Origin: Desulfotomaculum sp.
GTDB taxonomy: Bacteria > Bacillota > Desulfotomaculia > Desulfotomaculales > Desulfohalotomaculaceae
Length of the DNA stretch: 56,318 nt
Direction of reading: 5' to 3'
Assembly (NCBI GenBank): GCA_017656165.1
Contig: JACDOL010000006.1
Coordinates: forward strand, 1-56,318
In this document: one piece after another, positions 1-56,318 of the stretch
Layout of the letters: each line of letters begins with the position of its first letter
How positions within the stretch are numbered: position 1 is the stretch's first letter
Translations under genes and position numbers: made by a program
Notes under the pieces: generated by a model
The model's input: the letters and a program-made list of their open reading frames with translations, nothing else
Database searches by the model: none
What the model was told of the DNA's origin: nothing

Positions 1-20
1 AAATAACGGGGGATTATTTC

Positions 21-2873
21 ATGCTGGATAAAATTGTTGTTAAAGGTGCTCGTGTTCACAACCTTAAAAATATAGATGTGGAAATACCGCGGGATAAGCT
101 GGTGGTGCTTACCGGTCTTTCCGGTTCCGGCAAGAGTTCGCTGGCCTTTGACACCATTTATGCCGAGGGACAGCGGCGGTACGTGGAGTCTCTTTCTGCC
201 TATGCCCGGCAGTTTTTAGGCCAGATGAACAAACCCGATGTAGAATACATTGAAGGGCTTTCTCCGGCCATATCCATTGACCAGAAAACAACCAGCCACA
301 ACCCCCGCAGTACTGTGGGTACAGTGACCGAAATATATGACTACCTGCGGCTGCTTTTTGCCAGAATAGGCAGGCCCCACTGTCCCAGGTGCGGAAAACC
401 CATTACCCAGCAGACGGTACAGCAGATGGTTGACCAGCTGATGGAGCTCCCGGAAAGGACTAAGATTCAGCTGCTGGCGCCGGTGGTGCGGGGTAAAAAA
501 GGTGAGCATGTTAAAATTTTAGAGCAGATTAGAAAAGACGGCTACGTCCGGGTAAGAATTGACGGTGAGGTTAGAGACATAAACGGGGAGATTAAACTGG
601 ATAAAAATAAAAAACATACCATTGAGGTGGTGGTAGACCGCCTGGTAATACGCCAGGGCGTAGAGAAACGCCTGGCGGACTCATTGGAGACAGCTTTAAA
701 GGCCGGCGACGGGGTAGTGCTTGTGGACGTCATCGATGACTCTCCCAGGGTGTTCAGTGAAAAGTTTGCCTGTGTGGACTGCGGTATTGGCATTACCGAG
801 ATTACACCCCGGCTGTTTTCTTTTAACAGCCCCTTTGGTGCCTGCCCTGTGTGCACCGGCCTGGGTATTCATAAAGAAATTGACCCGGACCTGGTTATAC
901 CCGATAAAAGCAAATCAATACGGGAAGGTGCCATTGAGGGATGGCTGAGAAGCAGCAGTGCTTTCAACTACCTGGAAGCGGTGGCCGACCATTACGGTTT
1001 CAGCCTGGATGTGCCGGTGGAAGAAATGAAAGAGGAAGATTTAAACCGCATTTTATACGGCACCGGCAGGGAACGAATCAAGTTTTATTACCGGGATACT
1101 TTCGGTAATGTGCACAAATACAGTGCACCCTTTGAAGGGGTGATAAACAATCTCAACCGGCTGTACAGGGAAACCAATTCCGAGTACCGCCGGCAGGAAC
1201 TGGAGAAGTACGTTACTGCTAAACCCTGCCCGGAATGCAAAGGGGCCAGGTTAAAACCGGAGGCTCTTTCTGTGCTGATTAACGGTAAGAATATTACTGA
1301 AGTTACCGCTATGACGGTGCTGCAGCTGCAGAAGTTTTTCCAGGAAATTGAACTGACCGGACGGGAAAGAATGATTGCCCGCCAGATATTAAAAGAGATT
1401 ACTGAGCGCTTGGGTTTCCTGGTTAACGTGGGCCTGGATTATCTCACACTGGACCGGTCTGCCGGCACACTGTCCGGCGGGGAAGCACAGCGCATCCGCC
1501 TGGCCACCCAGATTGGCTCTGGATTGATGGGTGTACTCTATATACTGGATGAACCCAGCATCGGCCTGCACCAGCGGGACAACATGCGGTTAATCAGGAC
1601 TTTAGAGCGCCTGCGGGATGTGGGCAACACTCTCATTGTGGTGGAACACGATGAAGATACCATCAGGTCCGCGGACCATGTAATTGATATCGGCCCGGGA
1701 GCCGGCGAAAACGGCGGGCGTGTTGTAGCCCAGGGAACCCCGGAAGAAATTATGCAGAATGAAAACTCCATAACCGGCCAGTATTTAAGCGGCAGGAAAG
1801 TTATCCCCGTTCCTTCCCGCCGGCGTAAGCGCGATGGCAGGGAAGTTAAAGTGGTGGGGGCCGCCGAGCACAACCTGAAAAGCATTGATGTCAGCATACC
1901 GCTGGGCCTGTTTACCTGTATAACCGGGGTCAGCGGTTCCGGGAAAAGTACCCTTATTAATGAAGTGCTGTACAAGAACCTGGCTCAAAAGCTGCACCAT
2001 TCTAAAGTTAGACCAGGAAAGTGCAAAAAAATAGAGGGTATTGAACACCTGGAAAAAGTAATCGATATTAACCAGTCGCCCATCGGCAGAACGCCCCGTT
2101 CAAACCCGGCCACTTACACCGGGGTATTTACCGACATAAGGGAACTGTTTTCCCAGATGCCCGAGGCCAAGATGCGGGGATATAAACCGGGCCGCTTCAG
2201 CTTCAACGTTAAGGGCGGCCGCTGTGAAGCATGCCAGGGTGACGGTATCATAAAAATTGAAATGCACTTTCTGCCGGATGTTTATGTTCCCTGTGAAGTC
2301 TGCAAAGGCCTGCGCTACAACAGGGAAACGCTGGATGTTAAATACAAGGGTAAATCTATAGCTGATGTTCTGAATATGACGGTAGATACTGCGGTGGAAT
2401 TTTTTAAAAACATCCCCCGCATTCACCGCAAACTGAAGACCCTGCAGGATGTGGGCCTGGGTTATATCCGCCTGGGACAGCCGGCCACGGAACTATCCGG
2501 TGGTGAGGCCCAGCGGGTGAAGCTGGCCACCGAACTTTCCCGCCGTTCCAACGGCAAAACCCTGTACATTTTAGATGAACCCACCACCGGCCTGCACGCC
2601 GCGGATATTCACCGGCTGTTAAAGGTGCTGCACCGCTTGGTGGATAACGGCAGTACGGTGGTGGTAATTGAACACAACCTGGATGTAATTAAGACGGCAG
2701 ACTATATAATAGACCTGGGCCCGGAAGGGGGAGACAAGGGAGGCCAAGTAGTGGCCGCCGGCACACCGGAAGAAGTGGTGGAAGTGAAAGAATCTTACAC
2801 CGGCCGGTATTTAAAACCGGTACTGGAGAGGGATAAAAAGCGCAGTGCCGGAATAATGCTGGAAACAGGGTAA
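21..2873 (+). CDS. uvrA: UvrABC excinuclease subunit A
   Basis: Damage-recognition ATPase of nucleotide excision repair; the UvrA dimer loads UvrB onto damaged DNA in the cytoplasm. The 950 residues match the family's usual length. Two ABC ATPase modules are visible: Walker [10 protein letters not shown] at about residue 32 and GVSGSGKST at about 636, with signatures LSGGEAQRI (about 486) and LSGGEAQRV (about 826). CxxC zinc-finger pairs occur near residues 120, 250-280, 405 and 735-760. The ATG at 21 follows a GGGGGA ribosome site. uvrB is probably upstream, outside the window. A shared hairpin terminator separates it from the convergent exporter genes. The identification is secure. Confidence 0.98.
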
Positions 2874-2875
2874 CA

Positions 2876-2908
2876 AAAGGGCGCATCCCGTATTAGGGAG
2901 CGCCCTTT
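2876..2908. terminator. Bidirectional terminator between uvrA and the convergent exporter operon
   Basis: AAAGGGCGC pairs with GCGCCCTTT, and an inner TCCC/GGGA extends the stem. It sits between two convergent stop codons and can serve both strands, with short A/T flanks. Confidence 0.75.
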
Positions 2909-2912
2909 ACTA

Positions 2913-4100
2913 CTATCCAGCTGCAGTGTTCGACCTGCTTTCTACCTGCTGGAATTTCCTATAATGCCTGCCTAATGCCCATACTGATGCCGGTAGCAGT
3001 ACCAGGGAGGCGGTTCCCAGCACTTCTATGTTGGGCAGGACCACCTGCCAGCCTGGAGCCATCAGTGCAATGTCCCGGAGGGTGCTGCAGAAATAAGTCA
3101 GCGGCAGTACTGCTGAAACTGCTTTAGCGAAAGGCGGCATAGCATCTACCGGCCAGGTAAAGCCGGAAAACAGGAATGACGGCACTGCCACCAGCATGGC
3201 ATACTGGGTGGCTTCCAATTCGTTTTTGCAGACGATAGAGAGGAACACACCCAGGGTAAGAATGCATAAGAAGAATGCTGTTTCTAAAGACAGCAGCTGC
3301 AGAACATTCCCCCGGAACGGAATTTCGAACAGCCTGCAGCATTCCAGCATTAAGAGATTCATTGTCACCATGTTGATGATAAAGTAGGCTAGAACCTTTC
3401 CGGCAACCAGGTGAACCGGTTTGTACCCGCTCTGCAGCAGTTCCTGCAGGATTCCGCTGTCCCTTTCCCTGGTAAAGGCAATGGCAGAATACATTAAAGC
3501 TACCTGCTGGATGGCGGTGGCGGCCAAACCAAGCAGCAGGAAGTTTAAGTAGTTGAAAGTTGGGTTATACCATATCCGGATCGCAAACTGAACCGGCAGG
3601 GTTTTATTTAATGCTTCTTCCGGTAAGTATCCTTTTCCCTGCAGAATTTGAGAAGAAACGCCCACCGATATGGTCTGTACAATTTCGTTGGCATTGGACA
3701 GCACTGCATTGCTGTACAGCATGTTGGTGCCGTTAACAACTACCATTACTTTTGCTGACTTTCCGGTTTTTATTTTTTTGGAGAAGTCCGGAGGTATAAT
3801 AATGCCGGCCTGGACTATTTTGTTTTGAATTAACTGCCGCAGTTCAGCTTCGCTGTTGGCTGTGGTTACCACATCAAACTTTTCCGAATCCCTGAAACCC
3901 TGCACCAGGCTCCGGGAAAGGGCAGTGCTGCTGTAATCCAGCACTGCAGTGGGTATATTCTTTACCACGTGCTCGCTGTACATTATTCCAAACAGGGCGA
4001 TGTAAAATAAAGGGACCCCAATTAAAATCAGCATTAAACGCCTGCTGTGGAATATATATTTAAACTCCCGGGCGGTGATCTCCAGTACCTTTTTTACCAT
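2913..4100 (-). CDS. ABC-2 type exporter permease
   Basis: Membrane permease of the ABC-2 (YbhR/YhhJ-like) drug-export family. It has an N-terminal membrane segment (about residues 24-44), a large extracytoplasmic domain (about 45-175), then roughly five C-terminal membrane segments, the usual plan for a ~380-residue member. The ATG lies 3 nt after the stop of the membrane-fusion gene, with GGGGGAAT as ribosome site, so the two are co-translated. Families of this type normally work with a separate ATPase and often a second permease; neither is present here. The substrate is unknown. The family call is firm. Confidence 0.85.
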   Translation of the reverse strand: MVKKVLEITAREFKYIFHSRRLMLILIGVPLFYIALFGIMYSEHVVKNIPTAVLDYSSTALSRSLVQGFRDSEKFDVVTTANSEAELRQLIQNKIVQAGIIIPPDFSKKIKTGKSAKVMVVVNGTNMLYSNAVLSNANEIVQTISVGVSSQILQGKGYLPEEALNKTLPVQFAIRIWYNPTFNYLNFLLLGLAATAIQQVALMYSAIAFTRERDSGILQELLQSGYKPVHLVAGKVLAYFIINMVTMNLLMLECCRLFEIPFRGNVLQLLSLETAFFLCILTLGVFLSIVCKNELEATQYAMLVAVPSFLFSGFTWPVDAMPPFAKAVSAVLPLTYFCSTLRDIALMAPGWQVVLPNIEVLGTASLVLLPASVWALGRHYRKFQQVESRSNTAAG

Positions 4101-4103
4101 GTT

Positions 4104-5081
4104 TTATTCCCCCTGTTCCCGGGGCAGTTTAATGTCTACGCTCATTCCGGGCCACAGGTCAGGAGAATTAAGCTGTATTTTTACGTTATAGGTTATAATG
4201 TCTTTTTCACCCCGGTCATTGGTAGCCCGGTGGGCAGCAAATTCTGGCTTTTTGCTGATGTTGATTACTTTGCCGGTAAACTTTTTGTCAGGATATGCCG
4301 TTACATGTACAGGAATTTCCTGTCCTTCTTTAAAATACTTCAGCTTGGTTTCCGGTACTTTAAGATTAACCCAGTTTTCATTGTCCGCAGTTACCGTAAC
4401 AAGCGGCAGGCCGGTAGATACCAGCTCCCCTTCTTCCACCAGCACTTCAGTTACTGTACCGTTTACCGGGGATTTTATTACTGTTTCTGCCAGGTTTACC
4501 TGAACTTCTTCCAACCCGGCCTTGGCCTGTTCATAAGCTGCTTGAGCTGCTTCAGCCTTGGCCTTGGCCAGGGGTGCTTCCAGCAGGGCTGCTTCGGCCT
4601 TTTCCAGGGCGGCCTGGTCAGCCTGGGCCTTGGTTCTCACCTCGTCTAATTTCTGCTCTGGAACAGCCCCTGCTTTATACAGTTCTTCCATCCGCTTTAA
4701 TGTTTTGGCAGACAGCTCAGCCTGGGCTTTAGCCTGGGCCAGGGTTTCCTCGCTGACCCGGCTTGTTAATTCGTAAGCCAGCTTGGCCTGTTCCCAGCTT
4801 GCTTTGGCGGCTTCAACCTGGGCTTTTAACTGCTTTTCTTTGGCCAGGAGGTCCTTATCATCCAGCTTAGCAACAACCTGGCCTTTTTTAACTTTATCTC
4901 CCTCTTCCACCAGTACTTCCAGCACCCGGCCGGGAATTTTAGTATTTAAATCCACTTCAGTTGTTTCTATGTAGCCGTGCAGCACTTTATCTGAGGCATC
5001 CTCCTGCTGGCAGCCCACCAGCAGGGTGCTGATAAAGACAGCCAGAATTATTAAAGCAGGTATTTTGACAGCCCTGTTCAT
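4104..5081 (-). CDS. HlyD-family membrane fusion lipoprotein
   Basis: Periplasmic-adaptor-type (membrane fusion) subunit of an exporter. The N-terminus is a lipoprotein signal with lipobox LLVGC and lipidated Cys24, so it is anchored on the outer face of the membrane. A biotinyl-lipoyl-like half (about 40-75, VEEGDKVKKGQVVAKLDD) is followed by a long Ala/Glu/Lys/Gln-rich coiled-coil hairpin (about 75-185), the second lipoyl half (about 205-235) and a beta-barrel. An AGGAGG ribosome site precedes the ATG. It lies between the TetR regulator and the ABC-2 permease in one operon. The same order (TetR-HlyD-ABC) occurs in ybhG-type exporters. Confidence 0.9.
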   Translation of the reverse strand: MNRAVKIPALIILAVFISTLLVGCQQEDASDKVLHGYIETTEVDLNTKIPGRVLEVLVEEGDKVKKGQVVAKLDDKDLLAKEKQLKAQVEAAKASWEQAKLAYELTSRVSEETLAQAKAQAELSAKTLKRMEELYKAGAVPEQKLDEVRTKAQADQAALEKAEAALLEAPLAKAKAEAAQAAYEQAKAGLEEVQVNLAETVIKSPVNGTVTEVLVEEGELVSTGLPLVTVTADNENWVNLKVPETKLKYFKEGQEIPVHVTAYPDKKFTGKVINISKKPEFAAHRATNDRGEKDIITYNVKIQLNSPDLWPGMSVDIKLPREQGE

Positions 5082-5085
5082 ACCT

Positions 5086-5721
5086 TTATTCCTCCTTTTT
5101 CCGGTGGTTTAAAATTCCATTTAAAGTAAAATCCAAAATGTGCTTCAGCCGTTCTTCCAGGACTTCCCGGCTCTTCATGTCCCGGTCCCAGAGAAAGCTG
5201 TAAATATCACGGCGGGCAAAGAACGTCATGATAACAGCGTTGATGCTTATTACCAGGTGCCGGATGTCCAGGTCACTGCGGAATACCCCTTCCCTGATTC
5301 CTTCTTCAAGCAGTGCTTTCAGCCGGGGGAGGGAATCCTGGGCCATGTCGGCCAAAATTTTTCTTGTAAAGCGGCCCTGGTACAGCGACTCCCATTGAAT
5401 TAGACGGACAAACTCCTCGTTTTCTGCCATGAAATAAAAATAGTATTCTATTACTTTTGTCACTTTTTCCAGCACGCTTCCTTCCACCCGGGTGGCCTTC
5501 TGACCGACGGCCAGTATTTTTTTGTAATTTTCCCTAAGCACTTCCATGTACAGGTCTTCCTTACTGCCGAAGTAGTGATACAGCATGCGCTTGTTTATCT
5601 GCGCAGCTTCTGCTATTGCGTCCACCCGGGCCCCGTCCAGCCCCCTACAGGCAAAAATGTGTTCCGCTGCTTTCATGATCCGCTGCTTGGATTCTTCGGC
5701 GTTTCGCTCCCTGGAAACCAT
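5086..5721 (-). CDS. TetR-family transcriptional repressor
   Basis: The N-terminal 55 residues form the TetR helix-turn-helix (KQRIMKAAEHIFACRG and RMLYHYFGSKEDLYMEVL); the C-terminal ~150 residues are the variable helical ligand domain. The length, 211 aa, is typical. It is the first gene of the exporter operon and ends 4 nt before the membrane-fusion gene starts. A GGGGGG ribosome site precedes the ATG. A perfect inverted repeat 25 nt upstream (5746-5765) is the likely operator, so I infer autorepression and ligand-induced export. The ligand is not predictable. Confidence 0.92.
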   Translation of the reverse strand: MVSRERNAEESKQRIMKAAEHIFACRGLDGARVDAIAEAAQINKRMLYHYFGSKEDLYMEVLRENYKKILAVGQKATRVEGSVLEKVTKVIEYYFYFMAENEEFVRLIQWESLYQGRFTRKILADMAQDSLPRLKALLEEGIREGVFRSDLDIRHLVISINAVIMTFFARRDIYSFLWDRDMKSREVLEERLKHILDFTLNGILNHRKKEE

Positions 5722-5745
5722 TACATCCCCCCTGAGGTAGCTTAA

Positions 5746-5765
5746 AAGTAACTAACTGGTTACTT
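5746..5765. promoter_or_regulatory. Palindromic operator, probably for the TetR repressor
   Basis: AAGTAAC-6 nt-GTTACTT is a perfect 7-bp inverted repeat just upstream of the TetR gene, in the region between it and divergent uvrC. Size and position fit a TetR operator; the assignment is inferred. Confidence 0.65.
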
Positions 5766-5868
5766 ACTAATTTTACGCCTGCCAGCCTTTACCTGTCAAT
5801 TAAATAGGGTAATAACATTTCAAATTTGATGGTGTTTTAGGTTAAAATTATGATAGGGGGTGAACCCT

Positions 5869-7728
5869 TTGCATTTAGAAGAAAAGTTGAAGCATATTCC
5901 TGACAAACCGGGTGTATATATCTACCGCGATGCCGGTGGAAATGTAATATACGTGGGTAAAGCAAAATCGCTAAAAAACAGGGTGCGGTCATATTTTCAA
6001 AAGAGCACCCATCAATCACCTAAAACGCGCACCATGGTGGGGCGGATTGCTGATATGGAGTATATTGTCACTGATTCGGAAGTAGAAGCGCTGATACTGG
6101 AATGCAACTTAATTAAAGAGCACCGGCCCCGTTACAATGTTCTGCTTAAAGACGACAAAACATACCCTTATATTAAAGTTACTTTAGATGAAGATTACCC
6201 GCGGGTTTTGACCACCCGCAGGCTGGTAAAAGACGGTTCCCGTTATTTCGGACCTTATACCCAGGCAGGGGCCATGAATGAGACTTTAAGGCTTTTAAAG
6301 CGCTTGTTTCCATTCCGCACCTGCACCAGCAGGCAGTTTGCCAACCGCAGCCGGCCCTGCTTAAACTACCATATCAAACGCTGCCAGGGGCCGTGTACTA
6401 AAAACGTTGACAGGGAACAGTACAGGGAAACTATCAATGAAATAATATTGTTTTTAGAAGGCCGCCAGGAGGATTTAATTAAACGCCTGGAAGAAAGAAT
6501 GCACCGGGCAGCAGAAAAATTGGATTTTGAACGGGCAGCTGAACTGCGGGACCAGCTGCAGGCGGTGAAGAAAGTTACCGAAAGGCAGAAAATAGTTTCT
6601 TCCGGCTTGGAAGACCAGGATGTCATTGCCATGGCCAGGGGACAGGGAGAAGTATGCGTAATGGTTTTCTTTATTAGAGGAGGTAAGCTCATTGGCCGGG
6701 AACATCACCTGCTGAAAAATACAGATGACTTAAGCCGCGGCGAGATTATGAAAGGTTTTCTAAAGCAGTACTATGCCCAGGTGGACTTCATTCCCCGTTA
6801 TGTACTGCTGTCTGAAGACATAGGAGAAGAAGCAGAACTGGTAAGCAGCTGGCTGTCTCAAAAACGCGGGTCTAAAGCGGTGGTGAAAACTCCTAAGCGG
6901 GGGGAAAAGGCCAGGTTAGTGGAAATGGCCGGGAAAAATGCCCTGCTGGTGCTGCAGCAGATGGAAACGGAAAGCCGGCTGAAGAGGGACAAATTGGATA
7001 ATGCAGCCGCTGAACTGGCCGGGGCCCTTGGGCTTTCCAAGCCGCCATACCGGATGGAATGCTATGATATTTCCAATATCCAGGGGGCTGAACAGGTGGC
7101 CTCCATGGTGGTTTTTGAAGAAGGTAAGCCCAGCAAGAGCCAGTATCGGCGTTTTAAAATTAAAACCGTTGAAGGACCCAACGATTTTGCTGCCATGCAG
7201 GAGGTTATTCACCGCCGCTTTTCACGGGGTCTGGAAGAGAGGAAACTTCTCAGTACCGGCCAAATCTCCAGCAAAGAGGCTAAATTTCACCGCTTTCCCG
7301 ACCTGGTTATCATTGACGGGGGTAAGGGGCAGCTGAATGCTGCCCGGGATGTAATGAAACTGCTGGGGGTGGGTGACATACCGACTTTCGGCCTGGCCAA
7401 GGAAGAAGAGCTGCTTTTCGCGGAAGGCCAAAGTGAGCCCATAGTTCTGCCGAGAAACTCCCAGGCTTTATACCTGGTACAGAGACTGCGGGACGAGGCC
7501 CATCGTTTTGCGGTGACCTATCACCGGAACTTGAGAACAAAAAGAAATTTAAAGTCGCTGTTAGATGAAATAGAAGGAGTTGGGCCGGTACGCAAAAAAG
7601 CCCTGTTAAAGGAGTTTAAGAATATAGAGGGAATAAAAAAGGCGGAACTGCATGAACTGGAAAAAGTGCCGGGAATGAACAAAAAAGCTGCCCGGGCGGT
7701 GTACCACTATTTCCGGCAGCAGGGGTAA
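5869..7728 (+). CDS. uvrC: UvrABC excinuclease subunit C
   Basis: Nuclease that makes both incisions in nucleotide excision repair. Domains in order: GIY-YIG endonuclease (about 10-90, PGVYIYRDAGG and YVGKAKSLKNRVRSYF), cysteine-containing linker, UVR motif (about 200-235), RNase H-like nuclease (YDISNIQG and VIIDGGKGQL), and C-terminal helix-hairpin-helix pair (VGPVRKKALLKEF). An upstream in-frame GTG at 5860 lies inside the ribosome site AGGGGGTGA (5855-5863); the TTG at 5869 is correctly spaced and gives the usual N-terminus, so I start there (619 aa). It is not adjacent to uvrA but is in the same neighbourhood. Confidence 0.97.
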   Translation: MHLEEKLKHIPDKPGVYIYRDAGGNVIYVGKAKSLKNRVRSYFQKSTHQSPKTRTMVGRIADMEYIVTDSEVEALILECNLIKEHRPRYNVLLKDDKTYPYIKVTLDEDYPRVLTTRRLVKDGSRYFGPYTQAGAMNETLRLLKRLFPFRTCTSRQFANRSRPCLNYHIKRCQGPCTKNVDREQYRETINEIILFLEGRQEDLIKRLEERMHRAAEKLDFERAAELRDQLQAVKKVTERQKIVSSGLEDQDVIAMARGQGEVCVMVFFIRGGKLIGREHHLLKNTDDLSRGEIMKGFLKQYYAQVDFIPRYVLLSEDIGEEAELVSSWLSQKRGSKAVVKTPKRGEKARLVEMAGKNALLVLQQMETESRLKRDKLDNAAAELAGALGLSKPPYRMECYDISNIQGAEQVASMVVFEEGKPSKSQYRRFKIKTVEGPNDFAAMQEVIHRRFSRGLEERKLLSTGQISSKEAKFHRFPDLVIIDGGKGQLNAARDVMKLLGVGDIPTFGLAKEEELLFAEGQSEPIVLPRNSQALYLVQRLRDEAHRFAVTYHRNLRTKRNLKSLLDEIEGVGPVRKKALLKEFKNIEGIKKAELHELEKVPGMNKKAARAVYHYFRQQG

Positions 7729-7771
7729 AGAACTTAGGATTCCATTATATGTGCCGGTGTATTTTCGGAGC

Positions 7772-7790
7772 GTAAATACCTTGGCAGTGG
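7772..7790. repeat. Partial copy (3' half) of a dispersed intergenic repeat
   Basis: GTAAATACCTTGGCAGTGG matches the 3' arm of the full element at 51214-51304. The 5' arm is absent here. It lies in the uvrC-HAD spacer. Confidence 0.45.
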
Positions 7791-7829
7791 TTGTAATCTC
7801 TGAATTCTTTTTAATTTAGGAGGTATAGT

Positions 7830-8624
7830 GTGAGTTACAAGTTAATTGCTGTGGACATGGACGACACCCTTTTAGACAGCAGCTTAAATATATCTGAACG
7901 GGTAATGGAAGCGGTGCGAAAGGTTCGGGAAAAGGGCATCCATATCACCCTGGCCACCGGGCGGATGTTTCGTTCAGCCAAGCCTTACGCTGAAAAATTA
8001 GGCATTAATGTGCCGCTTATTACTTACCAGGGTGCCCTGGTTAAAAATGCATTATCAGAGGAAGTTTTAATGCACCGGCCGGTACCTCTCGACCTGGCCC
8101 GGCAGGTGGTGGCAGTAATAAAAGAATACGGCTATCACATTAATCTTTACGTAAATGATAACCTGTATGTGGAAAAAATGACTCCTGAAGCAGAATTGTA
8201 CCAGAAAATCAGCAGAATTAAAGCCCACCCGGTGGGGGACCTGCTGGAATTTATCCAGGAACCACCTACAAAGGTACTGGCTGTTGCCGATGAACAGAAA
8301 ATAGACGTTTTGCTGCGGGAAGTAAAACCCCTTTTTGGATCCCAGCTGCACATTACCAAGTCTAAGCCCCAGTTTTTAGAGTTTTCTCATCCCAGGGCGA
8401 CCAAAGGTGATGCCCTGGCCATGCTGGCAGAGCAGATCGGTGCTGGACAGCATGAGGTTATGGCCATAGGAGACGGGTACAACGATGTAGAAATGCTTAA
8501 ATATGCCGGCTTGGGCGTGGTGGTGGCCAATGCCAGGGATGAAATAAAAGAACTGGCAGACTACGTGGCTCCTTCCAATGATGAAGATGGAGTGGCATAT
8601 GTTCTTGAGAAATTTGTGCTTTAA
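7830..8624 (+). CDS. Cof-type HAD-IIB family phosphatase
   Basis: Haloacid-dehalogenase superfamily hydrolase, probably a sugar-phosphate or nucleotide phosphatase. Motif I DMDDTLLD (about residues 9-16) gives the nucleophile Asp and acid/base Asp; motif II is TLATGR; motif III is the Lys in TKGDAL; motif IV is GDGYNDVEML near residue 213. The C2-type cap sits between about 85 and 190. At 264 aa it has the standard Cof/YidA length. GTG start after TTAGGAGG. It is monocistronic or loosely coupled to its neighbours. The substrate cannot be read from sequence. Confidence 0.9.
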   Translation: MSYKLIAVDMDDTLLDSSLNISERVMEAVRKVREKGIHITLATGRMFRSAKPYAEKLGINVPLITYQGALVKNALSEEVLMHRPVPLDLARQVVAVIKEYGYHINLYVNDNLYVEKMTPEAELYQKISRIKAHPVGDLLEFIQEPPTKVLAVADEQKIDVLLREVKPLFGSQLHITKSKPQFLEFSHPRATKGDALAMLAEQIGAGQHEVMAIGDGYNDVEMLKYAGLGVVVANARDEIKELADYVAPSNDEDGVAYVLEKFVL

Positions 8625-8726
8625 AAATTTAATTGAAGGTAAGTGATTAAATAATACGGTGCAGGCCCAAACTACCTGTAATGTAAAAAAACGGCCAAAG
8701 CCAAGCGGCCGGGAGGGGGCTATCTT

Positions 8727-9701
8727 TTGAGCGGGTATGTTATTGGTACAGACCTGGGTGGAACTAAAATTCTTACCGCTTTAGCAGATATAAACGGCAC
8801 TGTTTTGGCGGAATTGAGACAGCCTACCGGTGCCGGTGAAGGGCCGGAAAGGGTAATAGAGCGAATTGTGGACAGCATAACGGCCCTGCAGCACAAATGC
8901 GGGGTTCCTCCCGGTGCATTGATGGCTGCTGCTGTTGTGGTGCCGGGCCCGGAATTGGATACCGGGCAGGGCATTGTACATTTTTCCAACAACCTGGGGT
9001 GGAGAAATGTAGAATTGAAAAAAGTGCTCCAGAACAGGCTTCAAGTACCGGTATATATTGAAAATGACGCCAATGCCGCAGCCCTGGGTGAACATATTTA
9101 CGGGGCAGGGGACGGTATCCAGGATATGGTTTACATTACCGTCAGTACCGGCATTGGCGGGGGAATTATAATTAACGGCCGGATATACCGCGGTGTATCA
9201 GACGGGGCCGGGGAAATTGGGCATATGACTATTATGCCGGACGGCCCTCCCTGTACCTGCGGGAATGTTGGCTGCTTAGAGGCCCTGGCTTCCGGTACAG
9301 CCATTGCCCGGGCAGCACTGGAATTAATAGAAGAGGGTGGGGGAGAGGCAGTAATTAAAGCTGCCGGTGGAAACATCAATGAAGTTGATGCCAGAGCTGT
9401 GGCAGCTGCTGCCCTAAACGGCGATGCCGAAGCAGGGGTAATTATAAACGGGGCGGCCAGGGCACTGGGAATCGGTATAGCCAATATAGTCAACGTTATA
9501 AACCCGCCGCTGATTGTGCTGGGCGGTGGAGTGATGGAAAGCAGGGAACTTTTCTGGCCGGTAATGGAAAGGGAATTACAGGACAGGTGCTTTAAAGTTC
9601 AGCTTAAAAACCTGAAGGTGGTACCGGCGGCACTGAGTACCAGGGCCGGGGTGCTGGGTGCGGCGGCCCTGGTACTGCAGAATTTAGAAATTTGCAGTTA
9701 A
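8727..9701 (+). CDS. ROK-family glucokinase
   Basis: Phosphorylates glucose (or a related hexose) with ATP. Visible are the N-terminal phosphate motif DLGGTK (about residues 9-14), the catalytic-region motif [11 protein letters not shown], the ROK zinc motif [11 protein letters not shown] (about 170-180), and the C-terminal LGGGVME adenosine motif. At 324 aa it is typical of Gram-positive GlcK. TTG start after GGGAGGGGG. It stands just before rapZ-yvcK-whiA, and with the downstream glycolytic operon makes this a carbon-metabolism neighbourhood. An intergenic CGGCC/GGCCG hairpin lies right before the ribosome site. Confidence 0.9.
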
Positions 9702-9763
9702 ACTTAATAAATAACATAAAAAAGCGGTGCAGTTTTCTGCACCTGCTGAAAAGGAGCGGCTTT

Positions 9764-10615
9764 ATGCTGAGGTTTTTAATTGTTACCGGTCTTTCCGGGG
9801 CAGGCAAAACCACTGCAGTGCGCATTTTAGAAGACTTAGGTTTCTTTGTGGTAGACAACCTGCCTCCCACTCTAATACCAAAATTTGCAGAGCTTTGCGA
9901 ACATTCTGCGGCAAAAAAAATTGCCCTGGTGGTGGACATCCGGGGTAGAGAATTTTTTGACAAAGTATTTGATGCACTGCAGGATTTGGATGATAAAAAT
10001 GTTGGATATGAAATATTATTTTTAGAGGCATCAGATGAAGTGCTGGTACAGCGCTACAAGGCATCCCGCCGCCGCCACCCGCTGTCCGGCGGGGAAATAC
10101 TGGAAGATATTAGAGCTGAGCGGGAGCGGTTGAGAGAACTGCGGGGCAGAGCCAACAAGATAATTGATACTTCTAATTTGTCAGTAAAAGAGCTGAAGAA
10201 AGAAATATACAGTGCTTACGGTGATGAGCGCCAGGATAATGATCTTTTCATTACCGTTATCTCCTTTGGATACAAGCACGGTATACCGCTGGATGCCGAC
10301 CTGGTAATGGATGTGCGTTTTCTTCCCAACCCGTATTACGTACCTGAACTGCGCAGCCTTACCGGCAATGACCCGGCTGTTCAGCAGCATGTGTGCAGTT
10401 CTGAAGTAACCAGTGAATTTAAAGATAAGTACGCTGAATTGATAGAATTTTTAATTCCCCACTACATTAAAGAAGGAAAGGCTACTCTCACCATAGCTAT
10501 TGGCTGTACCGGCGGGATGCACCGCTCGGTGACGCTGGCCAACTGGCTGGGGGAATTCCTGCGCAAAAAAGGATACAAAGCAGCAGTAAGGCACCGGGAT
10601 ATTAAAGAAGACTAG
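9764..10615 (+). CDS. rapZ: RapZ/YvcJ nucleotide-binding protein
   Basis: P-loop protein that binds nucleotides and, in other bacteria, RNA; it links cell-envelope precursor control to small RNAs or phosphorylation. Walker A is GLSGAGKT (residues 9-16), followed by the hallmark [10 protein letters not shown]; the C-terminal RapZ domain has [10 protein letters not shown]. The ATG at 9764 follows AAGGAG; an extension to 9692 would cross a hairpin (GGTGCAG/CTGCACC at about 9726-9743) and lacks family similarity. 283 aa. First of the conserved rapZ-yvcK-whiA trio, with yvcK starting about 11 nt downstream. Confidence 0.95.
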
Positions 10616-10626
10616 GAGTGTTTGAG

Positions 10627-11946
10627 GTGTGGAAGTCGTTAAAATGGCTTTACCCGGGAATGGGCATTAAGCGCTGGCTGGTCCTGGGCCTGGTGGGGGC
10701 AGTACTGGTAGTCCTGGGTATAGAATTTTTTACCCCCGGGTTTGCTTATAATATTTTAAAAGCAGCTGTAATGCTGCAGGGGATGGAACATGGAACTGCC
10801 AATTGGTTAATTGGTGGGGTACTGGTGGCAGCCGGTTTATTAACAGCCGGTTATGCCCTGCGGCGGTTTATAGGATTACTGCTTATGGAGTTAAACCCGG
10901 TTAGCGCCGGCAGTGTGGTGGACATTATTTATAACCGCCGTTACCTGCAGTACGGTCCCAAAATAGTGGTTATTGGCGGTGGGACGGGTTTATCCACTCT
11001 TTTAAAAGGAATTAAGGAGTACACCAGCAATATTACCGCCATTGTCACTGTAACTGATGACGGCGGCAGTTCCGGGCGGCTGCGGGGCGACCTGGGTGTG
11101 CTGCCCCCCGGTGATATACGAAACTGCCTGGTGGCGCTGGCTGATAAAGAAAGTTTGATGGAACAGGTGCTGCAGTACCGATTTACCAGCGGGGAAATGG
11201 CCGGGCACAGCCTGGGCAACCTGTTTTTGGTGGCCCTGTCTGACCTTTCCGGCGGTTTTTATAATGCTGTTCAGGCCCTGTCCAAGGTTTTGGCCATCCG
11301 GGGGAAGGTGCTTCCTTCTACCCTGCAGAATGTGGTAATGGGAGCTGAACTCTCTGACGGCAGGATAGTACACGGAGAGAGTGCCGTTTCCAGCAGTGAT
11401 AAAAAAATAAGGCGGATATTTTTGGAACCCAGCGGCTGTGAACCCCTGCCGGAGGCGTTAAAAGCAATTAAAGAGGCAGACGCCATTGTGCTGGGCCCCG
11501 GCAGTTTATATACCAGTGTTATGCCTCACCTGTTGATAAAAGGTATTCCAGAGGCCATTAAGCAGTCCCGGGCTTTAAAGGTTTATGTTTGTAATGTTAT
11601 GACGCAGCCGGGAGAGACTAAAAACTATACTGCTGCTGACCACCTAAAAGCCATTGAAAAACACGGGGGTAAGCTGGTGGATTACATAGTCGTTAATACG
11701 GGCCAAATACCTGAAAGGCTGATTGAGCGCTACCGCAGCCAGGGAGCTGCACCGGTACAGCCGGATATGAAGAAGCTTAGAAGGATGGGAGTAATACCCG
11801 TTGCTGAAAACCTGGTGCTGGAATCGGATGTGGTACGCCACCATCCCGCGAAACTGGCCCGGGCGATTTTAAAACTGATTTTTACCAGTAAAAGCCCGCT
11901 GGAACGCTGGAGATTCGTAAAGGATTACGTCGGCAGGAATTCATAA
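10627..11946 (+). CDS. yvcK: YvcK/GlmR family protein (CofD-like)
   Basis: Gluconeogenic-growth and cell-wall regulator that binds UDP-sugars in Bacillus. The CofD-like Rossmann core begins with VVIGGGTGLSTLL near residue 116 and continues with TDDGGSSGRLR and GDIRNCL. About 100 N-terminal residues hold two predicted membrane helices, an extension common in Clostridia but absent from B. subtilis YvcK. I start at GTG 10627 because AGGAG (10614-10618) overlaps the earlier in-frame GTG at 10618. It lies in the rapZ-yvcK-whiA order. 439 aa. Confidence 0.93.
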   Translation: MWKSLKWLYPGMGIKRWLVLGLVGAVLVVLGIEFFTPGFAYNILKAAVMLQGMEHGTANWLIGGVLVAAGLLTAGYALRRFIGLLLMELNPVSAGSVVDIIYNRRYLQYGPKIVVIGGGTGLSTLLKGIKEYTSNITAIVTVTDDGGSSGRLRGDLGVLPPGDIRNCLVALADKESLMEQVLQYRFTSGEMAGHSLGNLFLVALSDLSGGFYNAVQALSKVLAIRGKVLPSTLQNVVMGAELSDGRIVHGESAVSSSDKKIRRIFLEPSGCEPLPEALKAIKEADAIVLGPGSLYTSVMPHLLIKGIPEAIKQSRALKVYVCNVMTQPGETKNYTAADHLKAIEKHGGKLVDYIVVNTGQIPERLIERYRSQGAAPVQPDMKKLRRMGVIPVAENLVLESDVVRHHPAKLARAILKLIFTSKSPLERWRFVKDYVGRNS

Positions 11947-11962
11947 TTAATCCTGGAGATAT

Positions 11963-11970
11963 GATATAAT
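11963..11970 (+). promoter_or_regulatory. Possible extended -10 promoter for whiA
   Basis: TGATATAAT is an extended -10 element (TG-N-TATAAT) 31 nt before whiA; no good -35 is seen. It would allow whiA to be transcribed separately from rapZ-yvcK. Confidence 0.4.
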
Positions 11971-12000
11971 TTTCCTTGGCAGGAAAGTGGGGTCGATGCC

Positions 12001-12966
12001 ATGTCTTTTTCAGTGGTTACCAAGGATGAGCTGGCCAGGGTTGTAGGGCCCCGGCAGTGCTGCCAGTTTGCAGAGTTGGCAGCTTTAATAAAAATGGACG
12101 GCAGTATACAGATTTCCGGCCGGAAGCTTGCCATATCGGTTGATACCGGGAATGCAGCAGTGGCCCGTAAGGTGCTGAAGATGTTTAAAAAACTGTTTGG
12201 CCTGCATTCGCAAGTAACGGTACAGCGCAAGGTAAGGTTAAAGAAAAATAATATTTACCAGGTGCGCATTCCGCCCCAGCCGGGAGTGGAAAGGGCCCTG
12301 GTTAAACTGGGGATGTGGGATGAAAAAAATAAACTTCCCACCACCAGGATAAAACCCGGCCTGCTGACCAAAGAGTGCTGCCGCCGTGCTTACCTGCGCG
12401 GGGCATTCCTGGGTGGGGGTTCAGTGAGCAACCCTGAAGGGGCATACCATTTAGAAATAATAACCACTGACGACAGCCATGCCCAAGAGATCAGCCGGAT
12501 AATGAAAAAAATGGGGCTTGATGCCAAAGTAAGTACCAGGAAAAACTGGTATGTTATTTATCTAAAAGAAAGTGATCAAATTGTCAAGTGCTTAAGCTTA
12601 ATGGGAGCTCACACAGCGCTTTTAAATTATGAAAACGTGCGGATATATAAAGGAATGCGCAACAATGTAAACAGGTTGGTAAACTGTGAAACGGCCAACC
12701 TCAATAAAACCATAAATGCTGCCGTGAGGCACCAGGAAAATATCAAACTTATTGCCGGAACCATCGGCCTGGACAAACTGCCCCCGGCCTTGAGAGAAAC
12801 AGCGGAGTTGAGAATGGCTCACCCGGATATCAGCTTAAAAGAGCTTGGAGAGTTAATGCAGCCCCCGGTGGGTAAATCGGGTATAAACCACCGCATGCGC
12901 AAGTTGGATAAGATAGCTGATCAGCTGCGTAAGAAGGGTTTGGGTAAAAATGCCGGGAGATCTTGA
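12001..12966 (+). CDS. whiA: DNA-binding protein WhiA
   Basis: Conserved Gram-positive DNA-binding protein tied to cell division, chromosome segregation and, in actinomycetes, sporulation. The N-terminal two-thirds are a degenerate LAGLIDADG homing-endonuclease-like fold ([13 protein letters not shown] is visible near residue 130), and the C-terminal ~90 residues are a helix-turn-helix ([13 protein letters not shown] and [11 protein letters not shown]). 321 aa, standard length. Its 3' end overlaps the following metallo-beta-lactamase gene by 17 nt. Confidence 0.95.
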
Positions 12967-13945
12967 TCAACAATTGAGGGAAAGAACTAACCGGGCCATT
13001 ATAAATTCATTCTGGCGGTACAGGAAAAGGGAAGAACCCGAGATCCCTGAAGGATACCGCATAATGTTTCTGGGAACAGGAGGAAACCCTGAGGCTACAT
13101 TTACCCAGCAGCCCCGGACCGCCGGTTTTATTCTCGATGCGGCGGGAGTAAGGCTGTATGTTGATCCTGGACCCGGGGCTGTTGTACGCGCCCGCCAGAT
13201 GAATATCGATTTGGGATCGCTGGACGCTGTATATATATCCCACGGCCACCTGGATCACTACGGTGGGGTAGAAGGGGTGGTGGAGGCCATGTGCTGGGCA
13301 ATGTATGCCCGGCGCGGTTACCTGCTGGCTCCACCCAATGTGCTGGAAACAGAAAGGCTGGTCAGCTACTACCACCAGGGGGCCAGTTCATACGGCAGCT
13401 ACAAGGGAGGCCCTGAAGTTATACCGCTTAAGAAAGATAAGCCGGTAAAAATTAAAGATGCTGTATTGACACCTGCTGCTGTTTATCACAGCAATATGAA
13501 TTTTGGATTTGTGCTGAAAACCAAAAAGCTAACCATCGGCTACACCAGCGATACCAATTACATATGCAGGTACTCTACTCCCAGCGGTGTCAAAGAAGTG
13601 GGGCCCACCGGTCCCATAATGGATATAACGGGAATTACGGAATACCGGCGCGATTTAAAAGAAATATTTTCGGCAGTTGATGTTTTAGTGGCCAACGTTA
13701 CTTCCCATAATGCTTGGGCTCACCGCCACCTCACCACCATTGGACTGGCTCATCTGCTGAAGAATTCAAAGGTTAAGCTGTGTTTTCTAACCCATTTTAA
13801 TCACAGCTGTGTAACACCGGCAGACCTGCGTCCTTTAATGGCCAGGTATGTACAGGAGGCCACCGGTGTAAAAACGGTGGCTGCTTATGACGGGGCAGTT
13901 CACGATGTGGAGAGCTTGATGGAGGGCCTGGGGGCTAAAACATGA
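12950..13945 (+). CDS. Metallo-beta-lactamase fold hydrolase
   Basis: Zinc-dependent hydrolase of the metallo-beta-lactamase fold. FLGTGG (about residue 43) opens the fold; the metal motif SHGHLDH lies near 97-103; later ligand regions include YHSN and THFNHS. These residues support a dinuclear site. The first ~30 residues are a charged extension. The ATG lies within whiA, in another frame, which suggests translational coupling. Phosphodiesterase or RNase Z-like members look similar, so the substrate stays open. The next gene overlaps its end by 4 nt (ATGA). Confidence 0.82.
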
Positions 13946-14430
13946 GAAATGTTAAAAGGAATAAAGTAACAAATGGGAAAAACTCCATGCAGAGCATGGG
14001 CCAGGTATGCAGCCTGCCAAGGGCGGCATATAATTTTATAATTATAACTTTATGCCGGTATATACCCTTTTTAGGAGTGAAAAACTTCATGTACCGGCAT
14101 TTGCTGGGAATAAAAATAGCGAAAAATGTATCGGTGGGCTTAATGGCCATGTTTGACATTTTTCTTCCCCACTTGATTTCAATTGGGGAAAACAGTGTTA
14201 TCGGTTACAACGCAACCATTCTCACCCACGAGTTTTTAGTCAATGAATACCGCACCGGGGAAGTGAACATTGGCAGGGAAGTAATGATCGGGGCCAATAC
14301 AACCATTCTTCCCGGCGTAACCATAGGAGACGGCAGTATGGTGGCGGCGGGATCAGTAGTAACCGGTGATGTTCCCCCGGGAGTTGTGGTGGGTGGCGTG
14401 CCGGCCCGGGTTATTAAGACAGCAGGATAA
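13942..14430 (+). CDS. Left-handed beta-helix (hexapeptide repeat) acyltransferase
   Basis: Probable O-acetyltransferase of the CysE/LacA/NodL superfamily. Hexapeptide repeats run from about residue 70 to the end ([42 protein letters not shown]), closing with the typical [11 protein letters not shown]. The N-terminal 60 residues contain a hydrophobic helix ([13 protein letters not shown]) suggesting membrane contact. 162 aa. Its ATG overlaps the stop of the upstream hydrolase, so it belongs to the same operon. The acceptor is unknown. Confidence 0.83.
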
Positions 14431-14440
14431 GGGTGTTGAT

Positions 14441-15022
14441 ATGCTGCTTTCGCTGTTGAAAAGAACGTGGAGAAATCCCTGGGAGCCTGGTTTTTTACTG
14501 CTCCTGTTAATAATAAACATAATAGGTTCCATATACGGGTACTGGTGGTACCACCACCAGCTTTCAGCCACCCCGGTATATTTTTGGCCGGTGGTGCCTG
14601 ACAGTCCTTTTTCCACCACCCTTTTTGCCTTAATGCTTTTGACCGCTGCTGCCGGCTGGCGCTTTACAGTGCTGCAGGCAGTGGCTGTTACGGCATGTAT
14701 TAAATACGGGGTGTGGGCAGCTGCTCTAATCAGCCATTTTTGGCTTATTTACGGCGACATAAGCTGGACAGAGATAATGCTTTGGATTTCACACCTGGGG
14801 ATGGTGGTTCAAGCAGTGTGGTTTTGGCCCAGGGCTGGGATTAAGCTCCTGGCAGCTTTAACTGCATCATTTTGGTTATTTCTTAACGATATTATGGATT
14901 ACTTATTTAACCTGCATCCCTATTTATTTGCACCGGACCAGCTGAGCTTTGCTGCTGTATCTGCTGTACTCTTATCCCTGCTGCTGACAGCTGGTCTTTT
15001 TTTCATTATCAGAAAAGTATAA
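14441..15022 (+). CDS. DUF1405 integral membrane protein (YpjA-like)
   Basis: Predicted six-helix membrane protein of the DUF1405/YpjA family, function unknown. The characteristic N-terminal region NIIGSIYGYWWYHHQLSATP and the motif PVVPDSPFSTTLF are visible. I start at ATG 14441 (193 aa), which follows AAGGGTG; an in-frame ATG further upstream would lie inside the acyltransferase gene. It begins 10 nt after that gene, so it is likely in the same transcript. Confidence 0.78.
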   Translation: MLLSLLKRTWRNPWEPGFLLLLLIINIIGSIYGYWWYHHQLSATPVYFWPVVPDSPFSTTLFALMLLTAAAGWRFTVLQAVAVTACIKYGVWAAALISHFWLIYGDISWTEIMLWISHLGMVVQAVWFWPRAGIKLLAALTASFWLFLNDIMDYLFNLHPYLFAPDQLSFAAVSAVLLSLLLTAGLFFIIRKV

Positions 15023-15052
15023 GTCCATAATCATAAGTAATAACGAAGCTGG

Positions 15053-15084
15053 GGACTTGGCAGTGAGAGGGCCGAAGTTTTTTG
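15053..15084. repeat. Partial copy of the dispersed intergenic repeat
   Basis: ACTTGGCAGTGAGAGGGCCGAAG followed by a T-rich stretch resembles the 3' module of the element at 51214-51304 (CTTGGCGGTGATAAGACCGAAG plus T-run). It lies 80 nt before rpoN. Confidence 0.4.
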
Positions 15085-15164
15085 TTCCGTTGGATTGGAG
15101 ATAGAAATTTTCCTGTCAGTGCATTGTTATTGCAGTGCTGGATAAACTAAGGGAGTGAACGGGG

Positions 15165-16577
15165 TTGCGTTTGGATTTCGGACTTCATTTAGAACAAAGC
15201 CAAAAATTAATAATGACCCCCGAACTGCGCCAGGCCATTAAAATTCTGCAGATGTCTTCATTGGAGCTGTCCCAGTTTGTTGACCAGCAGGTACAGGAAA
15301 ACCCTTTACTTGAATTTGATGAGGGGGGTGAAAGGGGGGGCTTGACAGAGGTAGAAACCGGGGAAAACCGGGAAAAGAGCAGTGAAGAGTACGATGTTGA
15401 CTGGCAGGAGTACTTTCATGACAGCAGCGATCTCGGTTACCCGGTTGGGCAGAGAGAAGAGATAAACCAGGAAAACAGTTTTGAGAACTTCACAACCAAA
15501 GCGCCTACCTTGTTTGAGCACCTTACTTTTCAACTGGCCATTTCCAACTGTCCAACTGAACTGGTGGATATTGTACAGTATTTAATTGGTAATTTGGACG
15601 CCAGCGGTTACTTGAAAATAACAGTAGGGGAAGCGGCTGAAGAATTAGAGCAGTCCCCCGAAAAGGTGGCCCAGGCATTGGAGGTGCTGCAGTCTATGGA
15701 GCCTGCCGGGGTGGGTGCCCGGGACCTAAAAGAGTGTCTAATGCTGCAGGTAAAACACCTGGGTTTGCGGAATAAAATCCTGGAGGAATTAATTAACAAC
15801 TACCTGCCGGATTTGGCAAAAGGCAGAATAGATAAAATAGCTGCTGAACTGCAGGTTAATATAAAAGAAGTTCAACAGGCAGCAGACCAGTTGAAGTTTT
15901 TGGACCCCAAGCCGGGACGGAATTTTTCTAACTATGGTGAAACCAGGTTTATTGTACCTGACGTCGTGGTAGAGAAAATTGAGAATGAATACATAATTTT
16001 AGTAAATGATATTACTGCGCCGAGAATTAAAGTAAATAATTTTTACCGCCAGGCTGTCCAAAAAAATAATCAAAATATTGATAGGGATACCCGGAAGTAT
16101 GTGGAGGCGAAACTAAATTCTGCTTTGTGGTTGATCCGCAGCATTGAGCAGAGGCGGCTGACACTGTACAGGGTAGCTAAAGAACTGGTGGAACAGCAGA
16201 GAAATTTTTTGGATCACGGCATCAAGTACTTAAAGCCGCTGGGGTTGAAAGAAGTGGCAGGCCGGCTGGGACTGCATGAGTCCACAGTGAGCAGGGCCAC
16301 AGCTAACAAATACATGCAGACTCCCCGGGGTGTATTTGAAATGAAATATTTCTTTTCCACCGGTATTAAGAGTAAAGAAGGTTCACAGGTTTCTACAAAA
16401 AGCATTAAAAAAATGCTGCAGGAGATAATTGCCCAGGAAGATCCCCAAAGACCATACAGCGACCAGAAAATTGCCGATTTGCTGGAAAAACAGGGTGTTA
16501 AAATTTCCCGCCGCACGGTGACCAAGTACAGGGACGAACTGCAAATACCATCTGCTTCAAAAAGAAAAAGGTATTAA
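15165..16577 (+). CDS. rpoN: RNA polymerase sigma-54 factor
   Basis: Alternative sigma factor that needs AAA+ activators and reads -24/-12 promoters. Region I has the Gln/Leu-rich activator-contact helix (LIMTPELRQAIKILQ at about residue 17). The acidic region II is about 50-115. The core-binding domain and helix-turn-helix follow (ESTVSRATANKYMQ near 370). The C-terminal RpoN box SRRTVTKYRDE (about 448) is intact. 470 aa; TTG start after GGGAGTGAACGGGG. Its activator partner and one target promoter lie at 30-32 kb in this window. It immediately precedes gap, where many Firmicutes carry cggR. Confidence 0.97.
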   Translation: MRLDFGLHLEQSQKLIMTPELRQAIKILQMSSLELSQFVDQQVQENPLLEFDEGGERGGLTEVETGENREKSSEEYDVDWQEYFHDSSDLGYPVGQREEINQENSFENFTTKAPTLFEHLTFQLAISNCPTELVDIVQYLIGNLDASGYLKITVGEAAEELEQSPEKVAQALEVLQSMEPAGVGARDLKECLMLQVKHLGLRNKILEELINNYLPDLAKGRIDKIAAELQVNIKEVQQAADQLKFLDPKPGRNFSNYGETRFIVPDVVVEKIENEYIILVNDITAPRIKVNNFYRQAVQKNNQNIDRDTRKYVEAKLNSALWLIRSIEQRRLTLYRVAKELVEQQRNFLDHGIKYLKPLGLKEVAGRLGLHESTVSRATANKYMQTPRGVFEMKYFFSTGIKSKEGSQVSTKSIKKMLQEIIAQEDPQRPYSDQKIADLLEKQGVKISRRTVTKYRDELQIPSASKRKRY

Positions 16578-16672
16578 AAAGTTTAATTTTTATACAACAA
16601 AAAAGGAATTATGCGATAGTATACAGTATTATATATATAAATAGTATGACATAAAAAGGTATTATTATCTAA

Positions 16673-17767
<1,095 letters not shown>

Positions 17768-17800
17768 CTTCAAGAAAAAATCTGAGCATTAATAAATTAA

Positions 17801-17837
17801 GCCCCTGCAAAATGTGTTCGAGCTGTTTTGTAGGGGC
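17801..17837 (+). promoter_or_regulatory. Intercistronic hairpin between gap and pgk
   Basis: GCCCCTGCAAAA pairs with TTTTGTAGGGGC (12 bp, one G-U) around a 13-nt loop. No T-run follows, so it is more likely an mRNA processing or stabilising hairpin for gap than a terminator (inference). Confidence 0.55.
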
Positions 17838-17872
17838 ACCGTTTATATTTTGTCATTCGGAAGGTGATTTTG

Positions 17873-19054
17873 TTGCCTAAAAAAACAGTTAAAGATGTTG
17901 ATGTTAAAGGGAAACGTGTGCTGGTAAGGGTAGATTTTAACGTGCCTTTAAAGGACGGTGAAGTGGCTGACGATACACGCATTATTGCGGCTCTGCCCAC
18001 CATAAAGTATCTTATGCGGCAGGGGGCCAGGGTAATTTTAGCCTCACACCTCGGCCGGCCCAAGGGGCAGGTAAAAGAAGAGTTTAGGCTCGACCCGGTG
18101 GCCCAGCGGCTGTCTGACCTGCTGGAAAAAGAGGTTACAAAAGTGGATGACTGTATAGGAGAAGAGCCTAAAAAGGCAATTTCTCAAATGCAGGAAGGGG
18201 ACGTACTGCTCCTGGAAAATGTACGGTTTTATGCCGGGGAAAAAGAGAATGATCCCCAGTTTGCCAAGGAACTGGCAGAATTGGCTGATTTATATGTTAA
18301 TGATGCTTTTGGTACTGCCCACCGGGCCCATGCCTCAACTGCCGGGGTAGCGGAGTACCTGCCGGCAGTGGCGGGTTTTTTAATGCAGAAGGAACTGGAA
18401 ATGCTGGGGCAGGTCCTGGAAAGTCCCCAGAAACCTTTTGTGGCCATCATTGGTGGGGCCAAGGTTTCAGACAAAATCGGTGTAATAGAAAACCTGCTGG
18501 ACAGAGTTGATACTCTAATAATCGGCGGAGGCATGGCAAATACCTTCTTAAAAGCTAAGGGAATGGATGTGGGGCGGTCACTGGTGGAAGAAGATAAGAT
18601 AGGCCTGGCCCAGGAACTCATGCAGAAAGCCGCTGAAAACAAGGTACAGCTGACTCTGCCAATGGATGCAGTGGTGGCGGACTCTATAGAATCACCTACC
18701 AATATTAAAACGGTGCCTGTTAATGGGGTGCCGGCGGGGTACATGATTCTTGATATCGGGCCCCAGACTGCCAAGCAGTTTGCTGATTTGGTTAAGAAAG
18801 CGGGTACTGTGGTCTGGAACGGTCCCATGGGTGTCTTTGAACAGGATGCCTTTGCCAAAGGTACCGAGCAGGTGGCCAGGGCACTGGCCAACTCTGATGC
18901 CGTCAGTGTAGTAGGCGGCGGGGATTCGGCAGCAGCAGTAAAGAAAACCGGTGTAACTGAACGCATTACCCACATATCTACCGGTGGAGGTGCTTCTCTT
19001 AAGTTCCTGGAAGGGAAAGAACTGCCCGGTATCACAGCTCTGGAGGATGCATAA
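17873..19054 (+). CDS. pgk: Phosphoglycerate kinase
   Basis: Transfers phosphate from 1,3-bisphosphoglycerate to ADP. Visible are [11 protein letters not shown] with substrate residues, SHLGRPKG, the hinge-region [11 protein letters not shown] and the C-terminal nucleotide motif [13 protein letters not shown]. 393 aa, the standard monomer length. An in-frame GTG at 17864 lies within the ribosome site GGAAGGTGAT; TTG at 17873 is correctly spaced and gives the typical [19 protein letters not shown]-terminus. Second gene of the glycolytic operon; a GGGCTC hairpin follows. Confidence 0.97.
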
Positions 19055-19057
19055 TCT

Positions 19058-19081
19058 AAGGGCTCAATTTATTGAGCCCTT
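19058..19081 (+). promoter_or_regulatory. Intercistronic hairpin between pgk and tpiA (palindromic repeat family)
   Basis: AAGGGCTCAA-TTTA-TTGAGCCCTT forms a perfect 10-bp stem. A sister hairpin with compensatory changes stands at 25355-25374 behind hppA. There is no T-run, so transcription probably continues into tpiA. Confidence 0.6.
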
Positions 19082-19132
19082 ATAATTCAATGGACTAAAA
19101 CGGCTCTATAAAAAATAAAGAGGGGGGCTATA

Positions 19133-19891
19133 ATGAGAAAACTCATCATTGCGGGTAACTGGAAAATGCACAAGACAGTGCAGGAGGCAGTGGAATTTAC
19201 AAAGGAGCTGGCCTCAAAGGTAACCGGTGCCAGTGTAGAAGTGGTGCTGTGCCCGCCTTTCACTGCCCTGCATGCGGTGGCAGAAGCAGCTGAAGGAACT
19301 AATATTGCTGTGGGTGCACAGGATGTGTACTGGGAGGATAAAGGTGCTTTTACTGGAGAAGTGTCTGCCCCCATGCTGAAAGAAGTGGGCTGCAGGTATG
19401 TAATAATCGGCCATTCGGAACGCCGCCAGTATTTTAATGAAACTGACGAAACGGTGAATAAAAAAGTTAATGCTGTACTCCAGCACGGGATGATTCCCAT
19501 TATCTGTGTAGGGGAAACTCTTGAACAGCGGGAAGCCGGCAAAACTGAACAGGTGGTTCGCACCCAAACTGAAGCAGCATTAAAAGGACTGGATCCCGGC
19601 CTGGTGGGCGGTCTGGTAATAGCTTATGAACCGGTCTGGGCCATTGGAACCGGGAGAACTGCTTCTGCAGAAGATGCCCAGAATGTTATCAGGTATATTC
19701 GCTGTGTTGTAAGAGAAATAGCTGGAGACAGTGCCGATACGGTTAGAATTCAGTACGGGGGCAGCGTAAAACCGGAAAATGCAGCAGAACTGCTGTCACA
19801 GCCCGATATTGACGGGGCACTGGTGGGCGGCGCAAGCTTGCAGCCGGACAGTTTTGCAGGTATTATAAAAGAATCCGGAAAAGTGCAGTGA
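19133..19891 (+). CDS. tpiA: Triose-phosphate isomerase
   Basis: Interconverts dihydroxyacetone phosphate and glyceraldehyde-3-phosphate. The catalytic Lys lies in AGNWKMH, the catalytic His in [11 protein letters not shown], the catalytic Glu in [11 protein letters not shown], and the phosphate-binding [10 protein letters not shown] and GALVGGASL are intact. 252 aa. ATG after AGAGGGGGG. Third gene of the glycolytic operon; gpmI follows after 10 nt. Confidence 0.98.
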
Positions 19892-19901
19892 GGAGGACTA
19901 T

Positions 19902-21446
19902 GTGTTGTCACAGGTTAAGCCCTTAACTTTAATTATCCTGGACGGGTGGGGGCACAGTACGAAGCAGGAGGGAAATGCCATAGCCCAGGCCCGTACTCCT
20001 AATTTTGATAAGTATTGGCAGGAATACCCGCATACCATTCTCAGTGCTTCGGGAGAAGATGTGGGCTTACCCGGGGGGCAGATGGGTAATTCAGAAGTCG
20101 GCCACCTCAATATGGGAGCCGGTCGTATTGTGTATCAGGAATTTACCCGGATTTCCAAGGCCATTGAAGAAGGAAGCTTTTTTCAAAATGAAGAACTTCT
20201 AGCAGCTGTACGCTCTGCTAAAAAAAATAATAAAGCGCTGCACCTGATGGGGCTTTTGTCCGATGGTGGGGTGCACAGCCATATTAATCACCTTTTTGCC
20301 CTGCTGGAACTGGCCAGGCGGGAAAAAATGCAGCAGGTATTTATTCACGCGATATTGGATGGTCGGGATGTTCCGCCGGCCAATGCCCCAAAATATATAA
20401 CAGCTCTAGAAAAAAAATGCTCGGAACTGGGATTGGGAAAAATTGTTACTGTCATGGGCCGCTACTACGCCATGGACAGAGACAGGCGCTGGGATAGGAC
20501 TGAAAAAGCCTACCGGGCCATGGTGCTGGGTGAGGGATACAAGACAGCCAGTGCTGAAGAAGCGGTGGAAGAAGCGTATAATCGAAATGAAACCGATGAA
20601 TTTGTAAAACCTACTGTTATTGTTGATGAAAATGAGCAGCCCCTGGCCGCGGTAAACAACGGGGATTCCATCATCTTTTATAATTTTCGCCCCGACCGGG
20701 CAAGGCAGATTACCAGGGCTTTTACTGACGAGAATTTTGAAGGGTTTGAGCGCCCAGATAACTACCCACGGGTGCATTATACCTGCATGACCCAGTACGA
20801 TAAAGAGATAAATGCGCCGGTGGCATTTAACCCCCAGAAACTGGTTAACACCCTGGGCGAGGTGCTCAGTGCAAACAGTATAAAACAGCTGAGGCTTGCG
20901 GAAACAGAAAAATATGCCCATGTGACCTTCTTTTTTAATGGTGGAGTTGAAAAACCTAATCCCGGTGAGGAAAGAATTTTAATTCCTTCCCCCAAGGTGG
21001 CTACATATGATCTAAAGCCCGAAATGAGTGCTTATGAGATTACAGAGAGCTTAATAGAGAACCTGCAGAAGGACCAATTCCAGGTAATTATTATGAATTA
21101 TGCCAATACAGACATGGTTGGCCACACGGGCAGCATGGAAGCAGCTGTTAAAGCTGTTGAAGCAGTGGATGAATGTGTGGGGAAAGCTGTAAAGGCAGTT
21201 TTAGAACGGGATGGGACTGTAATCATAACAGCTGACCACGGGAACGCTGAGCGGATGAAAGATGAGAACGGGGAACCTCTTACTGCCCACACTTCGGAAC
21301 CGGTACCTTTTATTTTAGTGGGGCAGGGGCAGTTAAAAAATGTCAAATTAAGAGAAGGTTCCCTCAGGGATATAGCCCCCACAATTTTAGACCTGTTAAA
21401 CATTCCTAAACCGAGGGAAATGACGGGAAATTCTTTAATAATATAA
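19902..21446 (+). CDS. gpmI: 2,3-bisphosphoglycerate-independent phosphoglycerate mutase
   Basis: Manganese-dependent interconversion of 3- and 2-phosphoglycerate. Alkaline-phosphatase-fold motifs are present: LIILDGWG (metal Asp), [14 protein letters not shown] (phosphorylated Ser near residue 63), [11 protein letters not shown] and ADHGNAERM. 514 aa, standard. After AGGAGGACTAT either GTG 19902 or the next codon TTG 19905 could start; both give the same protein but for one residue. Spore formers often use this pH- and Mn-sensitive enzyme to store phosphoglycerate in spores (established for Bacillus). Confidence 0.97.
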
Positions 21447-21476
21447 AACCATAATGCTATTGTACGAGGAGGCTAA

Positions 21477-22769
<1,293 letters not shown>

Positions 22770-22776
22770 GGAGGGA

Positions 22777-22811
22777 GCAGGGGCTTCCAAAGCCCCTGCC
22801 TTGTTTCGGCT
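22777..22811 (+). terminator. Terminator of the glycolytic operon
   Basis: GCAGGGGCTT-CCA-AAGCCCCTGC, a perfect 10-bp stem with a 3-nt loop followed by a T-rich tail, directly behind eno. Confidence 0.85.
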
Positions 22812-22868
22812 TTTAAAAATTAACTATTTTTGCATAATATTAAAACTAAATAATTAAGAAGAACATGA

Positions 22869-22897
22869 TTGATACAATTTTCACTTTGTGCTATAAT
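22869..22897 (+). promoter_or_regulatory. Sigma-A promoter for secG
   Basis: TTGATA and TATAAT with a 17-nt spacer, 39 nt upstream of the secG start. Near-consensus. Confidence 0.8.
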
Positions 22898-22935
22898 AGC
22901 ACTGGAAAATTATACTTTGCAAGGAGGTGAAATTT

Positions 22936-23160
22936 TTGTTTGAGGGCATAGTGATCGGTCTTCAAATATTAATTGCACTAGGACTTATAGCATCTATCTT
23001 ATTACAGTCCGGTAGGAGTGCTGGATTATCTGGTGCAATAGCCGGAGGCGCGGAGACCTTGTTTGGAAAAAAGAAAGGCATGGACGAAATGCTGGGCAGG
23101 GTCACTGTTGCCCTTAGTATCCTGTTTGCAGTACTGTCTTTAGCTTTAGTTGCCATGTAG
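22936..23160 (+). CDS. secG: Preprotein translocase subunit SecG
   Basis: Small auxiliary subunit of the SecYEG channel. Two membrane helices (about residues 5-27 and 52-72) flank the conserved ILLQSGRSAGLSGAIAGGAE and FGKKKG loop. I start at TTG 22936, 5 nt after the near-perfect ribosome site AAGGAGGTGA; an in-frame GTG at 22927 lies inside that site. 74 aa. In many Firmicutes secG is followed by rnr and smpB; here hppA and an HD gene stand in between and rnr is missing. Confidence 0.92.
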   Translation: MFEGIVIGLQILIALGLIASILLQSGRSAGLSGAIAGGAETLFGKKKGMDEMLGRVTVALSILFAVLSLALVAM

Positions 23161-23204
23161 TATATGTATTAAAAAAACTGTAGAATAAGGAGGGTAATGT
23201 TTAA

Positions 23205-25292
23205 GTGGAGCAAAACATGACATTAGCTTATTATGCTGCAGGAGCCGGTGCATTAGCATTAGTATTTGCACTGGTAACCCTGGCTAACGTATTAAAGAAA
23301 GATATGGGTACTCCTGCCATGCGCGACCTTTCCAATGCCATTCAAGAAGGTGCCATGGCATACATGAACCGTCAGTACAAGACTCTGGTACCTTTTGCCC
23401 TTGTGATTTTTGTAGCTTTATGGGGTGCCCAGTATGTAATTGAAGTTCCTGAAGGCGGTCACCTTCCCGTAGGTGCTCCTTCCGCTATTTCCTTCCTGGT
23501 TGGTGCTGTATGTTCAGCTATTGCTGGTTACCTTGGTATGAACAGTACCACCAAGTCTAACGCTCGTACTGCTGAGGCAGCTCGCAGCCAAGGCTTAGCT
23601 GCTGCCCTGGACGTATCATTTAAAGCTGGTGCTGTAATGGGGCTGTCAGTTGCCGGCCTGGGGCTGCTTGGTGTTTCTGTTCTGTACATTGTTTACCAGG
23701 ACCCACTGGTAATTAACAGTTTCGCATTTGGTGCTTCTGCAATTGCATTCTTTGCCCGTGTTGGCGGCGGTATTTACACCAAGGCTGCCGACGTTGGTGG
23801 AGACCTGGTAGGTAAGGTAGAAGCAGGTATTCCTGAAGACGATCCCCGTAACCCTGCAACTATTGCTGACAACGTTGGTGACAACGTTGGTGACACAGCT
23901 GGTATGGGTGCGGACTTGTTTGAATCTTATGCTGCCACTACCATTGCAGCTATGCTGATTGGTAACTCACTGTTTGGTTTCCCAGGTATTGTATTCCCGC
24001 TTCTGGTTGGTGCCATTGGTATTATTGCTGCTATTATTAGTACATTCTTTGTACGCACATCTGAAGACGGTAACCCACAGGCTGCACTGAACGTTGGTAT
24101 TTGGGCAACTAACATACTGACAGCTATCGGTACATGGTTCCTGGCTAAGAGCATCTTCCCTGCTGGTGAAGGGTTCGGTCAAGTAAGTACCGGTATATTC
24201 CTGGCCGTTGCAGCTGGTCTGATCGTTAACGTAGCCATTGGTTGGTTAACCGAATACTACACAGCTGCAGGTAAGAAGCCTGTTCTTATGATCGCTGAGT
24301 CTTCCAAAACCGGTCCTGCTACAAACGTAATTTCCGGTCTGGCTGTAGGTATGGAATCAGTTCTGTTCCCAATGCTGTTCTTTGCTGGTTCTATTTTCTT
24401 CGCTTTCTATATGGTTCAGATCTTTGCACCTGCAGGACATGGTTTAGAATGGTCAATTTATGGTATCGCTATGGCTGCTATGGGTATGCTGTCCACCGCC
24501 GGTATGGTTGTGGCTATGGACTCCTTCGGTCCTGTTGCTGACAACGCTGGTGGTATTGCTGAAATGTGTGAACTGCCTCCAGAGGTACGTGAGAAGACTG
24601 ACAAGCTGGATGCAGTTGGTAACACCACAGCTGCTATTGCTAAAGGTTTTGCCATCGGTTCAGCTGCCCTGACAGCCCTGGCTCTGTTTAGAGCTTATGT
24701 AGAAAGTGTTACCCACAAATTTGGTCAATTCTACGTTGACCTCACCGACCCCATCATTCTGGTTGGTGTATTCATTGGTGGTGCAATACCGTTCCTGGTT
24801 GCTGCCCGTACAATGCGTGCAGTTGGTGAAGCGGCATTTGATATGGTTGAGGAAGTTCGCCGCCAGTTCCGTGAAATTCCTGGTATTATGGAATACAAGA
24901 ACAAGCCTGACTACGCTCGCTGCGTTGACATTGCAACCAAAGCTGCTATTGGCAAGATGATCTTCCCAGGTCTCATTGCTGTAGGTAGCCCGATTCTGGT
25001 TGGATTCCTGCTTGGTGCTAAGGCCCTGGCTGGATTCCTGGCTGGTCTGACAGTTGTTGGTGTTCTGTTAGCACTGTTCCTGGCTAACGCTGGTGGTGCT
25101 TGGGATAACGCTAAGAAGTGGATTGAGCAGGGTAACCTTGGTGGTAAAGGTTCAGATCCCCACAAGGCTGCCGTTATTGGTGACACTGTGGGTGACCCCT
25201 GCAAGGATACTTCCGGTCCTGCTATGAACCCGCTGATTAAGGTTGCAGGTACCATCTCCCTGATCCTTGGTCCCCTTCTCACAAAACTGTAA
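23205..25292 (+). CDS. hppA: Membrane-bound ion-pumping pyrophosphatase
   Basis: Hydrolyses pyrophosphate and pumps H+ and/or Na+ across the membrane through ~16 helices. The substrate motif DDPRNPATIADNVGDNVGDT (about residue 210) and the second Asp/Lys site near the C-terminus (GDTVGDPCKDTSGPA) are intact. GNTTAAIAKG has Ala where K+-independent enzymes carry Lys, so this is the K+-dependent type (established rule); H+ versus Na+ is not decided. 695 aa. GTG start after AAGGAGGG. Codon use (GGT, GCT, GTT) differs sharply from neighbours, suggesting very high expression. Confidence 0.97.
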   Translation: MEQNMTLAYYAAGAGALALVFALVTLANVLKKDMGTPAMRDLSNAIQEGAMAYMNRQYKTLVPFALVIFVALWGAQYVIEVPEGGHLPVGAPSAISFLVGAVCSAIAGYLGMNSTTKSNARTAEAARSQGLAAALDVSFKAGAVMGLSVAGLGLLGVSVLYIVYQDPLVINSFAFGASAIAFFARVGGGIYTKAADVGGDLVGKVEAGIPEDDPRNPATIADNVGDNVGDTAGMGADLFESYAATTIAAMLIGNSLFGFPGIVFPLLVGAIGIIAAIISTFFVRTSEDGNPQAALNVGIWATNILTAIGTWFLAKSIFPAGEGFGQVSTGIFLAVAAGLIVNVAIGWLTEYYTAAGKKPVLMIAESSKTGPATNVISGLAVGMESVLFPMLFFAGSIFFAFYMVQIFAPAGHGLEWSIYGIAMAAMGMLSTAGMVVAMDSFGPVADNAGGIAEMCELPPEVREKTDKLDAVGNTTAAIAKGFAIGSAALTALALFRAYVESVTHKFGQFYVDLTDPIILVGVFIGGAIPFLVAARTMRAVGEAAFDMVEEVRRQFREIPGIMEYKNKPDYARCVDIATKAAIGKMIFPGLIAVGSPILVGFLLGAKALAGFLAGLTVVGVLLALFLANAGGAWDNAKKWIEQGNLGGKGSDPHKAAVIGDTVGDPCKDTSGPAMNPLIKVAGTISLILGPLLTKL

Positions 25293-25298
25293 AAACCA

Positions 25299-25329
25299 AA
25301 AAATGCCGGGCTCTGCCCGGCATTTTTTG
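25299..25329 (+). terminator. Terminator behind hppA
   Basis: AAATGCCGGGC-TCT-GCCCGGCATTT, an 11-bp stem followed by further Ts. Confidence 0.92.
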
Positions 25330-25348
25330 CGTCGCTAGGATCTCATTT

Positions 25349-25379
25349 GAGTAGGGGCTCGATTCATCGAGCCCTGACT
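25349..25379. repeat. Second GGGCTC palindrome, related to the pgk-tpiA hairpin
   Basis: GGGCTCGAT-TC-ATCGAGCCC, extended outward by GAGT/ACTC. It differs from the hairpin at 19060-19079 by paired changes (A to G and T to C), which keep the stem. Confidence 0.6.
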
Positions 25380-25525
25380 CCAAATAAACGCCCTTAATTA
25401 GCAGATAAGTTATATAAACAGGTGTTCTGCTGCAGGTTGCTGAAAATGGAGAAGCTTGGTAAAATAATTAAACAAATGTATGAGATTGTATAAAACCTGT
25501 CATTTAACGGAAAGGGGATTTACCG

Positions 25526-26080
25526 GTGAATCGTAACGAAGCATTGGAGTTTCTAAAAAAGAATTTAAAAAATAAAAATCTTATTAAGCACAGCCTGGCG
25601 GTAGAGGCTGTAATGAAGAGGCTGGCCAAGCATTTTGGAGAAGATGAGGGAAAATGGGCATTGGCAGGCTTGCTGCACGATATTGACTATGACTTCACTA
25701 AAGATGACCCTCAAAAACACAGTTTAATGGGTGCGGAAATGCTGGAAAAAGCCGGTCTGCCTGAAGATGTAGTATATGCAGTTAAGGTACATAATGAAGT
25801 TCACGGGCTTCCCAGGAACAGCAGGATGGACAAGGCTCTTTACAGTACTGACCCGTTAACTGGTTTAATTACTGCAGCAGCGTTAATAAGGCCGGAAAAG
25901 AGTTTGTTTGCCGTGGATGTCAATTCACTGATGAAGCGATATAAGGAAAAATCCTTTGCCCGGGGCGCCAACAGGGAAATTATCGCCGCCTGCAGTGAAC
26001 TGGGGCTCAGCTTAGAAGAATTTATGACCTTGGGCCTGGAGGCAATGCAGGGTATAGCTGATGAACTGGGACTGGCCTAG
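25526..26080 (+). CDS. HD-domain phosphohydrolase
   Basis: Metal-dependent HD-fold protein, probably a phosphohydrolase. The conserved His is in KHSLAVEAVM (about residue 22), the HD pair in GLLHDIDYD (about 50), and further ligands in HSLMGAEML and VKVHNEVHG. 184 aa, matching a common Clostridial family often annotated as HDIG domain protein. GTG start after AAAGGGGA. It lies alone between hppA and smpB; the substrate is unknown. Confidence 0.85.
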   Translation: MNRNEALEFLKKNLKNKNLIKHSLAVEAVMKRLAKHFGEDEGKWALAGLLHDIDYDFTKDDPQKHSLMGAEMLEKAGLPEDVVYAVKVHNEVHGLPRNSRMDKALYSTDPLTGLITAAALIRPEKSLFAVDVNSLMKRYKEKSFARGANREIIAACSELGLSLEEFMTLGLEAMQGIADELGLA

Positions 26081-26082
26081 CC

Positions 26083-26111
26083 TTTACATATTAAAAATGC
26101 TGTGTTATAAT
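26083..26111 (+). promoter_or_regulatory. Sigma-A promoter for smpB
   Basis: TTTACA and TATAAT with a 17-nt spacer, 52 nt before the smpB start and overlapping the end of the HD gene region. Confidence 0.72.
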
Positions 26112-26163
26112 TATTTGTCCCTAGAGGGATGAATTAATTTTTCAATGCCGGGGTGGTGCATCA

Positions 26164-26634
26164 ATGCCGCAAAAAACCGGTGATCGTGTTGTTACTGACA
26201 ACCGTAAGGCACGACATCTATACCATATACTAGAAACTTATGAGGCAGGTATTGCCTTGAAAGGTACCGAGGTAAAATCCCTGCGGGCGGGTAAAGCCAA
26301 CCTCCAGGACAGTTTTGCTCGCATTGAAAAGGGAGAACTGATGTTATATAATATGCATATAAGCCCTTATGAGCAGGGAAATATATTTAACCATGAACCT
26401 AAGAGAACACGTAAGCTGCTGATGCACAAGTACGAAATTAACCGCCTGCTGGGTAAAACCCAGGAAAAAGGCTTAACATTAATACCGTTAAAAGTATATT
26501 TTAAAAATGGGAAGGCAAAAGTACAGCTGGCATTGGCAAAAGGGAAAAGGGTTTATGACAAAAGACGTGATATTGCTGAAAGAGATGCTAAACGTGAAAT
26601 ACAAAGGGTAATAAAAGAAAAACAGTTTGGCTAA
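26164..26634 (+). CDS. smpB: SsrA-binding protein SmpB
   Basis: Binds tmRNA and mimics the codon-anticodon region in stalled ribosomes during trans-translation. The beta-barrel begins with [19 protein letters not shown] and contains [20 protein letters not shown]; the basic C-terminal tail ([20 protein letters not shown]) is intact. 156 aa, standard. ATG 26164 follows GGGGTGG. Its RNA partner ssrA starts 23 nt downstream, so the pair sits together. Confidence 0.98.
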
Positions 26635-26657
26635 TATAATATATACAAATTAAATAT

Positions 26658-27008
26658 GGGGGCGACTGGTTTCGACGGGGGAAACGGTGGCAAGAGGAGC
26701 GAGCCGGGATCCCACTTACCCGTAAAACAGTGGACTAAACACAAATGCCGAAGAAAATTACGCTTTAGCTGCTTAATTGACGCAGCTGCCTCCTACCTGT
26801 GCCGGGCCCGTGGCACGGGATAGGGGGACACACTAACGGGCTGGCTTAATCCCAATTCTCGGAGGGATTAAGCGAGACTTATCGAGATAGTCGTATCGAA
26901 GGCTGGTTGTGGTCGTCGGTACGGTGAAAGCAAAACACAACCTACGCTCGTAGAGCCTGTTGTGGCTGTTCCTCCGGACGGTGGGTTCGAATCCCCCCGC
27001 CTCCACCA
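26658..27008 (+). ncRNA. ssrA: Transfer-messenger RNA (tmRNA)
   Basis: The 5' end GGGGGCGACTGGTTTCGACG pairs through its acceptor stem with the 3' end CGCCTCCACCA; GGTTCGAATCC forms the T-loop. The 351-nt length is normal. The tag reading frame ends ...NTNAEENYALAA followed by TAA; the first residues depend on the resume codon, which in this frame would be CTA or AAC, not the usual Ala codon. The RNA rescues stalled ribosomes together with SmpB, encoded just upstream. Its tRNA-like 3' end is a frequent integration site for mobile islands. Confidence 0.97.
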
Positions 27009-27096
27009 TACATACAGGAAAATCAAGGGTTTAAGGGAAAGCGTTAAAAAATTAAGTGTTCGAAGGAACTGCAGATAAATAAAAATAGGTCATCTG

Positions 27097-27132
27097 AACA
27101 CCCTATTAAGCATGCTTAAGGGGTGTTTTTTT
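27097..27132 (+). terminator. Terminator downstream of ssrA
   Basis: AACACCC/GGGTGTT enclosing TTAAGCATGCTTAA, then a run of seven or more Ts. It is about 90 nt past the tmRNA 3' end. Confidence 0.8.
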
Positions 27133-27278
27133 ATATTAAGAAATACTAAAAAAAGTAATGAAGTTGTATAAAGAAAAACAAGTTATGTCATGGGAAGAAG
27201 TAATTAATGTGACCCTCCCCCGGTTTGATGGACAGCCAGTTAAGAGTGTATAGTATAAATAACTGGAGGTGCTAAAAA

Positions 27279-27705
27279 ATGTGGTTCCCGGCAAGGAGAA
27301 CATATACAAAAGAATTTAAAAGGAAGCAGTAGGACTTTTAAAAACCAGCGGTAAATCTGTTGCTGCTGTAGCCAGGGACTTAGGCATTAATGAAGCAAAT
27401 CTAAGACGGTGGGTTGCTGATATTACCTATATATCTACTGGTGAAGAGTGGCTGTACCTGGCGGTTGTAATGGATTTAACAGTCGTGTCTCCCAGCAGCT
27501 GCTGGGAGACACGGAATGGTCTGTTCTATAAACAGGAAAGGTAACTGTTGGGGCAGTGCTGTAATGGAGAGTTTTAACCACCGCAATATAAAACACCTAC
27601 TCAGGTACGCCGGGACATATTCGAATACATAGAAATTTTCTACAAAGACTTCATTCATCATTAGGATATATGGGCCCGGAAAGCTATGAAAAACAGAGAA
27701 AATAA
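27279..27705 (+). pseudogene. Decayed IS3-family transposase (orfA/orfB remnant)
   Basis: Fragments of an IS3-type transposase in several frames. First comes an OrfA start with frameshift (RRTYTKEFKR, then LLKTSGKSVAAVARDLGI and LRRWV). A deletion joins this to the OrfB integrase core (DITYISTGEEWLYLAVVMDL). A second deletion, marked by a 30-bp palindrome, leads to NRKGNCWGSAVMESF. The C-terminus is in another frame (YKTPTQVRRDIFEYIEIFY, ending PESYEKQRK). Catalytic residues between these blocks are lost, so it cannot transpose. The left end of the element probably lies near 27208 (CCTCCCCCGGTTTGATGGAC). It borders the accessory region downstream of ssrA. Confidence 0.85.
27484..27513. repeat. 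30-bp perfect palindrome inside the transposase remnant
   Basis: CGTGTCTCCCAGCAG followed directly by its reverse complement CTGCTGGGAGACACG. It replaces the middle of the OrfB integrase domain, at the point where coding similarity jumps. Confidence 0.9.
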
Positions 27706-27908
27706 TCGCACTGGGAATACCGGTGGAATGGCTGCATTAGACGCTTCAAATACTCCGCAAGTAATCAAAGCTCTCGGAGTTGTTTTCTTGCAAGAGCAAT
27801 TAGTCAAGCGCTATGACGAACTTCGTTCCTCAACATGAACTGCCGTATAACGAACGGTACGTACGGTGGTGTGAGAGGACGGGAGTTAATCATTCCATTC
27901 TACTCGAT
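27706..27908 (+). mobile_element. 3' remnant of a group II intron (maturase C-terminus plus domains V and VI)
   Basis: Domain V is recognisable at about 27837-27872: TGCCGTATAACGAACGG then TACGTACGGTGGTG, close to the conserved bacterial form. Domain VI follows (GTGTGAGAGGACGGGAG ... TCTACTCGAT) with the unpaired branch-point A seven nucleotides from the AT 3' end at 27907-27908. Upstream, an open frame ending about 27837 (FLQEQLVKRYDELRSST) resembles the C-terminus of an intron-encoded reverse transcriptase (weaker). The 5' part is missing, cut off by the IS3 remnant, so the intron is dead. Its last bases form the stop codon of the gene on the other strand. Confidence 0.78.
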
Positions 27909-29228
27909 TTGCATCCTTGGTCCATACATGCCTAGTTTTATAAGCGAACCCTGATCAGGGTGATAACGGATAGACTTTTCTTCATAAAATGATCGCCATT
28001 CACTATTTGGGGAAATCCCTTCCCTTTGAGCCTCCGCCCTTAAATTACACCATAGGTTATTTTTAATAGAGTTTCTTTTTTTACCTGTATAGTTAGTAAC
28101 AAAATGTTCTTGTACTATGCAAACGGGGGCCATAAGAGCACCTAAGGATGTGGGTATATCCATTTCACTTACCTGCATCATTGTTCTTTGTGCGGCCCTG
28201 TAAATGAAATATTTTAAGTCTTGGTTGATTCTGGTTAAAATAACGGGCTTACATTCCTCTGCGGGGTTCATGGTACGCAGAATTGCTGTCAGTTTTTCCA
28301 TTAAACTAGCTTCGTCAATGCTGGCAGAAAAAGTTAATAATCTTGAAATGGGGTGAGACAGTTTTAACATGGTATTTTGGTACTGCAAAGGAGCGTTGGA
28401 TAAAACAGGAAAGCAATTTTTTGCAATGCCCATATAAACGTTTTCTGATTTTTGGGTTATTAACAATATGCTATCAGACGGACCCTTTTTTGCTGCCGCT
28501 ACCAGTTTAGCTGAAAAAAGTGAACCCGCTGTATATATTGGTAATTTGCGTGATTTAGTTTCGCTAAAGAGCATGCCATTATTACCTAACGTAAGTATTT
28601 TAGCGGTAATGTTATTGTTCAATATTGCTTTCTTTAATTGATCATAAAATGATTGTACCCCAGGTAGCAGTAGAGTGTTTATTAAAAGTAGATTCTCCCG
28701 GGTTGTATAACCTATTTTATTAAAGGTAGTGCCTATGCCGAATAAAACCTTCATACCTAAAATTTCTTTAGTAATATTCGATAATTTTGATTCTGATACT
28801 TTTAACCAAGAAAAAAAAGAAGGATTAACTGCCAATGCCGCAACGTCATGGCCGATAAAGTTTTTTAGTGTGTTTTTAAAATTCCTCTCCCCGGTTACCG
28901 TTTCACTAAAAATTAATTTTCTAAGGGGTGATTTAGAAAGGGGAGGAATATTGTTTATGATTTTAGGCAAATAACGGATATAGCCTACCTTAAATTGCGG
29001 CAGTATACCTTCTTCATATAATTGGGGGAAATCAACAGTAACCAATATCATATTTATATGCTTGGAGGAGATAGAACAATTTAATAGTAACATTGATAAA
29101 ACTTCGTTAAAGGCTGTGTAAAAGTCTGGCCCGATGTTACGATTTACTTGCCCACATATAACATCGCCTAGTGCCAATATACCGGATATTTTGTTATCTT
29201 CAACAGACAGACTGATTGCAAAGTTCAT
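27900..29228 (-). CDS. Degenerate HyuA-like (hydantoinase/oxoprolinase) protein lacking phosphate-binding motifs
   Basis: Full-length but divergent relative of the HyuA protein at 34967-36517. Aligned blocks include VTVDFPQLYEEG (against GTTHCTNAVVER), GYTTRENLLLINTLLLPG (GLLERENATVLNAALVD), AKILTLGNNGMLFS (AKIYFGQNDGTLMS) and a colinear C-terminus. The N-terminal DVGGTNTD and internal DVGGTTTD ATP-binding motifs are both gone (LSVEDNKISG, ITQKSENVYM), so catalysis is unlikely. 442 versus 516 aa. ATG start. Last gene of the activator-DUF917 operon, 17 nt after DUF917. The final codons and stop come from intron sequence. I infer a regulatory or structural role; a decaying gene is the alternative, but the frame is intact. 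Confidence 0.75.
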   Translation of the reverse strand: MNFAISLSVEDNKISGILALGDVICGQVNRNIGPDFYTAFNEVLSMLLLNCSISSKHINMILVTVDFPQLYEEGILPQFKVGYIRYLPKIINNIPPLSKSPLRKLIFSETVTGERNFKNTLKNFIGHDVAALAVNPSFFSWLKVSESKLSNITKEILGMKVLFGIGTTFNKIGYTTRENLLLINTLLLPGVQSFYDQLKKAILNNNITAKILTLGNNGMLFSETKSRKLPIYTAGSLFSAKLVAAAKKGPSDSILLITQKSENVYMGIAKNCFPVLSNAPLQYQNTMLKLSHPISRLLTFSASIDEASLMEKLTAILRTMNPAEECKPVILTRINQDLKYFIYRAAQRTMMQVSEMDIPTSLGALMAPVCIVQEHFVTNYTGKKRNSIKNNLWCNLRAEAQREGISPNSEWRSFYEEKSIRYHPDQGSLIKLGMYGPRMQIE

Positions 29229-29245
29229 ACTATGCCTCCAATAGT

Positions 29246-30352
29246 TTAACCAAAATAGTAATTATAGTGGATTTTCTCCAAGGGTATATATTCCATTTTG
29301 TTGCCGAAGGAGTGTGGCCCCACAACTGATAAAGCCCGTTTTGTACGTAACAAGTTAGGAGATGGGATGCCAATTACCGCCACATCCATGCCGGTGTGGA
29401 TCTCATTGTTATTTAATGGCTTTCCCGAAGGGTATTCAAGAAAAGAAATTATATCTGGTACCATGGCCACAACCATGTTATTGCGGTAGGCGAAAACATT
29501 TTCATTCTGGAAAAGAACATTAAAAGTGTCATTATTATAGTTTTTGATACCGTTTAAGAGAACAGAGTTAAGCATTAATCTGTCAATGTTCCCGATCTCA
29601 GCAACTGTACCGATGAAGAGTTCGATGGCTCGGCCGTAGATAGAGTTCTTGGTGCATGAAACCAGATCCGCAAATGCGTCTTCATAACTACCCTTTTGTA
29701 AAGCACTCCCTAGATCAACCGCAAAGGAAATTGTGCCGGGAACCATGTATTCCTTAACTTTTCTGCCGCTCATGGCAAAACCGGCAAAATAACCAACTCC
29801 GCCGTAATTCATCAGCGCCTTTCTGGCATTGATCTCCAGCATAAAATTATCCCCATCGTAAAAGTTGTATTCTTTTCCATCGGGGGTTACTAGGGAAAAA
29901 GGAGTACCGCTTTGTCCGTAAATATGAAATGTGGTCATTTGCAAATCCGGGAAGGCTCGGCCCATTCCATCCCCATCAATTAAGGGTAGGCCGCAGTATG
30001 CTGCCACCAACAAAGGGTAGAGATTGTTAACCCCTGCACCTTCCAAGGCGTATAAGGCATCAATCTTAAGGTTCATAGATCTTTCTAATAATCTGATGGC
30101 CCTTGCTCCCTCGGTGCCGTCGGGCAAATTTTCCTCCATTAATTCTGGTGATCCTAGCAATCCCACCGCAGCAACGTTGAAATCATCCGGGATTTGATGA
30201 TAAGGTATTAATTCTACCTTTAGCTTATTATGGCTTAAATAGTTCTCCAGCAGCGGACATAGGATTAGAGCGTTTCCTGCACCTCCGGAACCCAGTAAAA
30301 TGCTGCCCGCAGAAAAGGTTTGCATTATAGAGCTATCCAGATACTTTAACAT
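29246..30352 (-). CDS. DUF917 family protein, paralogue in the regulator operon
   Basis: 368-residue DUF917 protein (a family whose Pfam name, from memory, now refers to S-methyl-thiohydantoin desulfurase). The core DGDGMGRAFPDLQMTTFH (about residue 130) and C-terminal IGIPSPNLLRTKRALSVVG are conserved. The N-terminal LLGSGGAGNAL differs from LLGTGGGGDPY of the second copy at 33870, so the glycine-rich loop and its Asp-Pro are changed. It lies 10 nt downstream of the sigma-54 activator gene and 17 nt before the degenerate HyuA gene, in one operon. DUF917 and HyuA proteins typically travel as pairs, as they do here twice. Confidence 0.85.
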   Translation of the reverse strand: MLKYLDSSIMQTFSAGSILLGSGGAGNALILCPLLENYLSHNKLKVELIPYHQIPDDFNVAAVGLLGSPELMEENLPDGTEGARAIRLLERSMNLKIDALYALEGAGVNNLYPLLVAAYCGLPLIDGDGMGRAFPDLQMTTFHIYGQSGTPFSLVTPDGKEYNFYDGDNFMLEINARKALMNYGGVGYFAGFAMSGRKVKEYMVPGTISFAVDLGSALQKGSYEDAFADLVSCTKNSIYGRAIELFIGTVAEIGNIDRLMLNSVLLNGIKNYNNDTFNVLFQNENVFAYRNNMVVAMVPDIISFLEYPSGKPLNNNEIHTGMDVAVIGIPSPNLLRTKRALSVVGPHSFGNKMEYIPLEKIHYNYYFG

Positions 30353-30362
30353 ATGATTAAAC

Positions 30363-32093
30363 TTACTCCTTAATTTTGTATTTTTTAATCCAGCGGTAAA
30401 GAGTGGCCAGGCTTATACCAAGATGATTGGCTGCTTGCTTTTTCCCTTTGGTATCCCAACCATAAGTGTCAAGGGTATGTATAATTTCATCACGAATCCT
30501 TTTGCTTTTAGAAGTATACTTATGGTGTAAAGGTGCTGCCCTTCCCCTATCATCACTAATTGCATCTTTGGCAATAACTGGTGTTTGGCTGTGGCTTAGG
30601 GGTAGATCCTCAGCGGAAATAACATCCTTATCATGGATGTTAACTAAATATTCAACCATATTCTCCAGCTCGCGTACATTACCGGGCCAGGGGTATGACA
30701 ATAGTTTTTGAGTAGCAGCATAGGATAGAATTTTAAAACTTTTGTTAAGACTTATACAATACTTTTTAAGGAAATAATTGAGCAGTAGATTAATATCCCC
30801 TGGGCGTTCCCTTAATGGCGGTATATATATGGGGATAACGTTTAATCTAAAGAAAAGGTCTTTTCGAAAAGTTCCTTCTTTGATTTTTGCCTCTAAGTTT
30901 TGGTTGGTTGCTGCAACTAAACGAACATTAACAGGAATAGGTTTGGTGCCGCCAATCCGGTCAATGCATTTTTCTTGTATCACACGCAGCAGCTTAACTT
31001 GTAGTGCCAGGGGCATATCGCCAACTTCGTCCAAAAACAATGTTCCGCCATTGGCTAACTCAATTTTACCGGGCTTACCGCCCTTTTTTGCCCCGGTAAA
31101 AGAGCCTTCTTCATAACCAAACAATTCGCTTTCCAGTAAATGTTCCGGTATGGCAGCACAGTTTATGGCCACAAAGGGACCGGTGGAGCGATGACTTATT
31201 TCGTGTATGGCTTGGGCTATCATTTCTTTACCGGTACCACTTTCACCCCTGAGCAGAATAGTAGATTCAGAGCTGGCCACCTGTTGAACAATATCTATTA
31301 CCTTTATTAAAGACGGGTCTTTACCAATAACTTTGGGCAAAATTGCCCCGTTTTTTTCTTTAGAGGTGTATTTCTTTTGTTGTAATGTTTTTTTGGTATG
31401 AACCAAGGCTCCAATAAACTTTTTATTATAAAAGAACGATTTCCTATGCAGCTGAAGGTCGCCACTGGTGTGTGGTATGGTAAAATCAAGTTCCTTTTTT
31501 CTTCCTAAATCGGAAAATAACGATTGGCTAAATTCTTGGTTCTCCAATATTTTTGTCAGATTTAATTCTTCAGCAACTTCATTCACACCAACTATTTTTT
31601 TATTTTCATCCAGAAGAGCTACCCCTTCTGGAATCATGTTAATTACATAACTAAGCTGCTGTCTAACTAGTAGTTCGAGCTTTTTGTACTTTTCTTTCTC
31701 TAACAGAGAATTAATGTACATGGCATAATTCTGTAAAACCTGCACCAGGGCATTGGTATCCATTGAATTAAAAATATGCTCTGCGTTTTTCTTAAATTGT
31801 ATACAGACAACCCTACTTTTCTTACCTTCAAAAAACGGATAACATACCTCTAAGATCAAAGGGCAATTTTTTAATTGCGGACAACTGCCACAGAGCATAT
31901 GCCTGGTGGGGGCGTTAATAATGATGGGTATTTTGCTTCTTATTGATTCTTTTAAAGATGGCAGTGCATCATTAATTAAAAGGTTATTAGATGTTGAATA
32001 AATAATATTTTTATTTTCCCATATTGTTATTTCACAATGAAATAAATGTTTCAAGCTAATAACAGCACTTTTATAATCATGAATATTGAACAT
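30363..32093 (-). CDS. Sigma-54-dependent enhancer-binding regulator
   Basis: AAA+ activator of sigma-54 RNA polymerase. The N-terminal sensor (1-140) has a Cys cluster at residues 68, 71, 77 and 84 (CGSCPQLKNC), as in Clostridial bEBPs that may bind metal or Fe-S. A PAS-like domain follows (about 145-240). The AAA+ domain (about 260-490) has Walker A GESGTGKE, the sigma-contact loop as GSFTGA (Ser for the usual Ala), Walker B GTLFLDEVGD and R-finger region FRKDLFFRLN. The C-terminus is a Fis-type HTH (KKQAANHLGISLATLYRWI). ATG 32093 follows GGAGCGAACA; a TTG at 32105 is less likely. It is divergent from an operon with a sigma-54 promoter, its probable target. Confidence 0.95.
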   Translation of the reverse strand: MFNIHDYKSAVISLKHLFHCEITIWENKNIIYSTSNNLLINDALPSLKESIRSKIPIIINAPTRHMLCGSCPQLKNCPLILEVCYPFFEGKKSRVVCIQFKKNAEHIFNSMDTNALVQVLQNYAMYINSLLEKEKYKKLELLVRQQLSYVINMIPEGVALLDENKKIVGVNEVAEELNLTKILENQEFSQSLFSDLGRKKELDFTIPHTSGDLQLHRKSFFYNKKFIGALVHTKKTLQQKKYTSKEKNGAILPKVIGKDPSLIKVIDIVQQVASSESTILLRGESGTGKEMIAQAIHEISHRSTGPFVAINCAAIPEHLLESELFGYEEGSFTGAKKGGKPGKIELANGGTLFLDEVGDMPLALQVKLLRVIQEKCIDRIGGTKPIPVNVRLVAATNQNLEAKIKEGTFRKDLFFRLNVIPIYIPPLRERPGDINLLLNYFLKKYCISLNKSFKILSYAATQKLLSYPWPGNVRELENMVEYLVNIHDKDVISAEDLPLSHSQTPVIAKDAISDDRGRAAPLHHKYTSKSKRIRDEIIHTLDTYGWDTKGKKQAANHLGISLATLYRWIKKYKIKE

Positions 32094-32137
32094 TGTTCGC
32101 TCCAATTTAGTAAAAGATTTTTATTGATTATAATATA

Positions 32138-32260
32138 TTTTCTCACCCTAAACAAGCAAGGTGAATTATTGAGAAAAGACGAAAAATATTGATAGAAATT
32201 TATATAATTTTAATATTTTCGTTTTGCAAGTGAGAAAAATTGTTGTAGTTTTTGAGAATT
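32138..32260. promoter_or_regulatory. Candidate upstream activator sites (TGAGAAAA boxes)
   Basis: The 8-mer TGAGAAAA occurs at 32170-32177 and 32231-32238, inverted as TTTTCTCA at 32138-32145, with a variant TGAGAATT near 32253. Together with an imperfect CGAAAAATATT/AATATTTTCG repeat they lie 60-170 bp upstream of the sigma-54 promoter, where bEBP sites are expected. Site identity is inferred. Confidence 0.45.
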
Positions 32261-32296
32261 TTAACGTTTTTATTTATAAAATATAGTATTTATAAT

Positions 32297-32312
32297 TGGC
32301 ATATGTTTTGCT
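32297..32312 (+). promoter_or_regulatory. Sigma-54 (-24/-12) promoter of the permease-DUF917-HyuA operon
   Basis: TGGCATATGTTTTGCT matches the consensus TGGCAYRNNNNTTGCW at every defined position. Transcription should start near 32323, about 100 nt before the permease ATG. A bEBP gene is divergent and rpoN is in the same window. Confidence 0.9.
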
Positions 32313-32421
32313 TGTTCAGTGATATTGTTTTTTAAAACTTTAACTTTTTAAAGAGGAGGTTAGATTAATACATCACCAATTAATTAAAAAATTCTAGATA
32401 AAGAAATGAGGAGGATAAGAC

Positions 32422-33747
32422 ATGACCAATAACCATTCAGGTGACGATTATTCCCTGTCAAGGGTGCCAATGAGTGCTCGTACTCCCATGTGGAGGGTGT
32501 TGGTGATCAGGCTTGGCTCATTGGCCTGTGTGTCACAGTTAATGCTAGGGGCAGCCCTGGGTTATGGAATGACCTTCTGGGATGCAGTTACAGCAACTCT
32601 GTTGGGTTCTTTGCTGCTTTCTGCTGTTAGTTATGCTTTAGGTGCTGCGGCTTGTCGTGAAGGGTTATCCACCAGTTTATTATCTCGTTGGGCGGGCTTA
32701 GGCAAAATAGGTTCTTCAATAATTGGTGGTGTAATTGCCATTGCTCTATTAGGGTGGTTTGGGGTACAAAATTCAGTCTTTGCTGAAGGTTTGCATCAGG
32801 CCACAGGGATGTTTAATATTCAAATTTGGGCCTTTATCACTGGCATATTGGTAACAGTCATAGTTGTTTATGGTTTCAAACTCTTAAGCTTTACCGCTAA
32901 TATTTCCTTACCGTTATTTATGTTTGCTGTTTTAATAGCAGCAGTGCACTTATTATCTGGACATGATATTGGCACACTTATAAATGCAGCCCCCGCCGGG
33001 GAACCTCTGCCCCTGGCTGTGGCCACCACCATGGTTGCAGGTGGTTTTATGATTGGGGCAATTATTACTCCAGACATTTCCCGCTTTATGCGCAGTGAAA
33101 AAGATGTTTTCTGGATGACTGTCATTGGTATATTTGTGGGGGAATTAAGTATGAACCTGTTGGCGGTATTAATGGCGCTAGCAGTTAGGTCCAGTGATGT
33201 GGTTACCATTATGCTTTCGCTGGCAGGTTGGATTGGTGCCACTATCGTTATTTTCTCAACAATTAAGCTCAATGACTTGAACCTTTATTCCTCAACCTTA
33301 GGTATAACAAATATGCTTAATGCTTTGTTTAACATCAAACTAAACAGGGTAACAGCAACTTTGATTATAGGTATTTTCGGAACGGTGTTGTCCGTGTTAG
33401 GTATTATAAATTACTTTATTAACTTCCTGGTGCTGTTAGGTGTGGCAATACCCCCAGTAGCTGGTATTATGATTGTGGATTATTTTATCTTAAAGAGAAA
33501 CCGCAAAGTACTTGATGAAACCAGGGCTAAGGGGACCTTGCCAACAGAATGTGAGGTGTGGAACCCCATCTCAATGGTGGCTTGGGTTTTAGGCTTTTTA
33601 GTTGGTCAATTCGTTACCAACTTTGGCATCCCGGCTGTGAACTCTCTATTGGTTGGTGCCATCGCTTACTACCTGGGTATGAAGATTTATGGCGTGATAA
33701 CCTGCAAATCGCAAGTTGAATTTGCTAAAACAGATCAAGTTATCTAA
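32422..33747 (+). CDS. NCS1-family permease (cytosine/hydantoin-type)
   Basis: Twelve-helix cation-coupled importer of the nucleobase-cation-symport-1 family (CodB/Mhp1 relatives), which carry cytosine, purines, allantoin or hydantoins. Family features are SRVPMSARTPMW before helix 1, QLMLGAALGYG, the GWFGVQNSVF region of helix 3 and the ITPDISRFMRS loop. 441 aa. ATG after GAGGAGGATAAG. First gene of the sigma-54 operon; the linked DUF917 and HyuA-type enzymes suggest that the cargo is a small cyclic amide (inference). Confidence 0.87.
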   Translation: MTNNHSGDDYSLSRVPMSARTPMWRVLVIRLGSLACVSQLMLGAALGYGMTFWDAVTATLLGSLLLSAVSYALGAAACREGLSTSLLSRWAGLGKIGSSIIGGVIAIALLGWFGVQNSVFAEGLHQATGMFNIQIWAFITGILVTVIVVYGFKLLSFTANISLPLFMFAVLIAAVHLLSGHDIGTLINAAPAGEPLPLAVATTMVAGGFMIGAIITPDISRFMRSEKDVFWMTVIGIFVGELSMNLLAVLMALAVRSSDVVTIMLSLAGWIGATIVIFSTIKLNDLNLYSSTLGITNMLNALFNIKLNRVTATLIIGIFGTVLSVLGIINYFINFLVLLGVAIPPVAGIMIVDYFILKRNRKVLDETRAKGTLPTECEVWNPISMVAWVLGFLVGQFVTNFGIPAVNSLLVGAIAYYLGMKIYGVITCKSQVEFAKTDQVI

Positions 33748-33800
33748 TAAAAGCTGCCTAATATCAATATTTAAAAATATTTAAAATAAAAATATTTAAA

Positions 33801-33847
33801 AGTACAAAAATCCTGTACTGTTTTTAAGGTGCTAGGTTTTTTGTACT
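33801..33847 (+). promoter_or_regulatory. Hairpin between permease and DUF917 genes
   Basis: AGTACAAAAA pairs with TTTTTGTACT, helped by CCT/AGG inside. It may be an attenuator or an mRNA processing site; the role is not evident. Confidence 0.4.
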
Positions 33848-33869
33848 GTCTTTTAGGAGGGATAAGTTA

Positions 33870-34967
33870 ATGCGCAAACTAGATATTCAATCCATTGAAG
33901 ACATCGCCATTGGTGCAGCGTTACTGGGTACCGGCGGCGGTGGTGATCCTTATATCGGTAAACTGATGGCTATTCAAGCAGTAGAAGAATTCGGACCAAT
34001 TACACTGCTGGAGGCAGACGAAGTACCCGATGATGCACTGGTTGTCCCCACAGCAATGATGGGTGCACCAACAGTTATGGTAGAGAAAGTACCCAGCGGA
34101 GAAGAGGTTATTGGTGCTTTTAATACTTTGAAAAACTACCTGGGCCAAGAGATTTATGCCACCATTCCAATTGAAGCCGGTGGTGTAAATTCCATGATTC
34201 CGCTGGCATTGGCCGCCAGGTTAGGCATACCGGTGGTTGATACTGATGGCATGGGTCGTGCTTTTCCGGAACTACAAATGGTTACATTCCACTTGAATGA
34301 TGTATCAGCTACCCCCATGGTGATATGTGATGAAAAAGGAAATAATTTAATGCTAAACACCGTAGACAATGTTTGGACTGAAAAATTGGCTAGAAGTGCT
34401 ACTGTGGTGATGGGTGGATCAGTTATGCTGGCCATTTATCCCATGAAAGGGAACCAACTTAAATCAGCAGGTATTCACGGCATTATCACTTTAACCGAAG
34501 AGATAGGTAAAGCCATCCGGGGGGCAAAGGCAAAAAAAGTGGATCCCATTAAAGCTGTGTTGGATATTACCGGGGGATACGAATTGTTCCGAGGCAAAAT
34601 CAGTGATGTATCCAGACGTACTGTAGGCGGTTTTGCCCGGGGCGAAAGTAAACTCATTGGTATAGATAGCTACAAGGGCAAAACCCTTACATTGAATTTC
34701 CAAAACGAGCATTTAATAGCTCGTACTGAAGAAGAGGTGCTGGCCACAGTGCCTGATTTAATTGCAGTGTTAGACAGTGAAACAGCACATCCCATTACCA
34801 CTGAAGGCTTACGGTACGGAGCTAGATGTGTGGTAATTGGTATACCATGTAATTCTAAATGGCGTACAGAGAAAGGTATAGCAACTGTAGGACCGCGTTA
34901 TTTCGGTTATGACATAGATTATATTCCGGTGGAAGAACGTGTTATGAACAAGAGGGGGGACAAGTAA
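33870..34967 (+). CDS. DUF917 family protein (catalytic copy)
   Basis: 365-residue DUF917 protein with all recognisable motifs: LLGTGGGGDPYIG at residue 16, IEAGGVNSM, DTDGMGRAFPELQMVTFH and IGIPCNSKWRTEKGIATVGPR. DUF917 proteins are nearly always encoded beside HyuA-type hydantoinases; the Pfam name, as I remember it, refers to S-methyl-thiohydantoin desulfurase, so cyclic (thio)hydantoin chemistry is plausible but not shown. ATG after TAGGAGGGATAAG. Its stop overlaps the start of the HyuA gene by one base (TAATG), so the two are translationally coupled. Confidence 0.88.
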   Translation: MRKLDIQSIEDIAIGAALLGTGGGGDPYIGKLMAIQAVEEFGPITLLEADEVPDDALVVPTAMMGAPTVMVEKVPSGEEVIGAFNTLKNYLGQEIYATIPIEAGGVNSMIPLALAARLGIPVVDTDGMGRAFPELQMVTFHLNDVSATPMVICDEKGNNLMLNTVDNVWTEKLARSATVVMGGSVMLAIYPMKGNQLKSAGIHGIITLTEEIGKAIRGAKAKKVDPIKAVLDITGGYELFRGKISDVSRRTVGGFARGESKLIGIDSYKGKTLTLNFQNEHLIARTEEEVLATVPDLIAVLDSETAHPITTEGLRYGARCVVIGIPCNSKWRTEKGIATVGPRYFGYDIDYIPVEERVMNKRGDK

Positions 34968-36517
34968 TGAGTTACAGAATTGGCATTGACGTAGGTGGCA
35001 CCAATACTGATGCCGTTATACTAGATAAAAACCTGGTACCCATAGCTAAGGCTAAAACTCCTACCACTGCTGACGTAACAAGCGGTATTTATAACGCTAT
35101 TTCTTTGGTTTTAAATCAAAAAGAAGTGGATAGAAGTGAGATAAAATATGCAATGTTGGGTACAACCCACTGCACCAATGCAGTGGTAGAGCGCAAAAGA
35201 CTAAATAAAGTAGCGGTTATCCGCATCGGATTGCCGGCCACCGGGGCGATTAAACCCCTAACCGGTTGGCCCCAAGACCTTAAAGAAGCCATTGGCAATA
35301 TGTATTTTTTAGTTGGCGGTGGCCACGAATTTGACGGTCGGGAAATTGCTCCACTGGATGAAAAAGCAATTCGTGATATTGCTAAGCAGGTTAAGGGAGT
35401 GGCAGACTCTGTTGCCATAACTTCAGTTTTTGCCCCAGTGTCTACAGACCATGAAAAACGAGCAGCAGAAATTATTAAGGAAGAATTGGGAGATATTCCG
35501 GTATCGCTGTCCCATGAGATCGGTAGCATTGGCCTTTTGGAACGGGAAAATGCTACAGTGTTAAATGCAGCTCTGGTGGATGTGGCCCGCACCACCGCTG
35601 AAGGTTTTAAAGATGCCTTGGCAAGAGAAGGCATCGATGCCAAGATATACTTCGGACAAAACGATGGCACATTGATGTCGGTGGACTATGCTGTTCGCTA
35701 CCCCATTTTAACCATTGCCTGTGGCCCCACCAACAGTATCCGGGGTGCATCTTTTCTGACTAAACACAAAAATGCTCTGGTGGTAGACGTTGGGGGGACC
35801 ACAACGGACGTTGGAGTACTGGTTAACGGGTTCCCCAGACAATCATCAATAGCTGTAGAGATAGGTGGCGTGCGCACCAATTTCCGTATGCCCGACCTCA
35901 TTTCCATTGGCCTGGGTGGCGGGACTGTTGTTAGAGAAGGCAGTGAGGGTATAACCATAGGACCTGACAGTGTAGGCTACAGGATTACCGAAGCAGGCCT
36001 AGTATTTGGTGGTAATACTTTAACAACCACAGACGTGGTAACTGCCCTGGGTAAGGCAGCCATTGGGGATGTAACTAAGGTTAAAGACTTAAACCAAGAT
36101 ATGCTGAAGCAGACTTACAAAAAGATTGTTTCTATGGCGGAGGAAGTAGTTGACCGCATGAAGACCAGTTCTGAACCCATACCAGTAATACTGGTGGGCG
36201 GTGGCAGTGTAATACTGCCGGATGAACTGGTGGGAGCATCAGAGGTGCTGCGACCGGAACACTATGATGTGGCTAACGCCATTGGTTCCGCAATTGCCCA
36301 GGTGAGCGGGCAAATTGAACGGGTTTTTTCCATTGACGAATTGGGTAGGGAAGGTGCTCTGAAAATGGCCAAAGATATGGCAATAGAAGAAGCTGTCAAA
36401 GCTGGGGCCGACCCCGCAACCATTGAAATTGTAGAAATTGATGATGTACCACTGGCTTATATGCCTGGCAATGCTACCAAAATCAGAGTTAAGGCTGCCG
36501 GTAACTTGGCAGTTTAA
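34967..36517 (+). CDS. HyuA-type hydantoinase/oxoprolinase family protein
   Basis: ASKHA-fold, ATP-dependent ring-opening enzyme relative (hydantoinase A / 5-oxoprolinase N-terminal type). The N-terminal phosphate motif DVGGTNTDAVI (residues 7-17), LGTTHCTNAVVERK, GLLERENATVLNAAL, the central VVDVGGTTTDVGVL and the C-terminal LVGGGSVILPDEL are all intact. 516 aa, the DUF917-linked short form without a HyuB-type domain. Third gene of the sigma-54 operon. Contrast it with the degenerate paralogue at 27900-29228. The substrate is inferred only by family. Confidence 0.9.
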   Translation: MSYRIGIDVGGTNTDAVILDKNLVPIAKAKTPTTADVTSGIYNAISLVLNQKEVDRSEIKYAMLGTTHCTNAVVERKRLNKVAVIRIGLPATGAIKPLTGWPQDLKEAIGNMYFLVGGGHEFDGREIAPLDEKAIRDIAKQVKGVADSVAITSVFAPVSTDHEKRAAEIIKEELGDIPVSLSHEIGSIGLLERENATVLNAALVDVARTTAEGFKDALAREGIDAKIYFGQNDGTLMSVDYAVRYPILTIACGPTNSIRGASFLTKHKNALVVDVGGTTTDVGVLVNGFPRQSSIAVEIGGVRTNFRMPDLISIGLGGGTVVREGSEGITIGPDSVGYRITEAGLVFGGNTLTTTDVVTALGKAAIGDVTKVKDLNQDMLKQTYKKIVSMAEEVVDRMKTSSEPIPVILVGGGSVILPDELVGASEVLRPEHYDVANAIGSAIAQVSGQIERVFSIDELGREGALKMAKDMAIEEAVKAGADPATIEIVEIDDVPLAYMPGNATKIRVKAAGNLAV

Positions 36518-36534
36518 ATGAAAAGGGGCACGCT

Positions 36535-36850
36535 ATGACCAGAAATGTTAACATTGGTTTAGTACAGATGGATTGTGTACTGGGTGATAAAAAGGCTAAT
36601 TTAGATTAAAGCTGAAAGTATGGTGCGCCAGGCTGCGGTCCAAAGCACGCAGATTATCTGCCAAAGGGGAAAATAACCGGTATTATTCACAATGCTGCTG
36701 TGCTTATAAATAAGAACGGTGAAGTGCAAGGGGTATTCCGCAAGGTCCATGCCTACGCCACCGAGCGTTATTACTTTACAGATGTTAATAAATATCCAGT
36801 GTTTGAAACAGAATTCGGTAATATGGCTCAATGCGCCATCTCCAGAGAAA
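36535..36850 (+). pseudogene. Broken nitrilase-superfamily amidohydrolase gene
   Basis: Starts well (ATG after AAAAGGGG; VNIGLVQMDCVLGDKKANLD) and then stops at a frameshift caused by one extra T near 36607; the next frame continues AESMVRQAA and QIIC. After a deletion of the region with the catalytic Glu, a third frame reads GIIHNAAVLINKNGEV and FRKVHAYATERYYF (catalytic-Lys region) and ends at GNMA. The part with the catalytic Cys is gone. Nitrilase-family carbamoylases act after hydantoinases, so the operon has probably lost its third enzymatic step, unless one is supplied elsewhere. Confidence 0.82.
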
Positions 36851-36853
36851 GTA

Positions 36854-36900
36854 ATAAATACAAGAACTGCGGCGTTAAAACCTGCAGTTCTTGTATTTAT
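36854..36900. repeat. 17-bp perfect inverted repeat at the truncated end of the nitrilase gene
   Basis: ATAAATACAAGAACTGC and its exact reverse complement flank a 13-nt loop. No long T-run follows. It may be the operon's terminator or the trace of a small insertion at the deletion point. Confidence 0.65.
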
Positions 36901-37007
36901 CGAAACGGGCCGTAAAATGTGCCCTTTATCAGTTTAATGTTCAACCATTTTAATTGCTCTACGGTGTTATCTTTTATTTATTTTTTGCGAGTATTACTGT
37001 ACAATAT

Positions 37008-37037
37008 TTGTTAACCAACTAAATATAAAGGTTAACG
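37008..37037 (+). promoter_or_regulatory. BirA-type biotin operator upstream of bioB
   Basis: TTGTTAACC-13 nt-GGTTAACG matches the known Firmicute BirA box. A TACAAT -10 lies at 37000-37005, so bound BirA would cover the start site. bioB is therefore probably repressed by biotin. Confidence 0.82.
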
Positions 37038-37052
37038 TAGGGTGATTAGATA

Positions 37053-38030
37053 ATGTCCATAATACATAAGTTAGCTGAACAGGTACTGAATGGGAAAATT
37101 TTATCTTATGATGAGGTCCGGCCGCTGCTTTTTGTTGACAACGATGAGATATTAGAGCTTCTGCTGGCAGCTAATAAGATTACAAAGAAATTTAACGAAA
37201 GCAGGGTAGAACTGTGTTCAATTGCTGCTGGTAAAGTTGGTAACTGTTCTGAAGACTGTGCATTTTGTGCCCAATCGATTCATTACAACACACCAGCTGA
37301 AGAAATAAATTATTTGGACTGCCGGGGCATTGTTGAAAAGGCAGTCCGGGCGGAACAGCAGGGGGTTCACCGTTTTTCCCTTGTAAACAGCGGATATGGC
37401 CCCAGCTGGGAAGAGTTTTACCAGGTGCTGGATATTATTAAGAAAATTAAGCAAAAGACCAGGTTGAAACTCTGTGCTTCCCTGGGTGTCATTAACAAGG
37501 AAATGGCCCGGCTTTTAAAAGAAGCAGGGATAACGATGTATCACCACAATATTGAAACCTGCAGTACATACTACCCCAAGATCTGCACAACCCACAGTTA
37601 TGAAGACAGAATTAATACTATCCGGGCAGCCAAGCAGGCGGGGTTAAATATCTGCTGCGGGGGTATTATTTCACTGGGAGAAACTCCTGAACATCGTTTA
37701 AAGATGGCTTATGAAATCAGGGAACTGGATGCCGATTCGGTACCCATCAATATTTTAAACCCCATACCCGGAACACCGCTGGAAGGCCAGGAGGTACTAC
37801 CACCCCTTGAAATTTTAAAAACTATAGCAGTTTTTCGTTTTGTTATGCCTGATAAATTAATTCGACTGGCAGGGGGCAGGGTAACGGGCTTAAGAGACCT
37901 TCAACCGCTGGCTTTTTTAGCCGGGGCCAATGCGGCCATAACAGGTGATTACCTGACAACTTACGGCCGATCTGTGGAGCAGGATATTAAAATGTTAAAA
38001 GACTTGGAACTGATAAGCGTCCACTCTTGA
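37053..38030 (+). CDS. bioB: Biotin synthase
   Basis: Radical SAM enzyme that inserts sulfur into dethiobiotin. The radical-SAM cluster cysteines are C65, C69 and C72 (NCSEDCAFCAQS); the HHNIET and PINILNPIPGTPLE motifs and the cluster-2 region (RLAGGRVTGLRDL) are present. 325 aa. It stands alone with no other bio genes nearby, behind a BirA-type operator, which points to biotin-dependent repression. A strong hairpin begins before its stop codon. The identification is secure. Confidence 0.97.
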   Translation: MSIIHKLAEQVLNGKILSYDEVRPLLFVDNDEILELLLAANKITKKFNESRVELCSIAAGKVGNCSEDCAFCAQSIHYNTPAEEINYLDCRGIVEKAVRAEQQGVHRFSLVNSGYGPSWEEFYQVLDIIKKIKQKTRLKLCASLGVINKEMARLLKEAGITMYHHNIETCSTYYPKICTTHSYEDRINTIRAAKQAGLNICCGGIISLGETPEHRLKMAYEIRELDADSVPINILNPIPGTPLEGQEVLPPLEILKTIAVFRFVMPDKLIRLAGGRVTGLRDLQPLAFLAGANAAITGDYLTTYGRSVEQDIKMLKDLELISVHS

Positions 38031-38046
38031 TTGTGGACGCTTATCA
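38011..38046 (+). terminator. Hairpin at the end of bioB
   Basis: TGATAAGCGTCCAC and GTGGACGCTTATCA form a perfect 14-bp stem with an 8-nt loop that includes the TGA stop. There is no T-run, so it may instead protect the 3' end of the mRNA. Confidence 0.55.
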
Positions 38047-38260
38047 TATGTGCGGCAGCTATGATTTAGAATTAGGGAACTATTACAAAAAGTCAAAAAA
38101 TATATTATTTTTAGGAGGTATTTTTACCGCAATTAGAGAATTATTTAACAAGCATGTTAACCGCATGTTAAATATACTGTAATTTCATAATATTAAGATA
38201 CTTAATTTAATGAAATGTATTTAAAAAGCTGAAAATAATAAAGTAAGGGAGAGGATAAAT

Positions 38261-38491
38261 TTGAAAAAAAATAACCGTAAGTTGAGAAAACTGGTCAGTA
38301 CCATCAACCGCAGAGCAGGTGAAGCTAAAAAACTAAGCGGCAGAGACATAGTATCGGTGGATATATCTGATATACGCAAAAACCTGAAAGGTAAATACTT
38401 GAAGAAAACCAGGGAGCAGATCAACCAAGGTAACTGGATGTTTTATTCCTTTAAAGGCGGCAACAAATTAACATTAAAATTAAGAAGTTAA
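38261..38491 (+). CDS. Small basic protein of unknown function
   Basis: 76 residues, about a third of them Lys or Arg, with no membrane segment. I do not recognise the family. The TTG start follows GGGAGAGG at good spacing, and a strong terminator lies 28 nt behind the stop, so it is a real monocistronic gene. Charge and size would suit a nucleic-acid-binding protein, but no motif proves it. It lies in an AT-rich stretch of short genes between bioB and the EamA transporter. Confidence 0.65.
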   Translation: MKKNNRKLRKLVSTINRRAGEAKKLSGRDIVSVDISDIRKNLKGKYLKKTREQINQGNWMFYSFKGGNKLTLKLRS

Positions 38492-38517
38492 ATATTAAAA
38501 TAACTGGGCTGCTAATA

Positions 38518-38556
38518 TAAAAAATGGGTAGACGTAAAGCGTTTACCCATTTTTTT
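38518..38556 (+). terminator. Terminator behind the small basic gene
   Basis: AAAAAATGGGTA pairs with TACCCATTTTTT, with inner ACG/CGT, ending in a T-run. The following ~250 nt up to 38810 are very AT-rich and hold no gene I can support. Confidence 0.88.
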
Positions 38557-38809
38557 ATATAAAAAGCCAGGAGCAGCTTGGATATTGTATTTATGGAAAT
38601 GGTTTAGAGATTTTTTAAGTTATATATATGGCTATATTTTCTTTGTAAAATATGGAGAAAAGGCGTATTATTTAGAAATTTAAATTATATTCAATAAAAA
38701 TAATTGAAATATATAAAAAATCACAGCATATAATTTTTAACATACTTGCAAAAAGAGGTTGTCTTATGGCAAAATTATTTACAAAATAAGGAAAGGGGGG
38801 CATGAAGTT

Positions 38810-39169
38810 ATGAATGACATGTGGAAAATTATGCAGGATTTTGAAAGGTCAATGGAAAAAATCCAGCGCAGGATATTTTCAGATTTCAATCACATGTTCC
38901 CCGTAAATTACCCAGACAGTTTCCTGCACTCATTTGACAATGATGGAGACATAAAAGTAAAAACATTCCGTTTTTATGCCAGGAGAGAGATGGACGGCAC
39001 AGGTAGAGATGTTCAAGAAGCTTATATGGAAATGAACGGAGAGAAAAAGTACTGGAAGAAGGACGGAAACAGGGAAATCCTAATAGAACCAAAGCAGAGC
39101 AGCGATAAAGCTGACGGCTGGTTTGATAAGTTTAGAAGAAAGCTGCTGCCTGGAGATGAAGAACGATAA
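38810..39169 (+). CDS. Hypothetical protein, hydrophilic, 119 aa
   Basis: Not recognised. The N-terminus (MQDFERSMEKIQRRIFSDFNHMF) faintly recalls the start of small heat-shock proteins, but no alpha-crystallin core follows. The middle is FRFYARREMDGTG and EMNGEKKYWKKDG; the C-terminus is highly charged. ATG 38810 follows GGAAAGGGGGG; an upstream in-frame TTG at 38759 has a weaker site. The stop codon overlaps the base of a strong terminator. Confidence 0.6.
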   Translation: MNDMWKIMQDFERSMEKIQRRIFSDFNHMFPVNYPDSFLHSFDNDGDIKVKTFRFYARREMDGTGRDVQEAYMEMNGEKKYWKKDGNREILIEPKQSSDKADGWFDKFRRKLLPGDEER

Positions 39170-39203
39170 ACGTGTACCTAGAAGGGGTACACGTTATTTT
39201 TTT
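39169..39203 (+). terminator. Terminator behind the 119-aa hypothetical gene
   Basis: AACGTGTACC/GGTACACGTT with a 7-nt loop and a seven-T tail. Confidence 0.9.
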
Positions 39204-39368
39204 GCATAGAAAGTATGTTCAAAAAGTAGAAGATTAAAAAGAGAGGTGCTGCCATGAAAATTAAAATAAAAAGATTTTTTAAATAATAGAAAATAGCGAA
39301 AATTAATGATTTTCAGCAGGTATTTATTACCTTGTTATAGAATAAACAAGTAAAAGGGAGGTGATAGC

Positions 39369-39449
39369 GTGGACGCAGGTCTGCTTTGGGTAATATTTAT
39401 TTTATGTCTGCCGTTTATCATTTTAGGAGTATTAAAGTTTGATAATTAA
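39369..39449 (+). CDS. 26-residue membrane peptide
   Basis: GTG start 4 nt after the near-perfect ribosome site GGGAGGTGAT. The product MDAGLLWVIFILCLPFIILG plus a VLKFDN tail is a single hydrophobic helix. It is followed by a terminator, so it is a plausible expressed small protein (regulatory membrane peptide or a subunit of unknown partner). I do not recognise it. The ribosome site is far stronger than chance. Confidence 0.5.
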   Translation: MDAGLLWVIFILCLPFIILGVLKFDN

Positions 39450-39491
39450 TTAGATTAATATTATGGAATTATATAATTTTTTAAATAATTA

Positions 39492-39527
39492 CAGGGTGGT
39501 CCAAAACGGCCACCTGGTTTTATTTTA
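39492..39527 (+). terminator. Terminator behind the 26-residue peptide gene
   Basis: CAGGGTGGTC pairs with GGCCACCTGG (two G-U pairs, one mismatch), followed by TTTTATTTT. Confidence 0.7.
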
Positions 39528-39591
39528 ATTGCTAATATGCCGGCTTGAATTTATAATTAAGGTTAGATAATTTAAATTAAGGTGATGAACA

Positions 39592-40551
39592 ATGACTGGC
39601 AAGCAGGCATACCCGATACTGGCGGCCATGGTGATGGCCGTTATTTTTGGTTTTTCTTTTCTTTTTACTAAGGTGGTACTGTCATATCTGCTGCCGTTCC
39701 AGCTGATAGGCCTGAGGTTTGCCTTGGCGGCCCTGGTTTTAAGTGCACTGGCATGGCTGCAGGTAATTAAACTTAATATTAAATTATCAAGTTTACCAGA
39801 TTTATTAAAGGTTGCTGTCTGGCAGCCAGTTTTATATTTTACCTGCGAGACTTACGGGGTAAAATACACAACTGCATCTGAATCCGGGGTGATTATTTCC
39901 CTGGTTCCTGTGGTGGTAGCTGTTTTATCATATTTTATTTTAAAAGAAAGAGTCACCAGCAGGCAGTTTTTATTTATCAGCGCTGCTGTGGCTGGTGTGG
40001 CATTTATGGTAGTGGGCAGTTCAGCCGGCAGGGCTGCTGCTCCCTGGGAGCACATAATGGGAGTATTTTTTCTCTTTGGAGCGGTACTGGCCGGTGGTTT
40101 TTACAGCATCTATTCCCGCCGGGCTGCCGAAAAATATACTCCCGTAGACATCACCTTTGTAATGATGTGGCTGGGGGCAGTGGTGTTTAACACTGTGGGC
40201 CTGGTTCAGAGCTTTTGGTACGATCAACTTGACAATTATGCTGCAGGTTTACAGCAGCTGCCGGTAGTTACCGGGCTTTTGTACCTGGGGGTGCTGTCTT
40301 CAGTTGTGGCGTTTTTCCTGCTCAACTATTCATTGTCCCAGCTGCCTGCTCCCAGGGTTACGGTGTTTTTAAATCTTACACCGGTAATAGCAGTTTTGGC
40401 TGGTGTGATTTTTAACGGTGAGCATCTCGGAACCTGGCAGCTCATTGGAGGAAGCTTAATACTGCTGGGTGTATGGGGAACAAACCATTACGGCAGTGAA
40501 CAGGAGAAAAAAAATAAAGAACTCCCTAAAGAGTCAGAAGCCCATGTGTGA
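39592..40551 (+). CDS. EamA/DMT-superfamily transporter
   Basis: Ten predicted membrane helices in two EamA repeats (about residues 8-140 and 158-292). Each repeat starts with the usual short helix, and the first contains GFSFLFTKVVLSYLLPFQLIGLR-like DMT residues. Members export amino acids, metabolites or sugars; the substrate is not evident. The hydrophilic C-terminal tail ends NKELPKESEAHV. 319 aa, ATG start, monocistronic with a shared terminator against the convergent symporter gene. Confidence 0.85.
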   Translation: MTGKQAYPILAAMVMAVIFGFSFLFTKVVLSYLLPFQLIGLRFALAALVLSALAWLQVIKLNIKLSSLPDLLKVAVWQPVLYFTCETYGVKYTTASESGVIISLVPVVVAVLSYFILKERVTSRQFLFISAAVAGVAFMVVGSSAGRAAAPWEHIMGVFFLFGAVLAGGFYSIYSRRAAEKYTPVDITFVMMWLGAVVFNTVGLVQSFWYDQLDNYAAGLQQLPVVTGLLYLGVLSSVVAFFLLNYSLSQLPAPRVTVFLNLTPVIAVLAGVIFNGEHLGTWQLIGGSLILLGVWGTNHYGSEQEKKNKELPKESEAHV

Positions 40552-40554
40552 AAC

Positions 40555-40587
40555 AACCCCTGCCGTATCCGACGGGGGTTAGTTTTT
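40555..40587. terminator. Bidirectional terminator between EamA and SNF genes
   Basis: AACCCC-TGCCGT and GACGG-GGGTT form the stem, with TTTTT on the plus strand. Confidence 0.7.
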
Positions 40588-40593
40588 GCATAA

Positions 40594-41958
40594 TTATAAC
40601 TTTATAATACCAAGGCCGTTTAAGAGAACAATTATAATGGCGGCGGGAGCTATAAAGCGAACAATATACAGGTAAGCACTAACTAAGGGGCGGTTGGCCA
40701 GCTTGCCATTATTGGTGGCTTCCTCGTAAACAACCTTTGGACCCAACTTGTAACCGGCAAATAAGGCTATAAAAATACCGGCAGCTGGCATTAATACATT
40801 GGATGATGCAAAGTCCATAAGGTCAAACATATTTTTATTAAAAATGGTAAAGTCTGCCAGCGCACTGTTTGACAGGGTAGCAGTGCAGCCCAGGGCTGCA
40901 ATGGTTAAAGCGCTGGCAATGGTGGCGTTTTTCCTGCTCCAGTTTCTCTCCTCGTGGAGGTAAGAAACCGGCACTTCCAGCAGGGAAAGCATGGCCCCGA
41001 TGGTGGCAATGGATGATAATATAAAGAACACTGCTAAAAAGACCTGTCCCAGGGGCATAGAATTAAAAACCATGGGAATGGTAAAGAAAAGCAGCGGAGG
41101 GCCGGATTCCGGCTGAAAACCAAAAGAAAATACTGCTGGGAAAATGGCTACACCAGCCAAAATAGATACCAGAATATCAGAGAACATTACTTTTACTGCT
41201 GTGCCTGGAAGGCTTTCATCTTTACCTATATAACTGCCGTAGGTGGTCATGGTTCCGACTCCCACCGATAATTTAAAGAAAGATAACCCTAAGGCCATTA
41301 ATACTGACATGGCTGTTATTTTACTAAAATCAGGTTTAAATAAAAATTCCAAACCTGCGGATGCGCCGGACAGCGTTAAGGCCCTGATATCACAGGCCAC
41401 CAGAAGAATAAATAATATAGGTAGTAAGGTTTTGGTAATCCTTTCAATGCCGCCGCGCACCCCGCCAATAATTATTACACTGGCCAGTGCAATAACCAGC
41501 CACTGCCAGATAAGAGGAGTCCATACACTTCCGGCCAAGCTGTTGAATGCTTGAACAGCGCTTTCCTTAGTTGTCACATTTAAGCCGCCTGTAATGGCTT
41601 TGAAGGCATAAGCAAATACCCATCCGGCCACTGTAGTGTAAAAAGACATAATTAAAATTGCTGATATCATACCGGAGACACCGGTTAAAAACCACGGCTT
41701 TCCTGGAGCCAGTTTTTTAAAGGCTCCCACTACTGCCCGGTTAGACCGCCGGCCGATAATAAATTCAGAAATCATTATCGGCAGCCCCACAAAAAAGGTA
41801 CTGATTAAATAAATAAAAATAAATGCCGCTCCACCGTTATCTCCGGCCATGTAAGGAAATTTCCAGATGTTGCCTAAACCTACCGCTGAGCCTAGGGTGG
41901 CGGCTATAACACCGAGACTGGTTCCAAATCCTTCTCTTTTTAACTGCTGTTTTTCCAT
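40594..41958 (-). CDS. Sodium:neurotransmitter symporter family (SNF) transporter
   Basis: LeuT-fold Na+-coupled amino-acid importer, here the bacterial 11-helix type. The signature LGSAVGLGNIWKFPYMAG lies at about residues 22-39 in helix 1, followed by GGAAFIFIYLIS; the helix-6 unwound region has GLSFFKLSVGVGTM. 454 aa, a normal size for prokaryotic members. The ATG follows AGAGTGATT. Monocistronic. Likely substrates are amino acids such as tryptophan or tyrosine, but this is not determinable here. Confidence 0.92.
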   Translation of the reverse strand: MEKQQLKREGFGTSLGVIAATLGSAVGLGNIWKFPYMAGDNGGAAFIFIYLISTFFVGLPIMISEFIIGRRSNRAVVGAFKKLAPGKPWFLTGVSGMISAILIMSFYTTVAGWVFAYAFKAITGGLNVTTKESAVQAFNSLAGSVWTPLIWQWLVIALASVIIIGGVRGGIERITKTLLPILFILLVACDIRALTLSGASAGLEFLFKPDFSKITAMSVLMALGLSFFKLSVGVGTMTTYGSYIGKDESLPGTAVKVMFSDILVSILAGVAIFPAVFSFGFQPESGPPLLFFTIPMVFNSMPLGQVFLAVFFILSSIATIGAMLSLLEVPVSYLHEERNWSRKNATIASALTIAALGCTATLSNSALADFTIFNKNMFDLMDFASSNVLMPAAGIFIALFAGYKLGPKVVYEEATNNGKLANRPLVSAYLYIVRFIAPAAIIIVLLNGLGIIKL

Positions 41959-42088
41959 TTATAAATCACTCTTTCATTAGTTATTGAAAATTTGCCGAAT
42001 ATCTTGGCTGCTATAATTGACAGGGTAAGAAAAAGTTAGACGTTTTAAGTATAGAACGGGTGCGGTACAAGGTCAAGATTGTAATGCT

Positions 42089-42730
42089 TTAAACATTATT
42101 TTGCATAACACAAATATTTTTGTCGTTAATGTACTTAATTTCCAGGTTATATTTTTTTGCTATCCAATGAAATGTCCTTGGGCTGTAAAAACAGATATGT
42201 GTAGGGTCCAGCCTGTACCACCACTTTTTAAAGTTATTGTTGTTGTGAAATAATGTCATTACCGCCAGTATACCTCTGCTGTTAAGGTGTTCCTGAAAAA
42301 AATTAATTACTTCCCTTGGCTTTCGCACATGCTCCAAAACTTCGGTGCAGGTAATTAAATCGTATTTTTTATAAGAAAAATATACACCTGGATAAAAATA
42401 AGGGTCATAATATTCCATGATAATGCCCATTTCTGTCAGCAGCTGGCTTAAAACTGGGCCGGGGCCGCATCCAAAATCCAGCCCGGTTTTTATATTTTTC
42501 ATGTAAGGTTTAACAGCTTCATTTATAAACCCGGTAAGAAATTTTACGTATCCTTGGTTTTCACGGGTATTTTCATGCAGGGTGTATCTTTTTTTTTCTT
42601 CCCGGGGACTTAAAATATATTCATCATCAATAAAGATTAAATCGCATACCGGGCAGTGATAGTAAATTGGGCTTTTAACATCATTAATTGTTTCTGAAAT
42701 GCTGCCGCAAAGCCAGCACGATTTGGACAA
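42089..42730 (-). CDS. Class I SAM-dependent methyltransferase with N-terminal zinc-binding motif
   Basis: The N-terminus has two CxxC pairs (CWLCG and CPVCDL), followed by a Rossmann methyltransferase core: GLDFGCGPGPVLSQL (SAM motif I, about residue 85), YDLITCTEVLEHV (motif IV region) and a typical C-terminus. This layout resembles methyltransferases acting on sugars or lipids, but the target is unknown. I start at TTG 42730, 5 nt after AGGGGTGA; GTG 42739 lies inside that site. 213 aa. Monocistronic and divergent from terC. Confidence 0.75.
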   Translation of the reverse strand: MSKSCWLCGSISETINDVKSPIYYHCPVCDLIFIDDEYILSPREEKKRYTLHENTRENQGYVKFLTGFINEAVKPYMKNIKTGLDFGCGPGPVLSQLLTEMGIIMEYYDPYFYPGVYFSYKKYDLITCTEVLEHVRKPREVINFFQEHLNSRGILAVMTLFHNNNNFKKWWYRLDPTHICFYSPRTFHWIAKKYNLEIKYINDKNICVMQNNV

Positions 42731-42896
42731 TGAACTCACCCCTAGTAATAAAGCTTTTACCTAACAATTATTAACACAAAATGTTATAACTTATAATATT
42801 GTTTACAAGTTATGATTTTTTTTTTTTTACTATTCTGCTATACTTTACATTGGTTATTGGAATTTTTATTACAAATAATAATATAGGGGTGTTACT

Positions 42897-43574
42897 TTGG
42901 AAATATTTTCAATTGAGTTTATTACATCACTGCTGATAATTATAGGTATCGACCTGGTGCTGGCCGGGGATAATGCCATTGTAATTGCCATGGCTGTTCG
43001 CAACTTACCTCCCAAAAATCAAAGGAAGGGAATTATATACGGGACTGCCGGGGCAGTGCTGATAAGGATAATTACTACCATACTGGTAGTTAAACTCCTG
43101 CAGATTCCGTTTTTATTAATGGCCGGAGGTATTGTGCTGGTTTGGGTGGCTTATAAACTTCTGGTGGAAGAAGAAAAGCATGAGGTGGAACCGGCCAGGT
43201 CTCTTTTTGAAGCTGTAAGGACAATTGTTATAGCAGATGCAGCCATGGGATTGGACAACGTTCTGGCAGTTGCCGGTGCTGCTCATGGGTCTTTTTTGCT
43301 GGTGGTGTTAGGTCTTCTAATTAGTATTCCCATTGTTATTTGGGGCAGCACTGTAATTTCCCGCCTGATGAACAAATACCCGGTCATTATATATATTGGA
43401 GCTGGAATACTGGCATTTACCGCCGGAAAAATGATTACCGGTGACCCCACCTATGAACACTTTTTTGCTGCCAACCCGGTATTAAAGTGGGGATTAATAA
43501 TTCTAATTATTACCGGGGTGCTGGCTGCCGGCAGGAGGACGAACAGGAAAGCAGGATACCGCAGGAATATATAA
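42897..43574 (+). CDS. TerC-family membrane protein
   Basis: Integral membrane protein of the TerC/YjbE family, linked to manganese export or tellurite resistance in other bacteria. Signature DLVLAGDNAIVIAMA (about residues 20-34) and its repeat DAAMGLDNVLAVAGAA (about 112-127) carry the conserved Asp/Asn pairs inside helices. Seven helices, 225 aa. TTG start after AGGGGTG. Upstream (42740-42896) is AT-rich with a 13-T run; I see no yybP-ykoY manganese riboswitch, which often precedes this family. Confidence 0.9.
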   Translation: MEIFSIEFITSLLIIIGIDLVLAGDNAIVIAMAVRNLPPKNQRKGIIYGTAGAVLIRIITTILVVKLLQIPFLLMAGGIVLVWVAYKLLVEEEKHEVEPARSLFEAVRTIVIADAAMGLDNVLAVAGAAHGSFLLVVLGLLISIPIVIWGSTVISRLMNKYPVIIYIGAGILAFTAGKMITGDPTYEHFFAANPVLKWGLIILIITGVLAAGRRTNRKAGYRRNI

Positions 43575-43578
43575 AATT

Positions 43579-43622
43579 AAAGTGGGTAGAGCCTTTCATT
43601 TTAAAAAGGTTCTAACCACTTT
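43579..43622. terminator. Bidirectional terminator between terC and the CsoR-type gene
   Basis: AAAGTGG-GTAGAGCCTTT pairs with AAAGGTTCTAACCACTTT across an A/T loop. It lies between convergent genes. Confidence 0.75.
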
Positions 43623-43652
43623 ATGCAGCCGGAGGAAAAGGGGCAAATGTTA

Positions 43653-43937
43653 CTAGGAAAATTTTTTCAACACAGTCATAAATTCATCCATGCATTTTGC
43701 TATATCTTCATCTTTTTCAATGACTTCTTTTATCCCGCCGGCTAGGTGGCAGGCTAAAACAGTAAAACCAACACGGTTAACTGCCGCTTTAATGGCGGCA
43801 AGCTGGACTACTATTTCCCCGCAGTCCCTGTTGTTTTCAATCATTTTTTGAACTCCGCGAACCTGGCCTTCAATTCTTTTTAACCTGGACATCAAGTCTT
43901 TTTTCATATCCTCGTTTTTGTCAAGCAAATCGCTCAA
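43653..43937 (-). CDS. CsoR/CstR/FrmR-family repressor with unusual ligand residues
   Basis: All-helical metal- or sulfur-sensing repressor (DUF156). The first helix has LMSRLKRIEGQVRGVQKMI and the sensing region begins at Cys39 (NRDCGEIVVQ). By alignment, copper sensors follow with His then Cys, and persulfide sensors (CstR) with Asn/Glu then Cys. Here the second helix reads LACHLAGG: His64 is in the second position, Gly68 replaces the second Cys, and an extra Cys63 stands next to the His. A further Cys82 is near the C-terminus. 94 aa. Divergent from an Fe-S/cytochrome b operon; both genes have ATACC-type operators. Confidence 0.9.
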   Translation of the reverse strand: MSDLLDKNEDMKKDLMSRLKRIEGQVRGVQKMIENNRDCGEIVVQLAAIKAAVNRVGFTVLACHLAGGIKEVIEKDEDIAKCMDEFMTVLKKFS

Positions 43938-43954
43938 TTTTAATCACTCCTAAC

Positions 43955-43970
43955 ATACCCCGTACGGTAT
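43955..43970. promoter_or_regulatory. Operator in front of the CsoR-type gene
   Basis: ATACCCCGTACGGTAT, an inverted repeat of the ATACC...GGTAT type bound by CsoR/CstR proteins, 18 nt before the gene's start. A TTGACA -35 (minus strand) lies near 43996-44001. Autoregulation is inferred. Confidence 0.65.
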
Positions 43971-44033
43971 TTAGTTTAAATTATTAATAATATATTGTCA
44001 AATTTTTATTATGAAAAAATTTTATCAGCAATA

Positions 44034-44089
44034 TTGACGAGTGGGTATGACTGTGATAGTATTTCAGTAAACAATACCCATAGGGGTAT
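44034..44089 (+). promoter_or_regulatory. Promoter plus CsoR/CstR-type operator for the Fe-S/cytochrome operon
   Basis: TTGACG (44034) and TAGTAT (44057) with a 17-nt spacer put the start near 44069. ATACCCATAGGGGTAT (44074-44089) lies just downstream and fits the CstR/CsoR operator form ATACCC-N-GGGGTAT, ideally placed to block transcription. Confidence 0.78.
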
Positions 44090-44127
44090 AGGTATAAACA
44101 AATATCACCTCGATTGGGGGTAAGTAT

Positions 44128-45144
44128 ATGTCTAAACTATCACGAAGAGAATTCTTAAAGCGTTCGGCTGTTTCCGGTGCGGCAGCGGCAGTAATTATGT
44201 CCGGGCTGAATAAACCTGCACATGCATCTGCAGGTGCTGGTAAGGGGGTGCAGTACGGGACAATTATTGACCTTACCAAGTGTGATGGCTGCTCTCACTT
44301 GAAAGTACCGGCCTGCGTAACTGCCTGCAGACAGGAAAACAAATCAAAATTTCCCAAGCCTGTACCTTCTGAGGAAATAAACTATTACTGGCCGCATAAG
44401 AAAAAGGAAGACTGGCAGGATAAAAAGCAGTTAACTAACCGGTTAACTCCTTACAACTGGACCACAGTTCAGAAAGTTACTGTTGAACATAACGGCCGGG
44501 AAGTGGAAGTGCATATTCCCAGAAGGTGCATGCACTGTGATAACCCGCCCTGCGCCAACATTTGTCCCTTTGGGGCCCAGGGAAAAACCCCGGAGGGACC
44601 AGTGGTGATTAACCATGATCTGTGTTTTGGAGGGGCGAAATGCCGCACTGTCTGTCCATGGGGGATTCCTGCCCGCCAGGCAGGGGTAGGACTGTATATG
44701 AAGGTAGCTCCCCAGTACCTGGGCGGTGGGGTGATGTATAAATGCGACCTCTGCTATCACAGGATCAAAAAGGGGCAGGTTCCGGCTTGTGTGGAAAGCT
44801 GCCCGCGTGGGGCAATTACTTTTGGTCCTAGGGAAGAAATTAAGCAGCTGGCCAAGGAGCGGGCCAAAGAAATTGGTGGTTACATTTACGGTGAAAATGA
44901 AAACGGCGGCACATCAACTTTATACGTGTCCCAGGTACCCTTTGAAAAAATTCACCAGCAGCTGGCCAAACAAAAGGCCGGGCAACCCAATCCCGAGGCG
45001 CCTGGATACCCGCTGATGCCGGTAAATGTAGGGAACTACTTGGATACTGCCAACGGATTACTCACCAGTATGCTGGTGGCACCCGTTGCTGGAGCGGCAC
45101 TGGCAGGGTACACCGCTTATAAAAAGATGAAGGGTGGTGAGTAG
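44128..45144 (+). CDS. Tat-exported 4Fe-4S dicluster protein, HybA/FdnH-like, membrane anchored
   Basis: Electron-transfer beta subunit. Twin-arginine signal SRREFLKRSA with a hydrophobic stretch (residues 5-32) directs it out of the cytoplasm. Four cysteine clusters follow: CDGCSHLKVPACVTAC, CMHCDNPPCANICP, CFGGAKCRTVCP and CDLCYHRIKKGQVPACVESCP. A C-terminal membrane helix lies at about 308-328. 338 aa. It is followed by a cytochrome b and a zinc-ribbon gene. No molybdopterin or hydrogenase catalytic subunit is nearby. CstR-like control suggests a role in sulfur metabolism (inference). Confidence 0.88.
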   Translation: MSKLSRREFLKRSAVSGAAAAVIMSGLNKPAHASAGAGKGVQYGTIIDLTKCDGCSHLKVPACVTACRQENKSKFPKPVPSEEINYYWPHKKKEDWQDKKQLTNRLTPYNWTTVQKVTVEHNGREVEVHIPRRCMHCDNPPCANICPFGAQGKTPEGPVVINHDLCFGGAKCRTVCPWGIPARQAGVGLYMKVAPQYLGGGVMYKCDLCYHRIKKGQVPACVESCPRGAITFGPREEIKQLAKERAKEIGGYIYGENENGGTSTLYVSQVPFEKIHQQLAKQKAGQPNPEAPGYPLMPVNVGNYLDTANGLLTSMLVAPVAGAALAGYTAYKKMKGGE

Positions 45145-45145
45145 A

Positions 45146-45808
45146 GTGGAAAAAATTAAACGCCACAGCCTTTCGGTTCGTTTTGTGCACTGGTCAGTGG
45201 CTATTTCTACCTTCCTGTGTATTTTCAGCGGTTTTGGACAGATGCCGGTTTACAAGCGCTATAAAATAGACCAGCTGCCTGGTTTGGCGTGGACATCTGA
45301 TTTTTCCGTTACCCTGTTAATTCACTATATTGCTGCCATTGTTTTGATCTTTGCAGTGGCTTATCACATTGTGTATCACTTAATCAGGAAAGAGTTTTCC
45401 ATCCTGCCCCGGAGAGGTGATTTTAAAGAATCTTACCAGATTATAAAGGCTATGCTTACCGGGGGAGAAGAGCCGGAAAGTGACAAGTACCTGGCTGAGC
45501 AGAGGCTTGCTTATGCGTACATTGCCGTAATGCTTATTCTTATCATTATTACCGGTATTATAAAGGTATTAAAAAATCTCCCGGCTGTTAGTTTAGAAAT
45601 GAACACGCTGACTGCTGTTAGCGCTGTTCACAATGCTGCAACCATGCTGCTTATACTGGGAATTGTGGGTCACCTGGCAGCCTTTCTTTTTAAAGCCAAC
45701 CGCCCGCTTCTGCCCAGCATGTTCACCGGCATGGTGGATAAAGAATATGCCCGGCACCGTCATTCTATTTGGTACCGCAGGTTGCAGCAGAAAAATGATA
45801 AAAGTTAA
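45146..45808 (+). CDS. Cytochrome b561-type membrane subunit (FdnI/FdoI-like)
   Basis: Diheme cytochrome b that links a periplasmic-side Fe-S protein to the quinone pool. Four membrane helices with heme-ligand histidines: RHSLSVRFVHW in helix 1, IHYIAAIVLIFAVAYHIVYH in helix 2, and HNAATMLLILGIVGH in helix 4. Formate-dehydrogenase gamma subunits have the same plan. GTG 45146 follows GGGTGGTGAG, so translation is coupled to the upstream gene's stop; in-frame GTGs at 45134 and 45137 lie within that site. 220 aa. Confidence 0.85.
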   Translation: MEKIKRHSLSVRFVHWSVAISTFLCIFSGFGQMPVYKRYKIDQLPGLAWTSDFSVTLLIHYIAAIVLIFAVAYHIVYHLIRKEFSILPRRGDFKESYQIIKAMLTGGEEPESDKYLAEQRLAYAYIAVMLILIIITGIIKVLKNLPAVSLEMNTLTAVSAVHNAATMLLILGIVGHLAAFLFKANRPLLPSMFTGMVDKEYARHRHSIWYRRLQQKNDKS

Positions 45809-45824
45809 ACGGGGGGGGAGAAAA

Positions 45825-45998
45825 ATGTCCGAGGTAAAATATTCCTGTCGAAGCTGTGGAAAAGAATTTTTAGTAAAATATTCCTTATTTAAACCAGGTG
45901 AAGTGCAATGTCCCTACTGTGGGAGTAAGGACACCAAAGAAAAAAGCAGCTCTTCCTGCTGCGGGGGAAATAACAGCAGAGGTTCATGGTTTACCTGA
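45825..45998 (+). CDS. Small zinc-ribbon protein, FmdB-like
   Basis: 57 residues with a zinc ribbon (YSCRSCGKEF and CPYCGSKD) and a Cys pair near the C-terminus (SSSSCCGG). ATG after a run of eight Gs and AG. 16 nt behind the cytochrome b gene, third gene of the CsoR-type-controlled operon. Such short FmdB-type proteins accompany redox operons, and the role is unknown. The CC motif could bind a metal or carry a reactive thiol (speculative). Confidence 0.7.
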   Translation: MSEVKYSCRSCGKEFLVKYSLFKPGEVQCPYCGSKDTKEKSSSSCCGGNNSRGSWFT

Positions 45999-46055
45999 GG
46001 GTAGCTATTTTTAGAAGCAGTTTGCTTCTATTACCTCGCCTCCATTAACATAGAA

Positions 46056-46091
46056 GTGGGCAGTGTTTACTAGCACTGCCCACCATTTTTT
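46056..46091 (+). terminator. Terminator of the Fe-S/cytochrome/zinc-ribbon operon
   Basis: GTGGGCAGTG and CACTGCCCAC around an 8-nt loop, then TTTTTT. A smaller AGAAGCA/TGCTTCT hairpin precedes it near 46013-46030. Confidence 0.92.
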
Positions 46092-46098
46092 ATATCCA

Positions 46099-46127
46099 GT
46101 TAGGTGATAGACCGAAGCTTTTTTTAC
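46099..46127. repeat. Short partial copy of the dispersed intergenic repeat
   Basis: TTAGGTGATAGACCGAAGC plus seven Ts, matching the last module of the element at 51214-51304. It lies just beyond the stop of the flavin reductase gene, overlapping its very end. Confidence 0.4.
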
Positions 46128-46630
46128 TCTTTTATGTAGCTGGCCACTATTTCACCATAGTAAAGAACATGGAAGTCCCCTTTAGGATAGCAGTCTTTAT
46201 GAATACTTTCTGACACCGCAGCCGGTTCCATGGCCTGCTGGTAAACAACCCGGCACTCATAATGGAGGTCGCACTGGCCAATAACGGGTGTGTTTACCAC
46301 TTTACCCGGCTCGGCAGTCAGCCCTAATTCCTTAAATTTATCTATATCGCGGCCTGACTTTGTCCCGCAGAAAGCCAATTCTTTTTTCATATCGGTTTTT
46401 ATAGGTACGCTGACGGTAAATTCCTTGGCCTTTTCCAGCAGCTGGTATGTATAGCGGGAATACCTTACAGCCACAAGCATTATAGGTTTTCGCCACACAT
46501 ACCCAATTGTTCCCCAGCCTATGGTCATAGTATTAAGTTTCTCACCATCTTTTACCGTCAGGAAGGCACCCCTGGGGAGCTGTTCTAAAAATTCCCCGGC
46601 ATATTGGTTGTAGCTGACATCCTTTTTCAT
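46124..46630 (-). CDS. Flavin reductase-like domain protein
   Basis: FMN-binding split-barrel protein of the flavin-reductase/flavoredoxin family. Family features: GAFLTVKDGEKLNTMTIGWG at about residue 21, the FMN region VRYSRYTYQLLEKAKEFTVSVP, and a C-terminal HVLYYGEIVASYI. 168 aa, a usual size. ATG start after AGGAGAG, with the RlmL-type gene 24 nt upstream on the same strand, so they probably share a transcript. It reduces FMN or transfers electrons; the partner is unknown. Confidence 0.87.
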   Translation of the reverse strand: MKKDVSYNQYAGEFLEQLPRGAFLTVKDGEKLNTMTIGWGTIGYVWRKPIMLVAVRYSRYTYQLLEKAKEFTVSVPIKTDMKKELAFCGTKSGRDIDKFKELGLTAEPGKVVNTPVIGQCDLHYECRVVYQQAMEPAAVSESIHKDCYPKGDFHVLYYGEIVASYIKE

Positions 46631-46654
46631 TTTTGTTCTCTCCTTGCATATTTT

Positions 46655-47791
46655 TTATTTGGAAGGCGGCTTTGGGCCGAAGTACTGGTAATAATGGCAC
46701 TTGATACGCCCGTTATACAGCTTGCGCCTTTTATCAGCCTTCCGTCCAAAAAGCTTTTCAAAATTTTCGTGGGATGTTAATACATATATGGACCAGGTAT
46801 CCAGTGGTTTAAACACCCTGCCCATAATTTGGTAAATTTTTTCCACCTGGTGTATCTCGCTTAGACGCATACCGTAAGGGGGGTTGCAGATAATACAGCC
46901 GTACTTCTTTTTAGTGCTGAAGTCTGCAATGTCCCGGGGGTGAAAAGTTACAAATTCATCAACGCCAGCTTCCCTGGCATGATAGCGGGCCAGGCTTAAA
47001 ACTTCTTTATCAATGTCATATCCCTGTATATTTAAGGGCTGGTTGTACTTAATGCTGGCCTGGGCTTCCCGGCGAACCTTCTGCCACATATCTTTTGGTA
47101 TGGAGGGCCATTCCTCGGCGGCAAAACTCCTGGAAAGACCGGGTGCGATGTTCTGTCCTATCATTGCTGCCTCAATGGGTATAGTGCCGGAGCCGCAGAA
47201 GGGATCAACCAGTCTCCTGTTCTCATTCCAGTAACTGAGCATAATCATGGCAGCTGCCAGCGTTTCTCTTAACGGGGCTTTGGCGGTAAGTTTGCGGTAA
47301 CCCCTTTTATGCAGGCCAGCCCCGCTGGTGTCAATGGTTAAAGTAGCCACGTCCTTCAGCAGTGCTACTTCTATTTTGTATGTCGGCCCGGTTTCTTTAA
47401 ACCAGTCAATACCGTAAGTTTCTTTCATTTTTTCTACCACTGCTTTTTTTACAATTGCCTGGCAGTCAGGAACGCTGTACAGTTTTGATTTAATTGATTT
47501 GCCCACTACAGGGAATTTAGCATCCGGTGGAATCCATTCCGGCCAGGGTAAAGCCTTGGTCTGCTGGAAAAGTTCTTCAAAGGTGGTGGCTTTAAACTGG
47601 CCCATTTTTAACAAAACTCGATCGGCAGTGCGCAGCCAGAGGTTGGAACGGCAGACGGCTTCTTCATTTCCGATAAATGTTACCTTCCCGTTTTCAACCT
47701 GCAGGTTGTCATATCCTAAGGCTCTCAGTTCCTGTGCTACTACTGCTTCCAAACCAAAAGCTGCTGTAGCTATTAGTTCAAGTTTTGCCAT
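46655..47791 (-). CDS. THUMP-domain class I RNA methyltransferase (RlmL/YpsC type)
   Basis: SAM-dependent N2-guanine methyltransferase for 23S rRNA-like targets. An N-terminal ferredoxin-like and THUMP region (about 1-155) precedes a Rossmann methyltransferase with VDPFCGSGTIPIEAAMI (about 197-213), QGYDIDKEVLSLARYHA, and catalytic IICNPPYGMRLSE (about 300-312). 378 aa, the single-domain YpsC length rather than the RlmKL fusion. ATG start after AGGAGGCAG. It leads the flavin reductase gene. Confidence 0.92.
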   Translation of the reverse strand: MAKLELIATAAFGLEAVVAQELRALGYDNLQVENGKVTFIGNEEAVCRSNLWLRTADRVLLKMGQFKATTFEELFQQTKALPWPEWIPPDAKFPVVGKSIKSKLYSVPDCQAIVKKAVVEKMKETYGIDWFKETGPTYKIEVALLKDVATLTIDTSGAGLHKRGYRKLTAKAPLRETLAAAMIMLSYWNENRRLVDPFCGSGTIPIEAAMIGQNIAPGLSRSFAAEEWPSIPKDMWQKVRREAQASIKYNQPLNIQGYDIDKEVLSLARYHAREAGVDEFVTFHPRDIADFSTKKKYGCIICNPPYGMRLSEIHQVEKIYQIMGRVFKPLDTWSIYVLTSHENFEKLFGRKADKRRKLYNGRIKCHYYQYFGPKPPSK

Positions 47792-47877
47792 AGCTGCCTC
47801 CTGCTTAATAAAAATATACTATCATTTTACCTCAACCATTTATAATATCCAAACAATAAATATAAATGACAGCAGTA

Positions 47878-47900
47878 AAGGGCGCTTAAAGCGCCCTTTA
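47878..47900. terminator. Hairpin between the RlmL-type gene and the small coiled gene
   Basis: AAAGGGCGC/GCGCCCTTT with a short loop, directly behind the 79-aa gene on the minus strand. Confidence 0.65.
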
Positions 47901-47911
47901 TATCATTCAAA

Positions 47912-48151
47912 TTATACTTTGTTATTTAAAGTTTCCAGTATTTTCTCAAACTGCCTGCTTACCAGTTCGTTCACCGGCTGGTCAGTTTCTTTAGCTATTC
48001 TTTGAATTGATCCCAGCTGGTTCTGCAGAAATTCAGCCAGCACATATTCAATTACCTCTTCCTGGGGTTTGTTAATTTTTTTCGCAAATTCCTCCAGCAG
48101 CTGGGAGGCCTTTTCGGTAATCTCCAGCTCAAACTCCTGATTGTCAGCCAT
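47912..48151 (-). CDS. Small acidic helical protein of unknown function
   Basis: 79 residues; predicted mostly helical with Glu/Gln/Lys-rich heptads (ITEKASQLLEEFAKKIN and VNELVSRQFEKILETLNN). The first part (FELEITEKASQLLEEFAKK) faintly recalls ribbon-helix-helix proteins, but I cannot assign it. ATG 48151 follows GAGGTG at 9 nt; an in-frame ATG four codons upstream falls on that site. It is expressed from its own region between two hairpins. Confidence 0.6.
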   Translation of the reverse strand: MADNQEFELEITEKASQLLEEFAKKINKPQEEVIEYVLAEFLQNQLGSIQRIAKETDQPVNELVSRQFEKILETLNNKV

Positions 48152-48293
48152 GCTGCAAAACACCTCGCCGTGTAATTTTAAGTATTTTTTCCATTATAAA
48201 CCATATTATTTGTCAATGCAACAAACGGCAATTTAATTTTTACCCAGGGTATCGTATAATAGTATAAATGTTTTGAAAAAGAGGTGAGGGGTT

Positions 48294-48614
48294 TTGGAAA
48301 GCAGGAGTGAGGCAAAGAAAGAAACATTTAAGCGGGTAAAAAAACACTTTATTTTAATGGTGACCATAAAAGCCCTGGGCAGCATGCTGGGGCAGATCGG
48401 CCTGTGGAAAGCCGGGGAAAGCACGCTTTTCCTTATTGCTGCTGTACCCCTGCTTATATTCATGGTTGGCAGGTACTTAATAAATAAGAGACTGACAGAA
48501 GAAAGAGCAGTAAAATTGGCCAAGTATATTCCAATTTTTTACTGCCTGCTGGTATTGGCCGTAGTAGGAAATATAATGTCATTTTTAGTTAAAATTGGCT
48601 TTTTTAATGTATAA
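48294..48614 (+). CDS. Small membrane protein of unknown function
   Basis: 106 residues with a basic N-terminus and three hydrophobic segments (about residues 20-37, 44-62 and 78-100). I do not recognise the family. TTG start after GAGGTGAGGGG; a TATAAT at 48255-48260 with a poor -35 may drive it. It lies directly before spoIIR, separated from it by a large hairpin, so its transcript probably ends there. Confidence 0.6.
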   Translation: MESRSEAKKETFKRVKKHFILMVTIKALGSMLGQIGLWKAGESTLFLIAAVPLLIFMVGRYLINKRLTEERAVKLAKYIPIFYCLLVLAVVGNIMSFLVKIGFFNV

Positions 48615-48624
48615 AAATGACGAT

Positions 48625-48675
48625 AACGCCCCATACTATTACTAATTAATTAGTAATGGTTATGGGGTGTTTTTA
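48625..48675 (+). terminator. Large hairpin and T-tail overlapping the spoIIR ribosome site
   Basis: AACGCCCCATA pairs with TATGGGGTGTT (one G-U), and inside ATTACTAATT pairs with AATTAGTAAT. Five Ts follow, ending 5 nt before the spoIIR ATG. The only ribosome-site candidate for spoIIR, GGGGTG (48664-48669), lies in the 3' arm, so folded read-through RNA would hide it. Confidence 0.8.
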
Positions 48676-48676
48676 A

Positions 48677-49240
48677 ATGAAGCATGTAAAATGGATTTTA
48701 GCTGTGCTGGTGTTTACCTTATCTTTATGTGGAATTACATATAATTACTATATTCAGCAGCAGTATGCTAAAGAATTAATTAGGTTTCACGTTATTGCCA
48801 ACAGTAATACAATTGAGGACCAAAGTTTAAAACTGCAGGTAAGGGATGCGGTGATAAAAGAAATGAAAGAAAGGTTTGCCCATGTTGATAATAAAGAAGA
48901 TGCGGTGATTGTTACAGAGAACAGCATGGATGATATTAAAGAAATTGCAGAAAGGGAAATTGCCAGGGCAGGGAAAGATTATGAGGTGAAAGTGGCGCTG
49001 GGCAGGTACCCTTTTCCCACCAAAACATACGGCGATATCACCCTGCCGGCAGGAAATTACCAGGCACTGAGGGTGGTAATTGGAGAAGGAAAGGGTCACA
49101 ACTGGTGGTGTGTACTTTTCCCGCCGCTGTGTTTTGTTGATGGTGTGCAGACGGTAAAGGAAGGTAAAGCTAAAGGGGTTAAAGTTTTTGAAAAAGATAA
49201 TATAGAATTTCGCATTCGTTCGCTGGAATTCTTAAAATAA
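48677..49240 (+). CDS. spoIIR: Stage II sporulation protein R
   Basis: Forespore-made signal that activates the SpoIIGA protease so that pro-sigma-E is processed in the mother cell. An N-terminal signal/membrane helix (about 5-25) is followed by the family core RFHVIANSNTIEDQSLKLQV (about 36-55) and the near-invariant GNYQALRVVIGEGKGHNWWC and VLFPPLCFVD. 187 aa. It shows that the organism has the endospore programme. Its ribosome site is part of a terminator-like hairpin (48625-48671), so leftover transcripts from upstream should not be translated (inference). Confidence 0.95.
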   Translation: MKHVKWILAVLVFTLSLCGITYNYYIQQQYAKELIRFHVIANSNTIEDQSLKLQVRDAVIKEMKERFAHVDNKEDAVIVTENSMDDIKEIAEREIARAGKDYEVKVALGRYPFPTKTYGDITLPAGNYQALRVVIGEGKGHNWWCVLFPPLCFVDGVQTVKEGKAKGVKVFEKDNIEFRIRSLEFLK

Positions 49241-49268
49241 ACCTGGTCCAAAAGGGTCAGGTTTTTTT
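49239..49268 (+). terminator. Terminator of spoIIR
   Basis: AACCTGGTCC-AAAA-GGGTCAGGTT (two G-U pairs) with a run of seven Ts. Confidence 0.85.
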
Positions 49269-49277
49269 ATTATTCAG

Positions 49278-49324
49278 CCAAGGTATTTACCGGAGAAAAC
49301 GATAGCCGGCAAATTAAAAGAACC
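49278..49324. repeat. Partial copy (5' half) of the dispersed intergenic repeat
   Basis: CCAAGGTATTTACCGGAGAA and ACGATAGCCGGCAAATTAAA match the 5' part of the element at 51214-51304 with only two or three differences over about 45 nt. The 3' arm is missing. Confidence 0.7.
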
Positions 49325-49389
49325 ACTTATATAGAAAAGGCACATTTGGCAATGCTAGTAAAAATTAAGCAATAGCAAGGAGGATCTGC

Positions 49390-49631
49390 GTGGATAATTT
49401 TAAAGAAATTGATGAACAGTCAGCGTTGGAATTTTTTTGCCATGCTAAAAGATGCCCCTTCTATCAATGAAATTATGGAAACATACCCCGGGGTTGAAAA
49501 TTTAAAATTTAATGCATGTCATGACTGCCCAGCTTTCAACACATTTTATTTTACCTTATTTAGAGAAAAGATTAGCGGCTGAAGATTTGGTGGAGGCAAT
49601 CAGGAGGTATTTTCTTCGATCCAGTTCCTGA
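49390..49631 (+). pseudogene. Frameshifted DUF1858-like gene
   Basis: Starts at GTG after AAGGAGGATCTGC. Three frames carry one protein: DNFKEIDEQSALEFF, then MLKDAPSINEIMETYPGVEN and NACHDCPAF, then EKRLAAEDLVEAIRRYF. The central CHDC pair and the ending fit the DUF1858 (hybrid-cluster-associated redox disulfide) family. Two +1 shifts are needed, one at a seven-T run (near 49431-49438), the other in a T-rich stretch (49541-49556). They could be real decay or sequencing errors. Its last 32 nt overlap the convergent gene. Confidence 0.6.
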
Positions 49632-49893
49632 TGCTGCTGTCTATATGATATAAGCCGTAATGAATAACAGCACCTGCCTGGGGTATTAAAGCTCTAACCA
49701 TCATTTCCACTGGAGGCTGTATGTCCAGCGGGGTAGTACTGCTGTAGTTTAGAGTCATGCGGTATAAAGCCAAAAAGGGCCTGCCTTCATAGACATCAAT
49801 CACAAAGCTGTAACCACATTTTCGTTCCTGGTAAAATTCCCTTTCCAGGTTAAGTTCCCAGTGTATTTTGTCTTTAATTCTCTTTAAATCCAA
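49600..49893 (-). CDS. Conserved-looking hypothetical protein, 97 aa
   Basis: No recognised family. It is a soluble, mixed protein with WELNLEREFYQERKCGYSF, FLALYRMTLNYSSTTPLDIQ and a C-terminal HYGLYHIDSSIRNWIEE. The TTG start at 49893 follows AGGAGGTGG at ideal spacing, which supports expression. The gene is convergent with the frameshifted DUF1858 gene and divergent from the cysteine-cluster gene downstream. Confidence 0.6.
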   Translation of the reverse strand: MDLKRIKDKIHWELNLEREFYQERKCGYSFVIDVYEGRPFLALYRMTLNYSSTTPLDIQPPVEMMVRALIPQAGAVIHYGLYHIDSSIRNWIEENTS

Positions 49894-50016
49894 CTATAGC
49901 CACCTCCTACCTGTATCATTACCTGTTTAAATATTTTTAAAAGGTATTAAAGTAAAAGTGTCGAATAGAAAAACAAATGGGTTTGCGCAAAAAGTAACAA
50001 AGAAAGGTAATGATAA

Positions 50017-50742
50017 ATGGCGGCTTATACATTCAGTGCTGAAGAAAAGTTCAAATTTTCCTGCCACCCGGGATTGGAGTGTTTTAATACCTGCTGCCGG
50101 GATATTAATATTTTTCTTACTCCTTACGATGTGTTGAGATTAAAAAACAGCCTTAAGATGTACTCCCAGGATTTTTTAGCCAGGTATGCCAGGGTGATAG
50201 ATACAGGATCCTGGAGTTTTCCCCTTGTAATAATAAAAATGAACGAAGATGATGATAGAAAGTGCCCCTTTGTTACTGAAAACGGCTGCAGGGTATACGA
50301 GGACCGGCCCTGGTCCTGCAGAATGGCCCCGGTGGACATCAGGGGAGAAAACTTGTACGGCTTTTGTTTTGACAGCTCTTTCTGCCGGGGCTTAGATGAA
50401 GACAGGGAATGGACAGCAGATGAATGGGCTAAAAACCAGGGGGCAGACGTATACGAAAAAATGGATAGTGCATTTAAAGAAATACCTTCAAAACTTAAAT
50501 TTACCGGTCTGCCCAGCATTGACAAGCATATTAAGAAGATGTTTTTCATGGCCAGCTACGACCTGGATAGTTTTCGCCAGTACATCTTTAACAGCAGCTT
50601 TATAGAGAAGTTTTCTGTTCCGGCGGATGTGGTGGAAAAAATTAAGAATGATGACGTTGAATTAATGAAATTTGGTATTGAGTGGCTGATGAACCTGGAT
50701 ATTAGAAAGTCTATGGAAATAAGGGACGAAGTAGCTGGTTAA
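50017..50742 (+). CDS. YkgJ-family cysteine cluster protein
   Basis: Putative Fe-S or zinc/iron-binding protein of the YkgJ/FliB-like family. The typical cluster is visible: CHPGLECFNTCCRDINIFLT (about residues 15-34), then KCPFVTENGCRVYEDRPWSC (about 85-104) and CFDSSFCRG. 241 aa. ATG after AAGAAAGG. Monocistronic or loosely grouped with the downstream YlbF-family gene. Enzymatic role unknown. Confidence 0.82.
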   Translation: MAAYTFSAEEKFKFSCHPGLECFNTCCRDINIFLTPYDVLRLKNSLKMYSQDFLARYARVIDTGSWSFPLVIIKMNEDDDRKCPFVTENGCRVYEDRPWSCRMAPVDIRGENLYGFCFDSSFCRGLDEDREWTADEWAKNQGADVYEKMDSAFKEIPSKLKFTGLPSIDKHIKKMFFMASYDLDSFRQYIFNSSFIEKFSVPADVVEKIKNDDVELMKFGIEWLMNLDIRKSMEIRDEVAG

Positions 50743-50807
50743 GCAAAGTGCTATCATTGGGCTCTAAGCGCTCATTAGATAAATAAATATTTTAGGGAGG
50801 ATTGGCA

Positions 50808-51149
50808 ATGAAAGACATCACCATCAGTGAAGAATTAAAACAAAAGGCCAAGGAACTGGGGACTCTGATCACTAAAACTGACGAGTACAAAGAGGTAAAA
50901 AGCAAGCAGGAAGTAATGTTTGAAAATGAAGAATCCATGCAGCTTCTGGCAGAGTTCAACAAGCTGCAGGCTCAGAATCATAAGAAACAGCAGGAGGGCC
51001 AGCTCACCCCCGGGGACATGAAGGCCATCGAGCAGGCCGAACTGAAAATGCTGGACAACCCTCTTATTAAAGAATTTCATGAGTCACAGGTTAAATTTCA
51101 GCGCCTTTTAAATGAAGTTATGAAAATAGTTGTGGAATCTGCCAGGTAA
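50808..51149 (+). CDS. YlbF/YmcA-family protein
   Basis: Helical protein of the YlbF/YmcA (DUF964) family. In Bacillus members form a complex with YaaT that affects RNase Y, sporulation, competence and biofilm. The core FNKLQAQNHKKQQEGQLTPGDM region and terminal helices are recognisable. 113 aa. ATG 50808 is 8 nt after AGGGAGG; a TTG at 50802 would be too close. Strong terminator directly behind. The assignment is by shape and motif only. Confidence 0.78.
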   Translation: MKDITISEELKQKAKELGTLITKTDEYKEVKSKQEVMFENEESMQLLAEFNKLQAQNHKKQQEGQLTPGDMKAIEQAELKMLDNPLIKEFHESQVKFQRLLNEVMKIVVESAR

Positions 51150-51150
51150 G

Positions 51151-51184
51151 AAAAGTGCCTTCAATTCGAAGGCACTTTTTTTCA
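51151..51184 (+). terminator. Terminator behind the YlbF-family gene
   Basis: AAAAGTGCCTTC-AATTC-GAAGGCACTTTTTTT. Confidence 0.93.
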
Positions 51185-51213
51185 TATTAAGAAAGTATAT
51201 GTTTTGACGCCTG

Positions 51214-51304
51214 CAAGGTATTTACCGGGGAAACGATAGCCGGCAAATCAAAAGAACAGCAGAGTAAATACCTTGGCGGTGATAAGACCGAAGGTTTTTG
51301 TTTT
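51214..51304. repeat. Full copy of a dispersed structured intergenic repeat
   Basis: CAAGGTATTTAC (51214-51225) and its exact complement GTAAATACCTTG (51264-51275) enclose CGGGGAAACGATAGCCGG with A-rich single strand. A second small hairpin (CGGT/ACCG) and a T-run (to about 51304) follow. Partial copies lie at 49278, 46099, 15053 and 7772. It matches no riboswitch I know. The remaining gene-free stretch to 51574 is AT-rich; I see no clear promoter in it. Confidence 0.72.
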
Positions 51305-51573
51305 ACTGCAATTATGTACGCTGTGTATAGACTTTTGTACACGTAATGCGGCGTTTGTCAAGAAGTAAATTATTAAAACAAAATTAGAAAATGCTGCTAA
51401 GAATAAGCATTGTGAAGATATCAACAGAAAATGCTCTAATTTTAGAATTTTGTTAATTGCTTTTTATTATAAAAAGTGGTAGTTTACCCTATAAAGATAT
51501 GTATCCGTGCTGAGTGGACAAAGGCCGGCCAGGTACATACGAAAAAGAAACATAAATAGGGGGAGTTGTGGTA

Positions 51574-52752
51574 ATGAAGGTCAGGAAATTTCTAGCACTT
51601 ATGGCTGCAGTTCTGCTGGCAGCTGTGGCACTGGTTGGCTGCGGCGGTGGCGGTGAAAAGGCCAGCAGTGAGGATGCTGCCAAGGACTCCGATGTAATTA
51701 AAATCGGGGTTTATGAACCATTGACCGGCATCAATGCTGCCGGCGGAGAAATGACACTGGACGGTATTGAGCTGGCGAATAAACTATACCCGGAAGTGCT
51801 GGGTAAAAAGGTTGAACTGGTGGTAGCAGATAACAAGAGTGAAAAGCAGGAAGCGGCCAATGCAGTGGCCAGGCTGGTGAATGAAGGTGTAGACGTTATC
51901 ATCGGCAGCTACGGAAGTTCTCTGTCCATGGCCGGCGGTCCTGTTGCTGAAGAGGCCGGGGTTCCTGTAATCGGTTGTTCACCAACTAACCCGCTGGTGA
52001 CTAAGGGCAATGATTACTACTTCCGTGTTTGCTTTATTGATCCTTTCCAAGGCACTGTAATGGCTAATTATGCCGTTAATACCTTGGGTGCAAAAACTGC
52101 TGCTATTATTCAGGACGTTCAGCAGGACTACTCTGTTGGTCTCAGCAAGTATTTTGAGGAGTCCTTCAAAGAGCTTACCGGTGATGAAAATGCCATTGTG
52201 GCCAAGGTAAACTATAACACCGGTGACAAGGATTTCTCAGCACAGCTCACTGAAGTGAAGGATAAGAATCCTGACGTAATTTTTGCACCTGGCAACTTCA
52301 CAGAATGCGGTATCCTGGTGGAAAGAGCCAGGGAGCTGGGGATTAAAGCTCCAATCCTGGGCGGCGACACATGGGAAGCTAAAGAATTCCTGAACCGTGT
52401 TGGTGACTTAGAAGACATTTATTTCAGCACTCACTTTACTGCTGAAGAACCTGTAACTGAGGTTTCCGAAACATTCTTAAACGAATTCAAAAAAGAATAC
52501 CCGGATAAGCAGGTTAACGCTTTTGCTGCCTTAGGTTTTGACTCATACCTGCTGGCATTGGATGCCATTGAAAGGGCCGGTTCCACCGATCATGAAAAAA
52601 TTAAGGAAGAACTGGCCAAGACAAGCGGTTTCAAGGGTGCTACCGGTATTATTACCCTCGATGAAAACGGTGACGCCACAAAGACTGCTATTATCAAGAA
52701 GGTAGAAGACGGTAAGTTTGTTTACGAAGCCAAGGTTGATCCGCAAAATTAG
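51574..52752 (+). CDS. livK: Branched-chain amino acid ABC transporter, substrate-binding lipoprotein
   Basis: Extracellular Leu/Ile/Val-type binding protein (periplasmic-binding fold I). It has a lipoprotein signal with lipobox LVGC (Cys24), then VIKIGVYEPLTGINAAGGEM and GYxxxx-type ligand regions DVIIGSYGSSLSMAGGPVAE. 392 aa from ATG 51574, 9 nt after AGGGGGAG; GTG 51568 is too close. First gene of the livKHMGF operon. Other members bind benzoate, urea or amides; the real ligand is not proven. Confidence 0.92.
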   Translation: MKVRKFLALMAAVLLAAVALVGCGGGGEKASSEDAAKDSDVIKIGVYEPLTGINAAGGEMTLDGIELANKLYPEVLGKKVELVVADNKSEKQEAANAVARLVNEGVDVIIGSYGSSLSMAGGPVAEEAGVPVIGCSPTNPLVTKGNDYYFRVCFIDPFQGTVMANYAVNTLGAKTAAIIQDVQQDYSVGLSKYFEESFKELTGDENAIVAKVNYNTGDKDFSAQLTEVKDKNPDVIFAPGNFTECGILVERARELGIKAPILGGDTWEAKEFLNRVGDLEDIYFSTHFTAEEPVTEVSETFLNEFKKEYPDKQVNAFAALGFDSYLLALDAIERAGSTDHEKIKEELAKTSGFKGATGIITLDENGDATKTAIIKKVEDGKFVYEAKVDPQN

Positions 52753-52857
52753 TTTTTAAATAAAATTTCATACTCCCTCCCTACTGCAGGGGGGGAGTAT
52801 TCATGTTATTAGCTATTAGCAATCATGCTAAATGTGGAAGTAGAGAGGGGTTAGCAG

Positions 52858-53751
52858 ATGACGCTGGAAACTTTTTTGCAAAACATTGCTAACGGCATTT
52901 CATTGGGCAGTTTATATGCACTGATAGCAATAGGTTATACCATGGTTTACGGGATTATTAGGTTAATTAACTTTGCCCATGCCGACCTATTAATGGTGGC
53001 CAGCTATGCTGCATTTTACGGCATCCTGATATTTGCCCTGCCCTGGTGGCTGTCTTTTCTGTTAGCAATTTTATTAACAACCATACTGGGTATGAGTATC
53101 GAAAAAATAGCCTACCGCCCGCTGAGAGATGCTCCCCGGATATCTGCACTGATATCTGCCATTGGGGTATCTTTTTTGCTGCAGAACTTGGGTATTGTGC
53201 TGGTTGGGGCCAGTCCCAAGCCTTTTCCCCGCCCGGAAAATTTAGTTTGGAATATCCACCTGGGTGGCATTTCTTTTCTGTCCCTGGCCGTTATTATACC
53301 GTTAATTACCCTGGTTCTTCTGGCAGCTGTTAACCTGGTGGTTAATAAGACCAATATAGGTATTGCCATGCGCGCTGTTTCCAGGGATTTTGAAACGGCC
53401 AGCTTAATGGCTGTTGATGTTAATAAAGTGGTTGTTACTACCTTTGCTGTGGGATCAGGCCTGGCAGCGGTGGGCGGTATCATGTGGAGCCTGCAGTACC
53501 CGCAGATAGATCCCCTAATGGGGGTATTTCCCGGTTTGAAGTGCTTTATTGCAGCAGTAATGGGTGGCATAGGCAGTGTTCCCGGTGCCATGGTTGGCGG
53601 ATTCCTGCTGGGCATGGGAGAAGTTATGCTGGTTGGTTTCATGCCTGATTTGTCCGGTTACCGGGATGCCTTTGCTTTTGTGGTACTAATTTTAATCCTG
53701 CTGTTTAAGCCCGGTGGGATCCTGGGCGAGCATGTGGTGGAGAAGGTGTAG
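52858..53751 (+). CDS. livH: Branched-chain amino acid ABC transporter permease LivH
   Basis: Inner permease with about eight membrane helices. Family motifs: NGISLGSLYALIAIGYTMVY at the start, INFAHADLLMVASY, the EAA-type loop region AMRAVSRDFETASLMAVDV (about 170-188) and GGIGSVPGAMVGGFLLG. 297 aa, ATG after AGAGAGGGG. LivM starts 3 nt after its stop. It pairs with LivM to form the channel. Confidence 0.93.
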   Translation: MTLETFLQNIANGISLGSLYALIAIGYTMVYGIIRLINFAHADLLMVASYAAFYGILIFALPWWLSFLLAILLTTILGMSIEKIAYRPLRDAPRISALISAIGVSFLLQNLGIVLVGASPKPFPRPENLVWNIHLGGISFLSLAVIIPLITLVLLAAVNLVVNKTNIGIAMRAVSRDFETASLMAVDVNKVVVTTFAVGSGLAAVGGIMWSLQYPQIDPLMGVFPGLKCFIAAVMGGIGSVPGAMVGGFLLGMGEVMLVGFMPDLSGYRDAFAFVVLILILLFKPGGILGEHVVEKV

Positions 53752-53754
53752 CTG

Positions 53755-54816
53755 ATGGACGGAAGAAAAAATATAAAAATAGCTTTAAACATTGCCACCC
53801 TGTTAGTCACTGCTGTTTTTCTGTACTGGGGAGACAGCGTTTTATCCCCCTTTCAGAAGCGAATTTTAAATTTGGCGGCCATATTTGTTATCCTGGGGGC
53901 CAGTATGAACCTGGTGGTGGGCTTTACCGGCATGTTTTCCCTGGGACATTCCGGTTTTATGTGTGTGGGTGCTTATACCGCTGCTATACTGACCATGTCC
54001 CCGGAAAGCAAAGAATTAATTTACTACATGGAGCCCATTGTTCCTTGGCTTAAAAATATTGAATGGCCCATCATTCCTGCCACCATCATGGGTGGTATTA
54101 TCGCAGCGGTATTTGGCATACTGGTTGGCTTCCCGGCTTTAAGACTGCGGGATGACTACCTGGCCATAGCAACCCTGGGTTTTGCGGAAATTATCAGGAT
54201 TATTGTTACTAACACTATCAGTATTACAAACGGTGCCCTGGGGCTGAAAAATATTCCCAGTGAAAAAAGCCTCTTGTTTTACTGGAGTTTCTGCATCATA
54301 ACTATAATTATATTAAAGAATTTAATTAACAGCAGCTGGGGTTATGCTTTTAAAGCTATCCGGGATAATGAAATAGCTGCAGAAGCCATGGGGGTAAGTG
54401 TATTCAAGCATAAAATGCTTTCATTCACCATAGGTGCTTTTTTTGCCGGTATAGCTGGGGCGCTGATGGCATTTTTAATTACTTCCATTGACCCCACCAT
54501 GTTTAGATTCTTATTCACCTTCCAGATCCTGCTCATTGTTGTCCTGGGAGGAATGGGAAGCCTCACCGGTTCAGTGATTGCTGGTATCATAATAACCATT
54601 GCCATGGAATGGCTGCGCTTTGTGGAGCGGCCCATGACTATCTTAGGCATGGACATCCCGGGCATTCCGGGTATGCGGATGGTGATATTTGCTATTCTCC
54701 TGCTGGTAGTTGTTCTGTTTTACAGGCAGGGATTAATGGGTACAAAAGAATTTAACTGGGACTGGCTGCTGGATAAACTGGGCCTGGCCAGGAATAGAGA
54801 AAGGGGGATCAGCTAG
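53755..54816 (+). CDS. livM: Branched-chain amino acid ABC transporter permease LivM
   Basis: Second permease of the Liv transporter, about nine membrane helices. Motifs: [18 protein letters not shown]-type region ([19 protein letters not shown]), [20 protein letters not shown], the EAA-type loop [19 protein letters not shown], and [15 protein letters not shown]. 353 aa, ATG start. LivG starts at the base after its stop. C-terminal tail cytoplasmic. Confidence 0.93.
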
Positions 54817-55599
54817 GTGAGCGCGGGAAAAATACTTTCTACAGACAGTATCACCATGAAATTCGGCGGCTTAACTGCGGTATCCGAGCTGTCCCTGGAC
54901 ATATACGCGGGTGAGATTATCGGGCTGATTGGTCCCAACGGTGCTGGTAAAACTACTGCTTTTAACATGATTACCGGTGTTTATGAACCTACTAAAGGTA
55001 AAATATATTTTAAGGGGCAGGACATTACCGGTATGCGACCTGACCTCATTACCAAGGCAGGAATATCCCGGACCTTTCAAAATATCCGCCTGTTTAATTC
55101 TATGACCGTTTTAGAAAATGTTATGATTTCAAAGCACGTGCGGTTGAAGGCCAACCCGCTGGATGCCGTACTGCGCCTGCCCCGGTATATCAAGGCACGC
55201 AGAGAACATTACGAAGAGTGCATGGAACTGCTCCGTCAGGTGGAGCTGGATGACGTTGCTCATGAAATGGCAGCGGCACTGCCATACGGTAAACAGAGAA
55301 GGTTAGAAATTGCCCGGGCCCTGGCCACCCAGCCCAGCCTGCTTTTATTGGATGAACCGGCTGCCGGTATGAACCCACAGGAGTCATTGGAGCTGATGGA
55401 TTTTATCCGGCAGATTCGAGAGCAGTTCAATTTAACTATTTTAATGATTGAACACCACATGGAAGTTGTTATGGGTATATGTGAACGGATAACAGTGCTG
55501 GATTACGGTGTAACCATTGCCCAAGGCACTCCCACTGAAATTCAAAATAACCCCAGGGTTATTGAAGCTTATCTCGGGGCGGTGGAATCAAATGCTTAA
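54817..55599 (+). CDS. livG: Branched-chain amino acid ABC transporter ATPase LivG
   Basis: Cytoplasmic ATPase subunit. Walker [10 protein letters not shown] (about residue 37), the Q-loop [12 protein letters not shown], signature-like [16 protein letters not shown] (LPYG in place of LSGG, as in other LivG proteins), Walker [16 protein letters not shown] and the His switch IEHHM. 260 aa. GTG start directly behind livM; its last 8 bases overlap livF. Confidence 0.95.
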
Positions 55600-56302
55600 A
55601 ATAGAAAACCTGGAAGTATATTACGGTGGAATTCACGCGCTGAAGGGAATCAGCTTGGAAGTACCCAAGAATAAAATTGTTACCCTGGTGGGAGCCAACG
55701 GGGCTGGGAAAAGTACTACCCTGCGGGCAGTAAGCGGGCTGGTTACCCCCTCAGCAGGGAAGATTATATTTGAGGGTAAGGATATTACCGGCTGGAAAAC
55801 GGTGGACATTGTTAAAAGCGGCATTACGCTGGTGCCCGAGGGGCGGCGAATATTTGCCAACCTCACGGTATTAGAAAATCTCAAGATGGGGGCTTATGCT
55901 CGAAAAGATAAGGAAGAAATAAAAAAAGACATGGAAAGGATATTTGAACGGTTTCCCAGGCTGAAAGAAAGGGAATGGCAGCAGGCAGGGACTCTTTCCG
56001 GGGGAGAACAGCAGATGCTGGCCATTGGCCGGGCCCTGATGGCCCGACCCAAGCTGCTGATGATGGACGAACCTTCCCTGGGACTGGCCCCGCTGCTGGT
56101 AGAAGAAGTTTTTGAGATTATTAAAGAAATTCACAGCCAAGGTATGACCATACTGCTGATTGAGCAGAACGCTCATGCTGCTCTACAGGTTGCCGACTAC
56201 GGTTATGTGCTGGAAACCGGGAAAATTGTATTGGAAGGCCCAGGTCAGGAACTGGCCAACAATGATGAAGTCCGCCGGGCTTACCTGGGTAAAGCGGAGT
56301 AG
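55592..56302 (+). CDS. livF: Branched-chain amino acid ABC transporter ATPase LivF
   Basis: Second ATPase subunit. Walker A GANGAGKST (about residue 36), signature LSGGEQQMLAIGRALM, Walker B LLMMDEPSLGLAP and the His-switch-region IEQNAH. 236 aa from ATG 55592, within livG (overlap of 8 nt); an in-frame upstream start at 55517 would run through livG and is not supported. Last gene of the operon and of the window; no terminator is seen in the remaining 16 nt. Confidence 0.95.
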   Translation: MLKIENLEVYYGGIHALKGISLEVPKNKIVTLVGANGAGKSTTLRAVSGLVTPSAGKIIFEGKDITGWKTVDIVKSGITLVPEGRRIFANLTVLENLKMGAYARKDKEEIKKDMERIFERFPRLKEREWQQAGTLSGGEQQMLAIGRALMARPKLLMMDEPSLGLAPLLVEEVFEIIKEIHSQGMTILLIEQNAHAALQVADYGYVLETGKIVLEGPGQELANNDEVRRAYLGKAE

Positions 56303-56318
56303 AATTGCGGGCGTTATA

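Follow-up and report, generated by a model that had tools for sequence, protein, structure and literature searches.

A pseudo-hydantoinase and a DUF917 paralogue as a probable enzyme-derived co-sensor of a sigma-54 activator in Bacillota

Results

A sigma-54 activator (bEBP) encoded in one operon with altered copies of a DUF917 protein and a hydantoinase (DUF917' and HyuA'), and divergently from a permease-DUF917-HyuA operon carrying the intact counterparts, was found on the stretch of Desulfotomaculum sp. DNA analyzed here (56,318 nucleotides; the window). We consider it rather probable that DUF917'-HyuA' is an enzyme-derived co-sensor controlling the bEBP, which would in turn drive permease-DUF917-HyuA. 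The features of the locus are as follows.

27900..29228, minus strand: HyuA', pseudo-hydantoinase; phosphate motifs and VGGGS gone, catalytic block of ~55 residues deleted, hydantoinase fold retained in the model
29246..30352, minus strand: DUF917' (S-Me-THD-like), putative regulatory paralogue
30363..32093, minus strand: sigma-54 activator (bEBP); GAF-like domain with HxLCxxCPx5C, helix of ~40 residues, PAS-like domain, AAA+ domain (GESGTGKE, GSFTGA), Fis-type HTH
Within 32140..32258: four TGAGAA repeats (32140-32145, minus; 32170-32175, 32231-32236 and 32253-32258, plus), candidate activator binding sites
32296..32312, plus strand: predicted sigma-54 -24/-12 promoter TTGGCATATGTTTTGCT, pointing to the permease
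32422..33747, plus strand: transporter of the NCS1 type (cytosine permease family), first gene of the catalytic operon
33870..34967, plus strand: catalytic-type DUF917, GTGGGGDPY intact
34967..36517, plus strand: catalytic-type HyuA, every motif intact
15165..16577, plus strand: rpoN (sigma-54), 16 kb away in the window

The reading frames and the leftward operon (bEBP, DUF917', HyuA', with intergenic gaps of 10 and 17 nt) are as the first-pass annotation had them; the rightward operon diverges from it across a 316-bp intergenic region. The open reading frame of the bEBP (30363-32105, minus strand) begins with TTG, but the ATG at 32093, already chosen in that annotation, is preferred because most relatives align from this methionine. 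TTGGCATATGTTTTGCT is the sole match to TTGGCAYN5TTGCW in the window (1 observed versus 0.09 expected), and the four TGAGAA hexamers all lie upstream of it. A chance match was rejected on this count and because the site is correctly positioned in 23 of 24 loci (see below). With rpoN inside the window, this genome encodes the cognate sigma factor. On the far side of HyuA', an smpB-like ORF (26164-26634) is closely followed by a tmRNA gene (26658-27008; tag AEENYALAA), 0.9 kb away from where the HyuA' gene ends; an apparent IS3-like transposase remnant (27280-27830, read by eye) separates the tmRNA gene from HyuA'.

HyuA' lacks both DVGGT(N/T)TD phosphate motifs, as had been claimed: GIDVGGTNTD and VVDVGGTTTD of HyuA are replaced by SLSVEDNKIS and LITQKSENVY, respectively. 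Two larger changes come on top of these, the deletion of the block GLGGGT..GPDSVGY..FGG..TTTDV (residues 315-377 of the catalytic copy) and the loss of the VGGGS motif. In all 24 regulatory HyuA proteins identified (see below) this block is deleted, with 1-9 of its 63 residues left, and the phosphate motifs are altered; the REN motif is retained in 23 of them. The neighboring catalytic HyuA is intact in 23/23 cases, its phosphate motifs being kept with conservative changes only. Copies from Bacilli retain traces of the motifs (e.g., DVGETNTD and VVDVGGSSVR in L152), those of the clostridial type essentially none. Judged by these residues, HyuA' has clearly lost its ATP-using machinery.

A two-sequence comparison of HyuA' with the neighboring HyuA gave 22% identity over 163 aa (E 7e-7), no Pfam or NCBIfam model matched it, and a sequence search against the PDB returned nothing useful. 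Its kinship with the HyuA family is nevertheless secured by its relatives and its fold. The AlphaFold2 model (pLDDT 89.8) adopts the hydantoinase/caprolactamase fold, with a Foldseek TM score of 0.76 to the NMHase 9h03, and resembles N-methylhydantoinase, acetophenone carboxylase and caprolactamase structures. Thus, HyuA' is like the HyuA/caprolactamase/acetone-acetophenone carboxylase family (PF05378, PF01968; 9h03, 5l9w, 6yra) in fold and colinear sequence, but unlike it in having neither the phosphate motifs, VGGGS and the catalytic block nor a Pfam match. The "HyuA" of a uric acid pathway (PMC12507026) was discarded as a relative, since that protein is an amidohydrolase and only the name is shared.

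DUF917' shares 32% identity with the catalytic DUF917 and carries both domains of the DUF917/S-Me-THD family (2o3i), scoring above the Pfam cut-offs for PF06032 (E 1.3e-42) and PF20906 (E 1.9e-47) but falling far short of the NCBIfam desulfurase cut-offs (53 versus 450 bits). It differs from this family, described only as experimentally uncharacterized (PMC11055893), in forming a separate branch and in having lost otherwise conserved residues. Consistent changes affect D26 (to N, K or R), the TTEGLRYGxR segment, K243 and R249. Among 48 other DUF917 proteins, 81 positions show conservation of 93% or more; the clostridial-type copies have lost 25 of these, including most of the TTEGLRYGxR segment. 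The altered glycine loop highlighted in the first-pass annotation (GGAGNAL) is present in the window copy, but relatives keep GGGG (GGGGNAF/KTK), and the loop was therefore dismissed as the key lesion. The D-x-DGMGRAFPE core is retained (D124, D126 and GRAFPE, plus E102 and E280). DUF917' is thus altered, and catalysis or binding might persist.

The bEBP bears the signatures of its family (Sigma54_activat PF00158, E 4.6e-72; HTH_8; Walker A GESGTGKE; GSFTGA; Fis-type HTH). Its sensor region was modeled as GAF-like and PAS-like domains joined by a long helix, and the top PDB matches of the N-terminal model were the complexes of DhaR(N) with DhaK and DhaL (4lrx, 4lry, 4lrz; E 7e-9 to 2e-7), albeit weak ones (TM 0.52, 13% identity) and in a common domain combination, GAF-PAS. 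The two bEBPs from Bacilli that were scanned contain a PAS domain only; a mode of binding via GAF can therefore not be general, and the surface for contact with the pair may differ between the groups. A motif HxLCxxCPx5C, possibly for metal or redox sensing, is conserved in the GAF-like domain of clostridial-type bEBPs (window 31863-31901; residues 69-81 counted from TTG), partly retained in L060 and not apparent in L052.

The first-pass annotation had proposed searching for such triads beside a second DUF917-HyuA pair. A first profile scan of contigs with the HyuA' alignment gave no matches; the scan with the DUF917' alignment succeeded. The triad adjoining a catalytic operon was found in 24 intact loci from Bacilli and clostridial-type Bacillota, 11 clostridial-type divergent and 13 Bacilli co-directional, and in all of them the bEBP is immediately upstream of the regulatory pair and the catalytic operon is a neighbor (the contig of L049 ends after the permease). 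Two genomes of the same order carry HyuA' relatives of ~40% identity in the full divergent arrangement, and two of another family carry relatives of ~21% identity; a class-level search covered the identical 113 genomes as the order-level one. Further Bacillota with the triad are G489, G150, a Desulfosporosinus MAG, a Thermosediminibacterales MAG, Candidatus Petromonas and Thermoanaerobacter; the third gene of the latter is too diverged for the profile and was assigned from its position and motif remnants. The third triad gene of L060 (11065-12276; 403 aa), likewise undetected by profiles, still shows remnants of ERE and ETPIRYL where these are expected. In Bacilli the order is bEBP, regulatory DUF917, regulatory HyuA, permease, DUF917 and HyuA, then usually a racemase; this arrangement occurs in 13 of 400 sampled genomes, which are all 13 that had a match to the regulatory HyuA. 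No intact triad without a neighboring catalytic operon was seen in this search, whose queries were regulatory sequences.

An additional locus, L048, is disrupted: HyuA' is interrupted by stops, the bEBP is N-terminally truncated and the permease/DUF917 region is deleted, with a permease fragment fused to the truncated bEBP (5400-9784) and the DUF917 of the catalytic operon missing. In L063, L065, L067, L068, L070 and other actinobacterial loci, a third DUF917-like ORF, highly diverged (about 75-170 bits), comes after permease-HyuA-DUF917-DUF917 and may be another re-purposed copy.

A -24/-12 site (score of at least 11 of 13) was located upstream of the catalytic genes in 23 of the 24 intact loci. 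It reads into the catalytic genes in 11/11 divergent loci; in Bacilli, 12/13 loci have it oriented towards the pair or the permease, L149 being the one without. Over all 24 regions TGAGAA, a hexamer picked after viewing a few loci, was observed 58 times versus 8.4 expected. A regulatory link of the pair and the bEBP to the catalytic operon is well supported by comparative evidence. A neighboring racemase (PF01177), joined in some loci by DUF1177 and a hydrolase of the nitrilase family or by an M19-like dipeptidase (assigned by eye), points to hydantoins or other cyclic amides as candidate substrates.

The position of the pair relative to this site bears on a reading in which DUF917'-HyuA' would be a non-catalytic or re-specialized accessory of the metabolic enzyme (a scaffold, an allosteric subunit or an enzyme for a different substrate), the adjacency to the bEBP would reflect operon history, and the bEBP would sense the ligand itself via GAF/PAS. 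In L141-L143 and L150-L153 the pair is indeed placed after the sigma-54 site and ahead of the permease, co-oriented with the catalytic pair. The core retained in DUF917' and the bEBP's own sensor domains are also in keeping with an accessory. However, the pair is grouped with the bEBP, outside the sigma-54 operon, in all 11 divergent clostridial-type loci, as it is in L144-L147, whose sigma-54 site separates the regulatory HyuA from the permease. Also, HyuA' evolves at the pace of the bEBP sensor region rather than that of the catalytic pair (mean identity in the clostridial-type loci 0.28 each versus about 0.70), and some catalytic operons (L104, L116, G015) have no triad beside them, so that the pair is not required for catalysis. 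An accessory role is accordingly judged unlikely, even if it is the strongest competitor of the co-sensor.

The regulatory copies are under purifying selection. On near and moderately close pairs, dN/dS (NG86) was 0.14-0.29 for HyuA', 0.05-0.13 for DUF917', 0.10-0.15 for the bEBP and 0.02-0.11 for the catalytic pair, and frames are full-length across the 24 loci at identities down to less than 20%. The argument that intact frames speak against simple decay thus held. Of the observations that the first-pass annotation named as refuting its proposal, none was made: frames are not randomly disrupted, the dN/dS check gave no sign of relaxed selection, and the triad extends well beyond this genome. 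In the trees, the regulatory copies fall on one side of a branch for both DUF917' (SH-aLRT 97, discounting one duplicate row labeled otherwise) and HyuA' (SH-aLRT 94), which is compatible with a single origin of each protein, although, with a quick tree method and long branches, not firmly so. When the divergence of the catalytic genes was removed, HyuA' and the bEBP N-terminus correlated with a partial r of 0.81 in the clostridial-type and 0.47 in the Bacilli set, HyuA' and the permease with 0.35 and -0.03, respectively, and DUF917' and the permease with 0.74 in the clostridial-type set; the small size and phylogenetic dependence of these sets, together with the high last value, make this evidence soft, and it was given little weight.

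Discussion

The first-pass annotation had proposed that an inactive pair signals to the activator. Its regulatory half agrees with the conserved triad, the -24/-12 site and the DhaR(N)-like sensor region; the inactivity that it ascribed to both proteins is less certain for DUF917'. The resemblance of the sensor region to DhaR(N) with bound enzyme subunits favors a co-sensor derived from a retired enzyme pair. An ancestral DUF917-HyuA pair opening cyclic amide or hydantoin-like rings would have been duplicated. One copy would then have lost the ATP chemistry, through the shared deletion of the HyuA block and erosion of the nucleotide motifs, and kept the fold, with DUF917' keeping much of its conserved core. 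Made together with the bEBP or within its regulon, the pair probably forms a complex that would recognize the transported substrate or an intermediate. Its contact with the sensor region of the bEBP, which consists of GAF-PAS in clostridial-type loci and of a lone PAS domain in those Bacilli that were examined, may gate the AAA+ activity that acts on the sigma-54 promoter of permease-DUF917-HyuA. What we infer here is that the pair forms a complex, binds a ligand and contacts the bEBP directly. Control could be of either sign: the ligand-bound pair would activate, or inhibition would be relieved. The narrower proposition, that a complex of a pseudo-hydantoinase and a DUF917-like protein, derived from a catabolic enzyme, measures that enzyme's substrate and directly gates the sigma-54 activator, as a dedicated family reaching from Bacilli to clostridial-type Bacillota including Desulfovirgula relatives, is in our estimate evenly balanced.

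As a sign variant of the co-sensor, the pair could be an anti-activator that, like NifL with NifA, keeps the bEBP inactive until a ligand sets it free. The genetic evidence for this version is the same, partner-controlled bEBPs are known, and NifL-NifA (9qq6) appears in the N-terminal fold list, at rank 12. Yet, the present evidence fits either sign of control, and the nearer fold match, DhaR, has two controlling partners; we regard anti-activation specifically as rather improbable. Decay of a duplicate, for which the low conservation of HyuA' (the least of any gene of the locus) and the broken L048 might be invoked, was rejected as very improbable in view of intact frames in 24 loci, dN/dS well below 1, the specific shared deletion and the conserved gene order, the catalytic operon of L048 being broken too.

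The co-sensor proposed here has a precedent. In E. coli, the enzyme subunits DhaK and DhaL control the regulator DhaR (Bachler et al. 2005, EMBO J, as cited in PMC6643234). DhaR, likewise a bEBP-family regulator, controls the operon of an enzyme and binds subunits of that enzyme through its N-terminal region, and the window bEBP is like it in its tandem GAF-PAS sensor region (as modeled), of which DhaR(N) is the best solved match. The enzyme families differ, and whereas the partners of DhaR are working enzyme subunits, those proposed here are dedicated paralogues, one without catalytic motifs, with a second, intact pair for the chemistry. DhaR acts at a sigma-70 promoter; the promoter here is of the -24/-12 type. 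The Lactococcus DhaQ-DhaS system is alike in that a paralogue of an enzyme subunit co-activates the operon of the working enzyme, and unlike in that the regulator, DhaS, belongs to the TetR family rather than to the bEBPs and in that only one kinase paralogue takes part. NifL-NifA is alike in that a bEBP is controlled by an adjacently encoded protein partner, as is proposed here, but the partner there, NifL, is a PAS protein resembling histidine kinases rather than a paralogue of an enzyme pair. The expectation that enzyme-derived sensors of a bEBP would be new thus fails for the principle of control by enzyme partners; as far as found, it stands for these components.

Within one genomic setting, the regulatory HyuA proteins form a series from an almost intact copy (L152: DVGETNTD, VVDVGG) to one beyond the reach of hydantoinase profiles, in which one can trace, and test, how an enzyme became a probable sensor. 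In Clostridioides difficile, the permease, DUF917 and hydantoinase genes of such an operon are in a list of regulated genes (PMC12915319). The pair is likely a system for recognition of the inducer, and a route to the substrate of the widespread permease-DUF917-HyuA operons.

Follow-up and report, generated by a model that had tools for sequence, protein, structure and literature searches.

A dispersed palindromic repeat of a Desulfotomaculum genome, situated mostly behind intrinsic terminators and sharing a folded core with other genera

The repeat upstream of a livK-like gene

The window, by which is meant the whole stretch of 56,318 nucleotides that was analysed, is contig 6 of a Desulfotomaculum genome (G000) of 2,293,979 bases in 169 contigs. 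At the locus described here, a gene with a Com_YlbF domain match is followed by an intrinsic terminator, and directly 3' of the hairpin and T-run of this terminator begins a copy of a short palindromic repeat; another 264 bases lie between the end of the copy and the start of the open reading frame of a co-oriented livK-like gene (Table 1). The terminator is also present in G001, a genome of the same genus that is free of the element. A simple terminator scan of the window did not report it, probably because base pairing in its stem can reach into the T-run. The window copy matches an HMM built from long copies of the element with E values of 1.4e-11 and 1.5e-8, and folded as RNA it reaches -27.7 kcal/mol (z -2.66). 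A consensus scan of positions 51100-51600 returned four promoter-like matches where 1.6 were expected, none of which falls in the left end of the element. Rfam searches of the window, of ten loci and of six further loci from the leader search gave no family that exceeds its gathering score over the element.

A preliminary description of this DNA had taken the window copy for a full element with a perfect 12-bp stem, and had listed four partial copies elsewhere in the window. The stem was confirmed as an exact inverted repeat; the 18 nt quoted as the sequence enclosed by it are the beginning of a loop that measures 38 nt as a whole. The copy proved to be a short form with an internal deletion; in long copies elsewhere in the genome the middle of the element is about 100 nt longer. 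The 5' half placed at 49278-49324 is a true copy, and it sits 3' of a terminator-like hairpin, read in the sequence at 49240-49268, of a spoIIR-like gene (Spore_II_R, 48677-49240). The 3' module at 7772-7790 is also real and bigger than had been claimed: it is clear by eye from about 7747, and the start of the HMM match falls inside the open reading frame 5860-7728. Two other 3' modules, at 15053-15084 and 46099-46127, were not established, the first giving a non-significant HMM match and the second none at E <= 20. Across the window, the right arm has four matches against 0.13 expected, and the 22-nt 3' tail, at up to three mismatches, occurs once, at 51278. The element as such is real and beyond chance. 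Elsewhere in the window, a tmRNA gene lies at 26658-27008 (Rfam RF00023, 206 bits); in G002, another genome of the same genus, one long copy (L073) lies less than 1.5 kb from a partial tmRNA match.

Table 1. Copies and parts of the element in the window, and regulatory leaders followed by copies in other stretches of the genome.
Feature	Position	Strand	Remarks
Intrinsic terminator of the upstream YlbF-family gene	51155..51182	+	8-bp hairpin and 7 T, read in the sequence
Short-form element copy	51187..51304	+	left end and left arm 51187-51252; right arm and 3' tail 51260-51304
Terminal stem, left arm	51214..51225	+	exact 12-bp inverted repeat
Terminal stem, right arm	51264..51275	+	exact 12-bp inverted repeat with 51214..51225
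Conserved right end GCGGTGATAAGACCGAAGGTTTTT, T-run last	51276..51299	+	consensus of 56 right ends fades past the T-run
Second copy, 5' part, 3'-truncated	49262..49326	+	HMM E 9.5e-13
Long-form copy, 3' part, 5'-truncated	7657..7814	+	HMM E 9e-14
Possible 3'-tail remnant, not significant	15056..15088	+	HMM E 1.7
Possible 3'-tail remnant	46099..46127	+	sequence reading only; no HMM recovery at E <= 20
T-box leaders (Rfam)	L178 1213-1450; L208 1247-1474		copies then at L178 1472 and L208 1518
Glycine riboswitch (Rfam)	L178 5338-5523		copy then at L178 5563
PyrR sites (Rfam)	L175 1407-1510 and 658-758		copies then at L175 1512 and 780

Copies in the genome and their position behind terminators

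About a hundred whole or partial copies of the element are present in the genome. BLAST searches, in each of which 40 first-look candidates were scored and which therefore give lower bounds, returned at least 44 genome matches for the window copy (itself included) and at least 47 for a longer copy. Patterns of the two arms, at up to three mismatches, occur 47 times (left) and 32 times (right), and the reversed patterns do not occur. Merging of the arm and BLAST matches gave 93 places in the genome; the annotation comprises 99 element pieces in 82 stretches, four of the pieces being weak (<13 bits).

Long copies measure about 180 nt and form one hairpin, the core of which is absent from the window copy. 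Pieces were classed by HMM coverage, which overlooks some arms, several 'one-armed' pieces showing the two-armed short junction: both arms are accompanied by the core in 9 of the 99 pieces and by part of it in 3, and are found without it in 19 (the type of the window copy); the left arm stands alone in 27, the right arm alone in 18 and the core alone in 2; all or part of the core is joined to the left arm in 10 and to the right arm in 11. By the same measure the right arm is missing from 37 pieces and the left arm from 29. The short junction, in which 3-6 nt separate AAAGAAC from the right arm, is nearly identical in 15 of the 99 pieces, which suggests that the short form may have spread as such; recurrent deletion is an alternative. 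One open frame of a long copy was compared with Pfam and NCBIfam and matched neither.

Conserved sequence reaches some 20-30 nt outside the 12-bp inverted arms, without a clear inverted match between the two sides. Immediately 5' of the left arm, 29 of 63 left ends match GTATAAGTTTTGA and five match GATTTGTGGATAACAACTA, each within 3 edits, and the others are intermediate or diverged. The second of these leaders is unlike the first and stands ahead of the same left arm (e.g. in L007, L010, L016, L030 and L190). The consensus of 56 right ends extends to GACC.AAGGTTTTT and then fades. T-runs occur at both ends of the element, the target is itself a T-run and the spacers of empty sites have diverged, so that a target-site duplication, if any, would hardly be recognisable.

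Copies in this genome are mostly sense-oriented and lie directly 3' of intrinsic terminators. A same-strand terminator is found within 70 nt upstream of 65 of the 95 testable copies, and an opposite-strand one for 25, as compared with 123 of 1640 random points, which were placed anywhere, coding DNA included, in stretches selected for holding the element. Downstream of the copies, terminators are found in nine cases on the same strand and in four on the opposite strand. When left-complete copies 3' of a same-strand gene are considered, 38 of 52 have a hairpin end at -10 to 25 nt from the first matched base; of 300 random points set in 30 gaps free of the element, 42 have a hairpin end in the same interval, and 18 of these gaps hold a terminator anywhere. 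Intergenic location, therefore, does not explain the adjacency to terminators. Copies truncated at the 5' end also have an upstream terminator in 20 of 28 cases. For 30 of the 95 copies no terminator was detected; by eye, some of these have a longer hairpin that was missed by the rule, and others have none.

Flanking genes, defined as in the terminator tests as open frames of at least 75 codons, are both on the strand of the element in 61 of the 87 pieces with two flanks, both on the opposite strand in 6, convergent in 10 and divergent in 10, which leaves the downstream gene on the element strand in 71 and opposite in 16. A flank is missing in 12 of the 99 pieces, and five overlap with an open frame. 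Some terminators with a copy behind them belong to regulatory leaders recognised by Rfam, among them T-box leaders and a glycine riboswitch (Table 1). In stretch L175 (658-817 and 1407-1745), the element, as a copy or as a remnant, comes closely after each of two PyrR binding sites.

Sites free of the element were found in relatives of the same genus. In G001, the sequence after the T-run is free of the element at three tested sites: the first T-box leader of Table 1, that of an ileS-like gene, the gcvT-like glycine-riboswitch leader (both gene names being read off the sequence without a search) and the window site. The element is absent from the same three sites in G002. At a fourth site, ahead of the second L178 copy, the comparison yielded no clear junction. 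What these sites show is presence versus absence of the element; no insertion event was observed.

A folded core shared with other genera

Other genera of the order have the core of the long form as well. A search pattern made for the 5' strand of the core recovered 37 stretches from the named genome collection, with titles that refer to Desulfotomaculum, Pelotomaculum, Desulfallas, Desulfopertinax, Syntrophopropionicum, Peptococcaceae, Clostridiales, Firmicutes or Bacillota; the core pattern had no match in viral contigs, and a strict left-arm pattern had none in the genome collection. Loci were chosen by the 5' strand of the core, the conservation of which is thus partly by construction, and the 3' strand was left free. 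A covariance model built from 34 cores gave matches within the order in 35 of 113 genomes and 18 of 55 genera (E <= 1e-3), and 27 of 398 genomes in a sample of the phylum (E <= 1e-5), 23 of which lie outside the order in several other families. Counts per genome range from no match in the same-genus G001 to a highest count of at least 34. The outer arms vary from group to group while the core persists. Folds of elements from different groups close as one long hairpin in five of six cases; in the sixth, from G011, the outer stem closes and the core is branched.

Pairing within the core was assessed in two alignments, one made without reference to structure (A1, 34 rows) and one fitted to the structure model (A2, 45 distinct rows). 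Related copies are not independent, so that the shuffle counts, like the signed-rank test of strand folding, overstate significance: in A1, 81.1% of cells pair as against 71.8% after shuffling, and double changes occupy 86 cells as against 38.0 shuffled and at most 19 with the partners slid. Further pair types show no excess in A1 (30 versus 28.8 shuffled, with 173 of 500 shuffles reaching 30). The corresponding figures in the structure-fitted A2 are 84.8% versus 73.3% for pairing, 111 versus 41.5 for double-change cells and 38 versus 32.0 for further pair types. Four internal loops consist of tandem GA/GA, jointly on both strands in 38, 34, 33 and 38 of the 45 rows; a fifth loop place has GA/GA in 20 of 45 rows, GC/GC in 13 and GG/CC in 3. 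The strongest indication that the GA steps form real pairs is this replacement by Watson-Crick pairs.

As to the strand that would fold, the + strand gives the better structure in 41 of 44 sequences (mean -33.1 versus -27.2 kcal/mol for the complement, RNA parameters). G-U pairs in the core number 38 versus 24 A-C pairs, a weak RNA-like signal, and the strand argument therefore leans mainly on the GA steps. Single RNA folds gave z values of -3.30, -2.58, -4.02 and -2.47 for four cores, 0.20 for the long copy of G000 itself and -0.60 for that of G011, and DNA folds of three cores were mixed. It is covariation, rather than the single folds, that carries the predicted structure. Judged from the alignments, the core is kept from genus to genus, with compensatory changes in its helices, inside outer arms that are unlike one another.

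Neighbouring genes and terminators were also recorded for these cores. Around 65 distinct cores in other genomes, the flanking genes are arranged as (+,+) in 28, (-,-) in 15, (-,+) in 11 and (+,-) in 3, one flank being missing in 8; a crude gene caller placed 13 of the 65 inside a long open frame. A terminator 20-260 nt upstream of the core was found on the same strand in 11 of 62 cases and on the opposite strand in 9 of 62, compared with 41 of 372 random points; long copies of G000 have one in the same interval in 8 of 13 (same strand) and 4 of 13 (opposite strand). A cruder rule, which asks for five T in a row at a distance of 30-110 nt on the upstream side, is satisfied by 7 of 65 cores in other genera. 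Terminator adjacency is thus strong in G000 and elsewhere weak at best.

A few related cores are interrupted or joined to other DNA. Those at about 4100 in L103 and at 5402-5468 in L129 are split by foreign sequence that lies within the hairpin or close to it, and the insert in L103 resembles, by eye, a possible transposase frame. In L119 (5137-5171) and L132 (118-152), which come from the same isolate by title, the core enters nearly identical unrelated sequence some 35 nt on, possibly a chimeric repeat.

Nature of the element and comparison with known repeats

Many bacteria are known to have small palindromic repeats, the families of which are usually confined to a single species or genus. 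MITEs, BOX, RUP, ERIC/RU and bcr1 are short, non-coding, palindromic, mostly intergenic, multi-copy and modular, with internal deletions, and the present element resembles them in all of these respects. It differs in that its core is kept across genera inside unlike outer arms, in its series of tandem GA steps, in its placement behind terminators in G000, and in that no autonomous partner was found among the Y1 transposases and group II maturases searched. Palindrome-associated elements derived from IS200/IS605 insert in a specific orientation 3' of a short target and contain hairpins, in which the element would resemble them, and they leave no clear duplication; here no parent insertion sequence was seen, and the single Y1 match of G000 (C49:290-649) has an in-frame stop. 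REP and BIME sequences are described in PMC3733652 as dispersed palindromes of 20-40 bp with GTAG or CGTC tags, mobilised by RAYTs and lying mainly between unidirectional or convergent genes, where they are plausibly transcribed. The element shares with them the dispersed palindromes and, as a possible mode, the recognition of a hairpin on one strand, but its long form reaches about 180 nt, neither tag appears in its left-end consensus, and Y1 genes do not track it. Group IIC introns, according to PMC7923331, insert downstream of a terminator stem-loop or another hairpin, so that the site preference of the element has a precedent; the likeness ends at this position, since the element has no Rfam group II match and G000 lacks the maturase domain. 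SPRITE, which belongs with the MITE-like repeats named above, is described in PMC10969869 as resembling a Rho-independent terminator. The genera considered here are absent from the excerpted text of a survey of stem-loop families (PMC2267715). Open-licence full text was searched for this repeat, for structured RNAs or small repeats of these bacteria and for insertion targeted to terminators; among the matches listed, no title or beginning of an abstract describes the repeat, and the family of folded mobile repeats is apparently undescribed so far. Its novelty is the conserved GA-marked core with exchanged arms, together with the terminator adjacency in G000; palindromic mobile repeats themselves are known.

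The many copies, the element-free sites in relatives, the patchy distribution and the lack of a recognisable gene, taken together, are best read as those of a non-autonomous, palindromic mobile element (MITE-like) that is moved in trans, a reading to which a probability of roughly 75% is given. A non-autonomous mobile element was among the proposals of the preliminary description, which had also reckoned with few genome copies and no covariation in case its matches were due to chance or simple duplication; dispersed copies and a covarying core were found. Under the mobile-element reading, an enzyme encoded elsewhere would recognise the hairpin on one strand and would insert copies into single-stranded or hairpin-adjacent DNA at the T-runs of terminators. 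Short forms would arise by internal deletion of the palindrome, and some of them, such as the window copy, would keep spreading. Effects on neighbouring genes, for example within the read-through leaders behind attenuators, would be secondary. A search of whole genomes for the mobiliser among the Y1 transposase and group II maturase (GIIM) families did not provide one. Y1 transposases are present in 96 of 113 genomes, that is in 32 of the 35 with the element and in 64 of the 78 without it, and were rejected as mobiliser because their presence does not track the element. The GIIM domain, found in 19 of the 35 genomes with the element and in 37 of the 78 without, fails in the same manner and is absent from G000. 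The only Y1 match of G001 likewise has an in-frame stop.

A more far-reaching version, put forward tentatively and rather doubtful as it stands, would see in these repeats mobile structured RNAs or one-strand DNA hairpins distributed across part of the phylum, with a GA-marked core that an enzyme recognises and outer arms that are refitted in each lineage, aimed in G000 at intrinsic terminators including those of attenuators.

Covarying helices, GA/GA loops with a GC/GC swap at the fifth place, the better folding of the + strand and the occurrence of the core in several other families of the phylum would also be expected of a multi-copy family of structured non-coding RNAs (small RNAs or leader RNAs) with a cellular function, the core being the functional part. 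Such a family is an unlikely explanation of the element, which occurs in a minority of the genomes of the order and not in G001 of the same genus, and many pieces of which (the left-only, both-arm and right-only classes) have no core. Moreover, the same covariation would result from a constraint on single-stranded DNA or a cruciform for the purpose of mobility, and the ratio of G-U to A-C pairs is only weakly RNA-like.

Still less probable is an RNA-mediated element, in which a transcript ending at the T-run would be inserted behind terminators by a reverse transcriptase, whether like that of group IIC introns or other. Sense orientation behind terminator hairpins is the type of site described for these introns in PMC7923331, and the 5'-truncated copies with upstream terminators agree with such a route. 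Copies without the right arm are, however, at least as common as those without the left arm; the search for reverse transcriptases, which covered GIIM, gave no match in G000 or in G001-G003; a comparison of the window and ten loci with Rfam revealed no group II intron; and the site preference is hardly shared by other genera. A cis-regulatory attenuator of downstream genes, in the window of livKHMGF, had been suggested, and the element does lie upstream of the livK-like gene and is oriented like it, with same-strand downstream genes prevalent among the copies, but this reading can practically be dismissed: the DNA from position 51315 onward is kept in G001 (79% match) and G002 (76%) without the element, and copies precede unrelated genes, some of them on the opposite strand.

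The structured core can be traced across genera by a covariance model despite changed outer arms and perhaps changed mobilisers, which opens to experiment the question whether mobility acts on the hairpin itself. A change in read-through caused by insertion behind terminators and attenuators is testable as well. For G000 itself, leaders may hold repeat DNA that is open to misreading as regulatory RNA.
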